A DNA stretch of 64,000 nt from assembly GCF_041381155.1 (NCBI RefSeq), contig NC_091134.1, positions 58,497,467 to 58,561,466 on the forward strand, given 5' to 3'. The notes under the pieces were generated by a model. The model was not told the DNA's origin. It ran no database searches and saw only the letters and a program-made list of their open reading frames with translations. Both the position numbers and the translations under genes were made by a program. Below are positions 1 through 64,000 of this stretch, piece after piece (the first letter of the stretch is position 1; every line of letters starts with the position of its first letter). Source of the DNA: Argopecten irradians. Its lineage: Eukaryota > Mollusca > Bivalvia > Pectinida > Pectinidae.

Positions 1-888
1 CGCGTTTCGCGGGGGATAACAAAACCATCAAAATACAGAATTCAGCAAAGTTATTATAGAAGATTCTCCTATGAAAATAATAAGTGAATCAGAAAAATCA
101 CCCAGTATAAATTTGAACGTAATAATCGGTGAAAAACATGCCTCAAATATCTTAACTCAAATAGAAAAAAATAAATCTAAACGGTCGGGAAAATGTATCC
201 GATAGTCCTGCATGACGGCAACTGTAAATGGCTGTTGAGAAATTATTTTCGGGCCGAATGCCAATCTTTGACGTCACGAAAATGTCCCATTGCAAAGAGC
301 CGCTTGTGTTATCGTTTATGTTTTACAATTAAAAATCATAGGCTTCATCTGTCGAAATGAGAAAGAGCTATTTATTGGTATGTATTAAATACACCATGAA
401 ATTCCTCTGTCTCAGCTTCGTCAATATAACACTTCATTAACATTGTTTTCAATTTAAATAAAGATCAGTACAACGTGTATGTTCGTGTGTCTTGATTGTG
501 TTTCTTTTTGTTTATTTGACCATAATATTGCTACTGACATAAACCTCCAGGGATTATATTAAAGATTGGTTCCAGTCCACTTGCGCCCAATAACCGTTTT
601 CCGCAGATATATCTCATTTTTGCTTTGGTAATTTTCCTCGGTTGTTAACATCAACTTTGTTAAGTAACTTTTTAGTATAAGAAATTAAAAAAAACCTTGA
701 TAAATGGTGTTTATGGAGTTGACAAATGTCACAATTTATAGAGTCAAAGTCAAATAAACTTTATTTGTGGAGAATGAAAACTGAGCGTAAATACATAAGA
801 GGACAATTTTTTTATTAATTATCAAAACCAATTAATTGTAAATTGTAAGTAATTCTTTAATACAGTCTTATCATCATCATAGTCTTTT
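1..888. other. No gene recognised
   Basis: AT-rich sequence with no credible exon or domain. It contains one near-CRE palindrome (GACGTCA near 270) and then runs into the retroelement coding remnant. Confidence 0.5.
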
Positions 889-2085
889 GTGTGTACGTGT
901 TTTAAGGAGTTCAAGGTGGCTAAGGCAAGACAGGTGATGACTGTTAGGGACTCTAAAGACGATAAGATCAGACTCGCGGGCATAGAGACGAGAACGGGGA
1001 GGAAATGGTCTGCAAGCAACGCAGTAGAAGCAGCTGAGAGCCGCCTGAGACACCAAGACATCGTTGGTACAACGTGCGTAGGACGCCAGGGACTGGGTAC
1101 AAGTCATGTGCAGCGCTGGGGGACATCAGATAAAGCCGGCAAGAGGAAGATGGTACAGGACAACATCAGGAAAATGGAGGAGGAAATCAGGAAGTCCAAA
1201 GTGGTGGAGATGGGAGCCCAGGGAGCATGGACGAGGTGGGGAACTACAGACAGAAGACTGTCTTGGTCGGACATCTGGCGTATGGAACCTTGCCGAATCC
1301 AGTTCCTGCTGAGGTCAGTTTACGACCTGCTTCCCTCGCCTACTAACCTCCATAGATGGGGCTTGACTGAGACTCCAGACTGTCCATTGTGCAACCGACC
1401 AGGGAACCTTGCGCATGTACTATCAGGATGCAATGTCGCCCTTACGCAAGGACCCTACAGTTGGCGCCATGACAAGGTGCTAAGGGAACTGGCTGACATC
1501 CTAGAGAGGGAGAGGATTAAGAAGCGGAAGCCCGATAAGGGTTGTACATTCATCAACTTTGTACGAGGCGGGGGGAGAGGACATACTTCTTCAACTGTTC
1601 ACCAGGGGGGGTATCCTTGACGGCGCACAGAACTGGGAGATGAGAGTTGATCTAGACAGGAGACTGGTATTCCCCGACATCTTCCAGACCAATCTGCGTC
1701 CAGATATCCTCCTATGGTCAACGCAGGGAAAGAAGATGGTCATGGTGGAATTGACAGTTCCATGGGAAGAAAGATGTGAGGAGGCATTCGAGCGAAAGAA
1801 GGGGAAGTATGAAGAATTGGCAGGAGACATCAGGGCCCTAGGGTGGAGTGTTTGGGTCTTCCCAGTGGAGATCGGATGCAGAGGATTTCCTGCACATTCA
1901 ACATGGAGAATGTTTGCAGCACTGGGTGTGAAGGGCAGAGACAGGAGAGCAACAGTGGACCGACTGTCAAGAACAGCAGAGAAGTCGTCCAGCTGGCTGT
2001 GGTGGAGACGACAAGACATGAGCTGGAAGCTATCCACAGACGGGCAGTGATTTGGCCAATCACTGTCGACTCGCCATCTTGAGGA
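889..2085 (+). mobile_element. Non-LTR retroelement, C-terminal coding remnant
   Basis: C-terminal part of a non-LTR retrotransposon polyprotein. The first ~220 codons contain the block TGRKWSASNAVEAAESRLRH, then RSVYDLLPSPTNLHRWGL, then a CCHC knuckle (CPLC..H..C, about 1381-1431) and WRHDKVL. After a one-base frame change near 1560-1575 a second frame continues with WEMRVDLDRRLVFPD, RPDILLW and VELTVPWEER..E. That last block has the layout of a PD-(D/E)xK-like nuclease. The order CCHC knuckle then nuclease fits elements with a restriction-like endonuclease, but the clade was not determined. The reverse transcriptase core is absent upstream, so this is a 5'-truncated copy. The frame change makes it inactive. 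The family match rests on recalled protein patterns. Confidence 0.75.
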
Positions 2086-2189
2086 CGTTCCAGGTTAGGA
2101 GTCAAAACGTTCAGGGAGAGGTGGACCTGGCTGATGACGTCTGTGGAGCTGCAATCCAGGGATTGTATTTAGGTAATATTAATTTTTGA

Positions 2190-2770
2190 TATTTCATATT
2201 ATTATTATTATTATAATTACAAGCTAACCGATATTTACATAATACATAATTTATTTTACGATTATGTGGACATGATGCACATAGTAATTATTTTACATAA
2301 TGAATAAGTTGCGTACTCCTGTGCTTGGGCTGAGGTGACCAATGTTACATTTTACGGTCCCAGAATAGCAGTTGAGATGGGTTGTTTTTATCTTGTACAC
2401 ACGTTCCTTCCACATATTCATAGTTCTAAATATAACTGTCGAAGACAAATATATCTGAATCAAATAATCAATGAAACGTTACATAATATAAGACCACGAT
2501 CGAGTGCATCGTGGGAAGCGATTGGCCTAGGACGTCTCCTTGCAGGCGGTGTAGGAACTTGCAAATTATAGTCTAAATGAAATAAATGATTTGTTTTAAT
2601 GTCCAGACCGGATTTTGTAAATAATGAATATACAAACCTGTTTTTTTAACGTTAGACATTTTTATTTTGCTGTAATCTATATCGATGTTGGTATCGTTTA
2701 TGCGATGAGAGATGACGAGGTTTTGCCGAGTCATCTAGGTTTTCCGTGTCGACGTTTGTACTGTAAGATA
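2190..2770 (+). repeat. Long direct repeat A, copy 1 (retroelement 3' UTR or LTR-like)
   Basis: About 570 bp, closely matching 4146-4712 in the same orientation. Shared landmarks are the TTATTATTATTAT start, CCTGTGCTTGGGCTGAGGTG, GCCTAGGACGTCTCCTTGCA, a poly(A)-signal-like AAATAAATGATTTG, and a closing GTTTTGCCGAGTCATCT hairpin-like segment. It follows the retroelement coding end directly, so it is probably that element's 3' untranslated region. Confidence 0.8.
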
Positions 2771-3829
2771 CTGACCGTGTATCCGGTTTAAATCCTAAGA
2801 TATATAATTATATATTTTGTAGTAATAGCTACATGTACATGCAGCCCTCACAAAAATTGTGTAAATAGTTTGAATAGGCATGAAGTTTCAGAAGATCTGC
2901 ACATTTTTTTAAACAGAAACATACAAGTATTATGTATATATGTTTCTCTTTATAATAAGTAGATACCACTGTTACTTCAATCACCTACATGTATCTTCGC
3001 AAATATTTGATGATGTATGATTTTAGTATTTCCTAATAGAAAAACTTTTGTAAATGTATATACATGTAGGTGTGGTTTCAACATGAAGAAAAGTGAAACA
3101 TGTTAATAACACATTGATCACAAATCACAAAGTATTTTGTTGTTCGTTAATGCACAGTTTACCTGGTATACCGCAATCTTTGTTTGTTGGTTTATTGATA
3201 ATTTTGCCGAAATGCTTGAACGTCGGTGAAGACATTCCTGAGAGGGGATGGGTTGGATTTCGCCGAGAGGAAGCAGGCCCGTGTTGATGGGGAGAAAACA
3301 ACAGTTTTTACATAACTATGGAATATCAAAGTTATATATTTTGTGAAAAATTGTGTAACACTATTTGTTTCTAGATTAAATTTTTCGATCGAGCTTACTG
3401 CGAATGCAGCGTAAAATTTTATTTAGTTGAAGAATCACGATAACTGGTACAGTCGATGTTGAGAACAGGTCTAGATCTGATTTGATGCATGCATTGCCTG
3501 CCAATATTTCGTATGATTCAACTCAAGGATAAAAAAATGAATACGATTTCTGAAACTTCTTGGGCTAAAGATAGTTCATGTAGATTATTGATAGTATTAA
3601 AGATAGCTACTATTGTAATAAATAAAAAATCACGATAACTGGTCGCGACCCAGTACTGTTTCTTTTTGTCAAAGTGACGCTTAAACAATGCTTTAAGATA
3701 AACTTACAAAATTATTTTAAACTATGATCTGTTGTATATGAGTGCAAATTGCGACCATAATACCACAAATGAATGATCATTCCTTCAAAACGCCAGCTTG
3801 CAAGGTCGAATCACCCGGGCTCATATCGG
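2771..3829. other. No gene recognised between repeats A and B
   Basis: AT-rich spacer. A 64-codon open frame near 3093-3287 has no recognisable features and no supporting splice context. Nothing else was seen. Confidence 0.4.
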
Positions 3830-4145
3830 ACTAAAAAGTGACGTCACTTGAATGTTCGGGATCAAATCATCAAATTTAGAAATGGTAATCAAAATAAAGA
3901 AATTAAACATTTATTTACTGACATCGTAATATTTTCCTATCGCAACTGTTACAGGAATTCTTATTATCTGGTATCGAGCTCTATGCCTGACTAATCTCGA
4001 TATTTGTGCTGAAAATACCTTGTTTATTGATATTGTTCCGTTTTGTTGAGTTTAAATTCGCTGGACATTTTGCTGGAACACTATAACAACCATTCTGATA
4101 TCGGAACAGTTGGAATTATGAAGATACCTCTAACAGTATTTTTAT
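3830..4145 (+). repeat. Direct repeat B, copy 1
   Basis: Starts at GTGACGTCACTTGAATGTTCGG and includes CTATGCCTGACTAATCTCGA and GGAATTATGAAGATACCTCT. The same order of landmarks recurs at 5640-6115, and the last part recurs at 6827-6960. It abuts repeat A copy 2 directly. Confidence 0.75.
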
Positions 4146-4712
4146 TATTATTATTATATACAAGCAAACGGATATTTACATAATATATAATTCATTATTA
4201 TAATATAATTTCGATTATGTGGACATGACGTACATAGCACTATTTTACATAATGACTAATTTGCGTGCCCCTGTGCTTGGGCTGAGGTGACCAATATTAC
4301 ATTTTACGGTCCCGGAATAGCAGTTAAGATGGGTTGTTTTTATCTTGTACACACGTTCCTTCCACATATTCATAGTTCTAAATATAACTGTCGAAGACAG
4401 ATATATCTGGATCAAATATCCGATGAAAAGTTACATAATATATAGACCATATGATCGAGTGTATCGTGGGTAGCGTTAGGCCTAGGACGTCTCCTTGCAG
4501 GCGGTGTATGGGATTCGCAAATTAGTTTTAGTCTAGATGAAATAAATGATTTGTTTTGATTATTGGATTTATGTATATCCATATTTCCAACATTTTTATT
4601 TTGCTAAAAATTAATATCGATCCTGCTTTCGTTTGTCCGATGAGGTGAGACGAGCAGGTTTTGCCGAGTCATCTCGGTTTTACGTGTCGACATCTGTATT
4701 CTGTTTATCCTG
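4146..4712 (+). repeat. Long direct repeat A, copy 2
   Basis: Second copy of the ~570-bp repeat at 2190-2770, diverged by scattered substitutions and small indels. It lies directly upstream of the retroelement N-terminal fragment at 4725-5460. The same sequence is therefore downstream of one coding remnant and upstream of another. Confidence 0.8.
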
Positions 4713-4724
4713 CAACTATTTCAT

Positions 4725-5460
4725 TATACATACAGACACTGGCAGAAAATGGTCAGCATCCAAGGCAGTCGATGAAGCGGAGAGCCGGGTTGCGACACAA
4801 AGATACAGTACAGTGGCCTTCTTCAGAAGATAAACGGTGGGAAGCATTTGATAATGACCTTGATAAGATCTTACAGAGAGGACATTGGTAGGCGACGTAC
4901 ACAAGAAGATAATATCACTGTCAACATTAGTGTACGTTGTGGGACTAGAGCGCTTTGGAACAAAGCAAGGTGGTAGCAGGAAGGAATGAACATGTCACAC
5001 ACCCAACAGGCGCCAAAAGGAGATACTCAGCCTTCGAACGGAAATCAGGACTATCACCAAACAATTTAAGACAGCAAACGAGGAGGAGAAAATTGGTATG
5101 AGTGAGTTAAGAGCTATTCTGAGAGAGAAGAGAAACAACCTCCAAAGAGCGGAGAGAATACAGAAAGCCAGGAAGGGAGGGGAAAAAGAGGGCTAAGTTC
5201 ATAGCAAACCCGTACAGACTAACCAAATCAACACTGGAAGGGTCTAAGTCAGGGTTGCTGAAGAGTTCTAGAGAGGAGGTAGAGAGACATCTATCAGAGA
5301 CACATGGAGATGAACAGCAGGGGAGACCACTAGGCCCATGTAAAAAGGGATAGAGGCAGTGCCAGAACCAGGGATACCATTGGAAGACAAGGAACCATCA
5401 TGGAAGGAGGTCCAAGAAATCACAGCTGTAAAAGAAGGTTGTATTCAAAACGAAAGCAAA
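4725..5460 (+). mobile_element. Non-LTR retroelement, N-terminal/pre-RT fragment, frame-broken
   Basis: Begins with TGRKWSASKAVDEAESR (4736-4788), which matches the C-terminal-half block of the 889-2085 copy. After a one-base slip it continues LRHKDTVQW and SSEDKRWEAFDNDLDKIL. Further on, with more frame breaks, come LRTEIRTITKQFKTANEEEK, ELRAILREKRNNLQRAERIQ, KFIANPYRLTK and LPLEDKEPSWKEVQEI-like segments. These read as the basic, coiled region N-terminal to the reverse transcriptase in this element family; that assignment is from memory. At least three frame breaks and the absence of the RT itself make it a fossil. The joining of a C-terminal block to the N-terminal part is odd. Confidence 0.65.
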
Positions 5461-5639
5461 TTGCCTGTTATTTACACGATTTCGCTTAAAGCGAAACGTT
5501 TCTTTAAGATCAAGAAAAGATGCATTCACTAAACCGAATGAGTGTGTAATCCTTTTTACTGCCATGGGAAATAACCAATGTTAGTGACGTCATTCCGGTG
5601 ATTGTGACGTCACAGTTTGGCGAGAATGACTGACGTTTC

Positions 5640-6115
5640 ATTCACTCCTACTATAAGTGACGTCACTGGAATGTTCGGAATCTAATAATCAAATTGAAAA
5701 TGAAATTGAATCAAACGAAAGGAAAATAAACATTTATTAACTGACAGCGTTATATTTTCCTATCACAACTGTTACAGGAAATTCTTATTATCTGCTATCG
5801 AGTTCTATGCCTGACTAATGTCGATATTAGTGCTGAAAATGCATTGTTTCTTGATATTGTTCCGCTTCTTTTGTTGACTTTAAATTCGTCAAATGAACTT
5901 AACCCTCGAAGGGCGTCAGAACGCTTGTTTTCAACGTAAATAAACACCGTAGTGATAAAGACCTTCCAAGTGAATATTTGCCTCGAGGAAATAGGGACAC
6001 CAAAAGTTGATTTTCTCCAAAAGTAAGTAAATTAAAATACATTAATTTTGCTGGAACTCTTAAAAAGTCATTCTGATTTCAGAACAGTTAGAATTATGAA
6101 GATACCTCTACTGTG
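5640..6115 (+). repeat. Direct repeat B, copy 2
   Basis: Matches 3830-4145 and is longer, with an insertion (about 5895-6045) before the shared tail that ends in GAATTATGAAGATACCTCTA. It contains a TGACGTCA palindrome at 5658-5665, with two more just upstream at 5585 and 5605. Confidence 0.7.
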
Positions 6116-6826
6116 CTCAACTTGGCTTCGGCAAAGCCTCGTGTTTGACAACTTAAGAATCTTACCCCTCGGGTTGAGATTCTCCTATCTCATCCCAAAG
6201 GGGGTGAAAGATTCTATTAACCCATCCCGGGAATATTTGGTAGCAGTTAATAGTCATGGGTGAGATTTTTATTAAGTAGAAAGCCCCTGTTTTATTATAT
6301 GCACAATTTTATTTTTTAAATCAACAAAATGGGGTTAGAGATTAGGTTTAGAGGGTATCCGAATGTGCGTCTAAGACGGAAAAACTCAATACTGTAGCAG
6401 TAGAAATTGATAGCCGCGGTACGAGGTAAGATTGCTCAAACGTTTAATATTATACCTATGTCGAAATAGGCTCAGTTTCCGCTATCACGACAGTGATGCT
6501 TGGTTTTAAACTGTGGAATTTCAAGAAAAAAAATTCTCCTAGAGGGGGTGTAATTTTGGGTTAAAATCTCATTTTTTTGCATTTTTTCAAAAAAACTAAT
6601 TTGGTTACCATGGTTTTTACAGGCTCACAAAAACACAAAAAGCAGACCTGTCCAAAAATAAACTCTGCATAACAATTGCAAATGTTGTGTAAATTAAAAA
6701 TATAAATATTTTTATATAGATGTAATTTAAGGATAAAAAGCTGTGTATACATAATTTAAGCATGCACTTAATTTTGCTGTTTTTTTTTTCAAATCTACTG
6801 TACACTGCTACCTTTGCATAGGTGAA
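6116..6826. other. No gene; short inverted motifs
   Basis: Contains a CTTAAGAATCTTACCCCTCGGG-type segment with partial self-complementarity around 6150-6260, resembling a degraded repeat. The minus-strand open frames here are AT-rich and featureless. Confidence 0.4.
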
Positions 6827-6985
6827 ACAGGGACACAAAAAGTTAATTTTCTCCAAAAGTAAAAAAATAACACTATATTAATTTTGCTGGAACACTTAAA
6901 AAATCATTCTGATTTCAGAACAGTTGGAATTATGAAGATACCTCTTACAGTATTTTTATTATTATTATTATATATAATGTAAGTT
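6827..6985 (+). repeat. Repeat B tail, copy 3
   Basis: Repeats the last ~130 bp of repeat B (AGGGACAC...GTTGGAATTATGAAGATACC) and then the TTTTTATTATTATTATTATA junction seen at the B/A border near 4140. It diverges after that. Confidence 0.7.
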
Positions 6986-7441
6986 AATTATTCTTATTAT
7001 TTCCACAAAACACTTTTTCTCACGAACGGAACAAAGAACGACGCTCAATTTTGGACACAGTATGAACATACATGAGTTCTTGAAACGCACGCTCTATTTT
7101 GTACGATAACATTAATAAACAATGTCAATCTCACAGACGTAAATAACTACTTTTTTAACGAAGTTTAAACGTTCCTTCATAATCTTACGCTGTACGTCGT
7201 CCCTGTAATTATTCAGGTAGATCCTGACATAGCGCGTGTTTTTCTTATTACATGTTATCAGAGATTATGTCAAGGAAAAAGGTTCGCTACGGGGGTAACA
7301 TAAAGGTCAAAAACGAAATTTGCCACAGAAAAAAAATTGAAGGTTGGATATGGAGGACATACCCTCAGAAATATATAATGACAAGATTCAAGGTCATCTT
7401 ATTCAAAATGGCGGAGATATAGCCCTTTGAAAAATGGCGAC

Positions 7442-8170
7442 TTTAAACGACTTCTTCTTAATAACCATGATGCCTAGAGACCTGATATTGGGCCTGTAAC
7501 ATGCTGATGAAGGGCTAATCAGTTTGTTTAAATGATTGACCTTGATCTTTATTCAAAGTCACATGGGTTAAATAGACTGAAATATATTTAAACGACTTCC
7601 TCTTAATAACCAAGAGTCCTAGAGACCTGATATTTGGCCTGTGGTATGCAGGTATGCAGGCCTATCAAATATATTCAAATGAATGACATTGACCTTCATT
7701 CAAGGTCACAGGGGCCAAATAAGCTAGAATGTTTGTTTTAACTCCTTCTGAATAACCAAGATGTATAGATACCTGATATTGGGCCTGTGGCACGCTGCGA
7801 TGAAGGGCTACCAAACTGGCTCAAATGAATGACACTGACCTTCATTCAAGGTCACATAGGTCAAAAAGCTTAATATCTTTAAACGACTTCTTCTTAATAA
7901 CTATGAGGCCTAGAAACCTGATATTGGGCCTGTAACATGCTAATGAAGGGCTAATCAGTTTTGTTTAAATGATTGACCCTGATCTTTATTCAAGGTCACA
8001 GGGGTTAAATAGACTGAAATATATTTAAACGACTTCCTCTTAATAACCGAACGGCCTAGATACCTGATATTGGGCCTGTATTAGGCTGGGATGAAGGGCT
8101 ATCAATTTTGTTCAAATGAATAACCTTGACCTTCATTCAAGGTCACGGGGTCAAATAGGCTAAAATAATT
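7442..8170. repeat. ~145-bp tandem repeat, five units, three-unit higher order
   Basis: Units begin with TTTAAACGACTTCTTCTTAA or variants at about 7442, 7587, 7736, 7878 and 8025. Each carries GATATTGGGCCTGT, AAGGGCTA and a TTCATTCAAGGTCA-like core. Units 1 and 4, and units 2 and 5, resemble each other more than their neighbours (offsets ~436-438 bp), so three monomers form a higher-order unit. The monomer resembles ~145-165-bp tandem repeats I recall from bivalves. Confidence 0.85.
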
Positions 8171-9519
8171 TGTTCGTGTGTTTGTCTGCATGACCTAATG
8201 AAATTTTCATTTCAACAAATTTTATTGACAAAGATGTTTCAAGTCAAATGGATTAAATAACAGGCAAAGTCTATATAAATAATGAAATCATAGCTGAAAG
8301 TACGTCCGTTTAATATGCAGTGTCTGTTCTGTTTGTCCGTATGAATAAGTTCAAAGACAGATTATACCCATGGGTAGCTGAAATATATAACGTCAGTTAC
8401 AGTACCCTGGAGTATCGATGATGCGTACGTTCGTAAAGGTCTTTCATCATCATATACGTAGCTAAACAGATTTCGAATATAATGCAAGCTATATCTTGTG
8501 TGAAATATCATAAGAATTAATAATGGGCAAATTATTTGACTCTCTATTTGCTAAGTGTAAGGTGATTTAATTACGATAAGACAAGATTCCTTATATTGAA
8601 CCCAAAGTTCCAAAATGCGCTGTGTGCGATCAACTGTATAGCAGATCGCACAGTTATACGCACACTGTTTTAGTAGGTAAAGCGATCATACAATAACAAC
8701 TTTATTTCTCAAAAGTCACAGTTTTTTCCCCTCACATTTCACATATTACCGTGACACACCGGGTTCGGATACTGCACCATGTATTGCTGTGGGGAGGCAG
8801 CAACATCTTAAAGTTCCATTTAAAGCAAACTACTTCTTTTTAGCTGTTTCCTTTCTTGTTTATTCCGCATCCAAGCTCTTTCCAATCGTAAACACCAATG
8901 GTAAAAATTGTATAAGCCCAAATTTATTTTGTGTGTGGGATGCTGTGTATGTAGTTGCATGAAATGTGATAAGATAACATTATATAAATTGTATAAGGGG
9001 AGATAATTTTAACTCCAATTGTACGAGTTATTCCAATTGGTTCCACAACTCAACTTTACGTCCATGAAACAACTGTAGTTTGGAAAGAGGCTTCAAGTGC
9101 TACAAGATACTTTATTCGGAATACCTTTGTATAGAAGATCAAAAAGGTGCATGAAAGACGGGGCCAAAGAGTCAAATCAAATTTCAAGATCTTTTTATTA
9201 CTTACTTATATCATTACCTGGGTGGAAATTCAGTGTTTTGATTGCGATCAAATTAAGTTCATATTGAATTGATTTAATATTGGTTCTTTTGTAAAAAAAA
9301 TTATTATTTAAATGTATATTTTGCATGCACTTATGACCAATTTTACTACCTGTATATGTGTTCAGATTAAAAAAAAAACAACAAAAAAAACTTATGTTCA
9401 CTATTAATGATTGTCAAAAATTAGATTAGATTAACTTTACCACACATAAAAACGTACAAAATGTAAACCTCGACCCAGTCTAAAAGTTTTTAACTTCCCA
9501 AAATTTTCTTCTGAAACAC
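8171..9519. other. No gene recognised
   Basis: AT-rich intergenic DNA downstream of gene 1. No exon continuing gene 1 (for example a USP Cys box) was found here on the minus strand. Confidence 0.4.
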
Positions 9520-10081
9520 TTAAAGGGATAATTCGGTCTAAGAGTACATTAAACCTTGCACATATTTCGGAAAACAAACTAGTTCTAGTGGAACTTAGAT
9601 TAGTTGGTTTTACTGTGATATGCCAGAAAAGCTCACTGTAGTCAAATGTACATGTGAAATGATCAATCGCCATTACACATAGCCTTGTATGCCGAACCCT
9701 GACCCTTGCATGTGTAATAAATAATTTTTTTGTCTAGAACTACTCAAAACGCTCTTACAGTGGTGTTAACATTATTAGATGCATGTTCTTGTTTAAAAAT
9801 AATTTCATCAACTCCTCAGTGGTTATACATGTGTATTGCATTTGTTTAACGTGCGTGACTTTGACTCGGGTAAGGGTACAGCGTACATGTTGTACCTGCT
9901 TAATCGTATTGATCAACGATTTGGAATTTCAATGGTATTAATCAAAATACTTAACAATGTTGTGGAATTTGTCACTATTTCTTGTCATATGTTTCATATA
10001 AGGAATGTAGAACAATACATTTATGTCATATTATGCTTTGTGGTTATGTAACAAATTAGCCTCACTGAATTGTCCCTTTAA
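9520..10081 (+). mobile_element. TTAA-bounded MITE-like element, copy 1
   Basis: Bounded by TTAAAGGGATAATTCGG on the left and its inverted form ACTGAATTGTCCCTTTAA on the right. The terminal inverted repeats start at TTAA, as in piggyBac-type insertions. The interior matches 48129-48679 in opposite orientation. A short open frame starting MHLFNVRDF occurs in both copies, but it has no recognised domain and probably reflects shared ancestry rather than coding. Confidence 0.8.
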
Positions 10082-10184
10082 ATAATTTGCCCACGCTGAA
10101 GGTCAATTAGGTTTGATTTTCAGAATTCAAAATCATATTGACAGTATAAACAAAGACAAATATTTTAAAATAACATATACATAC

Positions 10185-10290
10185 CAGCAAATTCAAAATG
10201 GCTAAACTTATCTATCCCTGTCGTCGTGACAGATGACGGCAAAAGTGAAGCATCCTCATTTACCTTATTAAGCGACCCGGCTGCTAAATC
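10185..10290 (-). CDS. Gene 1, last recognised exon
   Basis: 106 nt, acceptor TTAAG and donor GTATGT, entering in phase 0 and leaving in phase 1. The 35 codons include DLAAGSLNKVNED and TGIDKFSHFEFA: polar, no cysteine, linker-like. It follows the 12449-12556 exon in frame. The ending phase shows that another exon must follow, but none was found. Confidence 0.6.
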
Positions 10291-12448
10291 CTTAATAATA
10301 AAATAAACACTTTTTTAATCTTTAAACGTAAGATTGAAAAAAATATTCCAGGACATATTCTTTTAAATACTACAATTACTATGCAAAGCAATTGTTTTAA
10401 GGAAGAAACATATTTTCACAACTTTATACTCCACAAATTAAGCAACTCCCCATTTCGTATCCATCAGCATTTTCCAGAGCTGACAATGTCGGCATATGCA
10501 GTTATTGCATTTTTGCACTTGGATAACAGACTACATGTTATAATAAAAATATAGGTCAATGCAATGCAGATTATCTTTAGAGAAAAACTAAGCCTTTGGT
10601 CTCATTTATTTAATTAAATCTGTTGAGAAATTAGTTTTAAGAGACAACTATAATGTTGTTGATAATATATCTGCTGACTACAGTCACCATAGTTTTTTTT
10701 ATTGTGTTAATGGTTCAAAAATGAGTTGCAATAGTCAAAGTGTCTGTAAAATGATTAATCAGAGTCTAAACACGAAAAAAAAACCTAATAACTGATAACA
10801 AAAAAAATGTATATTTGAAGATCAAGTTATGTTTCTATATCAACATACTTGATAGCTGATTAACTCAACTTGATAAGGCCTCTACATTTTCAGTTTTTCT
10901 CATATCCGGTGTCTTAGACTTAATGGTTATTTTAGATTGAAAGAAAATCAGCGAATAAGAATCACTGGTCTTTGTTTTAAGTCAAATGGCATTAATCCAA
11001 CTCTGCGACTCATAAAATTAAGAAATGTTCTGAAGAGTTTTTTTTTTCAGTCTCGTTAAAGTCCCTTTTTGAACTGAATCAATGAGTATTCAAGATTTTA
11101 AAATAAGAATTGACAAAATTTGTTTCAAAATAAAAATGGTAATTATTTGTAGCAAGTTGGCATGTTATAAAAGTCAGCCAAGTGGGGGCAATTTTGAAAA
11201 CAGGTACATGGAATTTTTGTCGCTTTTGTATGACGACACAGAATTTCACAATTTTTTGCTACATTTTTTCACTTAAATCATCGATGTGGTGACATTTTCA
11301 GCAGTATTTTACAAAGTTCTGTTGTATATAAGTTTTAATATACTTTTTTAAAGTGATTAATTTAAAGTATATTGGTCAAACTCCTGATTTAGCCTTTTAA
11401 GACAAAGGGAGGAAAAATGTGATTTTATTTCTCCTTTCATGAAAAAAACCCATTATTGTTAATAAAATAAGTTAAATAAAATAAGAATCACAATATTTTT
11501 TGTGTCAAATGTGTGAAAAAACGTATGTAATATGAATAAGTTGCAATTGATGAGCAAAATTTGAAACAGTGACCTTCTGCGTGAGGCAATATGTTGTGAG
11601 AGGGCTCACCCTAGAGCTCTGAACCCTGGCAGCCATCCAAAATTGAAATTATGCTATTACGTTTTCAAAACTAAAGGCCAGAAACACATATTATGTAAAT
11701 AAGATTAAAATAATTCAAAGACTGAAAAGACAGAATTGAATACCAAACCGATTATAAAAATACTATAGGTTATTTCTTAATCATGTTGAGTATCATCCAC
11801 TTTTGAAATTATTTTTTAAAAGAAATAGATTATTTCGTTTAATCAACGTGTTTTGGGCATCCACAATATCAACATAAATTATCGATTACCTATCGAAATG
11901 AATGACTAAATCTGAACAGAACATGATTCCTAAGCTTGCCTAAAACTTAAAGAAATGCATTCAAACTTCAAATGTGTCTTTTCAATCACAATTAGTTACT
12001 TTACCTATATATGTCTTCTTTTCTCATTTATAATCATATGAGATTAATATACCTTGCTTTTACAATTTCTGGCAAATCCCTTCGCTGAATCTTTTGATGT
12101 CAGTCACTATTAACGCCTTGTATGCATGCAAAGGTATCAATTTTCATAGTTTTTAATTGATTGTACAAAATTCAGATAAGTATATTAGAACTGATTTCCA
12201 GAACTTGTCTTAGATTCAACATGAACATTTATATTACTACGTAACTTCAACGACAAATATCTATGTGCATGTAGTATATACATAACGCTTTCTATAGAGG
12301 TATTTTTTGACAAAAACGCAATCAGAGATAAATACTATTTATTAGTGTACAAAATGTTTTCCCAGGAGTGTATCTCTCAGCCAGTGTGGAATTTGTCAAG
12401 TTAACGAAAGTCTGAAGGCAAAACATGCATAAGTAAACTGTTACGTAC

Positions 12449-12556
12449 CTTTTCCTTTTTCAAAAGGACATCCTTAGCTTCCGATGATATCAAAGTTGCA
12501 TGCGAAACTAGGTTTTCTACAGTTTCTCTTTCAGAATCAAGAAGATTGCTAGATGC
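12449..12556 (-). CDS. Gene 1, helical linker exon
   Basis: 108 nt, TATAG acceptor and GTACGT donor, phase 0 to 0. The 36 codons (for example ESERETVENLV-like and SSEAKDVLLKKEK) are charged with a heptad-like look, consistent with a coiled-coil linker after the RING-like modules. Confidence 0.65.
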
Positions 12557-13644
12557 CTATATTTACAATGAAGGAAAAAAGGACTCTAAAGTTTAAATAT
12601 AAATATACGAGTTTATTATTTTTCAGGATTTTTTGTCATTTCTCATTGGTCAAAAACACGCCACGTGATCACCGATAAAAAACTATATTGCACGATTTTT
12701 CCGGAAGTAGTTTATAGAAAAAGTATATTGCACGGTTATTTTTAGATAACGTTATCGTCTACGTTACCAAAATGCTTCGTGTTCCTGGCGCTTTGAAACA
12801 AACGCTTTGATGACCTGAGTTTGAAGCGTAACCACAAAATGTGACAGACGACGTTGATTGTTTCGGTTTCTAACAAAGATGATGATGACTTCCAGCTGAT
12901 GACTACAGTTTAAACTTTTTAATTTTCAACATAAACAAGGTAGGAGAGTAAGAAATAATCTAATAGCATTCATTAAGCATCTGAAGCCATTGAATAGTGA
13001 ATACGTTTGAAGTTCATCTTTAAAATTCCACCTAGGGCAGTTACAACATTACGTCTAGGATAATCCTACTGTATGTAGGATACGATTTTTTATTTTACGG
13101 AAATGGAGTACTAAGCATAAGAGAATGTATCCTGTTTATGTCAATCTGAAAATATATGTTTGACGTGGAAGTGGATTATTTCAACGGAGAACAAACTAAT
13201 ATTTAATTGACTGTGTGATATGGAGCTACATGTATAATGGAGTACATGTAGGCCCTACATGTATGCAAATTACAAACACGCATGCACCGGGTGTATGTAA
13301 TAAAAACGTGAAGTGCATCAATTGATACTGTTTTTCATATATTGTTTTTAAATTAAACTTATTACAAAATCATAAGATTGTAACTGTCCTCACGAAGCAG
13401 AATTTACAATGCGATGCCTATTTAGTTTCACTAAAGTCAATATTTTTTCTTTGGTCGATATAACCATGTATTGACCTCATCAAAATGCTATATTTGTATA
13501 ATATCACAGTTTGCACAACATTATCGGCCCTTCATCTCTTGAATTTCAATATGCAAATGTTGATTTAATTTCATATTAACAACATTGGTCCAGAAACTGA
13601 GACAAACCCTCTTCATAATATGTAATTGTAAGGAACACACATAC

Positions 13645-13843
13645 CGACATCAGTTTCTTTATAAAAGATGGCAGCATATCAATTGGAACCATCGCTGCAC
13701 AATCATGTACTCCACAGGTAAGAAAGATCCGGCTTTTCCCATTAAGTTTTGTTATATTGACGATGGAAATGTTTACCGTGGAGTCTTTCAGACACACATT
13801 CGAAACAAAGCTGGTGGGTATCCCCTAGGAACTCCATCAATCC
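13645..13843 (-). pseudogene. Gene 1, B-type RING exon with frameshift
   Basis: Acceptor TTTAG, donor GTATGT, 199 nt. The first part reads GLMEFLGDTHQLCFECVSER, aligning with CGHKLCVICVSE of gene 2. The second part, in the next frame, reads FLTCGVHDCAAMVP and FIKKLMS, aligning with the last Cys pair and tail of other B exons. Other B exons are multiples of three, and 199 is one base over. A short A-run near the middle is a plausible slip site. The first zinc ligand is Asp instead of Cys. Confidence 0.6.
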
Positions 13844-14714
13844 CTAAAGCAAATTGATATAGAGAAGTATATATATTATAAGTAAACTTTCTCCCCCTAC
13901 GATTCACTCATAACAGTATATTGTGGGAAATGAATGAAAATTGCAAGTCTGACTTTAATTACATTGACATGATGTTGATTTTTAGGCTAGTATTAAGTGG
14001 TCTTACAGATGACTGCATATTCATTGCAAACATTACCCATATAACACAATGACGGCATTTATTACTTTTAAAAGGATTGATAGAAGTCAATTAGAAGTAT
14101 GACATGAAATTAAGGTAAGGTAAGAGTTCCTTTCGAGTAAAATTATGAAAATGTTTTTTGACTAAACCAAATGATGTTTTTTTTCCTTTATTGTTATATT
14201 GAGAATAAAACAAATTGAATTAGAACTGTCACCCACGAGGCTTATTATAAAAGCCTTCTATCAAAAATATACGTGTATTGTATAATACTCATATGCATTT
14301 TTTTCTTTTATCTTCTATCTACCATCTCTTAGTTGTCTTCTCAATATATGAATAGACTCAGAGTGTAATATTTATTTCCTTTAAAGTTATATGTGCCGTA
14401 ACTGGGCGATAATTTTGACATGCTATTTTTTCATCATTGATTTATTAAAAACCATAAGGTTTGATGAATAAAGCTGTACAAATCACTCAAATGGCTTCAG
14501 ATGACTTGTAAACGTTAGTTTATAACACAGAAATTTTGAACTGAAAAATTGTTGTTTTTATGCCTTAAATATTTTTAAATGAAAACATACCTGCAGAAGT
14601 CACTTTATAATTACTAAAAAACATTGTAAAAAATGTGTAATAAAATTGTAGACCTCAATTTGGCTTCATGGTCTCACCGTAAGTGCTCATTTCACTTCAC
14701 TATTGATGTAAATA

Positions 14715-14755
14715 AATGATTTTTGGCAGTACTGCCAATACTGCCAAAAATCATT
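14715..14755. repeat. 17-bp-arm inverted repeat in gene 1 intron
   Basis: AATGATTTTTGGCAGTA and its exact reverse complement are separated by 7 bases. A related sequence (TTTTTGGCAGTACAGCCAAAAA) occurs near 28133, so both belong to a dispersed family. Confidence 0.8.
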
Positions 14756-15450
14756 TTCAGCTCTTATTTGTACATGTAAAATTAAAACCTATGCATTGAA
14801 CGCAGTGTAATTTTAAAAAAGTTGGTAATTTTTGGTGATGAATAACATAGTAAAAGCTCATCTTGATTCGTGAGTGTGAAAAATACGGCAGATATTACTT
14901 TAAGTCTTTTTTGTGATGTTTTTCCCACACTGTACTAATTGAATATATCTACGTAAAGCTTAAGATAATTTTAGTTCAAAAGTCAAATGAGTGTCTTATT
15001 TTTTATATAATGAAATCTTTCAACGGGTGATACCTAATAAGCTAACTCATGTCATATTATGACTACCGACGTCTCTGACGTCTTACAAATATTTTAGTAC
15101 AACTAATTACACGTAAGGATTACAAAACAATTTGACTTTGTTCCGTAAGCAGCTGTGTATTATCGACAATGAACCTTATACCTACATGTATTAACCGAAC
15201 CTGGTGTGAAACCGAGCCCCTGTGTCTATTGGTTTGCAATACAATCAAATAACATAATGCATTCGGATCTCGATAAAATGCATGTTAAATGTATGTGTGA
15301 TTTTAGGCAATAGATCATATGTATACAGATCATTATCGTACCGATTCGCATTCGATTAGGCCTTGTTCATTGCGTGATGATAGACGAAAGTATAGAAAAG
15401 ATTTATGCTGATTGTAAGATATGATGTGTATCCCTATGAAATATACTTAC

Positions 15451-15520
15451 ATGTCTATATTTTATAGCATCCTGAACAATGTCCAAATGCAATATCCTTC
15501 AAGTACTCAATTTGTGATTC
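15451..15520 (-). pseudogene. Gene 1, A-type exon with in-frame stop
   Basis: Acceptor TTCCAG, donor GTAAGT. In phase 0 it reads ESQIEYLKDIAFGHCSGCYK, matching A exons with a C-x2-C pair near the end, then reaches TAG seven bases before the donor. The 70-nt length also breaks the usual multiple of three. Confidence 0.55.
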
Positions 15521-16775
15521 CTGGAACACAGAATAAAATTTATATAATATGATTAACTGTACATAGATTGTCCCTATTGCTGATTTTGTTTCAATCTTTG
15601 GTGTTTAATGTAAACCACATAACCACTCTCATTAACAGCACTAGATTTTTATATACCTATATTTGGCTTTATAATTTTTTACACCATAAAACGCTTAATG
15701 TGGACTTTCTGTCGATGCAGACTTCAAAATATTTGCCCCTTTTACAAATATTTGTCATTCATTATAACATATTTCTTAAAATCAGGTGAATCGCTGAGGT
15801 ACTCTTTTCCATACCAACGTATTTCTCATTACAACATTTTAAAATAATAGAAAATGTCTTAATTTATTTCCCGCGGGAAATACGGATGTTATTGCGGTAT
15901 CCATTTTTTATGATTTGATAATAAAAGGTTATACAATGTATTTAATCATTAATTCATACAACAACTGTGCAAGAAAGCAAATTAAACCTCAGTACCATAT
16001 CAAAACTATAGAAACAAGTGTTTGATTGTACAAACCTCAATACAAAATGGTTAAAGCAACACATTTAATAAATCAGAACATGTTCTAAATTACACTCGGT
16101 TGTCGTACAATCACATATTGGATAATTGGATAATTTAGGCATGTATATTTACATTTAATGGTTCTTTTTCTATACATTTGTACTTTTAAAAGCCCATTCC
16201 CTTTTCGAAACAAAGAAACAATTAAAACTTTCTTAAAATAATACAATAATAGCACAAGGAAATATCTATCGATGACCTAAGATGAAGTGACATCACCAAA
16301 CAAATGCAAGGTTTTCTACGTAATCTATGTTAACGATGAAGATTCATTTCGCTGTTTTGTCGTCTGGCGCAATGATAGTAACGGTAATTAAGACGATGTC
16401 GTGAAACATAGGACGACCCGCGTTATAAAAATAAACGTTTACTTTATTTTTAACCAAATTGTTCAGAATGTGATGGTAAGTGTACAATTAACGGTAATTA
16501 ATAACTTTTGTGACTCTATAAAATTATCAATCCTGTTTTCCATTCCCATTTTAAAATTAAAAACCAATTTGGAAAGGTAGTGGACCATTATATATGTATT
16601 TTTGTCGAAAATTTGAAGATTTGGCGATAATTAATACACAATATTCAAAGTTTGTAGAAAGTTCACATATGCTGTCAAAAAAACGATTGGGCTTAAAGTT
16701 ATACATTAGCATAACAAAACAGTTAAGTTTTGCGAATGTTGAAATGCATTTTACAAGTGAAGATTTGCTACCTAC

Positions 16776-16949
16776 TGTCTCAATCAAAGACGCGACTGAA
16801 ATGATGTGTTGTCCTTTAGTAGGTTTACATATGCAAATGCAGTGTTCTTCAGCGGCACCACTTCCATATATCACTGAGACTCTTCTGTCAGCCATCTCGT
16901 TAAAACAGTCTGAGCATAAGGATGTCCCACATGTGATACGGATGCATAT
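16776..16949 (-). CDS. Gene 1, B-type RING exon
   Basis: 174 nt, acceptor TATACAG, donor GTAGGT, phase 0 to 0. It contains ITCGTSLCSDCFNEM, then EEHCICICKP and HIISVASLIET. It corresponds to C-x-H-x2-C-x2-C with Thr at the His position, then the final Cys cluster and the helix that follows the last Cys pair in RBR RING1 domains. The opposite-strand 141-codon frame over this exon is a shadow. Confidence 0.65.
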
Positions 16950-18028
16950 CTGTATAAAATATTTTGTATTCGATAATTGTTTTTTTTTTTTATTTCCTCC
17001 AAAATTGAAGATAACATGAATAATGGCATTTAACATGAAAACAACTAACAAAACAGCAAATAGATATTTATAAGTTCAAGTCTTATAATTAGTAATTAGA
17101 TGAGAATTAATCGTAACAATAAAGATCACCAGCTTCGAGAATAATGTATTCGGCAAAATGTTTCAGCTATACATTGTTGCATTCCACTATCTATGATGAT
17201 ATTCTAGCATAAAGGTACAACTTTTAGACCTGCAAAGTAGCTTGATTTAAAATACATTTTTAATAAACATCGTTCAACCTAACATAACACAACATTACTA
17301 CAGATTTAATAGGAACATCCAAAAACTCTTCTTCTGTTGGGGGGATATAATCCAATGTCAACAAATATTTATGATAAATAGTTTACTTTCAATGGTAGCA
17401 AGAAATTTATTTTAATTATATTACTTTTTGTATAGCAATCCATATTAAATACCTGTAACTCTTAACAACATGAAAAAAAAACAATATATATATATAAATA
17501 TTTTTTTTAACATAAAGGAGTCACTTCATGCATAAACGAAAATAACTTACATTAATTAATTAGATATATGCATGTAAACTGAAATAGTCTATATAAATTT
17601 CTCATCTATCTATGCTGTAACTATCTTATAAAACATTGTAAGTAAATGCTTAAATATCAATTTGGTGGCATTTTTGATATAGTATACACTTGGGGTTGTT
17701 ACTAATAAGTAAGATATTATGCTTTAAAAATATGTATATTTTAAGATATCTAAAATATTGCTCCTGAACTACCACACGGTTCAGCATATAACTAAACTGT
17801 TAAAGATTAAAGAAATGCAAATATGGCAACTCAAACGTTGCAAAATTCAACAATATATATATTCAATAAATAAAAATATTTGTTCTACCCCTATAAAATA
17901 GTTTCTATATAAACTCTATTGACAAAAATGCCAATAAATGAACTGTTCCGTCGAGCGGTCCAAAGAATTATTAAATGTGCTGTTGGACCGGAGTGACGTC
18001 ACAATGGGGTATAACAAAACATTTATCG

Positions 18029-18099
18029 ACTGGGGTTTCGGGCAACAGATAATTTGTTGGACCCTCAAACAAATCATCTGTTGCCCTCACCCCCAGTCT
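18029..18099. repeat. ~32-bp-arm inverted repeat
   Basis: ACTGGGGTTTCGGGCAACAG faces CTGTTGCCCTCACCCCCAGT, with a short spacer. A TGACGTCA palindrome lies just upstream. This is a foldback remnant inside the large gene 1 intron. Confidence 0.8.
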
Positions 18100-18104
18100 A
18101 CAAC

Positions 18105-18320
18105 TGTATAGTGTTCAATATTTTTCAATATATATGTGATAAATATATATATGTTCAATATTTTTCATATACATATGTGATCAATATATAAATGTTCAAT
18201 ATTTCGATATAATATGCGATGTTTTAAACATGTATATGCGATATTTTAAATATGTGTGTGATAATTTAAAAATATATATGTGATAAAAATGCATATATAT
18301 GTTCAATACATGTGGTATGA
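18105..18320. repeat. AT-rich imperfect tandem repeat
   Basis: Repeated GTTCAATATTTTTCA and TATATGTGATAA blocks of roughly 40 bp, degrading to the right. Confidence 0.7.
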
Positions 18321-18792
18321 CATGACTCTAACGTGAAATTCTAATTCATGACATTGTGTAAGATGTACCCGTATTTCATTTTGATAACATCTTAATTACC
18401 TCACCCCGGCCGCGCCAAAAGGGGTCAGATGCTGAAATCAAAATGTCACCTGAGAAACATTTTGATAAGGGTAACGTTACAGTAATGTGTCTAGAGGTAA
18501 ATGGTATTAACACTGAAATTCCTGTTTCAGACAACATTAAACACTCTTATTTGGCTTATAATTGTTTAATACAAAAGTACTGCAACTACCTCTGCAAGTA
18601 CCGAAACGATTTTTGTAAATACCGAAACGACCTGAAATCCCTCTTTGAGACAGTAGGGGATCAGAAAAAATTCGTTTGGATGCAAGATGCGTGGCGGCCC
18701 CTTTGTAACATCCAATGAAATTCAGTTTAACAAACCTTACCCAGAATGCAATTATCGAATGTATATATATATATCAATTATGGACAATTGTT

Positions 18793-18885
18793 GAGGTCAA
18801 TATGGTGTTATATTAACCGAGTAGAATAAATAATGACCGAGGGCGTAACTAAAATTCTACAAGGCCAATATAACACCATATGGGC
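18793..18885. repeat. ~33-bp-arm inverted repeat
   Basis: GGTCAATATGGTGTTATATT faces AATATAACACCATATGGGCC, spaced by about 26 bases. Likely a short foldback element. Confidence 0.75.
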
Positions 18886-19034
18886 CGAAACAAAGGTCCT
18901 TAATTTTTAAATTAGATATGATAATTATTTTAAATGTTTGCTTCGTGCTAAGTAATATAGAAATGCATGAAGAATGGCTCGACTACATCTTCCCGAAGAA
19001 CTCGACGTCGTGGTATTGTGACTTCATAATCGCA

Positions 19035-19110
19035 ATATCGACTCGGGAGTGACGTCACAATAGGAATATCGACTAGGGTGTGACGTCACAATAGGAAATA
19101 TTGACTTAGT
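19035..19110. repeat. 31-bp tandem units with TGACGTCA
   Basis: Two units carrying GTGACGTCACAATAGGAA at 19050-19057 and 19081-19088 (core palindromes), each preceded by ATATCGACT. Decayed related units extend to about 19160. Confidence 0.7.
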
Positions 19111-19210
19111 GTTTCTAATAATAGAAACATCGAGTCAAGATGCTTTCTAAAAATGGAAACATCGATATTTGTTTTTTTGTTTTGTAATTGTTACTTATTT
19201 ATTTATTTTT

Positions 19211-19300
19211 GAATAACGAATAAAATGCTGGCACCGGAATCGTTATTAAAAATAAAAAAACCGAATAACGAATACGGTGCTGGCACCGTATTCGTTATTC
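19211..19300. repeat. Two tandem palindromes, one near-perfect
   Basis: 19263-19300 is an 18-bp arm (GAATAACGAATACGGTGC), a TG centre, and the exact reverse complement. 19211-19247 is a degraded version with the same TGCTGGCACC centre. A half copy appears near 19406. Confidence 0.85.
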
Positions 19301-21173
19301 AAACTCAAAACAATTTATCGAGGCATTAAAATTTTTTTAGATGTTGTGAAATTATGTTTTGATCCGTTTTTTATGTTTTCAAATTGTTACTTATTTGTTC
19401 ATTTTTGAATAACAAATAAGGTGCTGTATTTATTTATTCTGTTTCTAGCTTGTATTTTGGGTCAGAACCATATCTCCAAATTTAAATTGTCATACCAGGA
19501 GTTTTATTTCTATAAACCTTTCACATATGTGTATACAAAATGTATCAATTTTAAGTTTTGCCAATAACACTGAAATCCCTGATTAAGAGGTTATCCATCC
19601 TCGATACTCATGAAGTTGCTATCACTATCATCATATCCACCTCTTGACTTTGTCATAGCCAAACTGAATACTTCGTGTGATACAACAAATGAAACAGGCA
19701 GTTTGATATTTGATGTACAACAAAAGAATCGAATATCGGTACACTGGAATATCAAGACGCGAACAAGTTAAAATCACACAATTTATATGTGAGCTGTTCA
19801 TGATCGTTTGTTTTCAGAAAAGAACGAGGTAAAGCGGTTATATTGAAGAGACTAAAGTGACATTGATTGAAAGTTTCGATTTAAAATGTCAATTAATCAT
19901 TAATTATGTTAAAAATTCTTGCATAGAATGTCATTTGATTTCAGTGAAAATTGATATATACGGGGATGTGGGGATCCAAACACAACGGTACCATTTCCGA
20001 AAATATCCATTATCATGGTACCGAAATAAAGTCGTCCAATTGGTCGAATTATAGAAATTGTCTGATTTCAACGTTTTTTCGTCGGAGATATTATCCAATT
20101 TCAGTGAAAATGAGTGGTCATTTGACAGTTTGTTTAATTTCAAGTTCTCAAGAGTTCACCAGAGTTTGATAGAGATGATAGCATTATCTTTTAATTAACT
20201 CTTTCCTATGCGTTCACATGGAAACATAATTCCATAACCGCTATACATAATGATACTCGCCTTTCCGTGGGCAGTACATGGATTTCCATACCGATTTTTT
20301 TTTCGTTTCCTTATTTTCTTCTCTGCCACTGCGACCTAAATTTTAAGTGAAAAACATATATATGTGAATTGTGTTAAATATGCCACAACATAACTTTGTT
20401 TAAAGGTATGATAGTAATTACACATGATATCCCAGAGGGACCTTAATGGCTACCATCTATTTCAGGGGGAATTAGTAAGCTTGATGTATCTTTCTCTTTT
20501 ATCATTTGCTTATACTTTCCAATTAATATTCAAGATCCATTTGTTCTGATTTCCAAATTGCGATACGCTCAAGCGAGGACATTACGAACTTCTCGAAAAA
20601 TGATGGTAATCAGTTTCTACAGACGAAGGATCGGATAGAAGGACGGAAGATGCATGACTGATAAATGACAATTGAGTAGACCACCATTCAATGATGATAG
20701 ACTGAAAAACTGATGACATCGAATGACACCTAATGAATATTTTCTTTGTAAAAGCATCTAACAGGTTGAAGAAAATAAGTTCATCGTACAAGGACATCCT
20801 CCTCTGATTTGTAAGTCCATCAATGCAGTATAACTAACTATCCAACCACTCACCAATCCAACTCGGCGGGTCGTTAGTCCGTTCGATTTTAGTCATTCTC
20901 TTTATTATTTGACAATTTCATTTTATATATTTTATATGTTTTTTCCTTTCCCTTTATTGTTATATTTAAGACACGTGTATGCTTAATAATCGGAAATATT
21001 TTATGCATAACACATAAAATACCATTCCATATAAATGGAAGTGGTAACAAAATCACCCATTTTCCAGAAATATGAATATATATATTAAAGATGTAAATAT
21101 TTCTCAAACTGAGAATATTTGTAAAAAAAGAAATCAATTTTATTTCATTCACGGGAAACAAAAGTATACCAAC

Positions 21174-21317
21174 CTTTCTGTGAAATAAATTAGGATGTTG
21201 CATTCCACGGAATTCCACAGGGCAAGTACGATTGAATGATGCCCGACAAATGGTGCAATACACGATGCAATCGCAGCACATTAAACATGCAAAGTGATTA
21301 CATTCCAGTTCATAGTA
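21174..21317 (-). CDS. Gene 1, B-type RING exon, complete ligands
   Basis: 144 nt, acceptor TTTGACAG, donor GTTGGT, phase 0 to 0. It reads ELECNHFACLMCCDC, then VYCTICRASFNRTC, a clear second half of a RING finger (C-x-H-x2-C-x2-C...C-x2-C). With the A exon at 22252-22323 it supplies all eight candidate zinc ligands. Confidence 0.75.
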
Positions 21318-21704
21318 CTGTCAAATACAACATTAAAGGTATGTAGTAATGTAATCAAACTTATGGATTGTACGATTTCGAAGTTAATTCCCAAAATGGT
21401 ACAAAAGCATCAAATACCATAGCATATAGCTCAGCGTTGACTGAAAACTATAAAACACAAGTCAGACATTTGTTTGTTCTAGTTATATATGAAACTAGTT
21501 ATGTTCTAGATAAAGTTAGTGTGTATGATCAGCAGCTTTGACCTCTTAACATGACTAACAAGTCACAGAAGGACGAAAACGTTCTATAATATAGTCTTAT
21601 TCCAAAGGTATTGCACCATATGGATAATTTTGCAATGAGTTTTAAAATTCTTCCTAAAATGTATATCAGTTAATATGGGCTACTATGCATACATGTACAT
21701 ACTG

Positions 21705-21958
21705 TCATCCTCGATACTCCAGGGTTTCCGATCATCTACGATCTCTACACCCCTGCACTCATAGTAAAACTGGAGGCAACAGAACAGGTAATTTAGTTTT
21801 TTGATGTACATCAAAAGAGCCGTAGGAAAAAAGGAAATCTTTGCAGGCATGTGATTGGTTCAGTTTTTTCCCTCTGAGCTGCCTTCAATTTTACTATGAG
21901 ATAGTCCAGGGGTATAGAGATCGTAAGTGATCGGAACCCCTGGATTATCGAGAATGAC
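21705..21958. mobile_element. Foldback MITE with long terminal inverted repeats, copy 1
   Basis: Left end ATCCTCGATACTCCAGGG and right end CCCCTGGATTATCGAGAATG are inverted repeats extending inward for tens of bases. The centre holds the palindrome TTGATGTACATCAA. A second copy lies at 41723-42036, and a decayed one is possible near 19590-19750. Confidence 0.85.
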
Positions 21959-22251
21959 ATACCGTATGCATCATAGATTACGATTTGTGGAAATTTTTAA
22001 AATAAAACTTGTTGTATTTTAAAATATAAATTGAGTAAAAAAAACATAGTGTAGCGCTTAATGTATCAGAAGTTTTAATCAATTTTATACTACCTGTATT
22101 TTGGTATTCATTGTTATGTAATTGACAATAAACACTTTTAATGCTTAAATTAATATCAATTATACGTAATTGCTAATATGGAGGGTCCATTTTATCAACA
22201 GATTAAAATATGAGCATTATAAAGTATATACATTAAAGATGATATACTTAC

Positions 22252-22323
22252 GTTTCCTTGTAACAGTTCCTGACAGCCAACGCATGCTAAACCTTGACAG
22301 TTATTCCTATTATCATACACAAT
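22252..22323 (-). CDS. Gene 1, A-type RING exon
   Basis: 72 nt, acceptor TTGCCAG, donor GTAAGT, phase 0 to 0. It contains YDNRNNCQGLACVGCQELL. The C-x4-C pair matches the A exon of gene 2 at 56939-57010, which has the same length and phase. It forms the first half of a module with the B exon at 21174-21317. Confidence 0.7.
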
Positions 22324-22740
22324 CTGGCAAAATCAAATCATATAGAAAGTGACGAAGGAGAAGTTATGCTCATAGTGGGGTGGTTAGATCTCATTCAATT
22401 TCAGGTTGGCTTCACATTGACAGAAATAGGCACCAAAATACGCGGGTTTCGAGATCCCAAAACGGCGTGGGTAAAGTACAATTTACCGTCGATAAGTCTC
22501 ACCTTCCGGTGATAATGACGTCACGAAATCACGTCAAATGATGATTTTTTTTCCTTACTTTCCTAGAGACTTGTTTGATCTCATTGATCACACATACGTG
22601 TATGAAAACATTTGAAATAAAACTTGTTTTTATAAAATTGTGGTTCGCAATCATGTTTAAAAATAACCGACGAAGCCACCATGTCATTTCTTAATGTAAA
22701 AAAATAATCCCAACTGTCAATCTTGAAGATATCGTTTAAA

Positions 22741-23356
22741 CAAGAGGCCATGGGCCTTAACGGTCATCTGACAATTGGCACAGTACAACATAGTTGTTTA
22801 AAGATTTTAGCCTATTTGACCCCTGTGAATGAAGATCAATGTCATTTAAAAAAAAACCAAATATGGTAGCCATTCATCCCAGCATGTCACAGGCCCAATA
22901 TCAGGTCTCTATGCCTCTTAGTTATTCACAAGAAGTTGTTTAAAGGATTTCAGCCTATTTGACCCCGCGCCCTTAAATGAAGGTCAGGGTCATTTTATTT
23001 GAACAAACTTGGTAGCCCTTCATCCCAGCATGCTACAGGTCCAATATCAGTTTCCTGGGCCTTATGGTTCTTGAGAAGAAGCCGTTTAAAAATTTTAGCC
23101 TATTTGACCCATGTGACCTTGAATGAAGGTTAAGGTCATTCATTCGAACAAACTTGGTAGCCCTTTATCCCAGCATGCTACAGGCCAAATATCAGTAGCC
23201 TGGACCTTTCGGTTATTGAGAAGAAGTCGTTTGAATGAAAAGTTTACGCATGGCGTACGGCGCACGGCGGACGGCGGACGGCGCACGACGACGGAGGGTG
23301 CATGATGACAATAGGTCATCCTTACCCTTCAGGTCAGATGACCTAAAAAGGGCCTG
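22741..23356. mobile_element. Element with internal ~145-bp repeats and inverted ends
   Basis: Starts CAAGAGGCCATGGGCCTTAA-CGGTCATCTGAC and ends GGTCAGATGACCTAAAAAGGGCC, giving imperfect ~20-bp terminal inversions. Inside are about three to four units of the same monomer as the 7.4-kb array, in opposite orientation, then a GC-rich CGGCGCACGGCGGACGGC run. It resembles bivalve non-autonomous elements that carry tandem cores. Confidence 0.8.
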
Positions 23357-23685
23357 TGAAAAGTAGAGCTTTTATGTTCCAAAAAAGCTTCCATCAATTC
23401 CATTGTTATCTTTGAGCTGTCCTGTGTTTAGATATTTCCAATGTCCGGAATGCATTTTAAAATGTGTATTCAGGATTGTTGATATGATGGCTATCTCTAT
23501 ATTTCAGACAAAAACGCTATGATGATCATGTTTTTCTGATGAATGTGAGCATAGACGCCTATCGATTGCCAACATAGCGTTGAAAATTGATCGATGTATT
23601 AATTATTTTTTTTACCGCAATAATGCAACTACTTCTTGGAGGCGAATAAAGATTAAATAAAGTTGCAATCTGTGTCTGAGTCAAA

Positions 23686-23901
23686 ACATGGATATGTCGT
23701 TTTCGAATTATTCTAAACATTCTAGACATTAGAAACTTCAAGTGTGAAGTCATCAAGACCTTCTCCAAGCCACTCGAACGACAAGTTTCAGAGGCGGTCG
23801 CTATACACGGATCAGTTGCTGACAAGCTCCTCAATTCTAAGTCAGAATGGGAGCAACCTGCCGTAGAGAGATTGGTGGTCACTAGGGAACCACGACTGTG
23901 A
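23686..23901 (+). mobile_element. Retroelement protein fragment
   Basis: An open frame ending in TGA reads FKCEVIKTFSKPLERQVSEA, then HGSVADKLLNSKSEWEQP and AVERLVV. The LN(S/G)KSEW..P..ER segment resembles the C-terminal end of some reverse-transcriptase polyproteins. It lies antisense in a gene 1 intron. The element class was not determined. Confidence 0.45.
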
Positions 23902-25445
23902 ACAGCAATATGTGATAGGAAATCTGATTAAAATACAGATCCTTATGACCATTCCGGTGATTAGAGGATCTGACAGCGTCCCATGGGGGGTCATGTCATG
24001 TTCAGGTGACCTTTATACCACGTGTACTCACGACCACGTGTAGGTTCTGCACCTTGCTGCATCAAGTGTATACGACATTTCGTCCCAGTATACATATACG
24101 GTAAGCTTTGTTGTGCTCTTGGGGCGAGATGACCTTAGGTGTGTTGGGGGCAGCAATTTGACTGGTCTTTATCAAGGATCACGTGGACGTGACCCCTAGT
24201 GGGATTTTCTCTGATCCTTTTCACAAACGTAATGATAATAGGAATCTGTGTTTTATTTTATTAGATTTGATGTAATAGGCACTATGTCTACAGAATAGTG
24301 TGAGGTACGAGTTGTCTCAAAACAATAACATACCCTTAGTCGATTGTCAAACTTTTCTTTCGATTGCCACCTCGAAAAGCTGGTATGTCTGACGTTTCGA
24401 CCGTGCATGTAATTGCATATAATATCCCCTTTTGATACGTCAGTGTTATGTTTATGGCTACACGAGTCTATCTGATAAAGTATCTTGTGGTTATAACCAT
24501 TGTTTAAACACTGGGGTTGATTTAGTGCACATAGCATGTTGGGTCGAAATAACTCGCCGTATACATCAAACGGGCCGAGACATTTCGTACCTGCACACAA
24601 TAGATGTAAACAAACATGTAGACGAACACGTTGTGTTAGTGTTATTTCGGACTGAAGAAGGCCCTATAGTGGCTGAATATATATTCCATAGAAATGATTT
24701 TGATTTTACTTTGAATTTATTTATTTTGGCCTTTTATTTCGGATTATTAATATACTAGCTTTATACCGTTTTTCCTCATTATGAATTATTCTAACAACTG
24801 GATTATATAGTATTTGTCAAATATGGTCGTTCGTTTCTAAATACAATTTTATTTTCTCGTGATTCAAACACAGACTAAGTACAAGCGTTACATGTACTAG
24901 TATTCTTAACAATTTACCTTGTGAACACATTGAATCGGAAACAATTCCATGGACGAAATGATATTATTTGTTTTGAGACCGATAAAGAACTGCATTTTGT
25001 CTGTTCTCTTTACACTTCTATTGAACATCCCTTTGTCAAAGCAATCAGAACAGATCTTGAGGTCACCTGGCAATATGTATTCCAGCTGAAAATGATCAAT
25101 AATTTTAACTCACTTTATCAGTAAAATATATTAACAATTGGATAGTATTGTCTCTACGGATCTTCTGAAGTTTTGTTTTATCGATGATAAACACCTAGAA
25201 TGCAGCAATATAGACAAGACAAAGAGGGTGCATGCCTTCTTGGGCCACTTTTGGTTTTTTTATGTCGCGCTAAACCGCTCATTATGCTTCCACTTGATCA
25301 TAAAAATCTTAAAAGCAAGTTTATGTAGTTGTAATCTTACAAATACAATTCTATTTGTGACTCGTATTTCAAACAATTATTTATTCAGAAGAATATAAGT
25401 ACAATCCTGTAGTCAGAATCATTATATACAGAAATGGAATCATAC

Positions 25446-25508
25446 CTTAACTTCCAGATCACATGAATAGCATTTTGGTGGGGCTGATATCAGGACGCCA
25501 GAAAGGTC
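25446..25508 (-). CDS. Gene 1, A-type RING exon
   Basis: 63 nt, acceptor TTTACAG, donor GTATGA, phase 0 to 0. It contains LISAPPKCYSCDLEVK with one C-x2-C pair. It has the same length and phase as the A exon at 26808-26870. The expected partner B exon was not found before 22323. Confidence 0.65.
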
Positions 25509-26167
25509 CTGTAAATCAGATGCATAAGAACAATGACAGACGAATACATATATCACATAATGACTTGTGAGTTTTGTCTAGTGTTGCTTTGTTTGCATTT
25601 AGAAATCAAGGATAGATATTAATCTAAAATTTGAATTCCGTAATACATATCGATTTGAACGCCGCATAGACTTTGTTATGAATTTGGAATTGTATGTATT
25701 GAGGCTGTTATAGTACACGGGCTTTACTCATTTTGAACATCTCATTTGTAGGTTTATTCACTAAGCCGTTTGAGAAAAGCATAATAAAAGGAAACAAATT
25801 TTCTACCAAGGAACAAAATGTTAGCCCATTTTTAAAGCTTTAAAGGTAAAATGTCATTACATAAAGAGACAACATTTATATCATCTTCTCGCTAGTAGAT
25901 AGTATCAAAGTAGGCAAAATTTGTATATGGCGCAACAATAAAGATATTTAACATCTGATTTGATAAATGCGATGTCAGATATGTGCAAATAAATAATATC
26001 TAAATATCCAAATATATACATGGCATGACTTAGCAAAGTATTATTTAGATCACATCACTGATTTCTGTTTTGTGTATTTGTTTCTCTATAATATTCTATG
26101 TTTTAAGACACCGACTAGGTATCACATTTCTTTGTATATAACATAATTTATTACAAGCATCACCTAC

Positions 26168-26296
26168 CTGTAACTGAAACCCGTTTCTGAAAAGATCTTG
26201 TCCACAACAGCTGCGATGGAAGAACGATCGAGACGTTGTACTAAAATGACAGTTCCAACATAGATATTGATTTTTGCAGCATTTTCCCACAAATAC
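26168..26296 (-). CDS. Gene 1, B-type RING exon
   Basis: 129 nt, acceptor TACTTCAG, donor GTAGGT, phase 0 to 0. It contains VGKCCKNQYLCWNCHF, then HRSCCGQDLFRNGFQLQ. The spacing recalls C-x-H-x2-C-x2-C, with Asn near the His position and one extra residue, so zinc binding may be partly lost. Confidence 0.65.
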
Positions 26297-26807
26297 CTGA
26301 AGTAAATATAATAAAGAATTCATTAATGTATACCAAAATACTCCAACAGGATATCGATGACACCAGTTATACCATTCTTGGTCAATTCTTATAATTAATT
26401 CATAACCTTAATTTAGAACGTAGTTTTCATGATTAAAACTGTCAAGAAAAGTGCCATTCTTGGCCCCCATCGGCTGTCAAGCTATCGCTATACCAACTGA
26501 CAGAGTGAAAGGAAGGGAAGTAACTCTGATGGATGAGAATGGAAAATTTTAAAGTGCATGTTAAAAGAGAACGCAATCATTCTTACACAGCATAACATTG
26601 CTAAAAAAACAATTAACCGGAAACATTTCAAATTTCATTTCATAGAGTTAACTAAAATATCTAAGAAAACAGCAACAAGTTATCCGGAATTTGCATTATC
26701 TGTCCTTGTGGATATTATCGATAATTATGTGCGCAGTGAGCGCAACTTCATATAACTGATGCCCACAATGACAACTGTCATTAGTAGATACTATCGATAA
26801 TACTCAC

Positions 26808-26870
26808 TTTTGATAAATCAGCAATTTCTTCGCCGCAATGAAGGCATACTTGTGGGTTTATTACCTTGCT
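26808..26870 (-). CDS. Gene 1, A-type RING exon
   Basis: 63 nt, acceptor AAAACAG, donor GTGAGT, phase 0 to 0. It contains INPQVCLHCGEEIADLSK, a clear C-x2-C RING-type first pair. It pairs with the B exon at 26168-26296. Confidence 0.7.
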
Positions 26871-28859
26871 CTGTTTTGGATCGAATATTTTAATATACTT
26901 ATCATAGTATCAATATGGCTATTATGATCATGAACATGAACACAATAATTATATTTATCCATTCAAAATCATTAGAATATATTTACACTTGCTTGTCAAC
27001 TATACGCAAGTACTAGCCGATTTTGTTTACCATAACTGCATGGTAACATTGAACTTTGAACTTGCGTATGAAAATGTTCTATGCAACGTAAAGGGGCTAC
27101 TTTTTTTAAAAAAGAAACACATGGCTTTGTTTACATTTTGACACAACATTACGTGTATATTGTTGTTTTCCATAGAATTTTGGGAAAATGTACACAATAT
27201 ATATATATATGTATCATATTTATATATGATACAAACATTATTAAAATTACCAATGTATAAAGAAACGGGAAGAAAACCGACCGGGGCGACGTGCAGTGCT
27301 TTCGTGTTTTGTTAAAAATGATGGATGTCAAATGTAAACATTACCTCTGTGTTCGTCCTACGATCGAGTCTTTGAGGTGGACGGGCGTGAGACCCTCTGA
27401 CAGAGGTCAGCTATAAACATATCCTCTTGTATTTGTTCTTTGAGAATTTAATCGTGTGTATTATAAAAACATGTTCCGCTAGTAATCCACGTGTTGACAG
27501 TTATGCGTCACCACAAATACATTGTATTCATCGAACACAAGTGAAGTTGTTCCATCTATCGATGGCGATGGATCTAAGCGTAGATTATATAATCGCATGG
27601 CTGCCAAGGATGTAAATATCGTCAAATCAGACGACAATCTCAAACACGTTGAGCTACTTGAACACCGGTGGTTTGACAAAACTTCGGCAAACTCTTGTGT
27701 AAGTGTGCGTCAGCCTCGCCTCGCTGCACAATAACGGTCACCGAGTTCACACATGTGGGCCGAGTACAAATACTGTATGTTATTACGCTATATATTAACT
27801 TTTAGCAAAATTGAATATCTATTTAAAGGTCTGATCTTATTAAATAAAATTATCTATGAGATTTACTTTGTTTGTCATGTTTATTTTACACTATAATATT
27901 AAACTTTTTTGTCGTCGCGGATGAATAATTCTATCTTCCGTGAAGAATCATCTTCAATATGGGGCGCTATAAGGCACCATACATTTTTGTCTGGGCCTTT
28001 GAATACTTTTTGCCCAGTTATGGCACATATCTCTTTTTATTTGATCTTGTTTCAATATTCAGTTACTTTGTGTGTACGTCTTTTAACTTCTTTTTAACTT
28101 TCCACAAGTAACAAAATAATTAAATGAAATTATTTTTGGCAGTACAGCCAAAAATTGATTTTGAGCTCTTATATATTTGTTTAAAAGTAAAATGTTTGCA
28201 TTGTACATGTAGGTATTCTCAATATTGTTGGTAAGTTATGATGGTGAAAAGCATATGGACAACTTATCTTAAATTCCCATTATGTTTTCGTAATATATCT
28301 AATCGAAAAAAAATCACCAATTTTCGTCAAATGATAGAGTTTATATCCTTAAAGCGATATTTCTTAATTTAAAATGTCGTAGTTTATCAGGAGTGTACAT
28401 CTAGCAATGATGGGGGATTATGTTGTTACGGTCTGTTGGAGCTACAGTCCACACGTAGGTAAACATCACATATGAGAACCGCTTTGTATAACCTTTGACC
28501 CGAGGTATGTTTAAATAAAGAATACTGTTACATTACAATATACATTGATCAAGAAACGTGTTTTTCTGATAAAATTGAGATATGATTTGTAAAAAAATAT
28601 TTCACCAGGAACTCAAAATGCATTTGCAATGTTTATGATTTGATGTATATTAAAGCACTGATTATCTTTAATTATATAATTTACATTGTATATTATACGG
28701 AATATATTGAAGGAATTATTTTCCAAAACCCACCAATGTTACCTATGATATTGATTGAAATACAGGTAAATCTCAGGTGACTTTACAGGTGAAAATAAAG
28801 ACACCTTATATGAAACAGTATATAATTGCCTTCCTACTGTTTCCTAAAACAACACCTAC

Positions 28860-28913
28860 CTATTGTTGATAGATATGCTGGCGTTCAGAGAACACCCCGT
28901 TTAAATTTGTCAA
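28860..28913 (-). pseudogene. Gene 1, upstream exon ending in TAG
   Basis: 54 nt, acceptor TATCAG, donor GTAGGT, phase 0. It reads LTNLNGVFSERQHIYQQ and then TAG exactly at the splice donor. The peptide looks coding and helical. The stop may be a nonsense change, a sequencing error, or a sign that this exon is alternative. Confidence 0.45.
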
Positions 28914-29751
28914 CTGATAGATATTGACAGACGACGCTAATGCCTTGCCATCTTATTGTCGTCGTTTCTATATACGAGTCTTTTTAAACATTAATTAAAA
29001 TCCTACTTTAAATCTTTAAATCCTTTAAAAACTATTATCAGAGATTGGTCATATGAATAGTTAGGGAGTTAACCATGGAAAGTCAATTACTTGGGGAATA
29101 AGTAAGTATTAAGCGAACAAACAGTTTTGCACGAGACCATACAATTGCATTCTACACAGGTGAGAGCGAAGCGGGTACACGCGCTCGATTAAGATGCAAT
29201 TGAGGGGTTTTCTCTACTTAGTAATACTTCGCTCTTTTGTAGTTTTGGCATATAAGGGCGTGTTTAAAGCCGTCAGAATGGAGTATACAGTTCTACTGAA
29301 GTATTATGTTTTTATTTTAAAAAGGAAGAACCAGTTTTTATAAGAATGAACATTGTAAAAACATTGAATAATTCTAAAAATGTTCAACATTTCCTCGTGG
29401 TGTCCCTGGGATTTACCTGGTGATCATCGGGGTACTTACAGGCACATTGGCTATTTTCAGACATTACACATTTACGTGTTCTATTTATATATTTTTTTAA
29501 TATGCATTTTTGTCGAAAACTGTACATATTTGAACAAATTAAGTAAAGATTAAATTCATAAGGATCATCGATTGTTTAGTTTGTAGAGCATTCATAAAAA
29601 CATAATGGGACTTTAATTCGCCAACATGAAAATTACGACACATAAATTCAAGTAAATCCATAAATGTAAACATTTTTAAAAACATGGGAATAATTTCCTT
29701 AGATAAGGAACAAATAGTCAAACTAAAAATGAAATTATGAAATATCACTAC

Positions 29752-29811
29752 CTCAAATGGATGAGCATTTGATTGGTGTTGGTCTCTTCGATAGAGTTCT
29801 GTTGTTTTTTT
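29752..29811 (-). CDS. Gene 1, second coding exon
   Basis: 60 nt, acceptor CCTTACAG, donor GTAGTG, phase 0 to 0. Its 20 charged codons include TTELYRRDQHQSNAHPFE. No domain is recognised. Confidence 0.5.
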
Positions 29812-30649
29812 CTGTAAGGTAACATATCAATGCTTAATTTGCTTTATGTGCATAAATTCAGTAACTTATTTAAAGGTGATAAAAACAGATTTTAAATATG
29901 CTGCTACTTTTGTGTTGATATTTGTTTATTGTGATCCACTTTAAGATTTCAAACAAAAATTACAGATTGTGTTTGACGTAATTTCAATAAAATGTGCTTG
30001 AAACGAAGTCCACAACGACCCTTGTCTAGAACGATCGCATCGCTTATCGCCCCTGATATCACCAGGTGCCCGTAGATTCGAGACGTCATCTGAGACAAAC
30101 AGCTGTGACAAGAGCCGGGAAATTCAATGGGGCAGTGTTGCGATATTGGCGATTATGAATATAATCACGGTACGTGCAGTTGTTATATTGATAAGTGTGA
30201 ATGTATCCGTATATAATATACAATCTATAACATACCCTGATATAATAAAAATGATCGTTTACTCATTCTAATCGGCATATTCTTGGCTATAAAATTGTTA
30301 TGTTCAGTAAGTCAAAAGCCATTTGACATCGTGTACGTTTGTGTCAACTCAGGTTCGAGGAGGTTTCGCTTCACTTTTGTCTGTAAATTAAAACTCTAAA
30401 ACATAGACTTTAAAGTTTATATCAACAAGAAAAAATATAAGTTTATCCGTGGGCAGTTTCGGAAATGACAAACCGGAATTTTAAAAGTATACGTACAGTC
30501 CAGAGGGATTTGAGAATTAGTTAGTTCATATCAATTTGGACACACTAGATAGCCTATTGACCATTATGAGACGAGTTAGGGGTCTAGATAAAAATAAATC
30601 GGTAAAATTCGTATCCTACATATACGGAAGTGTACTATGTATTATATAA

Positions 30650-31335
30650 CAGGAAATAAATGAGTACGCAAATTGGCCAAATTGGCGAGCATCGTGGTTT
30701 TTTGGGGGTTCGGGGAGACCCCCGAGAAAAATATGACGATTTAGAATTTTCTGAGATATGAGTTTCACGATGTATTTTGAAGATTTTGCGAGTGCCAATG
30801 GCACGAGATTTTGGTGTTTCGGGGTCCGAAGGGTCTCCCCCGAGAAGGAAAAAATATTACTATTTATAATACGATGCATTTTGATGATTTTAAAGCATTC
30901 TTAACATTGTAGTTTTTCGATTTTAAATTGCCTGCATTTAAAAATTATAATTGTGAATGTCGTCTGAACATACCGGCTTCACACCATCGGCACATTGTTG
31001 TGTAACTCAAAATAATAATGAATTAATTGTCTTGTTAAGACATATACACAAATTAATCTTTTCAAAGACATTTTTTTCAAATACATGTAGTAGAATCGCT
31101 TGATGGACGTTTTAAGTCTAGTTAATGTGTTATTGAATTTTTATTAATAAAGGTTTGAACATTACGTGCTTGAACGTTTTCTAAAATGAAGTATGAAAAA
31201 TGTGCAGGAGGGCCCTTTTTTCTTTTAAATGCGCACTTGTAGAACATTTCAGTCGACGAAAATGGGTGGCAAAAAGACATGTTTGCCCCTCCCCCCTTCC
31301 CTGCACATTACCAGTATGTTTATCAAAACCCACGG
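30650..31335 (+). repeat. Composite repeat R, copy 1
   Basis: Shares with 41580-43187 and, reversed, with 44421-45262: GGGGGTCCGGGG-type runs beside AGATTTTGGTGTTT, GTATTTTGATGATTTTAAAG, CACACCATCGGCACATTGTT, and ATGTGCAGGAGG-CCCTTTTTTC near the end. Lies in the first intron of gene 1. Confidence 0.75.
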
Positions 31336-31555
31336 TTAATCTTATGTGTAAACTATAAATTACATACATGCACAGTCGTATTACTCCAGGGTGGAGTGAA
31401 TAGGAAAGTACTACTTATTAATGAAAAATGACGTTATGTTTAACCCTCACATTATACTCCCTCCACATATATATGTACTCGACATTAATGACATTATCAT
31501 TTACATGTAGTGACGTCATTTTATAGGTTATGACGTCAATTAAATGGGTTATTAT

Positions 31556-31706
31556 TTAAGGATTAACTTGAATAGATTTTTTATGTTATGGAGATATAAA
31601 CACAAAAATCTGAGTGTACTCTAAATGAACCGCGAATCAGGTATGTATACTCAGAGTTTTGTGTTATATCTCCATAACATAAAAATCTATTCAAATTAAT
31701 CCTTAT
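31556..31706. repeat. ~62-bp-arm inverted repeat
   Basis: The left arm (31556-31619, including GAATAGATTTTTTATGTTAT) and right arm (31645-31706) are near-perfect inverses around a ~25-base spacer. Two TGACGTCA palindromes lie at 31511 and 31531. The whole stretch 31390-31880 is probably one MITE-like insertion in gene 1 intron 1. Confidence 0.85.
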
Positions 31707-32344
31707 AATTCAATTTACTAAAGATAATCTCTTCAATATTAAAAAATCATTTTGGGACTCTTTTGTCTATGAAATCATTACGTCGTCATCTCAGCCAATC
31801 AGAAACAACGTTACAAACGGCGACGCCATTTTTTACTTTATGGGCTGAAAAAGGAAATTTTTAAGCCAATGAAAATGCTCGTAACAATCAGAATTGAATT
31901 ATGTAAAAGATATATATCACGCTACCCAATAAGTCGAAATATAAAATATTTTTCCGTGTGTATTTCCGTAAGTACTGGGACCTGTGCCTTAAAATCCACA
32001 CATGCATGTTGACAGTTCCGCGATCTGCACATCATCTTCCGGTAGTTGATTGTCTCAGATGACGTCACAACTCTTTGGAACTCAAGGTAGGTAAGTCAAA
32101 AAAAAATATGTCATCAAAAAGATCTGAAGATTGCTTTCACTGATTTTACTATTAATAATTTAGAGACAAAATATAAGCAAATATCAAACTGATATATATT
32201 TAAATAGGACACAAAAATGTTTCTAGCCTAATTTCTCATTTTCCATGTCCATTCTGTTTTTATCATCTTTAATTCTGCCCACGAACTACCATACAACCAC
32301 CATCATAAAGTCAACGTCGTTCGTTTGTTATCGTTTCAGGTTGT

Positions 32345-32462
32345 TTACCGTTCACGCCTTCGCTAATGTTCTGAAGCGATGTCAATCGGAAAGAGATTGG
32401 TGATAGCAGGTCTCTTCCTGATTGACGTCGCTTCAGAAAATTAGGGAAGGCGTGAACGGTAA
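32345..32462. repeat. ~52-bp-arm inverted repeat
   Basis: TTACCGTTCACGCCTTCGCT faces its inverse AGGGAAGGCGTGAACGGTAA, with a 14-base spacer. It lies in gene 1 intron 1, about 240 bp downstream of the first coding exon. Confidence 0.85.
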
Positions 32463-32702
32463 TTCAGTGGCCTGCATCGGACAGCAGATGGGCTAATTCA
32501 GGAAAACAGAAAATTGCTGTGTATTTAACTCAGTATAATGATAACTTGAGCATGATATGGTATGGTTCAATTCCTATAAATACTTGGAGTATAAGGACGT
32601 TAATATTTAACACTGCATGGGTAGTTTGGTATGCCAAAGTAAACAGCGAAAAATATCTTGATTACAAAGATGAAATTATTTTAACTGAAATTTAGTACTT
32701 AC

Positions 32703-32740
32703 TTGAACGCTATTTGGAAGCCGGCGGCTAGCCATCTTTA
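32703..32740 (-). CDS. Gene 1, first coding exon
   Basis: ATG at 32735-32733 encodes MASRRLPNSVQ and ends in phase 0 at a GTAAGT donor. A CAG with a pyrimidine tract lies just upstream, so a separate 5' UTR exon may exist. GAAAACGAAA, an ISRE-like site, is at 32745-32754 and overlaps that tract, so its role is ambiguous. The start was chosen because the phase matches the next exon and all later module exons. Confidence 0.6.
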
Positions 32741-32754
32741 CTGTGAAAACGAAA

Positions 32755-34432
32755 AGCTCTGAAAATAAACAAAGATGCAAAATGATGACAAATTAAAGCT
32801 AATCTTCATCACAGATAGCGTTGGTTTTTCATACCATTCTCGGATTTTTTTAGAGGTACGAAAATCAAAACGTCTGTACTACGAAAACAAGGACAAATAA
32901 GTTTTTATACGTAGGTATGGACACAAAATAACCGAGCTTTAAACATATTTTGTTTTTGATTTTTATCAAACGTATTGCATTTTTTTAAGGCAACTGCTTA
33001 TGACATGTGAAACGTTGCAAAATAAATAGATTTTTTGTGTTTGTCTGAATAAAAAACATGATTGTTTTTAAAGATGTACTCCTCTGAGAAGTCAATATTT
33101 TCCTGTGTTAAACTTTGTTCTCATATAGACATTTGGAAATAGGAGTTCATAACATAAAAGAAAATGGAAGAAAAATCATATGTCGTGTGCTCGTTTTTGA
33201 GATATTGTCACTCAAAGATACCTAGTTGACAAAAATATTGGATTTTATGGGAATTTTGCCGTTTTGACCATATACTACACAAGAGTTTAAAGCCATAATT
33301 TCCTTATGAGGTGTTTGATATGTATGGATGTTTGTAGAATTTACTTCCCAGTGGTCTTCTTTAAAAATATACCAATTTTGATTAATAAGACTCATATTTT
33401 TTCTCAGAATAACAACATATGCTACCTCTACCCCTTAATTTTGAGCTACAAAATGCACTATTTTCAGCCATTTTTGCAAAATTCATCCCTTTATAGAAAA
33501 AGTTCTGGTGTTAAACTTTTGTTAATATTTTGCATATCAATAGGGAAAAGGTTGTTCTTTCTAAATCAGAAAAAATGGGGGGCCGTGTTCTTACTTTTTT
33601 GCCCCATTAGTAATTTGGTATTTTTCAATATTTTACAGTAAAAAATAAAAGTGTTCAAATTACCATTAAATGTAAAAAATAAAGTGACAAAAGTGTATTA
33701 TTTTACACATTAATACTCAATATTTAAATTACCACGAACCTAGTAAAGATTTAAAGCAAAAAAATTAGCACGATACAGCTAAAAATGCTGGCGCAGTGAT
33801 GATTTAAGTAAAAACAATTTCAGTAAAAAAATGGTAAAACTATGGCTCTGCTCAAAGCGAAAAAGACATAATTTCAAAAGATCCCTTATAAAAAATCTAC
33901 TAAAAATAGAAATGTTATTTTTTGACAACATTTGCAACTGGCAACTTGCTACAGATATTGATAGATTGTATTTGAAAATGTCATAACTTCTTTGATCTTT
34001 GTCGAAACGAAACTTCAACGGGACTGAAACTCAGAAGAATACATCCTTAAACATTAAAATGTCTAATAGTTGTCTTACAATTAAATTTATATTCATAATT
34101 ACATGCCCTCCATTCAAAAATTAACAAAACATGACAACATTTTTTAACAATTAAATGCTATTCTTGTATATATTATGTCTGTTGTAAAGGTGTATTGGCA
34201 GAGGGTTTTGTATTAATTTGTAGCGTGTGACCAATCCCACTGTATTGATTAGATACAATAAAAAGCACATTCAAGAATTTGAAAAAAATGACAACATTGG
34301 TTCGATATTTGGAATGTTTTTATTACAAATGCCATCAGTATCTAATACACACATGGCCGACAATATTGTATTGTGAGAAGCATAAACTGCAAACCAAAAT
34401 GTTTTTGTTACAGCGCTTTTCATTGGATTAAC
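32755..34432. other. No gene recognised
   Basis: AT-rich DNA between the start of gene 1 and the plus-strand gene. Hydrophobic open frames near 33306-33641 (+) and 33779-34018 (-) have no splice or domain support. Confidence 0.45.
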
Positions 34433-36360
34433 GAAACGAAAACGAAAGTAGTCTGGGTCTTTTAAAACCCACGTCTACTTTCGACTTCTATGATTCAATC
34501 AAAAACGAAAATCGGTGTGGTATCGTTTCACTCGGTCTCACAATTAGCGACATAAATCTAAATCTCTAATGGATGATATAGTTTTAAAACAGTTCTTAAT
34601 GATTTTAGCTCAACCGGCCCGAAGGGCCGGTGAGCTTGTGTCATGGCGCGGCGTCCGTCATAGAGTTCTGCATGGAATGTTACCAAATTTGGCCAGAAAC
34701 ATCCTTGGGGGAAGGGGAACAGAGTTTGTATATATATTTTGGCTCTGAACTGGGAACAGAACCACAGAATGCATTATATTTGGTCTGATAGTAATATACA
34801 CGTCTAATGTAGCAGTTCTGGGACTCCTCGATATCGTTTGTTCCTGACACGCTTAAGGTTGTCTTAAGCTTAATCAAGGCAATTCCTCTCATTTTCCAAT
34901 TACTCCCGCAATCAGCCACCTTTTAGCACTACACAAAGTGACACCCACAAAACAGAGACTGAGGGTACGCCTTCTACTGTACCCAGGGAAACTGAAAGTC
35001 TATGCCTTATACTCCTATTATGGTTACAAAAATAACCTCGAAAGGACGGTCACAATTTAATCATACACCAACATTCAGAACAACACAGGAAAAGTTCATA
35101 TCAAATATATGTAGTATTCATACAAAGGAGAGAATAATGAAAAGTATTATCCTCATATAAATACAATGTAGAAACACCTGGGATAACCGATTATTCTAAA
35201 TAAAATAAAAATGGTCTCAAATCCATTAATCAATCCAAAGTATCACCATTGAAAAAAAGACCGACATCATTAAATTTTGTTTACGTCACATCCATTTTCT
35301 GTACTATTGGTTCAACTTCCTAGAATTTACATTTACTATCCAAATGAAGGGGACATAATTGTGATAAATCACCAATATGATAACTGGCATCATTTTTAAG
35401 TATAACTTTCGTTTTCCTTTATTGATGTAATGATAAGATTTGTTATCATCAAATTAATTTATTTATACTGGCCGATTGAAATTGCGTCATTCAACTGTAA
35501 AATAACTGACTTAACGGATCTCTCTCAGGCGATATCGGTAGTTCGTGATGTCTAACAATATTATAAAGCAGTGTTGAAAAAAGATCCGTTCATTATAAAA
35601 AAAATCCCTAATTTCTTTTGTCGTTTATTAAGATTTTAGAAATTATTGAGGGTGCTTTTGAAATGAAGAAAAAAATCATTTTGCTCCTTCTGATAGTCAT
35701 TACAATATAAACAGAAAGTAAAAGCTAATACGCTGTATCATATTTCAGGAAATAAAATACTGTAATGCCACAAATGTGTGATCGATTTAAATCATTTTTG
35801 CAAGATTAATACGGTTAATTATTGAACATTGTACGACATAGTAATATCTTTACTTACGTTTTCGCACTTTCAACCTATATCTTCATCCTCCATTGATCTT
35901 AAATATGACACCAAAAACCGAAGCTAAGGTTGAGACGGTGACTTGATATTCAAACAGAAAATTTCCTCTCTGAGTGTATTCTGTAATAGAACATTATCAT
36001 AAAATTCCTACTTGCGTTTTCGTTTTGAAATTGGGTTTCTACTTTCGTTTTCGCTATATATTGCCATTGCTTGTAATAAGAAAAAAAGTTTTACTTTCTT
36101 TTTCTCTTTGAGCAATTTAGAATTTAGATATGTCATTTTAAAAATATTATAGATGACAACTATTAACTTTACTTTCATACGTACATATGTATACATTGTA
36201 TACAAAAAATAATTTCGAACTCTAAACTCACACAGGTGTTTGTATGACTCATGGTTGATAAGTATAAACTTCCGCTTTCGTTTTGTAAAGCAGAGTCGAG
36301 TGTTTTAAGTGTTTGGATCTCATGGTGCACATTGTTGAATATATCTTTCGTTTTGCCTTG
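34433..36360. promoter_or_regulatory. Cluster of ISRE/IRF-like GAAAACGAAA sites
   Basis: Sites matching GAAANNGAAA occur at 34438-34447 (inside GAAACGAAAACGAAAG), and in reverse as TTTCGTTTTC at 35407-35416 and 36043-36052. One-base variants occur near 36017, 36276 and 36343. They lie upstream of and in intron 1 of the plus-strand gene, and between two divergent starts. GAAANNGAAA is the established binding core of interferon-regulatory factors. Function here is inferred. Confidence 0.5.
34604..34780 (+). repeat. Bivalve-type repeat fragment with CCGGCCCGAAGGGCCGG start
   Basis: TTTAGCTCAACCGGCCCGAA then GGGCCGGTGAGCTTGTGTCA forms a terminal hairpin, followed by GGCGCGGCGTCCGTC and an ACCAAATTTGGCCAGAAACA-like stretch. 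I recognise this head from abundant mollusc repeats. The copy is truncated. Confidence 0.7.
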
Positions 36361-39081
36361 GAATTTTTCTTAGGAATGCAGTGTTTTTAGGCGATATTGT
36401 TTCGTTAACGATGCCGTGTGAAAATATGACAGTTTCTACACGAATAAAAAGGTGAGCAGACAGACGTATGCGTTGTCATGGAATAGCCTAAAATCTATTT
36501 TTATGTATACACATTACTGACGTAGTATTAAAATCAATTGATAACTGGTGAGTCTTGTTTCCTCATATGTTTGATCGTTATAAATAATATACTTTTTATT
36601 CATAGTTATATACATTCTTACAAGACTACAATAGCATTTATACCTATATTTATATACATTATCCAGTTTACTATCAATATGTTTTATGGTTAAAGACACC
36701 AAACAAATCGCATTATTTCATTTCAGATGAATAGGGGAAAATGAAGAACCTGCCTATATAGATCCCTTTATAAACACCCCTATATATAAAGTGCAGTGTT
36801 ATGGTACGTAGGGATCTCGAAAGAGTTTATATGGTTATAAATCTAAACTAGTTACAAATGTAACGAATTCTTATGCTTTCTGAAACATGGATTCAAAAGT
36901 AAATTAGAAATGTAAAGTTTATGTGTGTGTTCCTGATAAAGTCTTAACGTTAATTTCCCTGGTTTACACATAGTAATCTGTATGTTTCTGTTTGTAAGGG
37001 ATCTACTCCAGCCAAACACAATTCGAAAAATAACATTACCAAACAACTTCCTGTGACAAATAACGACACGTGTATTTTGAAGAAGGAAGATACCGGACAA
37101 CAACAACCACGTGTGTCAGACACAATCACAGAAACACAGGACAATGGTAATACTAAAACTATATTGTAGTAGAAATCATATTGTTTCAGCATTTATCGCA
37201 CATGAAATTTAAAAATTTAAAATCGTTAATTGCATTTTAAAGTAATTAGTGCGAGTGTTTGACTTGTGATAACGGCTTCAAAACAGCAAATACAAAGACA
37301 AAAAAATATATTGAATGGGAAAATATATCTCTTGCTATTATGTAAAGTATAATTTGAGTTCAGGTTTAATGAGAATAAAGTTGAAAGACTTGCTTTATTT
37401 TAGATTTATGATTATAAATCAACTAAAACAATATTTGTTCACTTGCAGAAATCATTGATGGGTTAGAAGGGGGTCACACCCAACCTGGGAACAATACAGA
37501 CATTGATGGCCGGGGACATGATACTGTATCAGAGGTTTTGATTTCTCCGTCGCTCATTTAATGGAATTGTTTTAAGCTATTTTCTCAGCACATTCCATGA
37601 TAACAAATGAGATCAACTAATTGAATGTGCAGACGTTAAAAGACATTGAATCCTAATTTGTTTATAATCTATCTAGTTAGTTTATCTACGAACAATCAAA
37701 TTCAGTGTATTTTATTTTAAAACAATTAATGCAATACACATTTACTCTAGATGTTGTCATAAAGAGTTAAAGTAATTGTAAGTTATCTGTTTTCAACATA
37801 GGAACGCGCCACAGATACAACGTATACAGACAGAAAAGGTAATATTAGTACATTTTATCAGATACTTCAGTAAAGCAAAGACGAAGTTGAAAGAATGAAT
37901 ACAGGATTTTTATGTCAAGAAGACACAAATAGGTAATTGATCAACGCCTAGACATAGGAATGGTATTTATCAGTATTTAAGTACTTATATGCCAGACATT
38001 GAACAGTTTTATATACCTGTAAGTTTACATTCTAATACACATACTGTTATGTTTTATTGTTTTGAATTGATTTATTGTATTCAGAGGAATGCCAGTTACC
38101 GGACAAAGATTGTGTCCAACAAAGCGTGGTAATGTATTTAGTTTAGTACAGTATATGGGAGATAACTCTGGAAACCTTGTTTAATAAAACCGTCAATATA
38201 AATATAACAAATATCTACTTAATTGTTTAAAAAGTATATAAAGATAAACAACTCATGGTATCATAAAACGTTAATGGCAGATATCAGAAATACGACCTTC
38301 ACATTCAAATGGTGGCATTATCATGTATACATTCAATTATCATTACTTTTAACCATTTATGTAAATATTATTATATTATATTCATATAATCCAATTATGA
38401 TTTTCCAATGATGTTTTACTGATGAGATTCCAATGAGAATTAGTTCATATGTAAATGTTGAAATATCATTTATTGATACATGCTACGTATGTTTACATAC
38501 AATGTAGGAAAATACGAATGCCGAAAACATACAGAAAACGAAATTAACAACCGAGGAGAGTGCATTCCATGACAGAGGTATGGCATATTATAAAGCAATG
38601 CGTTAAAATCTCCTTAAAATATTTGAATGATCACATTGATATCACTTAAGTTTTTAAGGCAAAAGATCGGTTTCAGTTGATTTATCACGTTACTGGTGAA
38701 ACGGTTTTACACGGATGTGTCTTATAATGGCGAAAGGGCTATTTGAAATTCAAAGAAACCCAACATTTAAAGTACCTTTAGAATAATTCATGTGAGAAAT
38801 AAAATCAACATTGTCGATATGGTTACCTTCTTTCAGAGTCAATCAAATCGGATGACCGTAAAAGCGATGGAACGAAAGAAAACAATGACGGCAGCGAAGA
38901 AAAAAGTGAATGCAATACAGAACAAAGCAAAAAGAAGAAAGAAGATGATGCAGAGAACAACAAGATAAACAAAGAAGACATTGCAGACAAAAGCGAGGAA
39001 AAGAAAGTAGACAATGCAGACAGAAGTGATGGAAATCTGATACGAGTATCCTTTACAGAGTTAAACAAGTTATTTAATTAG
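35905..39081 (+). CDS. Seven-exon gene for a charged, disordered protein
   Basis: Exons: 35905-35937, 36999-37146, 37449-37534, 37802-37838, 38085-38128, 38508-38577 and 38837-39081. All borders are AG/GT (donor at 37535 is the weaker GTTTTG), phases fit throughout, and TAG is at 39079-39081, giving 220 residues. Product: MTPKTEAKVET at the start; Gln/Asn/Thr/Asp-rich middle; last exon rich in Lys, Glu, Asp and Asn (KSDDRKSDGTKENND, SEEKKVDNADRSDG), ending VSFTELNKLFN. No signal peptide, membrane segment or known domain is visible, so it is probably intrinsically disordered. A possible extra exon at 36727 was left out because it brings a stop. The gene diverges from gene 1 across the ISRE-like region and has a decayed duplicate at 43.2-48.1 kb. 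Function unknown. Confidence 0.7.
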
Positions 39082-39584
39082 GATATACATAAACGTCATA
39101 TGTCTTCTCCTTAATTATCTCCCAGGGCCTTCCAAATGTTCATTCGAGCACATGTTACATTTCTTCACTCATCCAGGTAAGTCATTTTAAGTCATATGCC
39201 TAACTGTTCACAAATATCTACAGGAAAATAGCTGTATACTGACCGACGATGACGTAACATGTCTTTCCACAATACAACGAAGGATTTTGGAATATTTTTT
39301 CGCTACTGTCTAAACAAGGCTATCTATCATAATATCAAAGCTTTTATCTAAATAAATCTTGACGGTAGTTTTCTGCTGCTTAAAGACAACGTTTATATTT
39401 TCTACATATAACCAATAAAATACATTTAAATACTGCGCTTCTCTTGGTTGAATAATGAATATTTTCGTATTACAGGTTTTGGCATAAACGCCAGGCTTCA
39501 TGAATAAATTGGTGGGATAGACGGAACCAATTCCAGGATGTGTTCCAAGGATTAGGAGCGTTCAGAAAATATCACATCGAAGTC

Positions 39585-41565
39585 AATGAGTCGGCGAAAC
39601 CTGTCATACATCCGCCACGACGCATGCCTGCTGCTTACACAACAAGTTAAGTTAGGCGTAATTGACCGACTCGTAGAACTGATTAGGTCAATTCGATGGT
39701 GATTATTACGAAGTCGAATGGCAAATTACATATTTGTTTAGACTCGAAAGATTTAAACCGTGCGATAAAGTGAGAGCACAGCCCTATGCGGACAATTGAT
39801 GACGTCACCTCAAAAGTGTCTGGTGCGAAAATATTTTTCGAAGTTAGACGCTGAGTGCGGATTTTGGCAAATTGAACTTAGATGAGCCGAGTAGTCGTCT
39901 GCACACGTTCAAAAGCCCGTTTGGACGCTACAAATTAAAACGCCCCCTTTCGGTATTTCCAGTGCGCCAGAGGTATTCCTACGCGTCATGTCAGAGGTCT
40001 ATGAAGAAAAGGAGGGCGTCGAGACTATAGTTGACGTTATCCTAATTTGGGGCGAATCGCGTGAACAGCATGACGCGAGACTACGCGTCCTTTATAAAAA
40101 AATATAAGATTTAGAATGTATGATGTATTTGATGAATTTGTGAGCACCGAAGGCGTGAGATTTTGTTGTTTTGGGGGTCCTGCATAAGTTTCTCCTCCGG
40201 GAAAAAGTCCTTTAGCAAGCTCGAAAGCACAATCTGCGTCTTAATAAGCAAAAGTGTAAAATTGCCGTCACAGACATACAGTATATTGGACACACACTCA
40301 GTGTCGAAGGTCTGAAACCTGACCCGGATAAGGTCGAAGCAATTTCCAAAATGCCGGAACCGACCGACAAGCAAGGTCTACAACGATTCATGGGAATGGT
40401 GCAGTACGTGGCAAAGTGTCTGCCAAATCTTTCCCAAAAAAGTGCGCCGATCAGATAACTACTGGAAAAAAATGTCGTCTGGCATTGGACTGAACAGCAT
40501 AGTAACTGTTATCAACGGCTAAAAGAGATGATGTCGTCAGAACCAGTCCTTAAATAATATGAACGTCAATAAGCCAGTCACACTTTCAGTCGATGCGCTT
40601 GACAGGACTCGGAGCAGTGTTGCTGCAAGACAATCGATTCGTAGATTATGCGTCAAAATCTCTCACTTAAGCCCAACAGCGTTACCCGCAAATAGAAAAA
40701 GAGACGTTCGCTATTGTCTTCGGTGCCAAGAAATATCATCATTATATTTTCAGCAATACCGTTACAATACAATCAGACCATTAGCCTCTGAAAATAAAAT
40801 AAAATTGTGAAGAAACCTCTGCATCTTGCACCTGAAGTATTTACCTGAAAGTCAAATGTTATTGCAGTAAAGTTATTGTGGCCGACGCGTTAAGTCGTGC
40901 TAATCTCAAAGAGGAAGCCCCGGATTTGGAGGACGAATTCGTAGTACACTCTCGTTCTAACAGTATGAGACAGTAAAATTCAGGAAATCAATCGCGAAAC
41001 AGAAAACCCAGAGTGGAACAGTTATCACTCACTGTAAGTCTCAGTTCGCACGACACGGCATACCGGACATATCAATATCGGATAATGTACCGCAGTATGC
41101 GTGTGCGGAGTTTCGTCAGTTTACAGAAATGTATGGGTTTGAACACCGAACCTCGAGTCCAACATTTCCACAGTCAAATATAATGGCCGAGAAGTCCGTA
41201 CAGACAGTGAAACGTCTGCTGAAAAAGGCAGTACAAAGTAGGCAAGATCCTAATCTCTCACTTTTAGATCTGAGAAATACACCAACGTCATCGTCAATAC
41301 GATCTCCAGCCCAATGGTTATATGGAAGGAGAACGCGAACCTTACTCCAACGTCTACAAGTCTGTTACAACCGAAAGAAGAAACAAAAGTGAAGGAGAAG
41401 CTTAAAATGAAACGTCAAGAACAAAAGTTCTATCATGACCGCGGATGTTATGAATTACCTCCCTTGGGCATGGAAGATAACTTCAGGATTCGTCAAGGAA
41501 GTAACTGGCAGCCAGGTCGCGTTGTAGAATTCGACAAAATTATCGATCTATAATGGTGCATTCGA
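39585..41565 (+). mobile_element. Broken Ty3/gypsy-type pol (RT, RNase H trace, integrase)
   Basis: Pieces in several frames: VIHPPRRMPAAYT, KSNGKLHICLDSKDLNRA, MRTIDDVTSKVSG (reverse transcriptase start, 39600-40090); QYIGHTLSVEGLKPDPDKVE and LQRFMGMVQYV (RT/RNase H connection, 40215-40440); then GIPDISISDN, EFRQFTEMYGFEHRTSSPTF, VQTVKRLLKKA and SPAQWL (integrase core, 41030-41340), and FRIRQGSNWQPGRVVEF near the end. About 100 bp of repeat R material (40095-40205) is inserted in the RT. Gag, protease, most of RNase H and both LTRs are missing, and many stops and frameshifts are present. A dead copy. Confidence 0.85.
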
Positions 41566-41579
41566 ACGGGAGAACATAC

Positions 41580-43187
41580 CAAAGTAATTGGAAACACACT
41601 AATTTTGGTGTTTGGGGGGTCCGGGGTCTTAAGATTTTAGAATGTATGATATATTTGATGAATTTGTGAGCACCGAATGTGTAAGATTTTGTTGTTTTGG
41701 GGGGTCCTGCATAAGTTTCTCCCATCCTCGATACTCCAGGGGTTCCGATCACTTACGATCTCTACACCCCTGGACTATCTCATAGTGAAATTGAAGGCAG
41801 CTCAGCTGAAAATATTTGACCAATCACAGACCAGCAAAGATTTCCTTTGAAGACTACAGAGAGAGCGACGCCCAACTTCAAAGCCACATATAGTCAACCA
41901 CAGTGTACCGTTATACGATTTGATGTACATCAAAGGACTAAATTACCTGTTCTGTTCTGTTGCCTCCAGTTTCACTATGAGATGCCAAGGGGTGTAGAAA
42001 TCGTAAGTGATCGAACCCCTGGAGTATCGAGGAATGAAGTTCTCCCCAGGGAAAAAAAGTACGATTTAGAATGACTGAGATGAGTTTTACGATGTATTTT
42101 GATGATTTTAAAGCGTTCTTAACACGGTAATTTTTCGATTTAAAGTTTACATGCATTTGGAAATTATTATTATTATTATTATCTTTATTTTCCTTCAAAA
42201 TGAAGAGTATATAATGATAATATATAAAAATACATATGGTAAACAGCATGAAATAATATGTACAAAATTAGAAAGAGAGAGAGAATATGGGGAAAATACA
42301 CAACATAATTATTATAAATCAGAGAAAGAGAGAAGAGGGGCACAATTCTCTCGGATATTTCTATATCAAAATATTTTCAATATATATATATATATATTCA
42401 TAAAGAAATGCACGAGTAAGTTTTGCAGTGATTGTAAATCAGCTACGTATACAAATTGAATATCTTTTTAAAAGTATACACTGATAACAATCTTAATTGT
42501 TCCATATCATATCTTTCCAATGATACATGTGTTAGCTCAAAATCTGAGAGAGAGTATAAACATGAAATAAAACCAATATTTGTGATTGATACAATTGAAC
42601 ATATGAAATCATCTCTTATTTGTTCAGTCAATGAATAATTTAAAACAATATGAGATGAGTTTTACGATGCTTTTTGATAATTTTAAAGCGTTCTTAACAC
42701 GGTATTTTTTTTTTATTTAAAGTTACCTGTATTTAGAAATGATAATTGTGAGTTTCGTCATACCATTATGCAACCCAGCTCGATCTGAATATACCGGATT
42801 CACACCATCGGCACATTGTTGTGTAACTAAAAATAATAATGAATTGATAGTCTTGCTAAGACATATAAACAAATTAATCTTTTAAGAAGCATTTTTTGAA
42901 ATAGTATAATCCCTTGATGGACATTTTTAGTCTAATTCGAACAGGTTTGAACAATTACGTGCTTGAACGTTTATAGGAAACGCGCCGCGCAGCGGAAATT
43001 TTTCTAAAATGTAGTACAAAAATGTGCAGGAGGACCCTTTTTTCTTTCAAATGTGCGTTTTTATAACCTTTCACTCGGCGAAAATGGGGGGGGGGACATG
43101 TTTGCCCCCCCGTCCTGGGGAACGGGGGGGGGGGGGGCAACTGCCCCCCCTTCCCTGCCCTGCCTCCCCCCCGCTTCCTACGCCCCT
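41580..43187 (+). repeat. Composite repeat R, copy 2, with nested insertions
   Basis: Starts in GGTGTTTGGGGGGTCCGGGG, is interrupted by the foldback MITE at 41723-42036 and by simple/AT-rich sequence at 42165-42640, and ends in CCCCCCGCTTCCTACGCCCCT. That end is the reverse of the CAGGGGCGTAGGAAGCGGGG end of copy 3, so it marks a true element terminus. Confidence 0.7.
41723..42036. mobile_element. Foldback MITE with long terminal inverted repeats, copy 2
   Basis: CATCCTCGATACTCCAGGGG at the left faces CCCCTGGAGTATCGAGGAATG at the right. It is homologous to 21705-21958, with a longer interior. It sits inside repeat R, whose flanking AGTTTCTCCC / AGTTCTCCCC looks like a duplicated or interrupted target. 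Confidence 0.85.
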
Positions 43188-43566
43188 AAAGATTTAAGAA
43201 ATGCTTTAGGGATATTTTGAAAAGAAAAGAAGAAGAAGAAATAAAAATTGTTCCTTTTTATTTTAGAGAGAAAGTAAAAACTAATACACTGCTTTACATT
43301 TCAGGAAACAGAAATATTGAAATACTGTATGTTCGGTTTAAATATTTTTTTTCAAGATTAATAAGATTAATGATTAAACGTTTTACGACATGCATAGCAA
43401 CAATTTACTTACGTTTTCGCACTATCAACCTATATCTTCATCCTCTTCTATTGATCTTTAATATGGAACCAAAAACTGAAGCTAAGGTTCAGACGGTGAG
43501 TTGATTCAAACAGAACCTTTCCTCTCGGAGTGTATTCTGAAATAGAACATTTTCATAAAATTCCTA

Positions 43567-43900
43567 CTTGCGTTTTCGTTTTAAAAATTGGGTTTCAACT
43601 TTCGTTTTCGCTATATATTACCATAGCTTGTAACTAGGAAAAAAATTCTACTTTCGTTTTCTCTTTGAGATAAGTTAACAAATTTATGTGTGTCATTTTA
43701 AAATATTGTAGATGACAATTATTAACTTTACTTTCAAATATACATATGTATATACAAATAAAATAATTTTGAACTCAACTTTTAAACTTATGACTCAACG
43801 TGGATAAGTATAAACTTCCGCTTTCGTTTCGTAAAGCAGAGTAGAGTGTTTTTGTGTTTGGATCTCATGGTTCACATTGTGGAATATATCTTTCGTTTTG
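43567..43900. promoter_or_regulatory. ISRE-like sites in the duplicated 5' region
   Basis: TTTCGTTTTC at 43600-43609 and 43652-43661, a GAAACGAAAG variant near 43822, and TTTCGTTTTG near 43890. The second exact site is absent from the parent copy (TTTCTTTTTC there). Sites survive although the coding exons are broken. Confidence 0.45.
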
Positions 43901-44420
43901 CCTAGAAATTTTATAAGGAATGCATTGGTTTTCACCGATATTGTTTCGTTAACGATTTTGTTTGGAAACACGGAAGTTTCTATACGCATGAAAAGGTAAA
44001 GCAGACTGGCGTATGTGTTGTCATGGAATAGGTACACACATTATGTATACACATTACTGGCGTAGTATTAAAATTCATTGATAACCGATGTGTCTTGTTT
44101 TCCTAACTTGTTTGATCGATACATAGAACACACTTTTTATTCATAGTTATATTATATGTACATTCTTGCAAAACTATAATAGCATGTATACCTACATTTA
44201 TATACATTATTGATAAGTTTAAACTTCAAGTTTACTGTCAATAGATTTTATGTGTAAGGCACAAAACAAATCGTATAATTTCATTTCAGATGAATGGCGG
44301 AAAATGAAGTACCATCTTACACAGATCCCTGTCACTCCTATAGAAAAGTGCAGTATAATGGTACGTAGGGGATCTCGAAAGAATTTATATGGTTATCAAG
44401 TTTAATATCTATGAACAATA

Positions 44421-45262
44421 TCTCAGGGGCGTAGGAAGCGGGGGGGGGGGGCAAACATGTCTTTTTGCCCCCCATAATGCTTATTGAGAGAGAGAAAAAA
44501 GGGTCCTCCTGCACATTTTTCGTACTTCATTCTAGAAAATTTTCCGCTGCGCGGCGCATTTCCTAAAACGTTCAAGCACGTAATGTCAAACCTTAAATAG
44601 TAAAAATTCAATACACACGAACTAGACTAAAAATGTCCATCAAGGGATTCTATGTACTATTTAAAAAAATGTCTCTTAAAAGATCAATTTGTTTATATGT
44701 CTTAGCGAGACAATTAATTCATTTTTTTATGTTACACAACAATGTGCCGATGGTGTGAAGCCGGTATATTCAGATCGAGTAGGGTTGCATAATGTTATGA
44801 CGACACAATTATCATTTCTAAATGCAAGTAGCTTTAAATCGAAAAATTACCATGTTAAGAACGCTTTATAATCATTAAAATACATCATAAAACTCATCTC
44901 AGCCATTCTAAATCGTAATTTTTTTTTACCGGGGGACACCCCCGGACCCCCTAACACCAAATTCTCGCGCCTTTGGGCGCTCGCAAATTCGTCAAAATGC
45001 ATGGTAAAACTCATCTAAGTCATTCTAAACCGTGATTTTTTTTTCCGGGGTGACCCCCAGACCCCCCAAACACCAAAATCTCGCGCTTTCGGGCACTCGC
45101 AAAATCATCAAAATACATTGTAAAACTCGTCTCAGCCATTCTAAAATACAATATTTTTTCACAGGGGTCACCCCCAGACCCCTAAAACACCAAAATCTCG
45201 CGCCTTTGACACTCACCACGCTAATTTGGCCAATTTGCGTATTCGTTAATTTCCTTGTAGCG
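44421..45262 (-). mobile_element. Composite repeat R, copy 3, reversed
   Basis: Begins CAGGGGCGTAGGAAGCGGGG at an abrupt break in homology with 36840-36900, so it is an insertion into the gene duplicate. At 44920-45230 three ~108-bp tandem units share CCCCCAGACCCC..CACCAAAATCTCGCG and CATCAAAATACATTGTAAAA. No coding capacity is visible. Confidence 0.8.
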
Positions 45263-45370
45263 ACCCCACTGTCTATAAATGTGTACAAGGATTAAATTTA
45301 ATGATAAATGAAACATGTACATAAAGCATAAATGGTTGGGAGTTAATTAATCTCCTCCTGAAGGTGCGAC

Positions 45371-45434
45371 GGGGGGGGGGGGGTTACAAAATATTGAGGA
45401 CCTTTGCCCACCCCCCCCCCCCCCCCCCCCCCCC
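45371..45434. repeat. Facing poly-G and poly-C tracts
   Basis: A 13-base G run (45371-45383) and a 24-base C run (45411-45434) flank a 27-base spacer. They could fold on each other or form G-quadruplex/i-motif structures. Run lengths are prone to sequencing error. Confidence 0.8.
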
Positions 45435-46661
45435 ATTACGTTTCATCTTCCTTACTTATTTTACATTCTTCAGTCTGGTTAACATGGATTACAAATTTAA
45501 ACTATAGGAATAAAGATTATAACAACAACTTTATTTGTGTGTTCCTAATCAAGTCTTAGCGTTAATTGTCAGGTGTTACACTCAGTAGTCCGTATGTTTT
45601 TTGTTTTGAAGGGATCTACTCCAGCCAAACACAATTCGAAAACCTAACATTGCCAAACAATTCTTCCTGTGACAAATTAACGACAGCAAGTATTAATTTG
45701 AACAAGGAAGATCACGGCTCAACAACACAACAACGTGTGTCAGACACAATCAACAGAAAACACAGGACAATGGTAATACTGAAACTTTAGATATATATAT
45801 TGTAGTAGAAAATCTTGTGTCAATCCTTGTTGCAGATGGGATTCTTTTTGCGCTAATTCTTGAAAGCGCTAATTGCATTTCAAGTAGTAGTTATTGGTGC
45901 GAGTGCTCGAATTTGTCATTATATATTAACGGTTTCAAAAAGGTTAATCAAAGTTAATGATAATTACGTTATGTAATTCTGGCTATTATGTATAGTGTAA
46001 TTTGAGTTCAGATTTAATGAGAATAAAGTTGAAAGACTTGCTTTATTTTAGATTTAGGATTATAAGTCAACAATTACAATAATTTATTTATTTACAGAAA
46101 TCATGGATGGATTAAGAGGGGGTCACTACCCAACCTGGGAACAATACAGACATTGATGATCGTGGACATGATACTGTATCAGAGGTTTTGATTTCTTCGT
46201 CGCTTCCACTCAAAACGAAATTGCTTTTTACTAGATTGAATTGTTTATTTATTTTTATCGAATTGCTTAAGCTATATTTTCTCAGCACATTCTAAGATAG
46301 CTCATGAGAACAACTAATTGAATGTCCATGCGTTAAAAGACATTTTAATCATAATTTGCCCTTTTTTATCTATCTAGTTAGTTTATCATTCTACGAAGAC
46401 AATCAAAATCAGTGTGTTTTTATCTTAAAAACGAGTAACGCAATACACATTTTACTATAGATGTTGTTATAACGAGTTAAGGTAACCCATGTAAGTTATA
46501 TCTGTTTTTATCATTTATGGAAACGCTGGGCACTACAATACATAACGGATCTTTAAATCATTAGAGAATAGAAAAGGTAACATTAGTTATGATTTTATTA
46601 GATATTTCAGTTAAAGTCAAGACTACGAAATGATCTAGAATGAATACAGGATTTTTTTATA

Positions 46662-47375
46662 TTCGATTGAAGTAAGGAAGAAAGGTACGCCGTTAAGACT
46701 CGAATATGAGCCCCTAAAGATTTAATTACTCCAGGAAAAGAACAAACATACATTTGGCAATTAGCCAAACAGTTGAATAACGCATGGCTAACACGTACTA
46801 CATCCCGGAAAATATCCCACGCAATGTGCCACAATTATCGTTCTCTATGGACATGACGTCATCAAAACATGCAGTTTTCCCGCCATTTTTTCACAAAAAA
46901 TCCTTGATAAATCATACTTTTTGAGTGGTTTTCTCTTAATATGAATGTGGCCGCCCTTCAGTTGGGGAGCAGAAAGAGATTTTCACACGTTGTGTACTCG
47001 TGTATTTACGCATTATCCATAAAAAAATATCAAGTTGCCCTCCAAAGAGTGGCGGCTAAATCCATTTCAAAGCCTTTTGTAACCTCAAAGATGATGAATT
47101 TCTATGCAAAATTTGGCTAGAGAGAAAAATCATCAATTTTGATGACGTCATAGGTGGAGCAAATCGTGTACATGGTTATAAAAAGTTATGTTTTGATGAA
47201 TGGTAAGTATGATGAGTATTTATTGATGTGAAATTGATGTGGATCTGAGTCCAATATTTTGTTCGGGGGGGGGAGGGGGGGCCCTGAAAAATTAAGGCCA
47301 ATATACTGGTCCTATCTTATCTAATCCTTGTAAAGTTCAGTAATATCGTATAATTGATAAACGTTAATAATATGT
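46662..47375. mobile_element. ~715-bp insertion in the gene duplicate
   Basis: Sequence absent from the parent copy, where AGGATTTTTATGTC runs directly toward CACAAATAGGTAATTGATC. It contains two TGACGTCA palindromes (46854 and 47151), CCCGCCATTTTTTCAC and a GGGGGGGGAGGGGGGG run. No clear inverted ends and no protein were recognised. Confidence 0.55.
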
Positions 47376-48128
47376 ACAAAGGAAAGACTCAAAATAGGTT
47401 ATTGATGAACGCCTAGACATAGGAATGGTAGTTTATCAGTATTTAAGTACTTATATGCCAGACTCTATGCTGAACAGTTTATTATATCTGTTTTGCGCGT
47501 TATTTCTAATTCAGCATTGTGTTATAGTTTTAGTGTTTTGAATTGTTTTATGTACTTAAGAGGAAGGTCATGTTTCGGTACAAAGTTTGTGGGACCTACA
47601 AACCGTTGTGGGTATATGTGTTTTAGCTTAGTGCAGTTTGAGTTGGGTGATAACTCTGAGAAATCCCTTGGTTTGATAAAACCGTCAATATAAATAGAAC
47701 GTATATATTCTCTACTGTATTGTTTAATAGTATTTATAGATTAATAACATACTCATGGTATCAGATAGTATTCGTTAGATGGCAGCATATCTCGAAATTC
47801 GACCTTATCTTTCTAAATGGGTGGCTTTATCATGTTACATTCAAGTATCATTTCTTTAAGCTTTTATGTAAATATTATTTTTTTTTATTCTTATAATCCA
47901 ATTCTTTGATTTTCCTTTGATGTTTTACTGATGAGATTACTGATGAGATTTTGTTCATAGGTACATGTTGTTAGTTCATTTTTTTGATTCAATGCTTCGT
48001 TTGGGTCATCCATTGGAGGATTTGATTTATCGAATGCCACGAAATCATAACAGATAACGAAGAATTTACAACCGAGGAGAGTGTATTTTCCATTAACCAT
48101 GGGCGCGAAATCTTCAATAAAAATAGGT

Positions 48129-48679
48129 TAAAGGGACAATTCAATGGGGCTAATTATGTTACATAATTACGAAGCAACATTCCTTATGAAACATATAACA
48201 AGATATATTGACAAATTCCACGACATTGTTAAGTATTTTGATTGATACCGTTGAAATTCCAAATCGTTGATCAATACGATTAAGCAGGTAAAACATGTAC
48301 GCTGTACCTATACTCGAGCCAAAGTCACGTACATTAAATAAATGCAATACATAACCACTGAGGAGTTGATGAAATTATATTTAGACAAGAACATGCACCT
48401 AATAACGTAAACACACTACTGTTAGAGCGATTTGAGTAATTCTAGACAAAAAAATTCTTTACTGCACTTGCAAGGGCTATGGTTCGGCATACAAGACGTC
48501 CGACCACAGTGTGTAATGGCGGACAACAAGCGAGTTTGAACATTTCACATACATTTCACTACGGTGTGATTTTCTGGCGTATCACAGTAAAACGAACTAA
48601 TCTCATTTCGATTAGAAAAGGTTTGTTTCCTATATATATGCAAATTTTAATGAACTCTAAGACTGAATTATCCCTTTAA
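48129..48679 (-). mobile_element. TTAA-bounded MITE-like element, copy 2
   Basis: TTAAAGGGACAATTCAATGG at the left and TGAATTATCCCTTTAA at the right. It is homologous to 9520-10081 in the opposite orientation, including the MHLFNVRDF frame on the minus strand. It lies about 100 bp beyond the last recognised exon of gene 2. Confidence 0.8.
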
Positions 48680-48780
48680 ACCTTGTTAAAAATAAACATA
48701 AGATCAAACACCTTCAAGGATTGAAATGCATTTTAGAACGTTATCCAAAGTATTCTGTTAAATGTTTGATTAAGACATAC

Positions 48781-48854
48781 CTCTCCGAATCGTGCTAACT
48801 GTATCATCAAATACTGAGGAGCTGAGGACAAGAGAGGAGTTCGAGACGTGGTCG
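48781..48854 (-). CDS. Gene 2, USP strand P-x-YLMIQLARF
   Basis: 74 nt, acceptor TTGTACAG, donor GTATGT. It enters with two bases completing a Thr codon and leaves in phase 0. It contains LLSSAPQYLMIQLARFGE, equivalent to the LPxxLxxxLxRF strand that follows the finger region in USPs. It is the last USP exon found. A TTAA MITE begins about 100 bp downstream, and no exon with the His box (H-x-G...GHY) was recognised at lower coordinates. Confidence 0.8.
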
Positions 48855-51800
48855 CTGTACAACAGAAAAAACATGGTGTATATAGCACTAGATGGAAAAT
48901 GAATTGTAAGAACAATTAATAAGATAAATACCGTAGAAAATAATTGCCTTATACTAACTATTTTTATTCTAGGAAATCTGGAATGAACTGCAGAATTTTA
49001 GAATTTTAGAATTATGATAGGGCACCTTTTTGACGAATTAAGCCTTATGTTGAGACATTGCCTTATATACGTATACACGTATAGCGAAGACTACAGTATA
49101 ATGACAAAGTGACATCCAAATCACTAGTATTAAAAACATATTTTATACATTACAAAAATATCTAAAAATACAATTATCATATCGTCACAACAACATATGC
49201 TGAGGTAAGAGGGTATAGTTACTTGCTTTCCTAGGTATTACAAATTAAGATTGTCTATATCCTTACTGTGTTCGTCCTGTTTTGTACATTCTCTGCATGG
49301 TACTTGATTATGTGTGAAGTCTTCACTTTTGAAGTATAAGTCGAGTCCACAATGAATGGATGTCTAAAGGAAGAAAATTGGTAATTCATTATTATTCAGA
49401 TGAAATCAAAGTAAGCTATACTAATGTACTGCATTATGGCTTTAGGTCTTTATTTTGATCTAAAATGTTATCATAGTCATATAGATTTTTGGAAATCAAT
49501 TATTAGAACAGTACAATTGTGTTTTGTTTATTCTAAAACCACAGAACGTTATACAGTGACCTTGACCCCTGATACAAGGACCTTGACCTCTAGACCACTG
49601 CAATTGACATATGGTCAATTCAGTTTTTGTTTAATTCCTTAAAGGTACACAATTAAACCGAAACGGATTTTCTTTTTTAATGTTACTGTGAAACGAAATT
49701 GATGATTTTGTAGAGTCGCAAAAGTTTAAGCTTACCGTTAATCAATACTACACTTATCATCACCTTCTGAACGATTTAATTAAAATAAATTAAATAAATA
49801 ACAATTGTCATAAAAGGGGTCGTTTTAGTTTTCCGTCGTCGTCCTGATTACCGCGCGTTCGTTAATTATCAGTGCGACAGACGTTAAACAACGAAATGAA
49901 TCTTCGCTTATCAATAACTACATCAATCATATATTACGCAGGGAATCTTGCATGTTGTGTGTTACAATCGTATCCTAGGCCATCGATATTTTCCCATGAT
50001 ATTTTCGTTTTTAAGAAACGTTTAAGTTTTGTTTCGAAAACGTATTGGGACTTTAATAAACCTATATAATATATACTGTTTTAGTATGTCAATGACACTA
50101 GGCAAGGACAGGCAGTGGTCCTTTAACAAAGGCATCTTTAGCTCATAATGGAATGAATGATTTGGTTTTGTGCTGTATGTCTTATTAATACCCAGGGCCA
50201 TTAAGGAAGGTTGGATTGAGGAAAGCCGGATCTATGGTCAGTGTCTGACAACTGCCCCACATAGGATTGGTGGAGGGCTAGTGGTGATTGGTCGGAGACC
50301 TATTTCAGTGTGAGCATTAAAGATATCAATCATTTCATATTTAGTAGACATTTCAATGAACGTTTAATCATAAGTGAATTCCAAATCTTCACACTTTGAA
50401 AATGCAATATAAAAAATAAGTACACAGATACATTTTTGTTGATTTCATTTGATACTATGCTTATTTCAAAGGTATGATGATATAATGAGAACTTTTAATA
50501 TGTGACTGTTATTTTTGTCATATTAATAAAATCTATGTTTTTGTTTTATTTTTTTGTTTGTTTTTTATTCCAAACAATGTTTCTACAAAAATACATTTGC
50601 CACATATACATGTAAATTACTCCAATTTCCTTCCATTCTGGCATTTTTCTCTCATACACTAGAAATAACATTGTTTTTTATTATCATTAATGAAAAGGGG
50701 GCGGGGGTAAGAAAAGAAATAGCAAGAAGAATGAGAAAGGGGGGAAGGAGGTAAAGGGAGATAAGGGTATGAAGAGGGATGGAATCCTATGGTATATACA
50801 GTGATCTAGTTTCCCAAAAAGCATAGTTTCCTTATTAATTGCAAAAGGAATAAAAGGAATATCCAAAAGGTTTTCAAAATTGGCTAAAAAAATTGAACTT
50901 CAGAGCATTCCCAAAAAAGGTGTGTGATTGTCTCCTTAATGTACGTAACATACATTGAGGATTATTTGAAAGACCATTTTTACAAAGATATGTATTTGTT
51001 GTTAGAATATAATGGGAAATTCTGAACTGAAGCCACTGAAGTTTAGTATTATTAGTAGACATGAAGGGTATATTGTATATTTGTTTCCACATTTCTTAAT
51101 CGTAGTCAAAAGAGGTTCCCCATTTATGCTGGCCAGTTATAGCCATATCATTTTTAACTAGCACTCTGTAAAAATCTTGGACTCCACGATTATTTTTCAA
51201 TATTAATTCAAGGCTAAAGGGAATAATTGGATGAAATAATTTTTCATTTGGTGCAATTATTATAATTATAATTCATTCGAACTTGAAAATGCTAGTTTAT
51301 ACTATATAAATTACCACATCCTTTGTTGCTGATAACAGCAGGGAGTAGAACAGCTGATCAGCAACATTTTCAGTCTACAAAAAGAATACGTATGGTATAT
51401 AGCAAGTACATCTTTCAGATAGAAACAGCATGTAAAAGTTACATGGTATGTTTAACGAAAGACATAAAGAACTGTCATGCAACTACTTCGCTGTTTCGCT
51501 CAGTGATTCTTTTCATAAACAGAAGGAAAGGATTGCATTCATCTCTAACTTCTAAAACTTCACGGATTCAGATTCACCAAAATTCGCGAAATTTAGTGTA
51601 GAGAGATTTTTGTTTTAAATCGTGATATTTGTTTTCAAAGGCTAAGAAAATGGATCCCAAAAATAACCCCCGGAATAAGTTCCAAAAAGCAAATCGCAAA
51701 ATTTTACACCCATGAAACAATACCAAATATACAGTCATCCATTGGCTATCGGCCATGAGAACTAAATATATAGGATAACATACAGTTATATATTATACTT

Positions 51801-54800
51801 CTAACAAACTCATCTAGATAAACTTTCGTACGTCTGAAAGTTTTCCAAAGCACATAAATGAAATGTAAGACAATATTTTGATATCAACGTACGTGGTTGC
51901 AAGTACTATACTTGAATTTACTGGCAATACGGCTTTCAAACAGTTTGGTGGGACAGGTATCTAAAAGAAACAGAAATCAAATACAAATGTTTAAATGTCA
52001 GTATAAGATATTATATTAAATGTGCATTACATAGTATACATTTACTTTTATACTGCACTTTCCATAAAATGTCTACAAATTCCTTTATACTGCAGTTTGT
52101 GCATTAACATTATTGAAGTATATACGGTAACTGTCTTGGGACAAGTAATGATCTACTTATTTGGAAGTCAGTTTGACCGTACAAAATAACTTTTGAATAA
52201 AGATTGTGCGACAAATAACTTTAACAAAAAGCCTTATCTGTATGTTTGCTTTGTGTTACATCTTTCGTGATGTCCACACACCTCGCTTGTTATCTAGGAC
52301 GGATAAGTTAGAATGGCGCCAAACCTAGTACGACACACATTGTGTTGTTGTTTTTATTTTAAATATTATACGTCTGTAAAATACACAGGTGAAAGCCTAG
52401 AAACATTAATCATATGGAGATCCTTACCGTCTCTTCTTGCAGTACTACCGTCTTCGTGTGATGTGGATCTTCGACCCTAAATTGTAATGGCAAATTTAAA
52501 TTCGATATTCAATATACGAATATTGGTAAAAACATTCTAAATTATATAACTATCGATGTAAGTAAGGAAGTTAGCTTTTTAGTGGTCATTAAAAGGATAT
52601 TGTCTGGTAGATATTGGATCTTGAACGACACTTATAATTTACTTTTGTTTAGATAGAGAATGTATCAGGTGAAAGACATACGTGTATAAGTCAGTAAAGT
52701 GTAATATTCAAAGTAAGCATTGTTTTATTTACTAGCCATTCAACTTGGCACTGATCTTGTATACTGCATGTAATAAAAATGTAGATAATATTGCAAGTAT
52801 GGCGACGTATTCCGCAGTTGCATATTTGCTTACTAATTGACTCTGGAGGGCAGATATTAAATTAACGTCATAATCAGTGTGACGTCGTTTTCTCACAGAT
52901 ACGTGAATTAACTATGTAATATGCTAGGAATCAGCTACAGTATTTATACATAGAATACCGGGGTTATCTTGACACCACGAAAAATGAAAAAAGAGAAATA
53001 AAAAAAAATGGCGACGTTAAAAAGAAGTCATTCGGTTCAAATCTTCCTATTAGTTAACAGTTTAACATACCTCCGAACTGTCTTCTGCCCTGGAATTGGA
53101 TGTTTCATCCATGCCGGTTCCGTCCAAAAATGAGTTTTCTAAGTGTAAATGAAATATACAAAAACTATACGATTTATTTTTTTCAAACATCTTTTGACTG
53201 CAAGTTGATGTAGATTTGACATTGTTTCTACTTCATTCATCCCCCTCCACCCCTCCCGACAAGGACCATCTAGGGACATCTATGGATTACGTAGCTGTTT
53301 CTAAATTTTTGTATGGAACTTGTACATTTGATAAGTTTGGTATTCTTGTTTTATTTAAATGTAAATTCTAATATGAAGAAAACCATAATCAAATTTCTAT
53401 ATTCTGCGGCTTCGGATCGCAGCCCCGTTGAGCATTTCGATAACGGAATGGGCAGATATGCAAGTATTTTAATATGTACCAATAGGTTTGGGTTTCTTCT
53501 CCTTCCTATCTTCATCTGTTTTCGCTAAGGCGTTGAACAAGGACATGATGAAAGAATGACAATCATTCTCCTGGTATCGTTGGAATGATTGATCCCTGAA
53601 GGAAAAGGTGTCCTCTAATTACTTTAACATATAAAGAGTTATTTCGACGAAAATGCTAAATGGAGAACTTTACCTTATGCCATATGTTTTTTTCATATAC
53701 CAAAAAAAACCTTTATAAAACGGAAATCAGTTTACGTTCTTCATTTATTTTAATTTCAAAACGTAACATTTTAAAGCAATCTATATCATTACTTAAAACA
53801 CGATTTTTGAATAGTTAATCCTAAACGAAACTGATGAAAAGTGAATATTTCATCAAGCCATTGATGGAATGTTAGGTGGATTGGCGAAATGTAACTTACA
53901 AAGTAAATATGGCGTGCATCAGTTTGTTCATCGAATCCCAGTTAACGCTGAGGTTTTGGCTGTTTCCCGCCTTATTAACATGTGTGAGAAGCTCATCCAA
54001 ATGCGCTGCCACGCCATGCTGTAATAGATATAGTTCGTACAATTGTATTGACAAATGTACTTCTATATACTTACATGTTTTCTTTTTATATGCAATATTA
54101 TGTTTTTATGTAAATGTTAATATATCACAATGTTAATAATAACTTAACTATTTAGAAAGGAAAAAACATAGAACGCTCTAAAAATATTTTCAGAGGGAAA
54201 CACATTATTTTGAATACTTTACCTTACTAGTGCCGTTGGCGAATTCGCGCAGCATGCTTGTGAATTTTGGTGTCTGTCCGAGAACCTTAAAAGTAACTCA
54301 TTGTTAGTTACATATTTAATCACATGACGATACTGTGAAATTATTGATTTTTGTTAACCTCAATTTTCGTGGATAAAAATATTCATAATTTCGTTGGCAC
54401 TTAAATTCGTGAAGACGACCATAGTAAACATAGTATGTACTATCGTTCGTACAGATGTACTACAACATAGAATAATGAATATTTTAAATGCCGGACGATA
54501 TCTCTCGCGAGTAGTTTTTTGAGGTATAGAAGTATACGCTTATACTATAATGGTGTGATTTATAAGGGCGAAGTTGTGTGATAACACTGCTTATAATTAT
54601 TGTCTGTTTTAACTGTTACGAAAAACGATGAAATTTTATGGGGACGTAAATTCTTTGGTTTGGTAAAAACGAAACTCAATGAATATAATGATTTCACAGA
54701 ATACATTTTGTCGAACGAGGATAAATTCATCAGAAGTATTGTTTATGTTATGTTTAATTTGTAGAAAATTTGAATATGTTGTCAAATACATAATGGGACT

Positions 54801-57010
54801 GAAGTGTACGACCAGTATTTTCAAATTTTATCAGAAACGTACGTACTTAAGTGATACTTACTTGCAGTACACAACTAGCGTAGCATGTCAAACCGACGTT
54901 TGGTATACCCTGTCAAGGCATAAAGAAACAGTATCTAAATATATTAAAACGTATATATTAACTGCTATTAGTACATAAAGTGACTTTTTCTTGCGTTTTC
55001 ATTTATTCAGTTCCCGGGCACTATTTAGCTGTTTGGTACGTACATTCGGGTAAAACTACCCAAAGGACAAAGAAAAAAAATGGTGTCCATAGTCAAATGG
55101 TTTATAAATAATCTAATAATATATCTAATAATCTTGCATAAAGTGTACATTTTTAGTATAAAACATACACTTTTATTTATTTAAAATTAATGCTATCCAT
55201 GTGTTCTATTTATTTATTTAAAATTAATGCTATTCATGTGTTCTATTTATTTATTTAAAATTAATGCTATACAGGTGTTCTATTAAATCAACTTACAGTT
55301 ATATCCATCGCTTCTGTTTGTCTTGGGTTCTTAAAAAAAAAAAAAAAAAAAGCTAACACTCATATCATGTGCAGTTATGTCGTGTTAATATCCCAAGTAT
55401 AACATACAGGGTACAATCAATTTAAATAAAGAAAATATACTTTGATGCTAAAGGTCAAACGAAAATCTTAACAAAATCAATGAAACCTCAGATGATACGC
55501 CGAAATCTGAATAGAATAAGTAGTAGTATTAAAACTTTTTATACGACAAAAAGTAATTTTTAGCCAATTGTATTCATTTCCATAGTGCAAGATAAATTTA
55601 CAACTTCAACTGAGGATTTGTTTTTTTACACATAAATCATGGTTCGATTTGGATATTTTTTGTGGCGAAAAGAATATAAAAGACCTAATGCATATCACAT
55701 GTATCTTCCGTTCAATTAATTCAGTATCAATGTAGTAAATCAGATATTTGTGTGAAACCCAAATAATTCAAACTAGATATACTTACACAAGCGGGGGCCA
55801 TACATACGACTTCGTCTTCGTAGCTGTGTTGTTGCTCCGAAACACAAATGACACATAGTTTGTGTCCACAGGAAGAAAATCTCTTCCTTATATCTCGCTT
55901 CTAAGTAAAAGAAAAATATATGAAAATTCAGCTAATTATTTTTTGCAATTTGTTTTTATCATTGACATATCAATGTATGATAAGTAACGGAAAAATCATC
56001 AACATTGACCTCCTTTTAACGTATTATCATGACCACCTGATATCTGTAACAAAACATTATGTACAGAGGATCCAAATTGTCTTTGTCCTAGTGTTGTACT
56101 GCTGTATTAAAGGTCATGAGTGACTAGTATTTTTATGCAAGAAATAGATGAAATAAAAAGCAAAAACATTACTTACACATTCGTTGTTTGCCTTACAAAC
56201 GGGATTGTCACAGATGGTTTTATTCTGCAAAAGATATTTAAGGAATACAACCATAAGTATTGTGTGTTAATGTAATCCGAAAATAAAACTTCAACTTGTA
56301 ATTAAAAGCAAGATAAATTTTACTCAGGAATAATGCTTCGACGCTTTAATTAGGCTGTCAAAATTGTTTTAATACAAATATACTTCTGAGCTTTTCAGTT
56401 CGCTATCTAGTCGCATTGTTTTCTAAATTACAAACACGATTGATTATTCTTATTTCAAGTTAGGTTGTATATAAACTAAGTATATGTACCATCGTTTATA
56501 ATATATATATATTGTATATACAAATTATAAAATACCATCTCGATATGTAGATATTCCTTAATGACGCTGGTTGGCACTTGTGTTTTACAAGTAGGCATAC
56601 TACCATAATGACAAATCACTGTTTCTCTTCCTGATGTCTTGATCAAAACGCAGTGCTCACAAAAACGATGCTTGCATTTACGAAATTCAATTACGGCCTG
56701 AAAAAAGGTAATAATTATTCTTTGATGATGCCAATTAGAATCCAGTATTCGGTCACGTGATGTACTAACTTAAGATTTAATATGAGAAAAATGAATCTTT
56801 ATTTAATATGAGAAAAATGAAAGATTCATGTTTATGCATGTCCCTTACGAAGTGTAAAACATACCAATCACCGTATAATATAAGATGCACACATCAAACA
56901 AGATAATTTAAGATATGAAAACATAAAGGAGATAATACCTGTTTAAAACATGAGTATTGGTCGCAATATCGGTTGTAAGGATTTTTACTCAGATGCAACG
57001 ATGGCTTGTC
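48781..57010 (-). CDS. Gene 2: tandem RING-like modules fused to a USP domain
   Basis: Fourteen minus-strand exons, 5' to 3': 57010-56939, 56697-56536, 56224-56177, 55900-55787, 55329-55297, 54909-54862, 54285-54223, 54018-53900, 53595-53480, 53138-53071, 52476-52428, 51960-51893, 49363-49267 and 48854-48781. Every border is AG/GT and every junction keeps frame, giving at least 377 codons. The first four exons make two RING-like modules. Then come an 11-residue linker and a USP (peptidase C19) domain. USPs cleave ubiquitin from proteins; RING/RBR domains bind E2 enzymes. The product could therefore edit ubiquitin chains, probably in the cytosol (no signal or membrane segment seen). The final USP His box is missing from the window and the 5' end is uncertain. 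Not assigned to a named gene. Confidence 0.8.
49267..49363 (-). CDS. Gene 2, USP finger exon with VPCREC
   Basis: 97 nt, acceptor CTTTAG, donor GTAAGG, phase 0 to 1. It contains TSIHCGLDLYFKSEDF and VPCRECTKQDEH. The C-x2-C matches the second Cys pair of the USP finger. The first pair would be split with the previous exon (STCNH, then IHCG), with wider spacing than usual. Confidence 0.75.
51893..53138 (-). CDS. Gene 2, USP insert and LF-x-S finger start (three exons)
   Basis: Exons 53138-53071 (NSFLDGTGMDETSNSRAEDS), 52476-52428 (GRRSTSHEDGSTARRD) and 51960-51893 (TCPTKLFESRIASKFKYSTC). The first two encode a Ser/Asp/Arg-rich, probably disordered insertion between the QQD box and the fingers, a common place for insertions in USPs. 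The third matches the conserved LFxGxxxSxxxCxxC entry to the finger region. Phases are 2/0, 0/1 and 2/0, all consistent. Confidence 0.75.
53480..54018 (-). CDS. Gene 2, USP helical region and diverged QQD box (two exons)
   Basis: Exon 54018-53900 reads HGVAAHLDELLTHVNKAG and NLSVNWDSMNKLMHAIF, the L-x3-L...W...L pattern before the QQD box. Exon 53595-53480 reads FQRYQENDCHSFIMSLFNAL, aligning with Q-Q-D-(S/A)-H-E-F-L-x2-L-L-D-x-L. Asp and His are kept, but the second Gln is Asn and the Glu is Ser. A basic tail (DRKEKKPKPI) runs to the GTACAT donor. The codon split at 53900/53595 is restored as Leu. Confidence 0.8.
54223..54285 (-). CDS. Gene 2, USP helix after the Cys box
   Basis: 63 nt, acceptor TTTAAG, donor GTAAAG, phase 0 to 0. 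It reads VLGQTPKFTSMLREFANG, the usual LQ-x-L-x2-TP-x-(F/L)-x3-L continuation after the catalytic Cys box. Confidence 0.8.
54862..54909 (-). CDS. Gene 2, USP catalytic Cys box
   Basis: 48 nt, acceptor TTGACAG, donor GTAAGT, phase 0 to 0. It reads GIPNVGLTCYASCVLQ, against the USP consensus G-L-x-N-L-G-N-T-C-Y-x-N-S-x-L-Q. The catalytic Cys, the preceding N-x-G and the closing LQ are present. The oxyanion-hole Asn of GNTC is Leu and the later Asn is Ser, so activity may be reduced. Confidence 0.85.
55172..55283. repeat. Three ~37-bp tandem units
   Basis: ATTTATTTAAAATTAATGCT and then an ATCCATGTGTTCT-like half, repeated three times with single-base differences. In a gene 2 intron. Confidence 0.85.
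55297..55329 (-). CDS. Gene 2, 33-nt linker exon
   Basis: NPRQTEAMDIT. Phase 0 to 0. The acceptor AAG is preceded by a T tract of about 19 bases (an A run on the plus strand) and the donor is GTAAGT. It joins the RING-like part to the USP Cys box. It is very short, so it rests on splice sites and phase only. Confidence 0.55.
55787..55900 (-). CDS. Gene 2, B-type RING exon 2
   Basis: 114 nt, acceptor ACTTAG, donor GTAAGT, phase 0 to 0. It contains RFSSCGHKLCVICVSEQQ, then VVCMAPAC. This gives C-x-H-x2-C-x2-C and a final C-x4-C, the spacing of the second half of an RBR-type RING1. Paired with the A exon 56177-56224. Confidence 0.8.
56177..56224 (-). CDS. Gene 2, A-type RING exon 2
   Basis: 48 nt, acceptor TTTGCAG, donor GTAAGT, phase 0 to 0. 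NKTICDNPVCKANNEC: a C-x4-C pair plus one more Cys. First half of the second RING-like module. Confidence 0.7.
56536..56697 (-). CDS. Gene 2, B-type RING exon 1
   Basis: 162 nt, acceptor TTTTTCAG, donor GTATTT, phase 0 to 0. It contains EFRKCKHRFCEHCVLIK, then VICHYGSMPTCKTQVP and SVIKEYLHIEM. C-x-H-x2-C-x2-C is intact. The last pair is C-x7-C. The following VP..VIKEYL matches the helix after the last Cys pair of RBR RING1 domains (compare FIKKLM in gene 1). Confidence 0.8.
56939..57010 (-). CDS. Gene 2, A-type RING exon 1
   Basis: 72 nt, acceptor AATATCAG, donor GTATTA, phase 0 to 0. It contains KNPYNRYCDQYSCFKQ with a C-x4-C pair, like the gene 1 A exon at 22252-22323. Confidence 0.7.
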
Positions 57011-57506
57011 CTGATATTACAAAATGACATTCCTCGTTTTATTTCAATGTTGGAGTAACGAGAGGACAAACAGTTTAAATACATTAAATAGATTTGTCAA
57101 TTCTGGAGTACACTATGAAAGTTATGATAAGTAGTGCTACCAATATTTTAAATACACAACCTAATATAGTGTGCATTTGAAAATTGAATGATCTCCTTTT
57201 TTCCATTCCGTCCTTAAACTAACGTATTATGCCATTTGTATTTAGTCTTTTAATTAAGGAAATACTCCTGTAATTATGAGCAAGATGCTTCAATATTCAA
57301 ATACAAAATAATAGTAATGCAGTTTTGGTGGAGAAATCTGAGAAATCGACTGCATCATTGAACAATTTCATTATTCTAAGGCTCGTCGATGATGGCAAAG
57401 AATAAAATGTTTAATATTGGGAATATTAGGTTTAATACTAAATCTGAGACATGAAATAAACTTAATTTTTCTGTGATTTGATATAATTTATGACAACAAT
57501 CTTTAC

Positions 57507-57620
57507 CTCCACAAGATACATATGGAAAAAAGACACAGTTGTATAAAAACACACTGTTTTGATATAGGGTCATTACAAATCTTTTTCCACAAGGCAAGAA
57601 CAAAAAATAATTTGTATACA
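57507..57620 (-). pseudogene. Possible degenerate B-type RING exon
   Basis: Acceptor CTTACAG, donor GTAAAG, and 114 nt, the same length as the B exon at 55787-55900. One open frame reads FLPCGKRFVMTL and YNCVFFPYVSC, keeping C-x-(K for H) and the C-x7-C spacing but losing the middle ligands. Its phases (2 in, 1 out) fit the exon at 58259-58328 but not the next A exon. It may be a dead module or chance. Confidence 0.35.
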
Positions 57621-58258
57621 CTGTAAGTGTTTTCCAATTTGCCAGGCTAGTACATGCACATGTATCTGTTTATCTCTCTTTAAAAATTTAATAATTATGC
57701 GGTGAAACTATTCAAAATGATTCTAAGGTCTAAATACCTCATTTGGATATGAAATAGCTGCAAGTTCTGTACTGGTGTTTACATTTTTAACGGTTGTTTA
57801 AAGTATTGAAATTTCGCTGTATCTAAGTAGCATATCAACCTATATCACCGAGTATCTACATTATCATCGATAGGCTTCTAGCATATTAGGCTAAGGTGAC
57901 AATTGTCATCACATCTATTACGCACTATTAAACGATATCCTCCGTTTCTGCTCTATTACTACGGACTCCCTCTATATTTTTCATTTGCATGTCTCCATTC
58001 TCTTGAGACTAGTGTTTATATTCACAGATGTCCAACAGTGGACCACCATGTGGATATCTTCATACTTCATATTAGTCATATATAAACACACACCTGGCTT
58101 AATGAGCAATACGGATATTATATACACGACTATGCTTTGTGCTCATATATATTTTCGTTCTAGTCATTAAACCACTATTCTTCTATCTCTCTTTTCAAGC
58201 ACGGACAATATTTCCTTTATCTACATTTTGAGGAAAAACCTTTTTTATATTTCCTTAC

Positions 58259-58328
58259 TTCGACCTGCTTTCACAGCCTGGTTTGTCCACATCTCTTTAG
58301 CAGCGTGCTCCGCTAGCGTTTCACAATC
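58259..58328 (-). CDS. Gene 2, possible N-terminal exon
   Basis: 70 nt, acceptor TTTCAG, donor GTAAGG, phase 0 to 1. It reads DCETLAEHAAKEMWTNQAVK, a well-formed helical stretch. The phase does not connect directly to the A exon at 57010, so an intermediate exon is needed. No domain is recognised. Confidence 0.5.
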
Positions 58329-59558
58329 CTGAAATGAATTTGACGAGCGTGATGTCCTATTTCAATTCGGTAATTTTGATTGAGATTTTTTTGGATATAC
58401 ATTTAGGTCAATGGACTATTTACCAGAAGTATGTTTTGGAAATCTTGATGATAACTTAAACTTTGATAATTTTTAAGATCCGATGCTGAATGTTTAGTTT
58501 TTAATAAGTCTTATGTGTTTTTTCAATTACTTCAATCATGTCTAAAAGAGTCTAATTATTTTCAACATTTTGTATAGTCAAGGTTATTATTGGTTCGTTT
58601 TCGGCGACACTATAAAAGTAGTTCAACTAGAGACATAAACATGTAATCACTCGTATGTCTAAAATTTATTAACTGTTCGATGCCTACTATATCTACGTAT
58701 ATTTAACGACCATAGCTATGTAGCGTAGTTCTCAAGTTTTGCTGAGAATACTATAGTACATATACTTTTGTCTTGACGATAAAGCTGCCTATAAGGAAAG
58801 TATGACAGCTTCTCAGTATGTGCTAGATCCAGTATGGCGGAGAGGGGTTCCACATTATTAAAGAAACAATTTGAAAGACACCCGTTTTTCATAACATTAA
58901 TAGGGCTCTTAAATATAATTTCCAGGATTATCTAGCACTTCTTGAATATTAACCTAAGTCATATTGCTAAAATTGTTTGCAAGGTAATACCTCATCTTAG
59001 TGCTTATTTTCAAACTTTCGGGTTCGTGTTCTATTGATCCACTACCTTAATAATTTTATTTTGAATATCTCTATTTGATTAGCTAGTTCGAGCGCCACAT
59101 ACATTCCTTTCGTTCCTTCACCTATTCTTGTTTCTTTATTTTACTTTTTTTTCTCGTCCTCCTCCTCTCTATGAAAACAAACCAAACAATGGTCATTAAT
59201 ACTGAGGATGGTGAGAAAGATATTGTAGGAGGTGAAACGCTGTGCATTGAAGATAACTGTATCTATATTCATATGTCATTGTTAAGGTTGATGTATGTCA
59301 ACATTGATCATGTATATTGTATGACAAACACCATTACAATCATTGGGTGAGATGTTATACGAGAATATTTATTCTTTTTCATAATCTTCTATATATGGTC
59401 TTTTGAGTCAGCCTGAATTGCCATTATGTGACAGTGATTCATGACCTTTATCTTGGCGTACGTTCATCTATCACTTTGGAGAGTAGACGTATTTTCTATT
59501 TATAAGCTTAAACTCTATGATAAATCACATTAATACACACATGTCCCATAGCACATAC

Positions 59559-59581
59559 CATGTTGTTTTCGGACACCGTAT
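59559..59581 (-). CDS. Gene 2, possible start codon at exon end
   Basis: AACAACATG followed by a GTATGT donor. The ATG (59561-59559) is the last codon before the splice site and would join in phase 0 to GAT of the exon at 58328. An AG upstream could be an acceptor, or the 5' UTR may continue. This rests on splice logic only. Confidence 0.3.
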
Positions 59582-59589
59582 CTTTAAAT

Positions 59590-62500
59590 GAACTTCACCC
59601 ACAATATTCAATCGGAACTGTTGGGTTTGCACACCAATCAACCTCTGTGTCCTGTCCTACATCCACAACCAAAAAATACTGTTTCGACACTTAATGGATA
59701 ATGTGCTATCTACTAGTGTCTATCCTCACATATAAACGTTGACAACATTCCCTGAACTCCAATAATAGCCTAAAAAAATGCCGCAAGCAAGTCGGAGAGA
59801 ATCAAAAACTGGCTGACAAATAGTCGGTTCCACCTCTAAATTCCAGCATAAATAAAAACACTATCGTGTATCATGTACTTGATAACACAAATTCAATAAT
59901 GTTCATATTATACATACTCATTTACAGTTTGTTTCCGTGAATACTCGAAGGAGTAGTCTAGCACGTGTGGTCATGACCCCACTTTTGGCCGTGGGAACAT
60001 ATGAATGGACTCGATTTCCAATCATCCAGTTCAATCGAAATTCGTTGACGATGTAGGGAGAGAAAAAAATATGGGTATTTTATTAAAAAAATATATGCAA
60101 CTGCCGCGGGAAAAACTAATATTCTGTTAACTTGAAAAAACTGTAAATAGAAAGTTGATAGAATGTTTTTATTGTTTTGAGGTTATGAGAGTATAATGAT
60201 AATTGGAGCCATTGTTGTTATTTTTAGGTAACCCGGCTTCTCCGGAGTTACATAATTTTACCACCTGTGCTCTCCATTATCATTATACCCCCATAAGCTC
60301 ATAAACAAAATATACCATCTATGCCTTAATTATGTTGATTCACAGCTAAACATAGATTTAATGAACAATAATTTGCATAGCATTACCTCATTTGTGAATA
60401 CTTCCTTTTGTATGACTAACCGTACAGTTTAGTTCGATGTACTGAATTAAAACTAAAATAACAAGTCCTTGATGGTTAGCAGTATGTCTTATATACCCTC
60501 GGGATAGCCATAATCATAGACATTATTCTACATTAATTCCAATGAAAATAATTTAAAACATTTGGAAGTATTTTTTTTCGCATTATATACCGAATATTTG
60601 TGGTGCGATCTTGCAAGACATTCCCTACAATCATACTTGTGATTGCTGGAAACCCTATATTGTAAGACACAATTTGAAAACAAAAAGGCGATAAATATTG
60701 CTGTTTTGTGCATTTTTTATAGTTACGCATTTCATAATTCAATCAGGGTTTTTGTCGTATGAGACCCGATTTGGACATTCTCTAAGAAAATGATTGTAAG
60801 TCTCGTATGAAATCAATTGAACATAATGGTAACCAATCTAGCTTCTCCCGGTGATTTTTATTACTGCTACACGTTGTCTGTGAATGGCTTTTTCGCTTTT
60901 CGTTAAAAATTCTCCAGCCTTTTCGGTAAGGTGGGGGAGGTGGGGGGGGTGGGGGGGGGGACACCAGCGTGTTTACCATTATCATAGGTACTAAAAGTGT
61001 ATTCGTGTACTAGTTAATCCATACATACTTTTTAAGTAACATTTTTTGAATGCATGTTTGACATGAACTTGAAAACGCCCTAGTCTGGTTTACCGATCGA
61101 TGCTCCGTAATAAGTAACCTAACTTAAAAGAAAGACACGCGTTACACATACATATCAGCTTTGATGATAATTACCTTTGATGGACAATTGTTTGTTGTTT
61201 TCTCTGTCTGTTAATTTTCACATAAGAAACCTAGAACAAAACACCAAAGGAAAGGGATCGGGGGGGGGGGGGGGGGGAAAGAAAAAAGAGGTACAAACAA
61301 GTGTTAGTAAGCATAGCATTTCTTTACTTTTGTCTTCATTAGTTAACATATCTCTCAAACTTTTTTCCTTTTCTAATTAGAACAATTAACAATATTTGTC
61401 TGTCTGTCCTCCTGTGGAGAGGAGATAAGGTAATAATTAAAACTCATTTAATCATTATCAGTGTTGTTCCGTTAGATGTACTGATTGGGAAATGAAACAA
61501 ATATAACCCTTTTTTAGAAGCAAGTTTGTAGTCCAACATTCTTTATTTTTAATATTTTTACAATATTGATTACAACAAATAAATGATACTGCTCATTTGA
61601 CGTTTGATCGTCACGCGTTTTAATAGTTTGACTGGTTCTTGTCTTGACAAGCTCTATCAAAATATAATGAATACATAACAATCTATATCAGCAATACTAT
61701 CTATAAATATATTTATTCTAATAGTAAACTCACCATTCATATAATATTGCCTTACGTTCAAATTCACTAAGTTGCCATACTTATTCACAAACCTGGTGCG
61801 AGCGTCAACGATACCACACACACTGAACTATTATTGCTCTTACATTGTATTGGTCTTAACGCAGAATCCTCTACAGAATGGAAGATGTTTGGTCAACACG
61901 AGGATATTTTTGATTAGCCTATGAAATGTCCAACGAACTGTTCCATATGCCATGTGTTTCTCAAAGACACAAAATATTCCCATTTGAAAATTATGTTATT
62001 ATATGTATGTTATTTAACACCAGTATCTTTAATCATGGTAATTTGGAATCATTGTCCAGGTACATAAGTATCTATAGCACATACATTTAACGTGTGTTGA
62101 AAACTTTTGAAAATCCAGTAGGTTTCGCTAGAGTTATTAAAATTACTTCAAAAGTAATGCAAAGAGCCATAACTCCGTCAAATATGTGCAATTATAAAGT
62201 GCTGAGCGAACTCATCCAGCCCTTGGCACATTTAACCATCGAGGTAAGTTAAAAAAATGTTTACATGGCCGATTCTCACAAAGGTTTACAAATACATTTA
62301 TTTTTCATAAGCCGATGAAATACAAAATGAAATAATGACAGCAATGCTTATGAATATTAATCTATTTGATAAAATAAAGCACACACGTTTCAATGTACGA
62401 TTTCATTGATTCAATACACCGTCCTTTGGATAGTGATGTGACATGAAGGTTTATTTAGGTAATATTTCGTGCCTATCTTGTATTTTTACCAATAAATGTA

Positions 62501-64000
62501 TATGTAAAATGTAAACACGTTTTGGCCAATCAGTAAGTCAGATTTATTATGTCAAAAATAAAGAAATGCAATTTTTGAATAAAAGATAAATCTTTATGAT
62601 ACAAAATTCAATCCAAAAGCCAACTATAGGATGATATAATCTTTAAGACCAACTGCTTCACATTGTATGAGATGATCTTTCTTGCTCTTTATCTGCCAAG
62701 AATTGCAAAACTTTCCTTAATTTGACATGTCAAAGATTTAACATGTCGTTCATGGAAAATCAGTTGGTTCTGTTCCTGATAGTGTTGTAATCCCCCACTT
62801 TGCGTTGTCTTTGCTTGCGTTAGCCAGGATTTTATTTTACTAAAATGAAAATAATACAAGAGTTTTTTGAGAACAGATACTGCAATCGCTTGTGTAATTT
62901 TGTTGATGTATTTAGGGTACAATCTTTACCCTGCACATGTGCAAGTATTATAAAAAAACATGTCATTTACATAACTCACTGTATCAGCCCAATGGGCCTC
63001 TTGAAATTCTCAAACGTCATCAGTTTATCCCCTTTCAGTGATTGTAATATTATCACAACAATTAAAATAGAATTGTAACCGGGACAATTAGAGGGCTTTT
63101 CACCTAAAAGCTACTTCGTTTCAAGGTAATTTTATAAAACATTGGTAGCGCTTAGTTTCAAGTCCAAAAGGTCCAAATACCAGGTCTTAGGGCCTTTCAG
63201 AATTTACAATTAAGTCATTTGAAGATTTTAGGTTTGGCTTTTTGGCCCGAGTGCCCTTTGATATAGGTCAACCTTAACCTGCCTATTTCGGACACATCAG
63301 GCCTCTTGTAATCTCACACATCCAACATTTGGCTCCTTAAAATGACTTGTCCACAAAACAGCCAAACATTTATATTCAAAATCATTGTAGAAATTATAAC
63401 ATCAGTTATGGCAAAACAGTTATAACAACACTTGCACATAAAACCTTATCCTTGGAATTCCAACTTGGCCACGACAACAGCCGACACCAAAGTGATGCCC
63501 ACATAATGTCATCCCTCTCATCTTCTAAGAAAAACAACAAACATTTAGTCAGAAATACTAATTTGATAGATGCTGTCATGAAAATGTACATATCCAAAAT
63601 AATGTAGTCTAAAAAATATCTAAATGCTTCTTAGCAATAGCAATGGTCGACTAATGGTGAATAAATGCGCAACAGATTAAAAAAACGAATACTCCCGTTG
63701 GTTATACTACGGTTCTATTTTTGCATGTTGCCAAAATTCCTCAATTTCTTTTGCGACCCAGTTGGTTTCTGTTTCTATCATGTAATTTTAAAATCTATAT
63801 AGCACAGATGTCGCCACAGTGACTACCTGAGTAAAAAGACATTAACCAATTATGGTGAGAATATAACCACCCTCAGGACAAAAAGGTGATAGTATACTAA
63901 CAACGCATGCTTAGTGTGCCTCTATTATTTGTTTTTCCGTTCTCCTCGGTCCCCTCAAAACCAAACCTACACTGCTATCTGCTTATCAAAACTGAAATAT
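59590..64000. other. No gene recognised; G-rich runs
   Basis: AT-rich intergenic DNA. G-rich tracts occur at about 60930-60960 (GGGGGAGGTGGGGGGGGTGGG type) and 61260-61277 (a G run of about 18). The stretch 63080-63310 has repeat-like GGGCCTTTCAG and CAGGCCTCTTG motifs. Open frames here lack domains and good splice context. Confidence 0.45.

Follow-up and report, generated by a model that had tools for sequence, protein, structure and literature searches.

A20 (TNFAIP3) combines zinc modules with a deubiquitinase on a single chain, as does the scallop protein described here. The A20 protease domain is of the OTU type, not a USP, and its zinc fingers are of a type of their own and lie at the C-terminus. 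In RING fingers, the first ligand pair is C-x2-C and the residue before the second Cys contacts the E2. Among the papers listed on ligase-deubiquitinase combinations and on scallop ubiquitin genes, surveyed by titles and abstract starts, none describes a RING-USP protein, and the portion of PMC11354881 examined names none.

The window analysed here, a 64,000-nucleotide stretch of contig NC_091134.1 from the bay scallop, Argopecten irradians, holds a gene in which two cysteine-rich modules precede a USP domain. Judged from predicted proteins, this is a real gene layout common to two scallop genera.

Gene model and homologues

The gene is encoded on the minus strand by 15 exons running from 57010 to 48781, which join in phase into a single open frame of 397 residues (Table 1). 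The splice model was built by eye and checked by script, and GT-AG was found at all exon borders. The initial annotation had listed 14 phase-matched minus-strand exons; strand and phase hold, and the count is 15. Because the borders were picked so that the frame stays open, weight falls on independent support from an NCBI protein and a Pecten homologue. The NCBI protein (P0001, “ubiquitin carboxyl-terminal hydrolase 30-like [Argopecten irradians]”) agrees with the splice model at 340 of 340 positions from model residue 58 on, which makes an A. irradians origin of the window very likely. It contains the join between 55.8 and 54.9 kb that links the modules to the USP, and is itself a database prediction, as are all the homologue proteins compared. 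The start of P0001 is a Met within exon 2, which leaves out exon 1 and some of module 1; at its other end the protein continues through the exon 15 donor site and finishes with VCLNQTFNRILWITF. The start codon and first exon of the gene were not found in the window. Both ends of the window gene are open.

Table 1. Exons of the modules-USP gene and repeats beyond its last exon (window coordinates)
Feature	Position	Strand	Basis
Exon 1: zinc module 1, first Cys pair (C-x4-C)	56939..57010	-	Matches P0002 41-67, E 0.007
Exon 2: module 1, C-x-H-x2-C-x2-C plus last Cys pair	56536..56697	-	Splice model, motif scan
Exon 3: module 2, first Cys pair (CDNPVC)	56177..56224	-	Splice model, alignment
Exon 4: module 2, C-x-H-x2-C-x2-C plus last Cys pair (CMAPAC)	55787..55900	-	Splice model, motif scan, alignment
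Exon 5: short linker NPRQTEAMDIT, modules to USP	55297..55329	-	Splice model; RQT common to P0002
Exon 6: USP Cys box GIPNVGLTCYASCVLQ	54862..54909	-	Splice model, Pfam UCH match
Exon 7: USP, N-terminal half	54223..54285	-	Splice model
Exon 8: USP, N-terminal half	53900..54018	-	Splice model
Exon 9: QQD-like box (QENDCHSF)	53480..53595	-	Splice model
Exon 10: variable insert in USP	53071..53138	-	Splice model, alignment
Exon 11: variable insert in USP	52428..52476	-	Splice model, alignment
Exon 12: finger, first knuckle, single Cys (YSTC)	51893..51960	-	Splice model, alignment
Exon 13: USP, middle part	51315..51374	-	Splice model
Exon 14: second finger knuckle PCREC	49267..49363	-	Splice model
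Exon 15: LMIQLARF strand; no further USP exon found	48781..48854	-	Splice model
Interspersed repeat; begins some 100 bp past exon 15	48128..48679		Inverted copy 9520-10081, 79% identity
Block matching 35713-38566	43269..48087		Three pieces (43269-44399, 45527-46656, 47384-48087); 74-80% identity

The Pecten maximus protein “ubiquitin carboxyl-terminal hydrolase Usp2-like isoform X2” (P0002) aligns along 100% of the query with 50% identity; in the modules part and the USP part identity is 51% and 57%. Its order is module 1, module 2, linker and USP, which confirms the arrangement first proposed for the window, C-x-H-x2-C-x2-C modules followed by a USP, and extends it to another mollusc. The USP of P0002 is complete, with GGHYTS at 497-502 and CSDSSV at 515-520, stretches that we take to hold catalytic residues. 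Since both modules and a complete USP occur together in this protein, the fusion is not peculiar to the window. Pecten thus has the full layout, and Argopecten has the same without the USP end. P0002 also has a further N-terminal stretch relative to the window copy, and its first 40 residues had no clear match in the window.

Related proteins were found in two other bivalves. “Putative ubiquitin carboxyl-terminal hydrolase 50” of Ylistrum balloti (P0004) has a stretch resembling module 1 followed by a related USP C-terminal half, and shares 55% identity with P0002 over 36% of the latter. The resemblance of that stretch to modules is weak, as its scores against three modules were reached by 59, 76 and 740 of 2000 shuffles, and the Cys-box and QQD stretches are absent from the P0004 model. 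Saccostrea cucullata LOC134242600 (P0003) encodes a related USP (24% identical across 64% of the query, with E 1.7e-12); no tandem modules were seen by eye at its N-terminus, and its Pfam matches are to UCH-type models only. A protein search with the modules alone (P0002 36-192) returned, of 16 candidates, P0002 only. That search also missed P0001, which has module 2 and a length in range, so absence from other lineages carries little weight and a restriction of the layout to scallops is suggested at most. A profile search with P0003 in the profile gave 11 matches, an incomplete set, as P0003 itself was absent from it. P0002 had no match among phage records, and NCBIfam gave no useful match.

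The USP domain and its missing end

Pfam UCH (PF00443) matches model residues 143-395 with E = 9.9e-19 and 68.4 bits, above the gathering score of 23.9, and P0002 scores 150.2 bits against the same cut-off. The USP assignment of the initial annotation is upheld, as are its Cys box, QQD-like box and LxRF-type strand (exons 6, 9 and 15). Counted from the start of exon 6, the catalytic Cys codon is 54885..54883. Finger Cys pairs had also been proposed; the second knuckle is one, and the first has a single Cys. Solved USP structures match the model of the Pecten protein, which supports a USP fold.

The window match covers profile positions 1-158 of 254 and ends ahead of the His box, a missing catalytic end that had escaped the initial annotation. 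Within the window, tblastn with the final 100 residues of P0002 (446-546), where the USP His and Asp/Asn boxes lie, gave no credible match. A three-sequence profile of the C-terminal end, run over six-frame window ORFs, reached a best E of 1.5, and none of the eight GHY-coding sites in the window (5.6 expected by chance) has a credible His-box context. With no His or Asp box found, we class the window copy as a truncated relative and not as a working USP. The C-terminal exons would be expected in the 43269..48087 block, which with 35713-38566 forms a direct segmental duplication. The simplest reading is that these exons were lost through insertion or rearrangement; an assembly fault could mimic such a truncation. 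As no His/Asp segment was found and a repeat lies just beyond exon 15, the window copy probably has no protease activity.

On the plus strand, 39126-39179 and 39467-39511 comprise a second USP Cys-box-like pseudo-exon (GLPNVHSSTCYISSLIQ) and then a segment interrupted by an in-frame stop. When the two are linked, with X in place of the stop, they match UCH with E 0.0097 and 16 bits, against the cut-off of 23.9. Charged exon-like stretches precede the pseudo-exon, which is perhaps a truncated USP paralogue.

The window copy may be decaying. A stronger version, in which the entire A. irradians locus became a pseudogene recently and a working gene exists in other scallops only, overlaps the explanation we favour (below) and is somewhat less likely than not. 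The missing N-terminal exon and USP C-terminus, the repeat that starts just beyond exon 15 and the pseudo-exon with its in-frame stop all fit this version. Against it, the 15 exons encode 397 residues free of stops and frameshifts, a protein product is present in NCBI, and the truncation could be imitated by an assembly fault.

Other repeats occur in the window. Retrotransposon remnants at 40216-41389 (+), which we read as Ty3/gypsy type, match RVT_1 below the cut-off (0.01) and the integrase core rve above it (2.7e-08). A retrotransposon piece at 883-1617 (+) matches zf-RVT (1.5e-05, 26 bits), just under the curated cut-off of 27.5. The regions 7442-8171 and 22792-23238 contain blocks of ~145 to 600 bp that are repeated within and between them, inverted between the two.

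Two tandem zinc modules

Modules 1 and 2, at the N-terminus, follow the C3HC4 order with eight putative ligands apiece: a C-x4-C pair is followed by C-x-H-x2-C-x2-C, and a Cys pair ranging from C-x4-C to C-x7-C comes last. All 16 putative zinc ligands (14 Cys and 2 His) are common to the Argopecten and Pecten modules in the alignment, and a Pro lies two residues ahead of the last Cys in three of the four modules of the two species. Two exons with phase-0 ends code for each module (exons 1-2 for module 1, exons 3-4 for module 2), an arrangement that points to a two-exon unit duplicated in tandem. The two modules resemble each other in Pecten (score 54, reached by none of 2000 shuffles) and in the window copy (score 43, reached by 22 of 2000).

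The motif C-x-H-x2-C-x2-C occurs three times in the six-frame translation of the window, twice in the USP gene, and not at all in 30 Markov-simulated windows. The third occurrence, at 21302 (-), lies in a stretch reading ECNHFACLMCCDC..CTICRASF that looks IAP-RING-like by eye and has no Pfam RING match at E up to 0.5. Another Cys-rich stretch lies in an ORF at 16560-17075 (-), where DUF7685 matches around it below the cut-off (E 0.0014, 18.9 bits vs 27).

The modules had been annotated as tandem RBR-RING1-like units. The RBR part of that assignment (RING1-IBR-RING2) is not supported: no IBR or RING2 match was obtained, with HMMER filters that drop most matches above about 0.1 applied to the IBR search of both the window model and P0002; module 2 repeats module 1, and the USP follows directly. 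The RING part stands in its C3HC4 ligand order and falls short in the Pfam search, where none of the curated RING models reaches its cut-off. The best for single modules is RING_XB3-XBAT31, with E 0.0014 and 19.1 bits against a cut-off of 50. We therefore call the modules RING-like and do not class them as RING. The single-module scan gave 13 families over five modules, both RING and non-RING, the latter including zf_UBZ (0.0088, in one of the five modules), DNMT3_ADD (0.038) and PHD (0.082).

Searched against PDB, a profile of the four modules matched 13 sequences at E 1.4-4.5. All are RING proteins, and they represent four distinct ones: TRIM30 (1), TRIM32 (2), MAT1 (1) and RING2 (9). A control in which the non-Cys/His columns were permuted, in one permutation only, matched two sequences, TRIM69 (a RING protein, E 0.96) and a non-RING protein (0.4), and the E-values of both are below those of all 13. 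The better scores of the control weaken the E-values of the four-module profile, and the make-up of its list still leans towards RING. When the Ylistrum stretch was added, the profile matched 29 PDB sequences: 14 RING proteins by name, led by TRIM30 (E 0.11), and 15 others that are non-RING, mostly photosystem I iron-sulfur protein. AlphaFold gave the modules pLDDT values of 22-39; in a second prediction pLDDT was <50 in 526 of 546 residues, and the VIA-align rows span 187-546 only.

Possible roles and comparison with known systems

We lean towards a scallop-lineage USP with two tandem RING-like N-terminal modules that serve as a docking element, of which the window copy is truncated and perhaps decaying. 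In intact homologues such as that of Pecten, the USP would be a working cysteine protease. The modules may dock or target a substrate, ligase, E2 or partner, a guess from anatomy, and such docking could bring deubiquitination to particular targets. The truncated A. irradians copy would probably yield no active protease.

A dual-function enzyme, whose RING-like modules would bring in an E2 and assemble ubiquitin chains for the USP to trim (chain editing or self-deubiquitination, with an A20-like logic), appears unlikely to us. The C3HC4 order with its ligands shared by two genera, the complete USP boxes of P0002 and the recurrent Pro ahead of the last Cys speak for it. Against it, the first pair has C-x4-C spacing where RINGs have C-x2-C, the RING models match below threshold only, and the position of E2 contact is occupied by S, S, V and N in the four modules. 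Because this position is not conserved, docking by the modules seems, from sequence, more likely than ligase activity. A related proposal, that tandem RINGs with an E2 build chains which the USP removes, making a one-chain ubiquitin editor in scallops whose truncated copies act as non-proteolytic ligases or decoys, strikes us as slightly more doubtful again. That gene prediction falsely joined adjacent zinc-finger and USP genes is very improbable: the homologues are database predictions and P0001 begins inside exon 2, but the same join with its RQT linker occurs in two genera, and exons 4, 5 and 6 connect in phase.

If the modules were working RINGs, a RING ligase and a USP would share one chain; if they only dock, as we favour, the layout would still be unusual for a USP. 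The intact Pecten protein is where ligase, docking and protease roles could be separated directly.

The likeness to A20 is one of domain logic, and no sequence relation is claimed. With C3HC4 RING fingers (TRIM30, TRIM32, MAT1 and RING2) the scallop modules share the C-x-H-x2-C-x2-C core and eight ligands, and they differ in the spacing of the first and last Cys pairs and in the unconserved E2-contact residue. The USP family is distant in sequence, the best PDB phmmer match being USP30 (1.6e-05). Among the matches listed, four of the five named USP16/USP45 carry PF02148 (zf-UBP) and not tandem RING-like modules. What the scallop protein has in common with USP30, USP2, USP46 and USP16/45 is the UCH domain, with its Cys box, QQD-like box and second finger CxxC.
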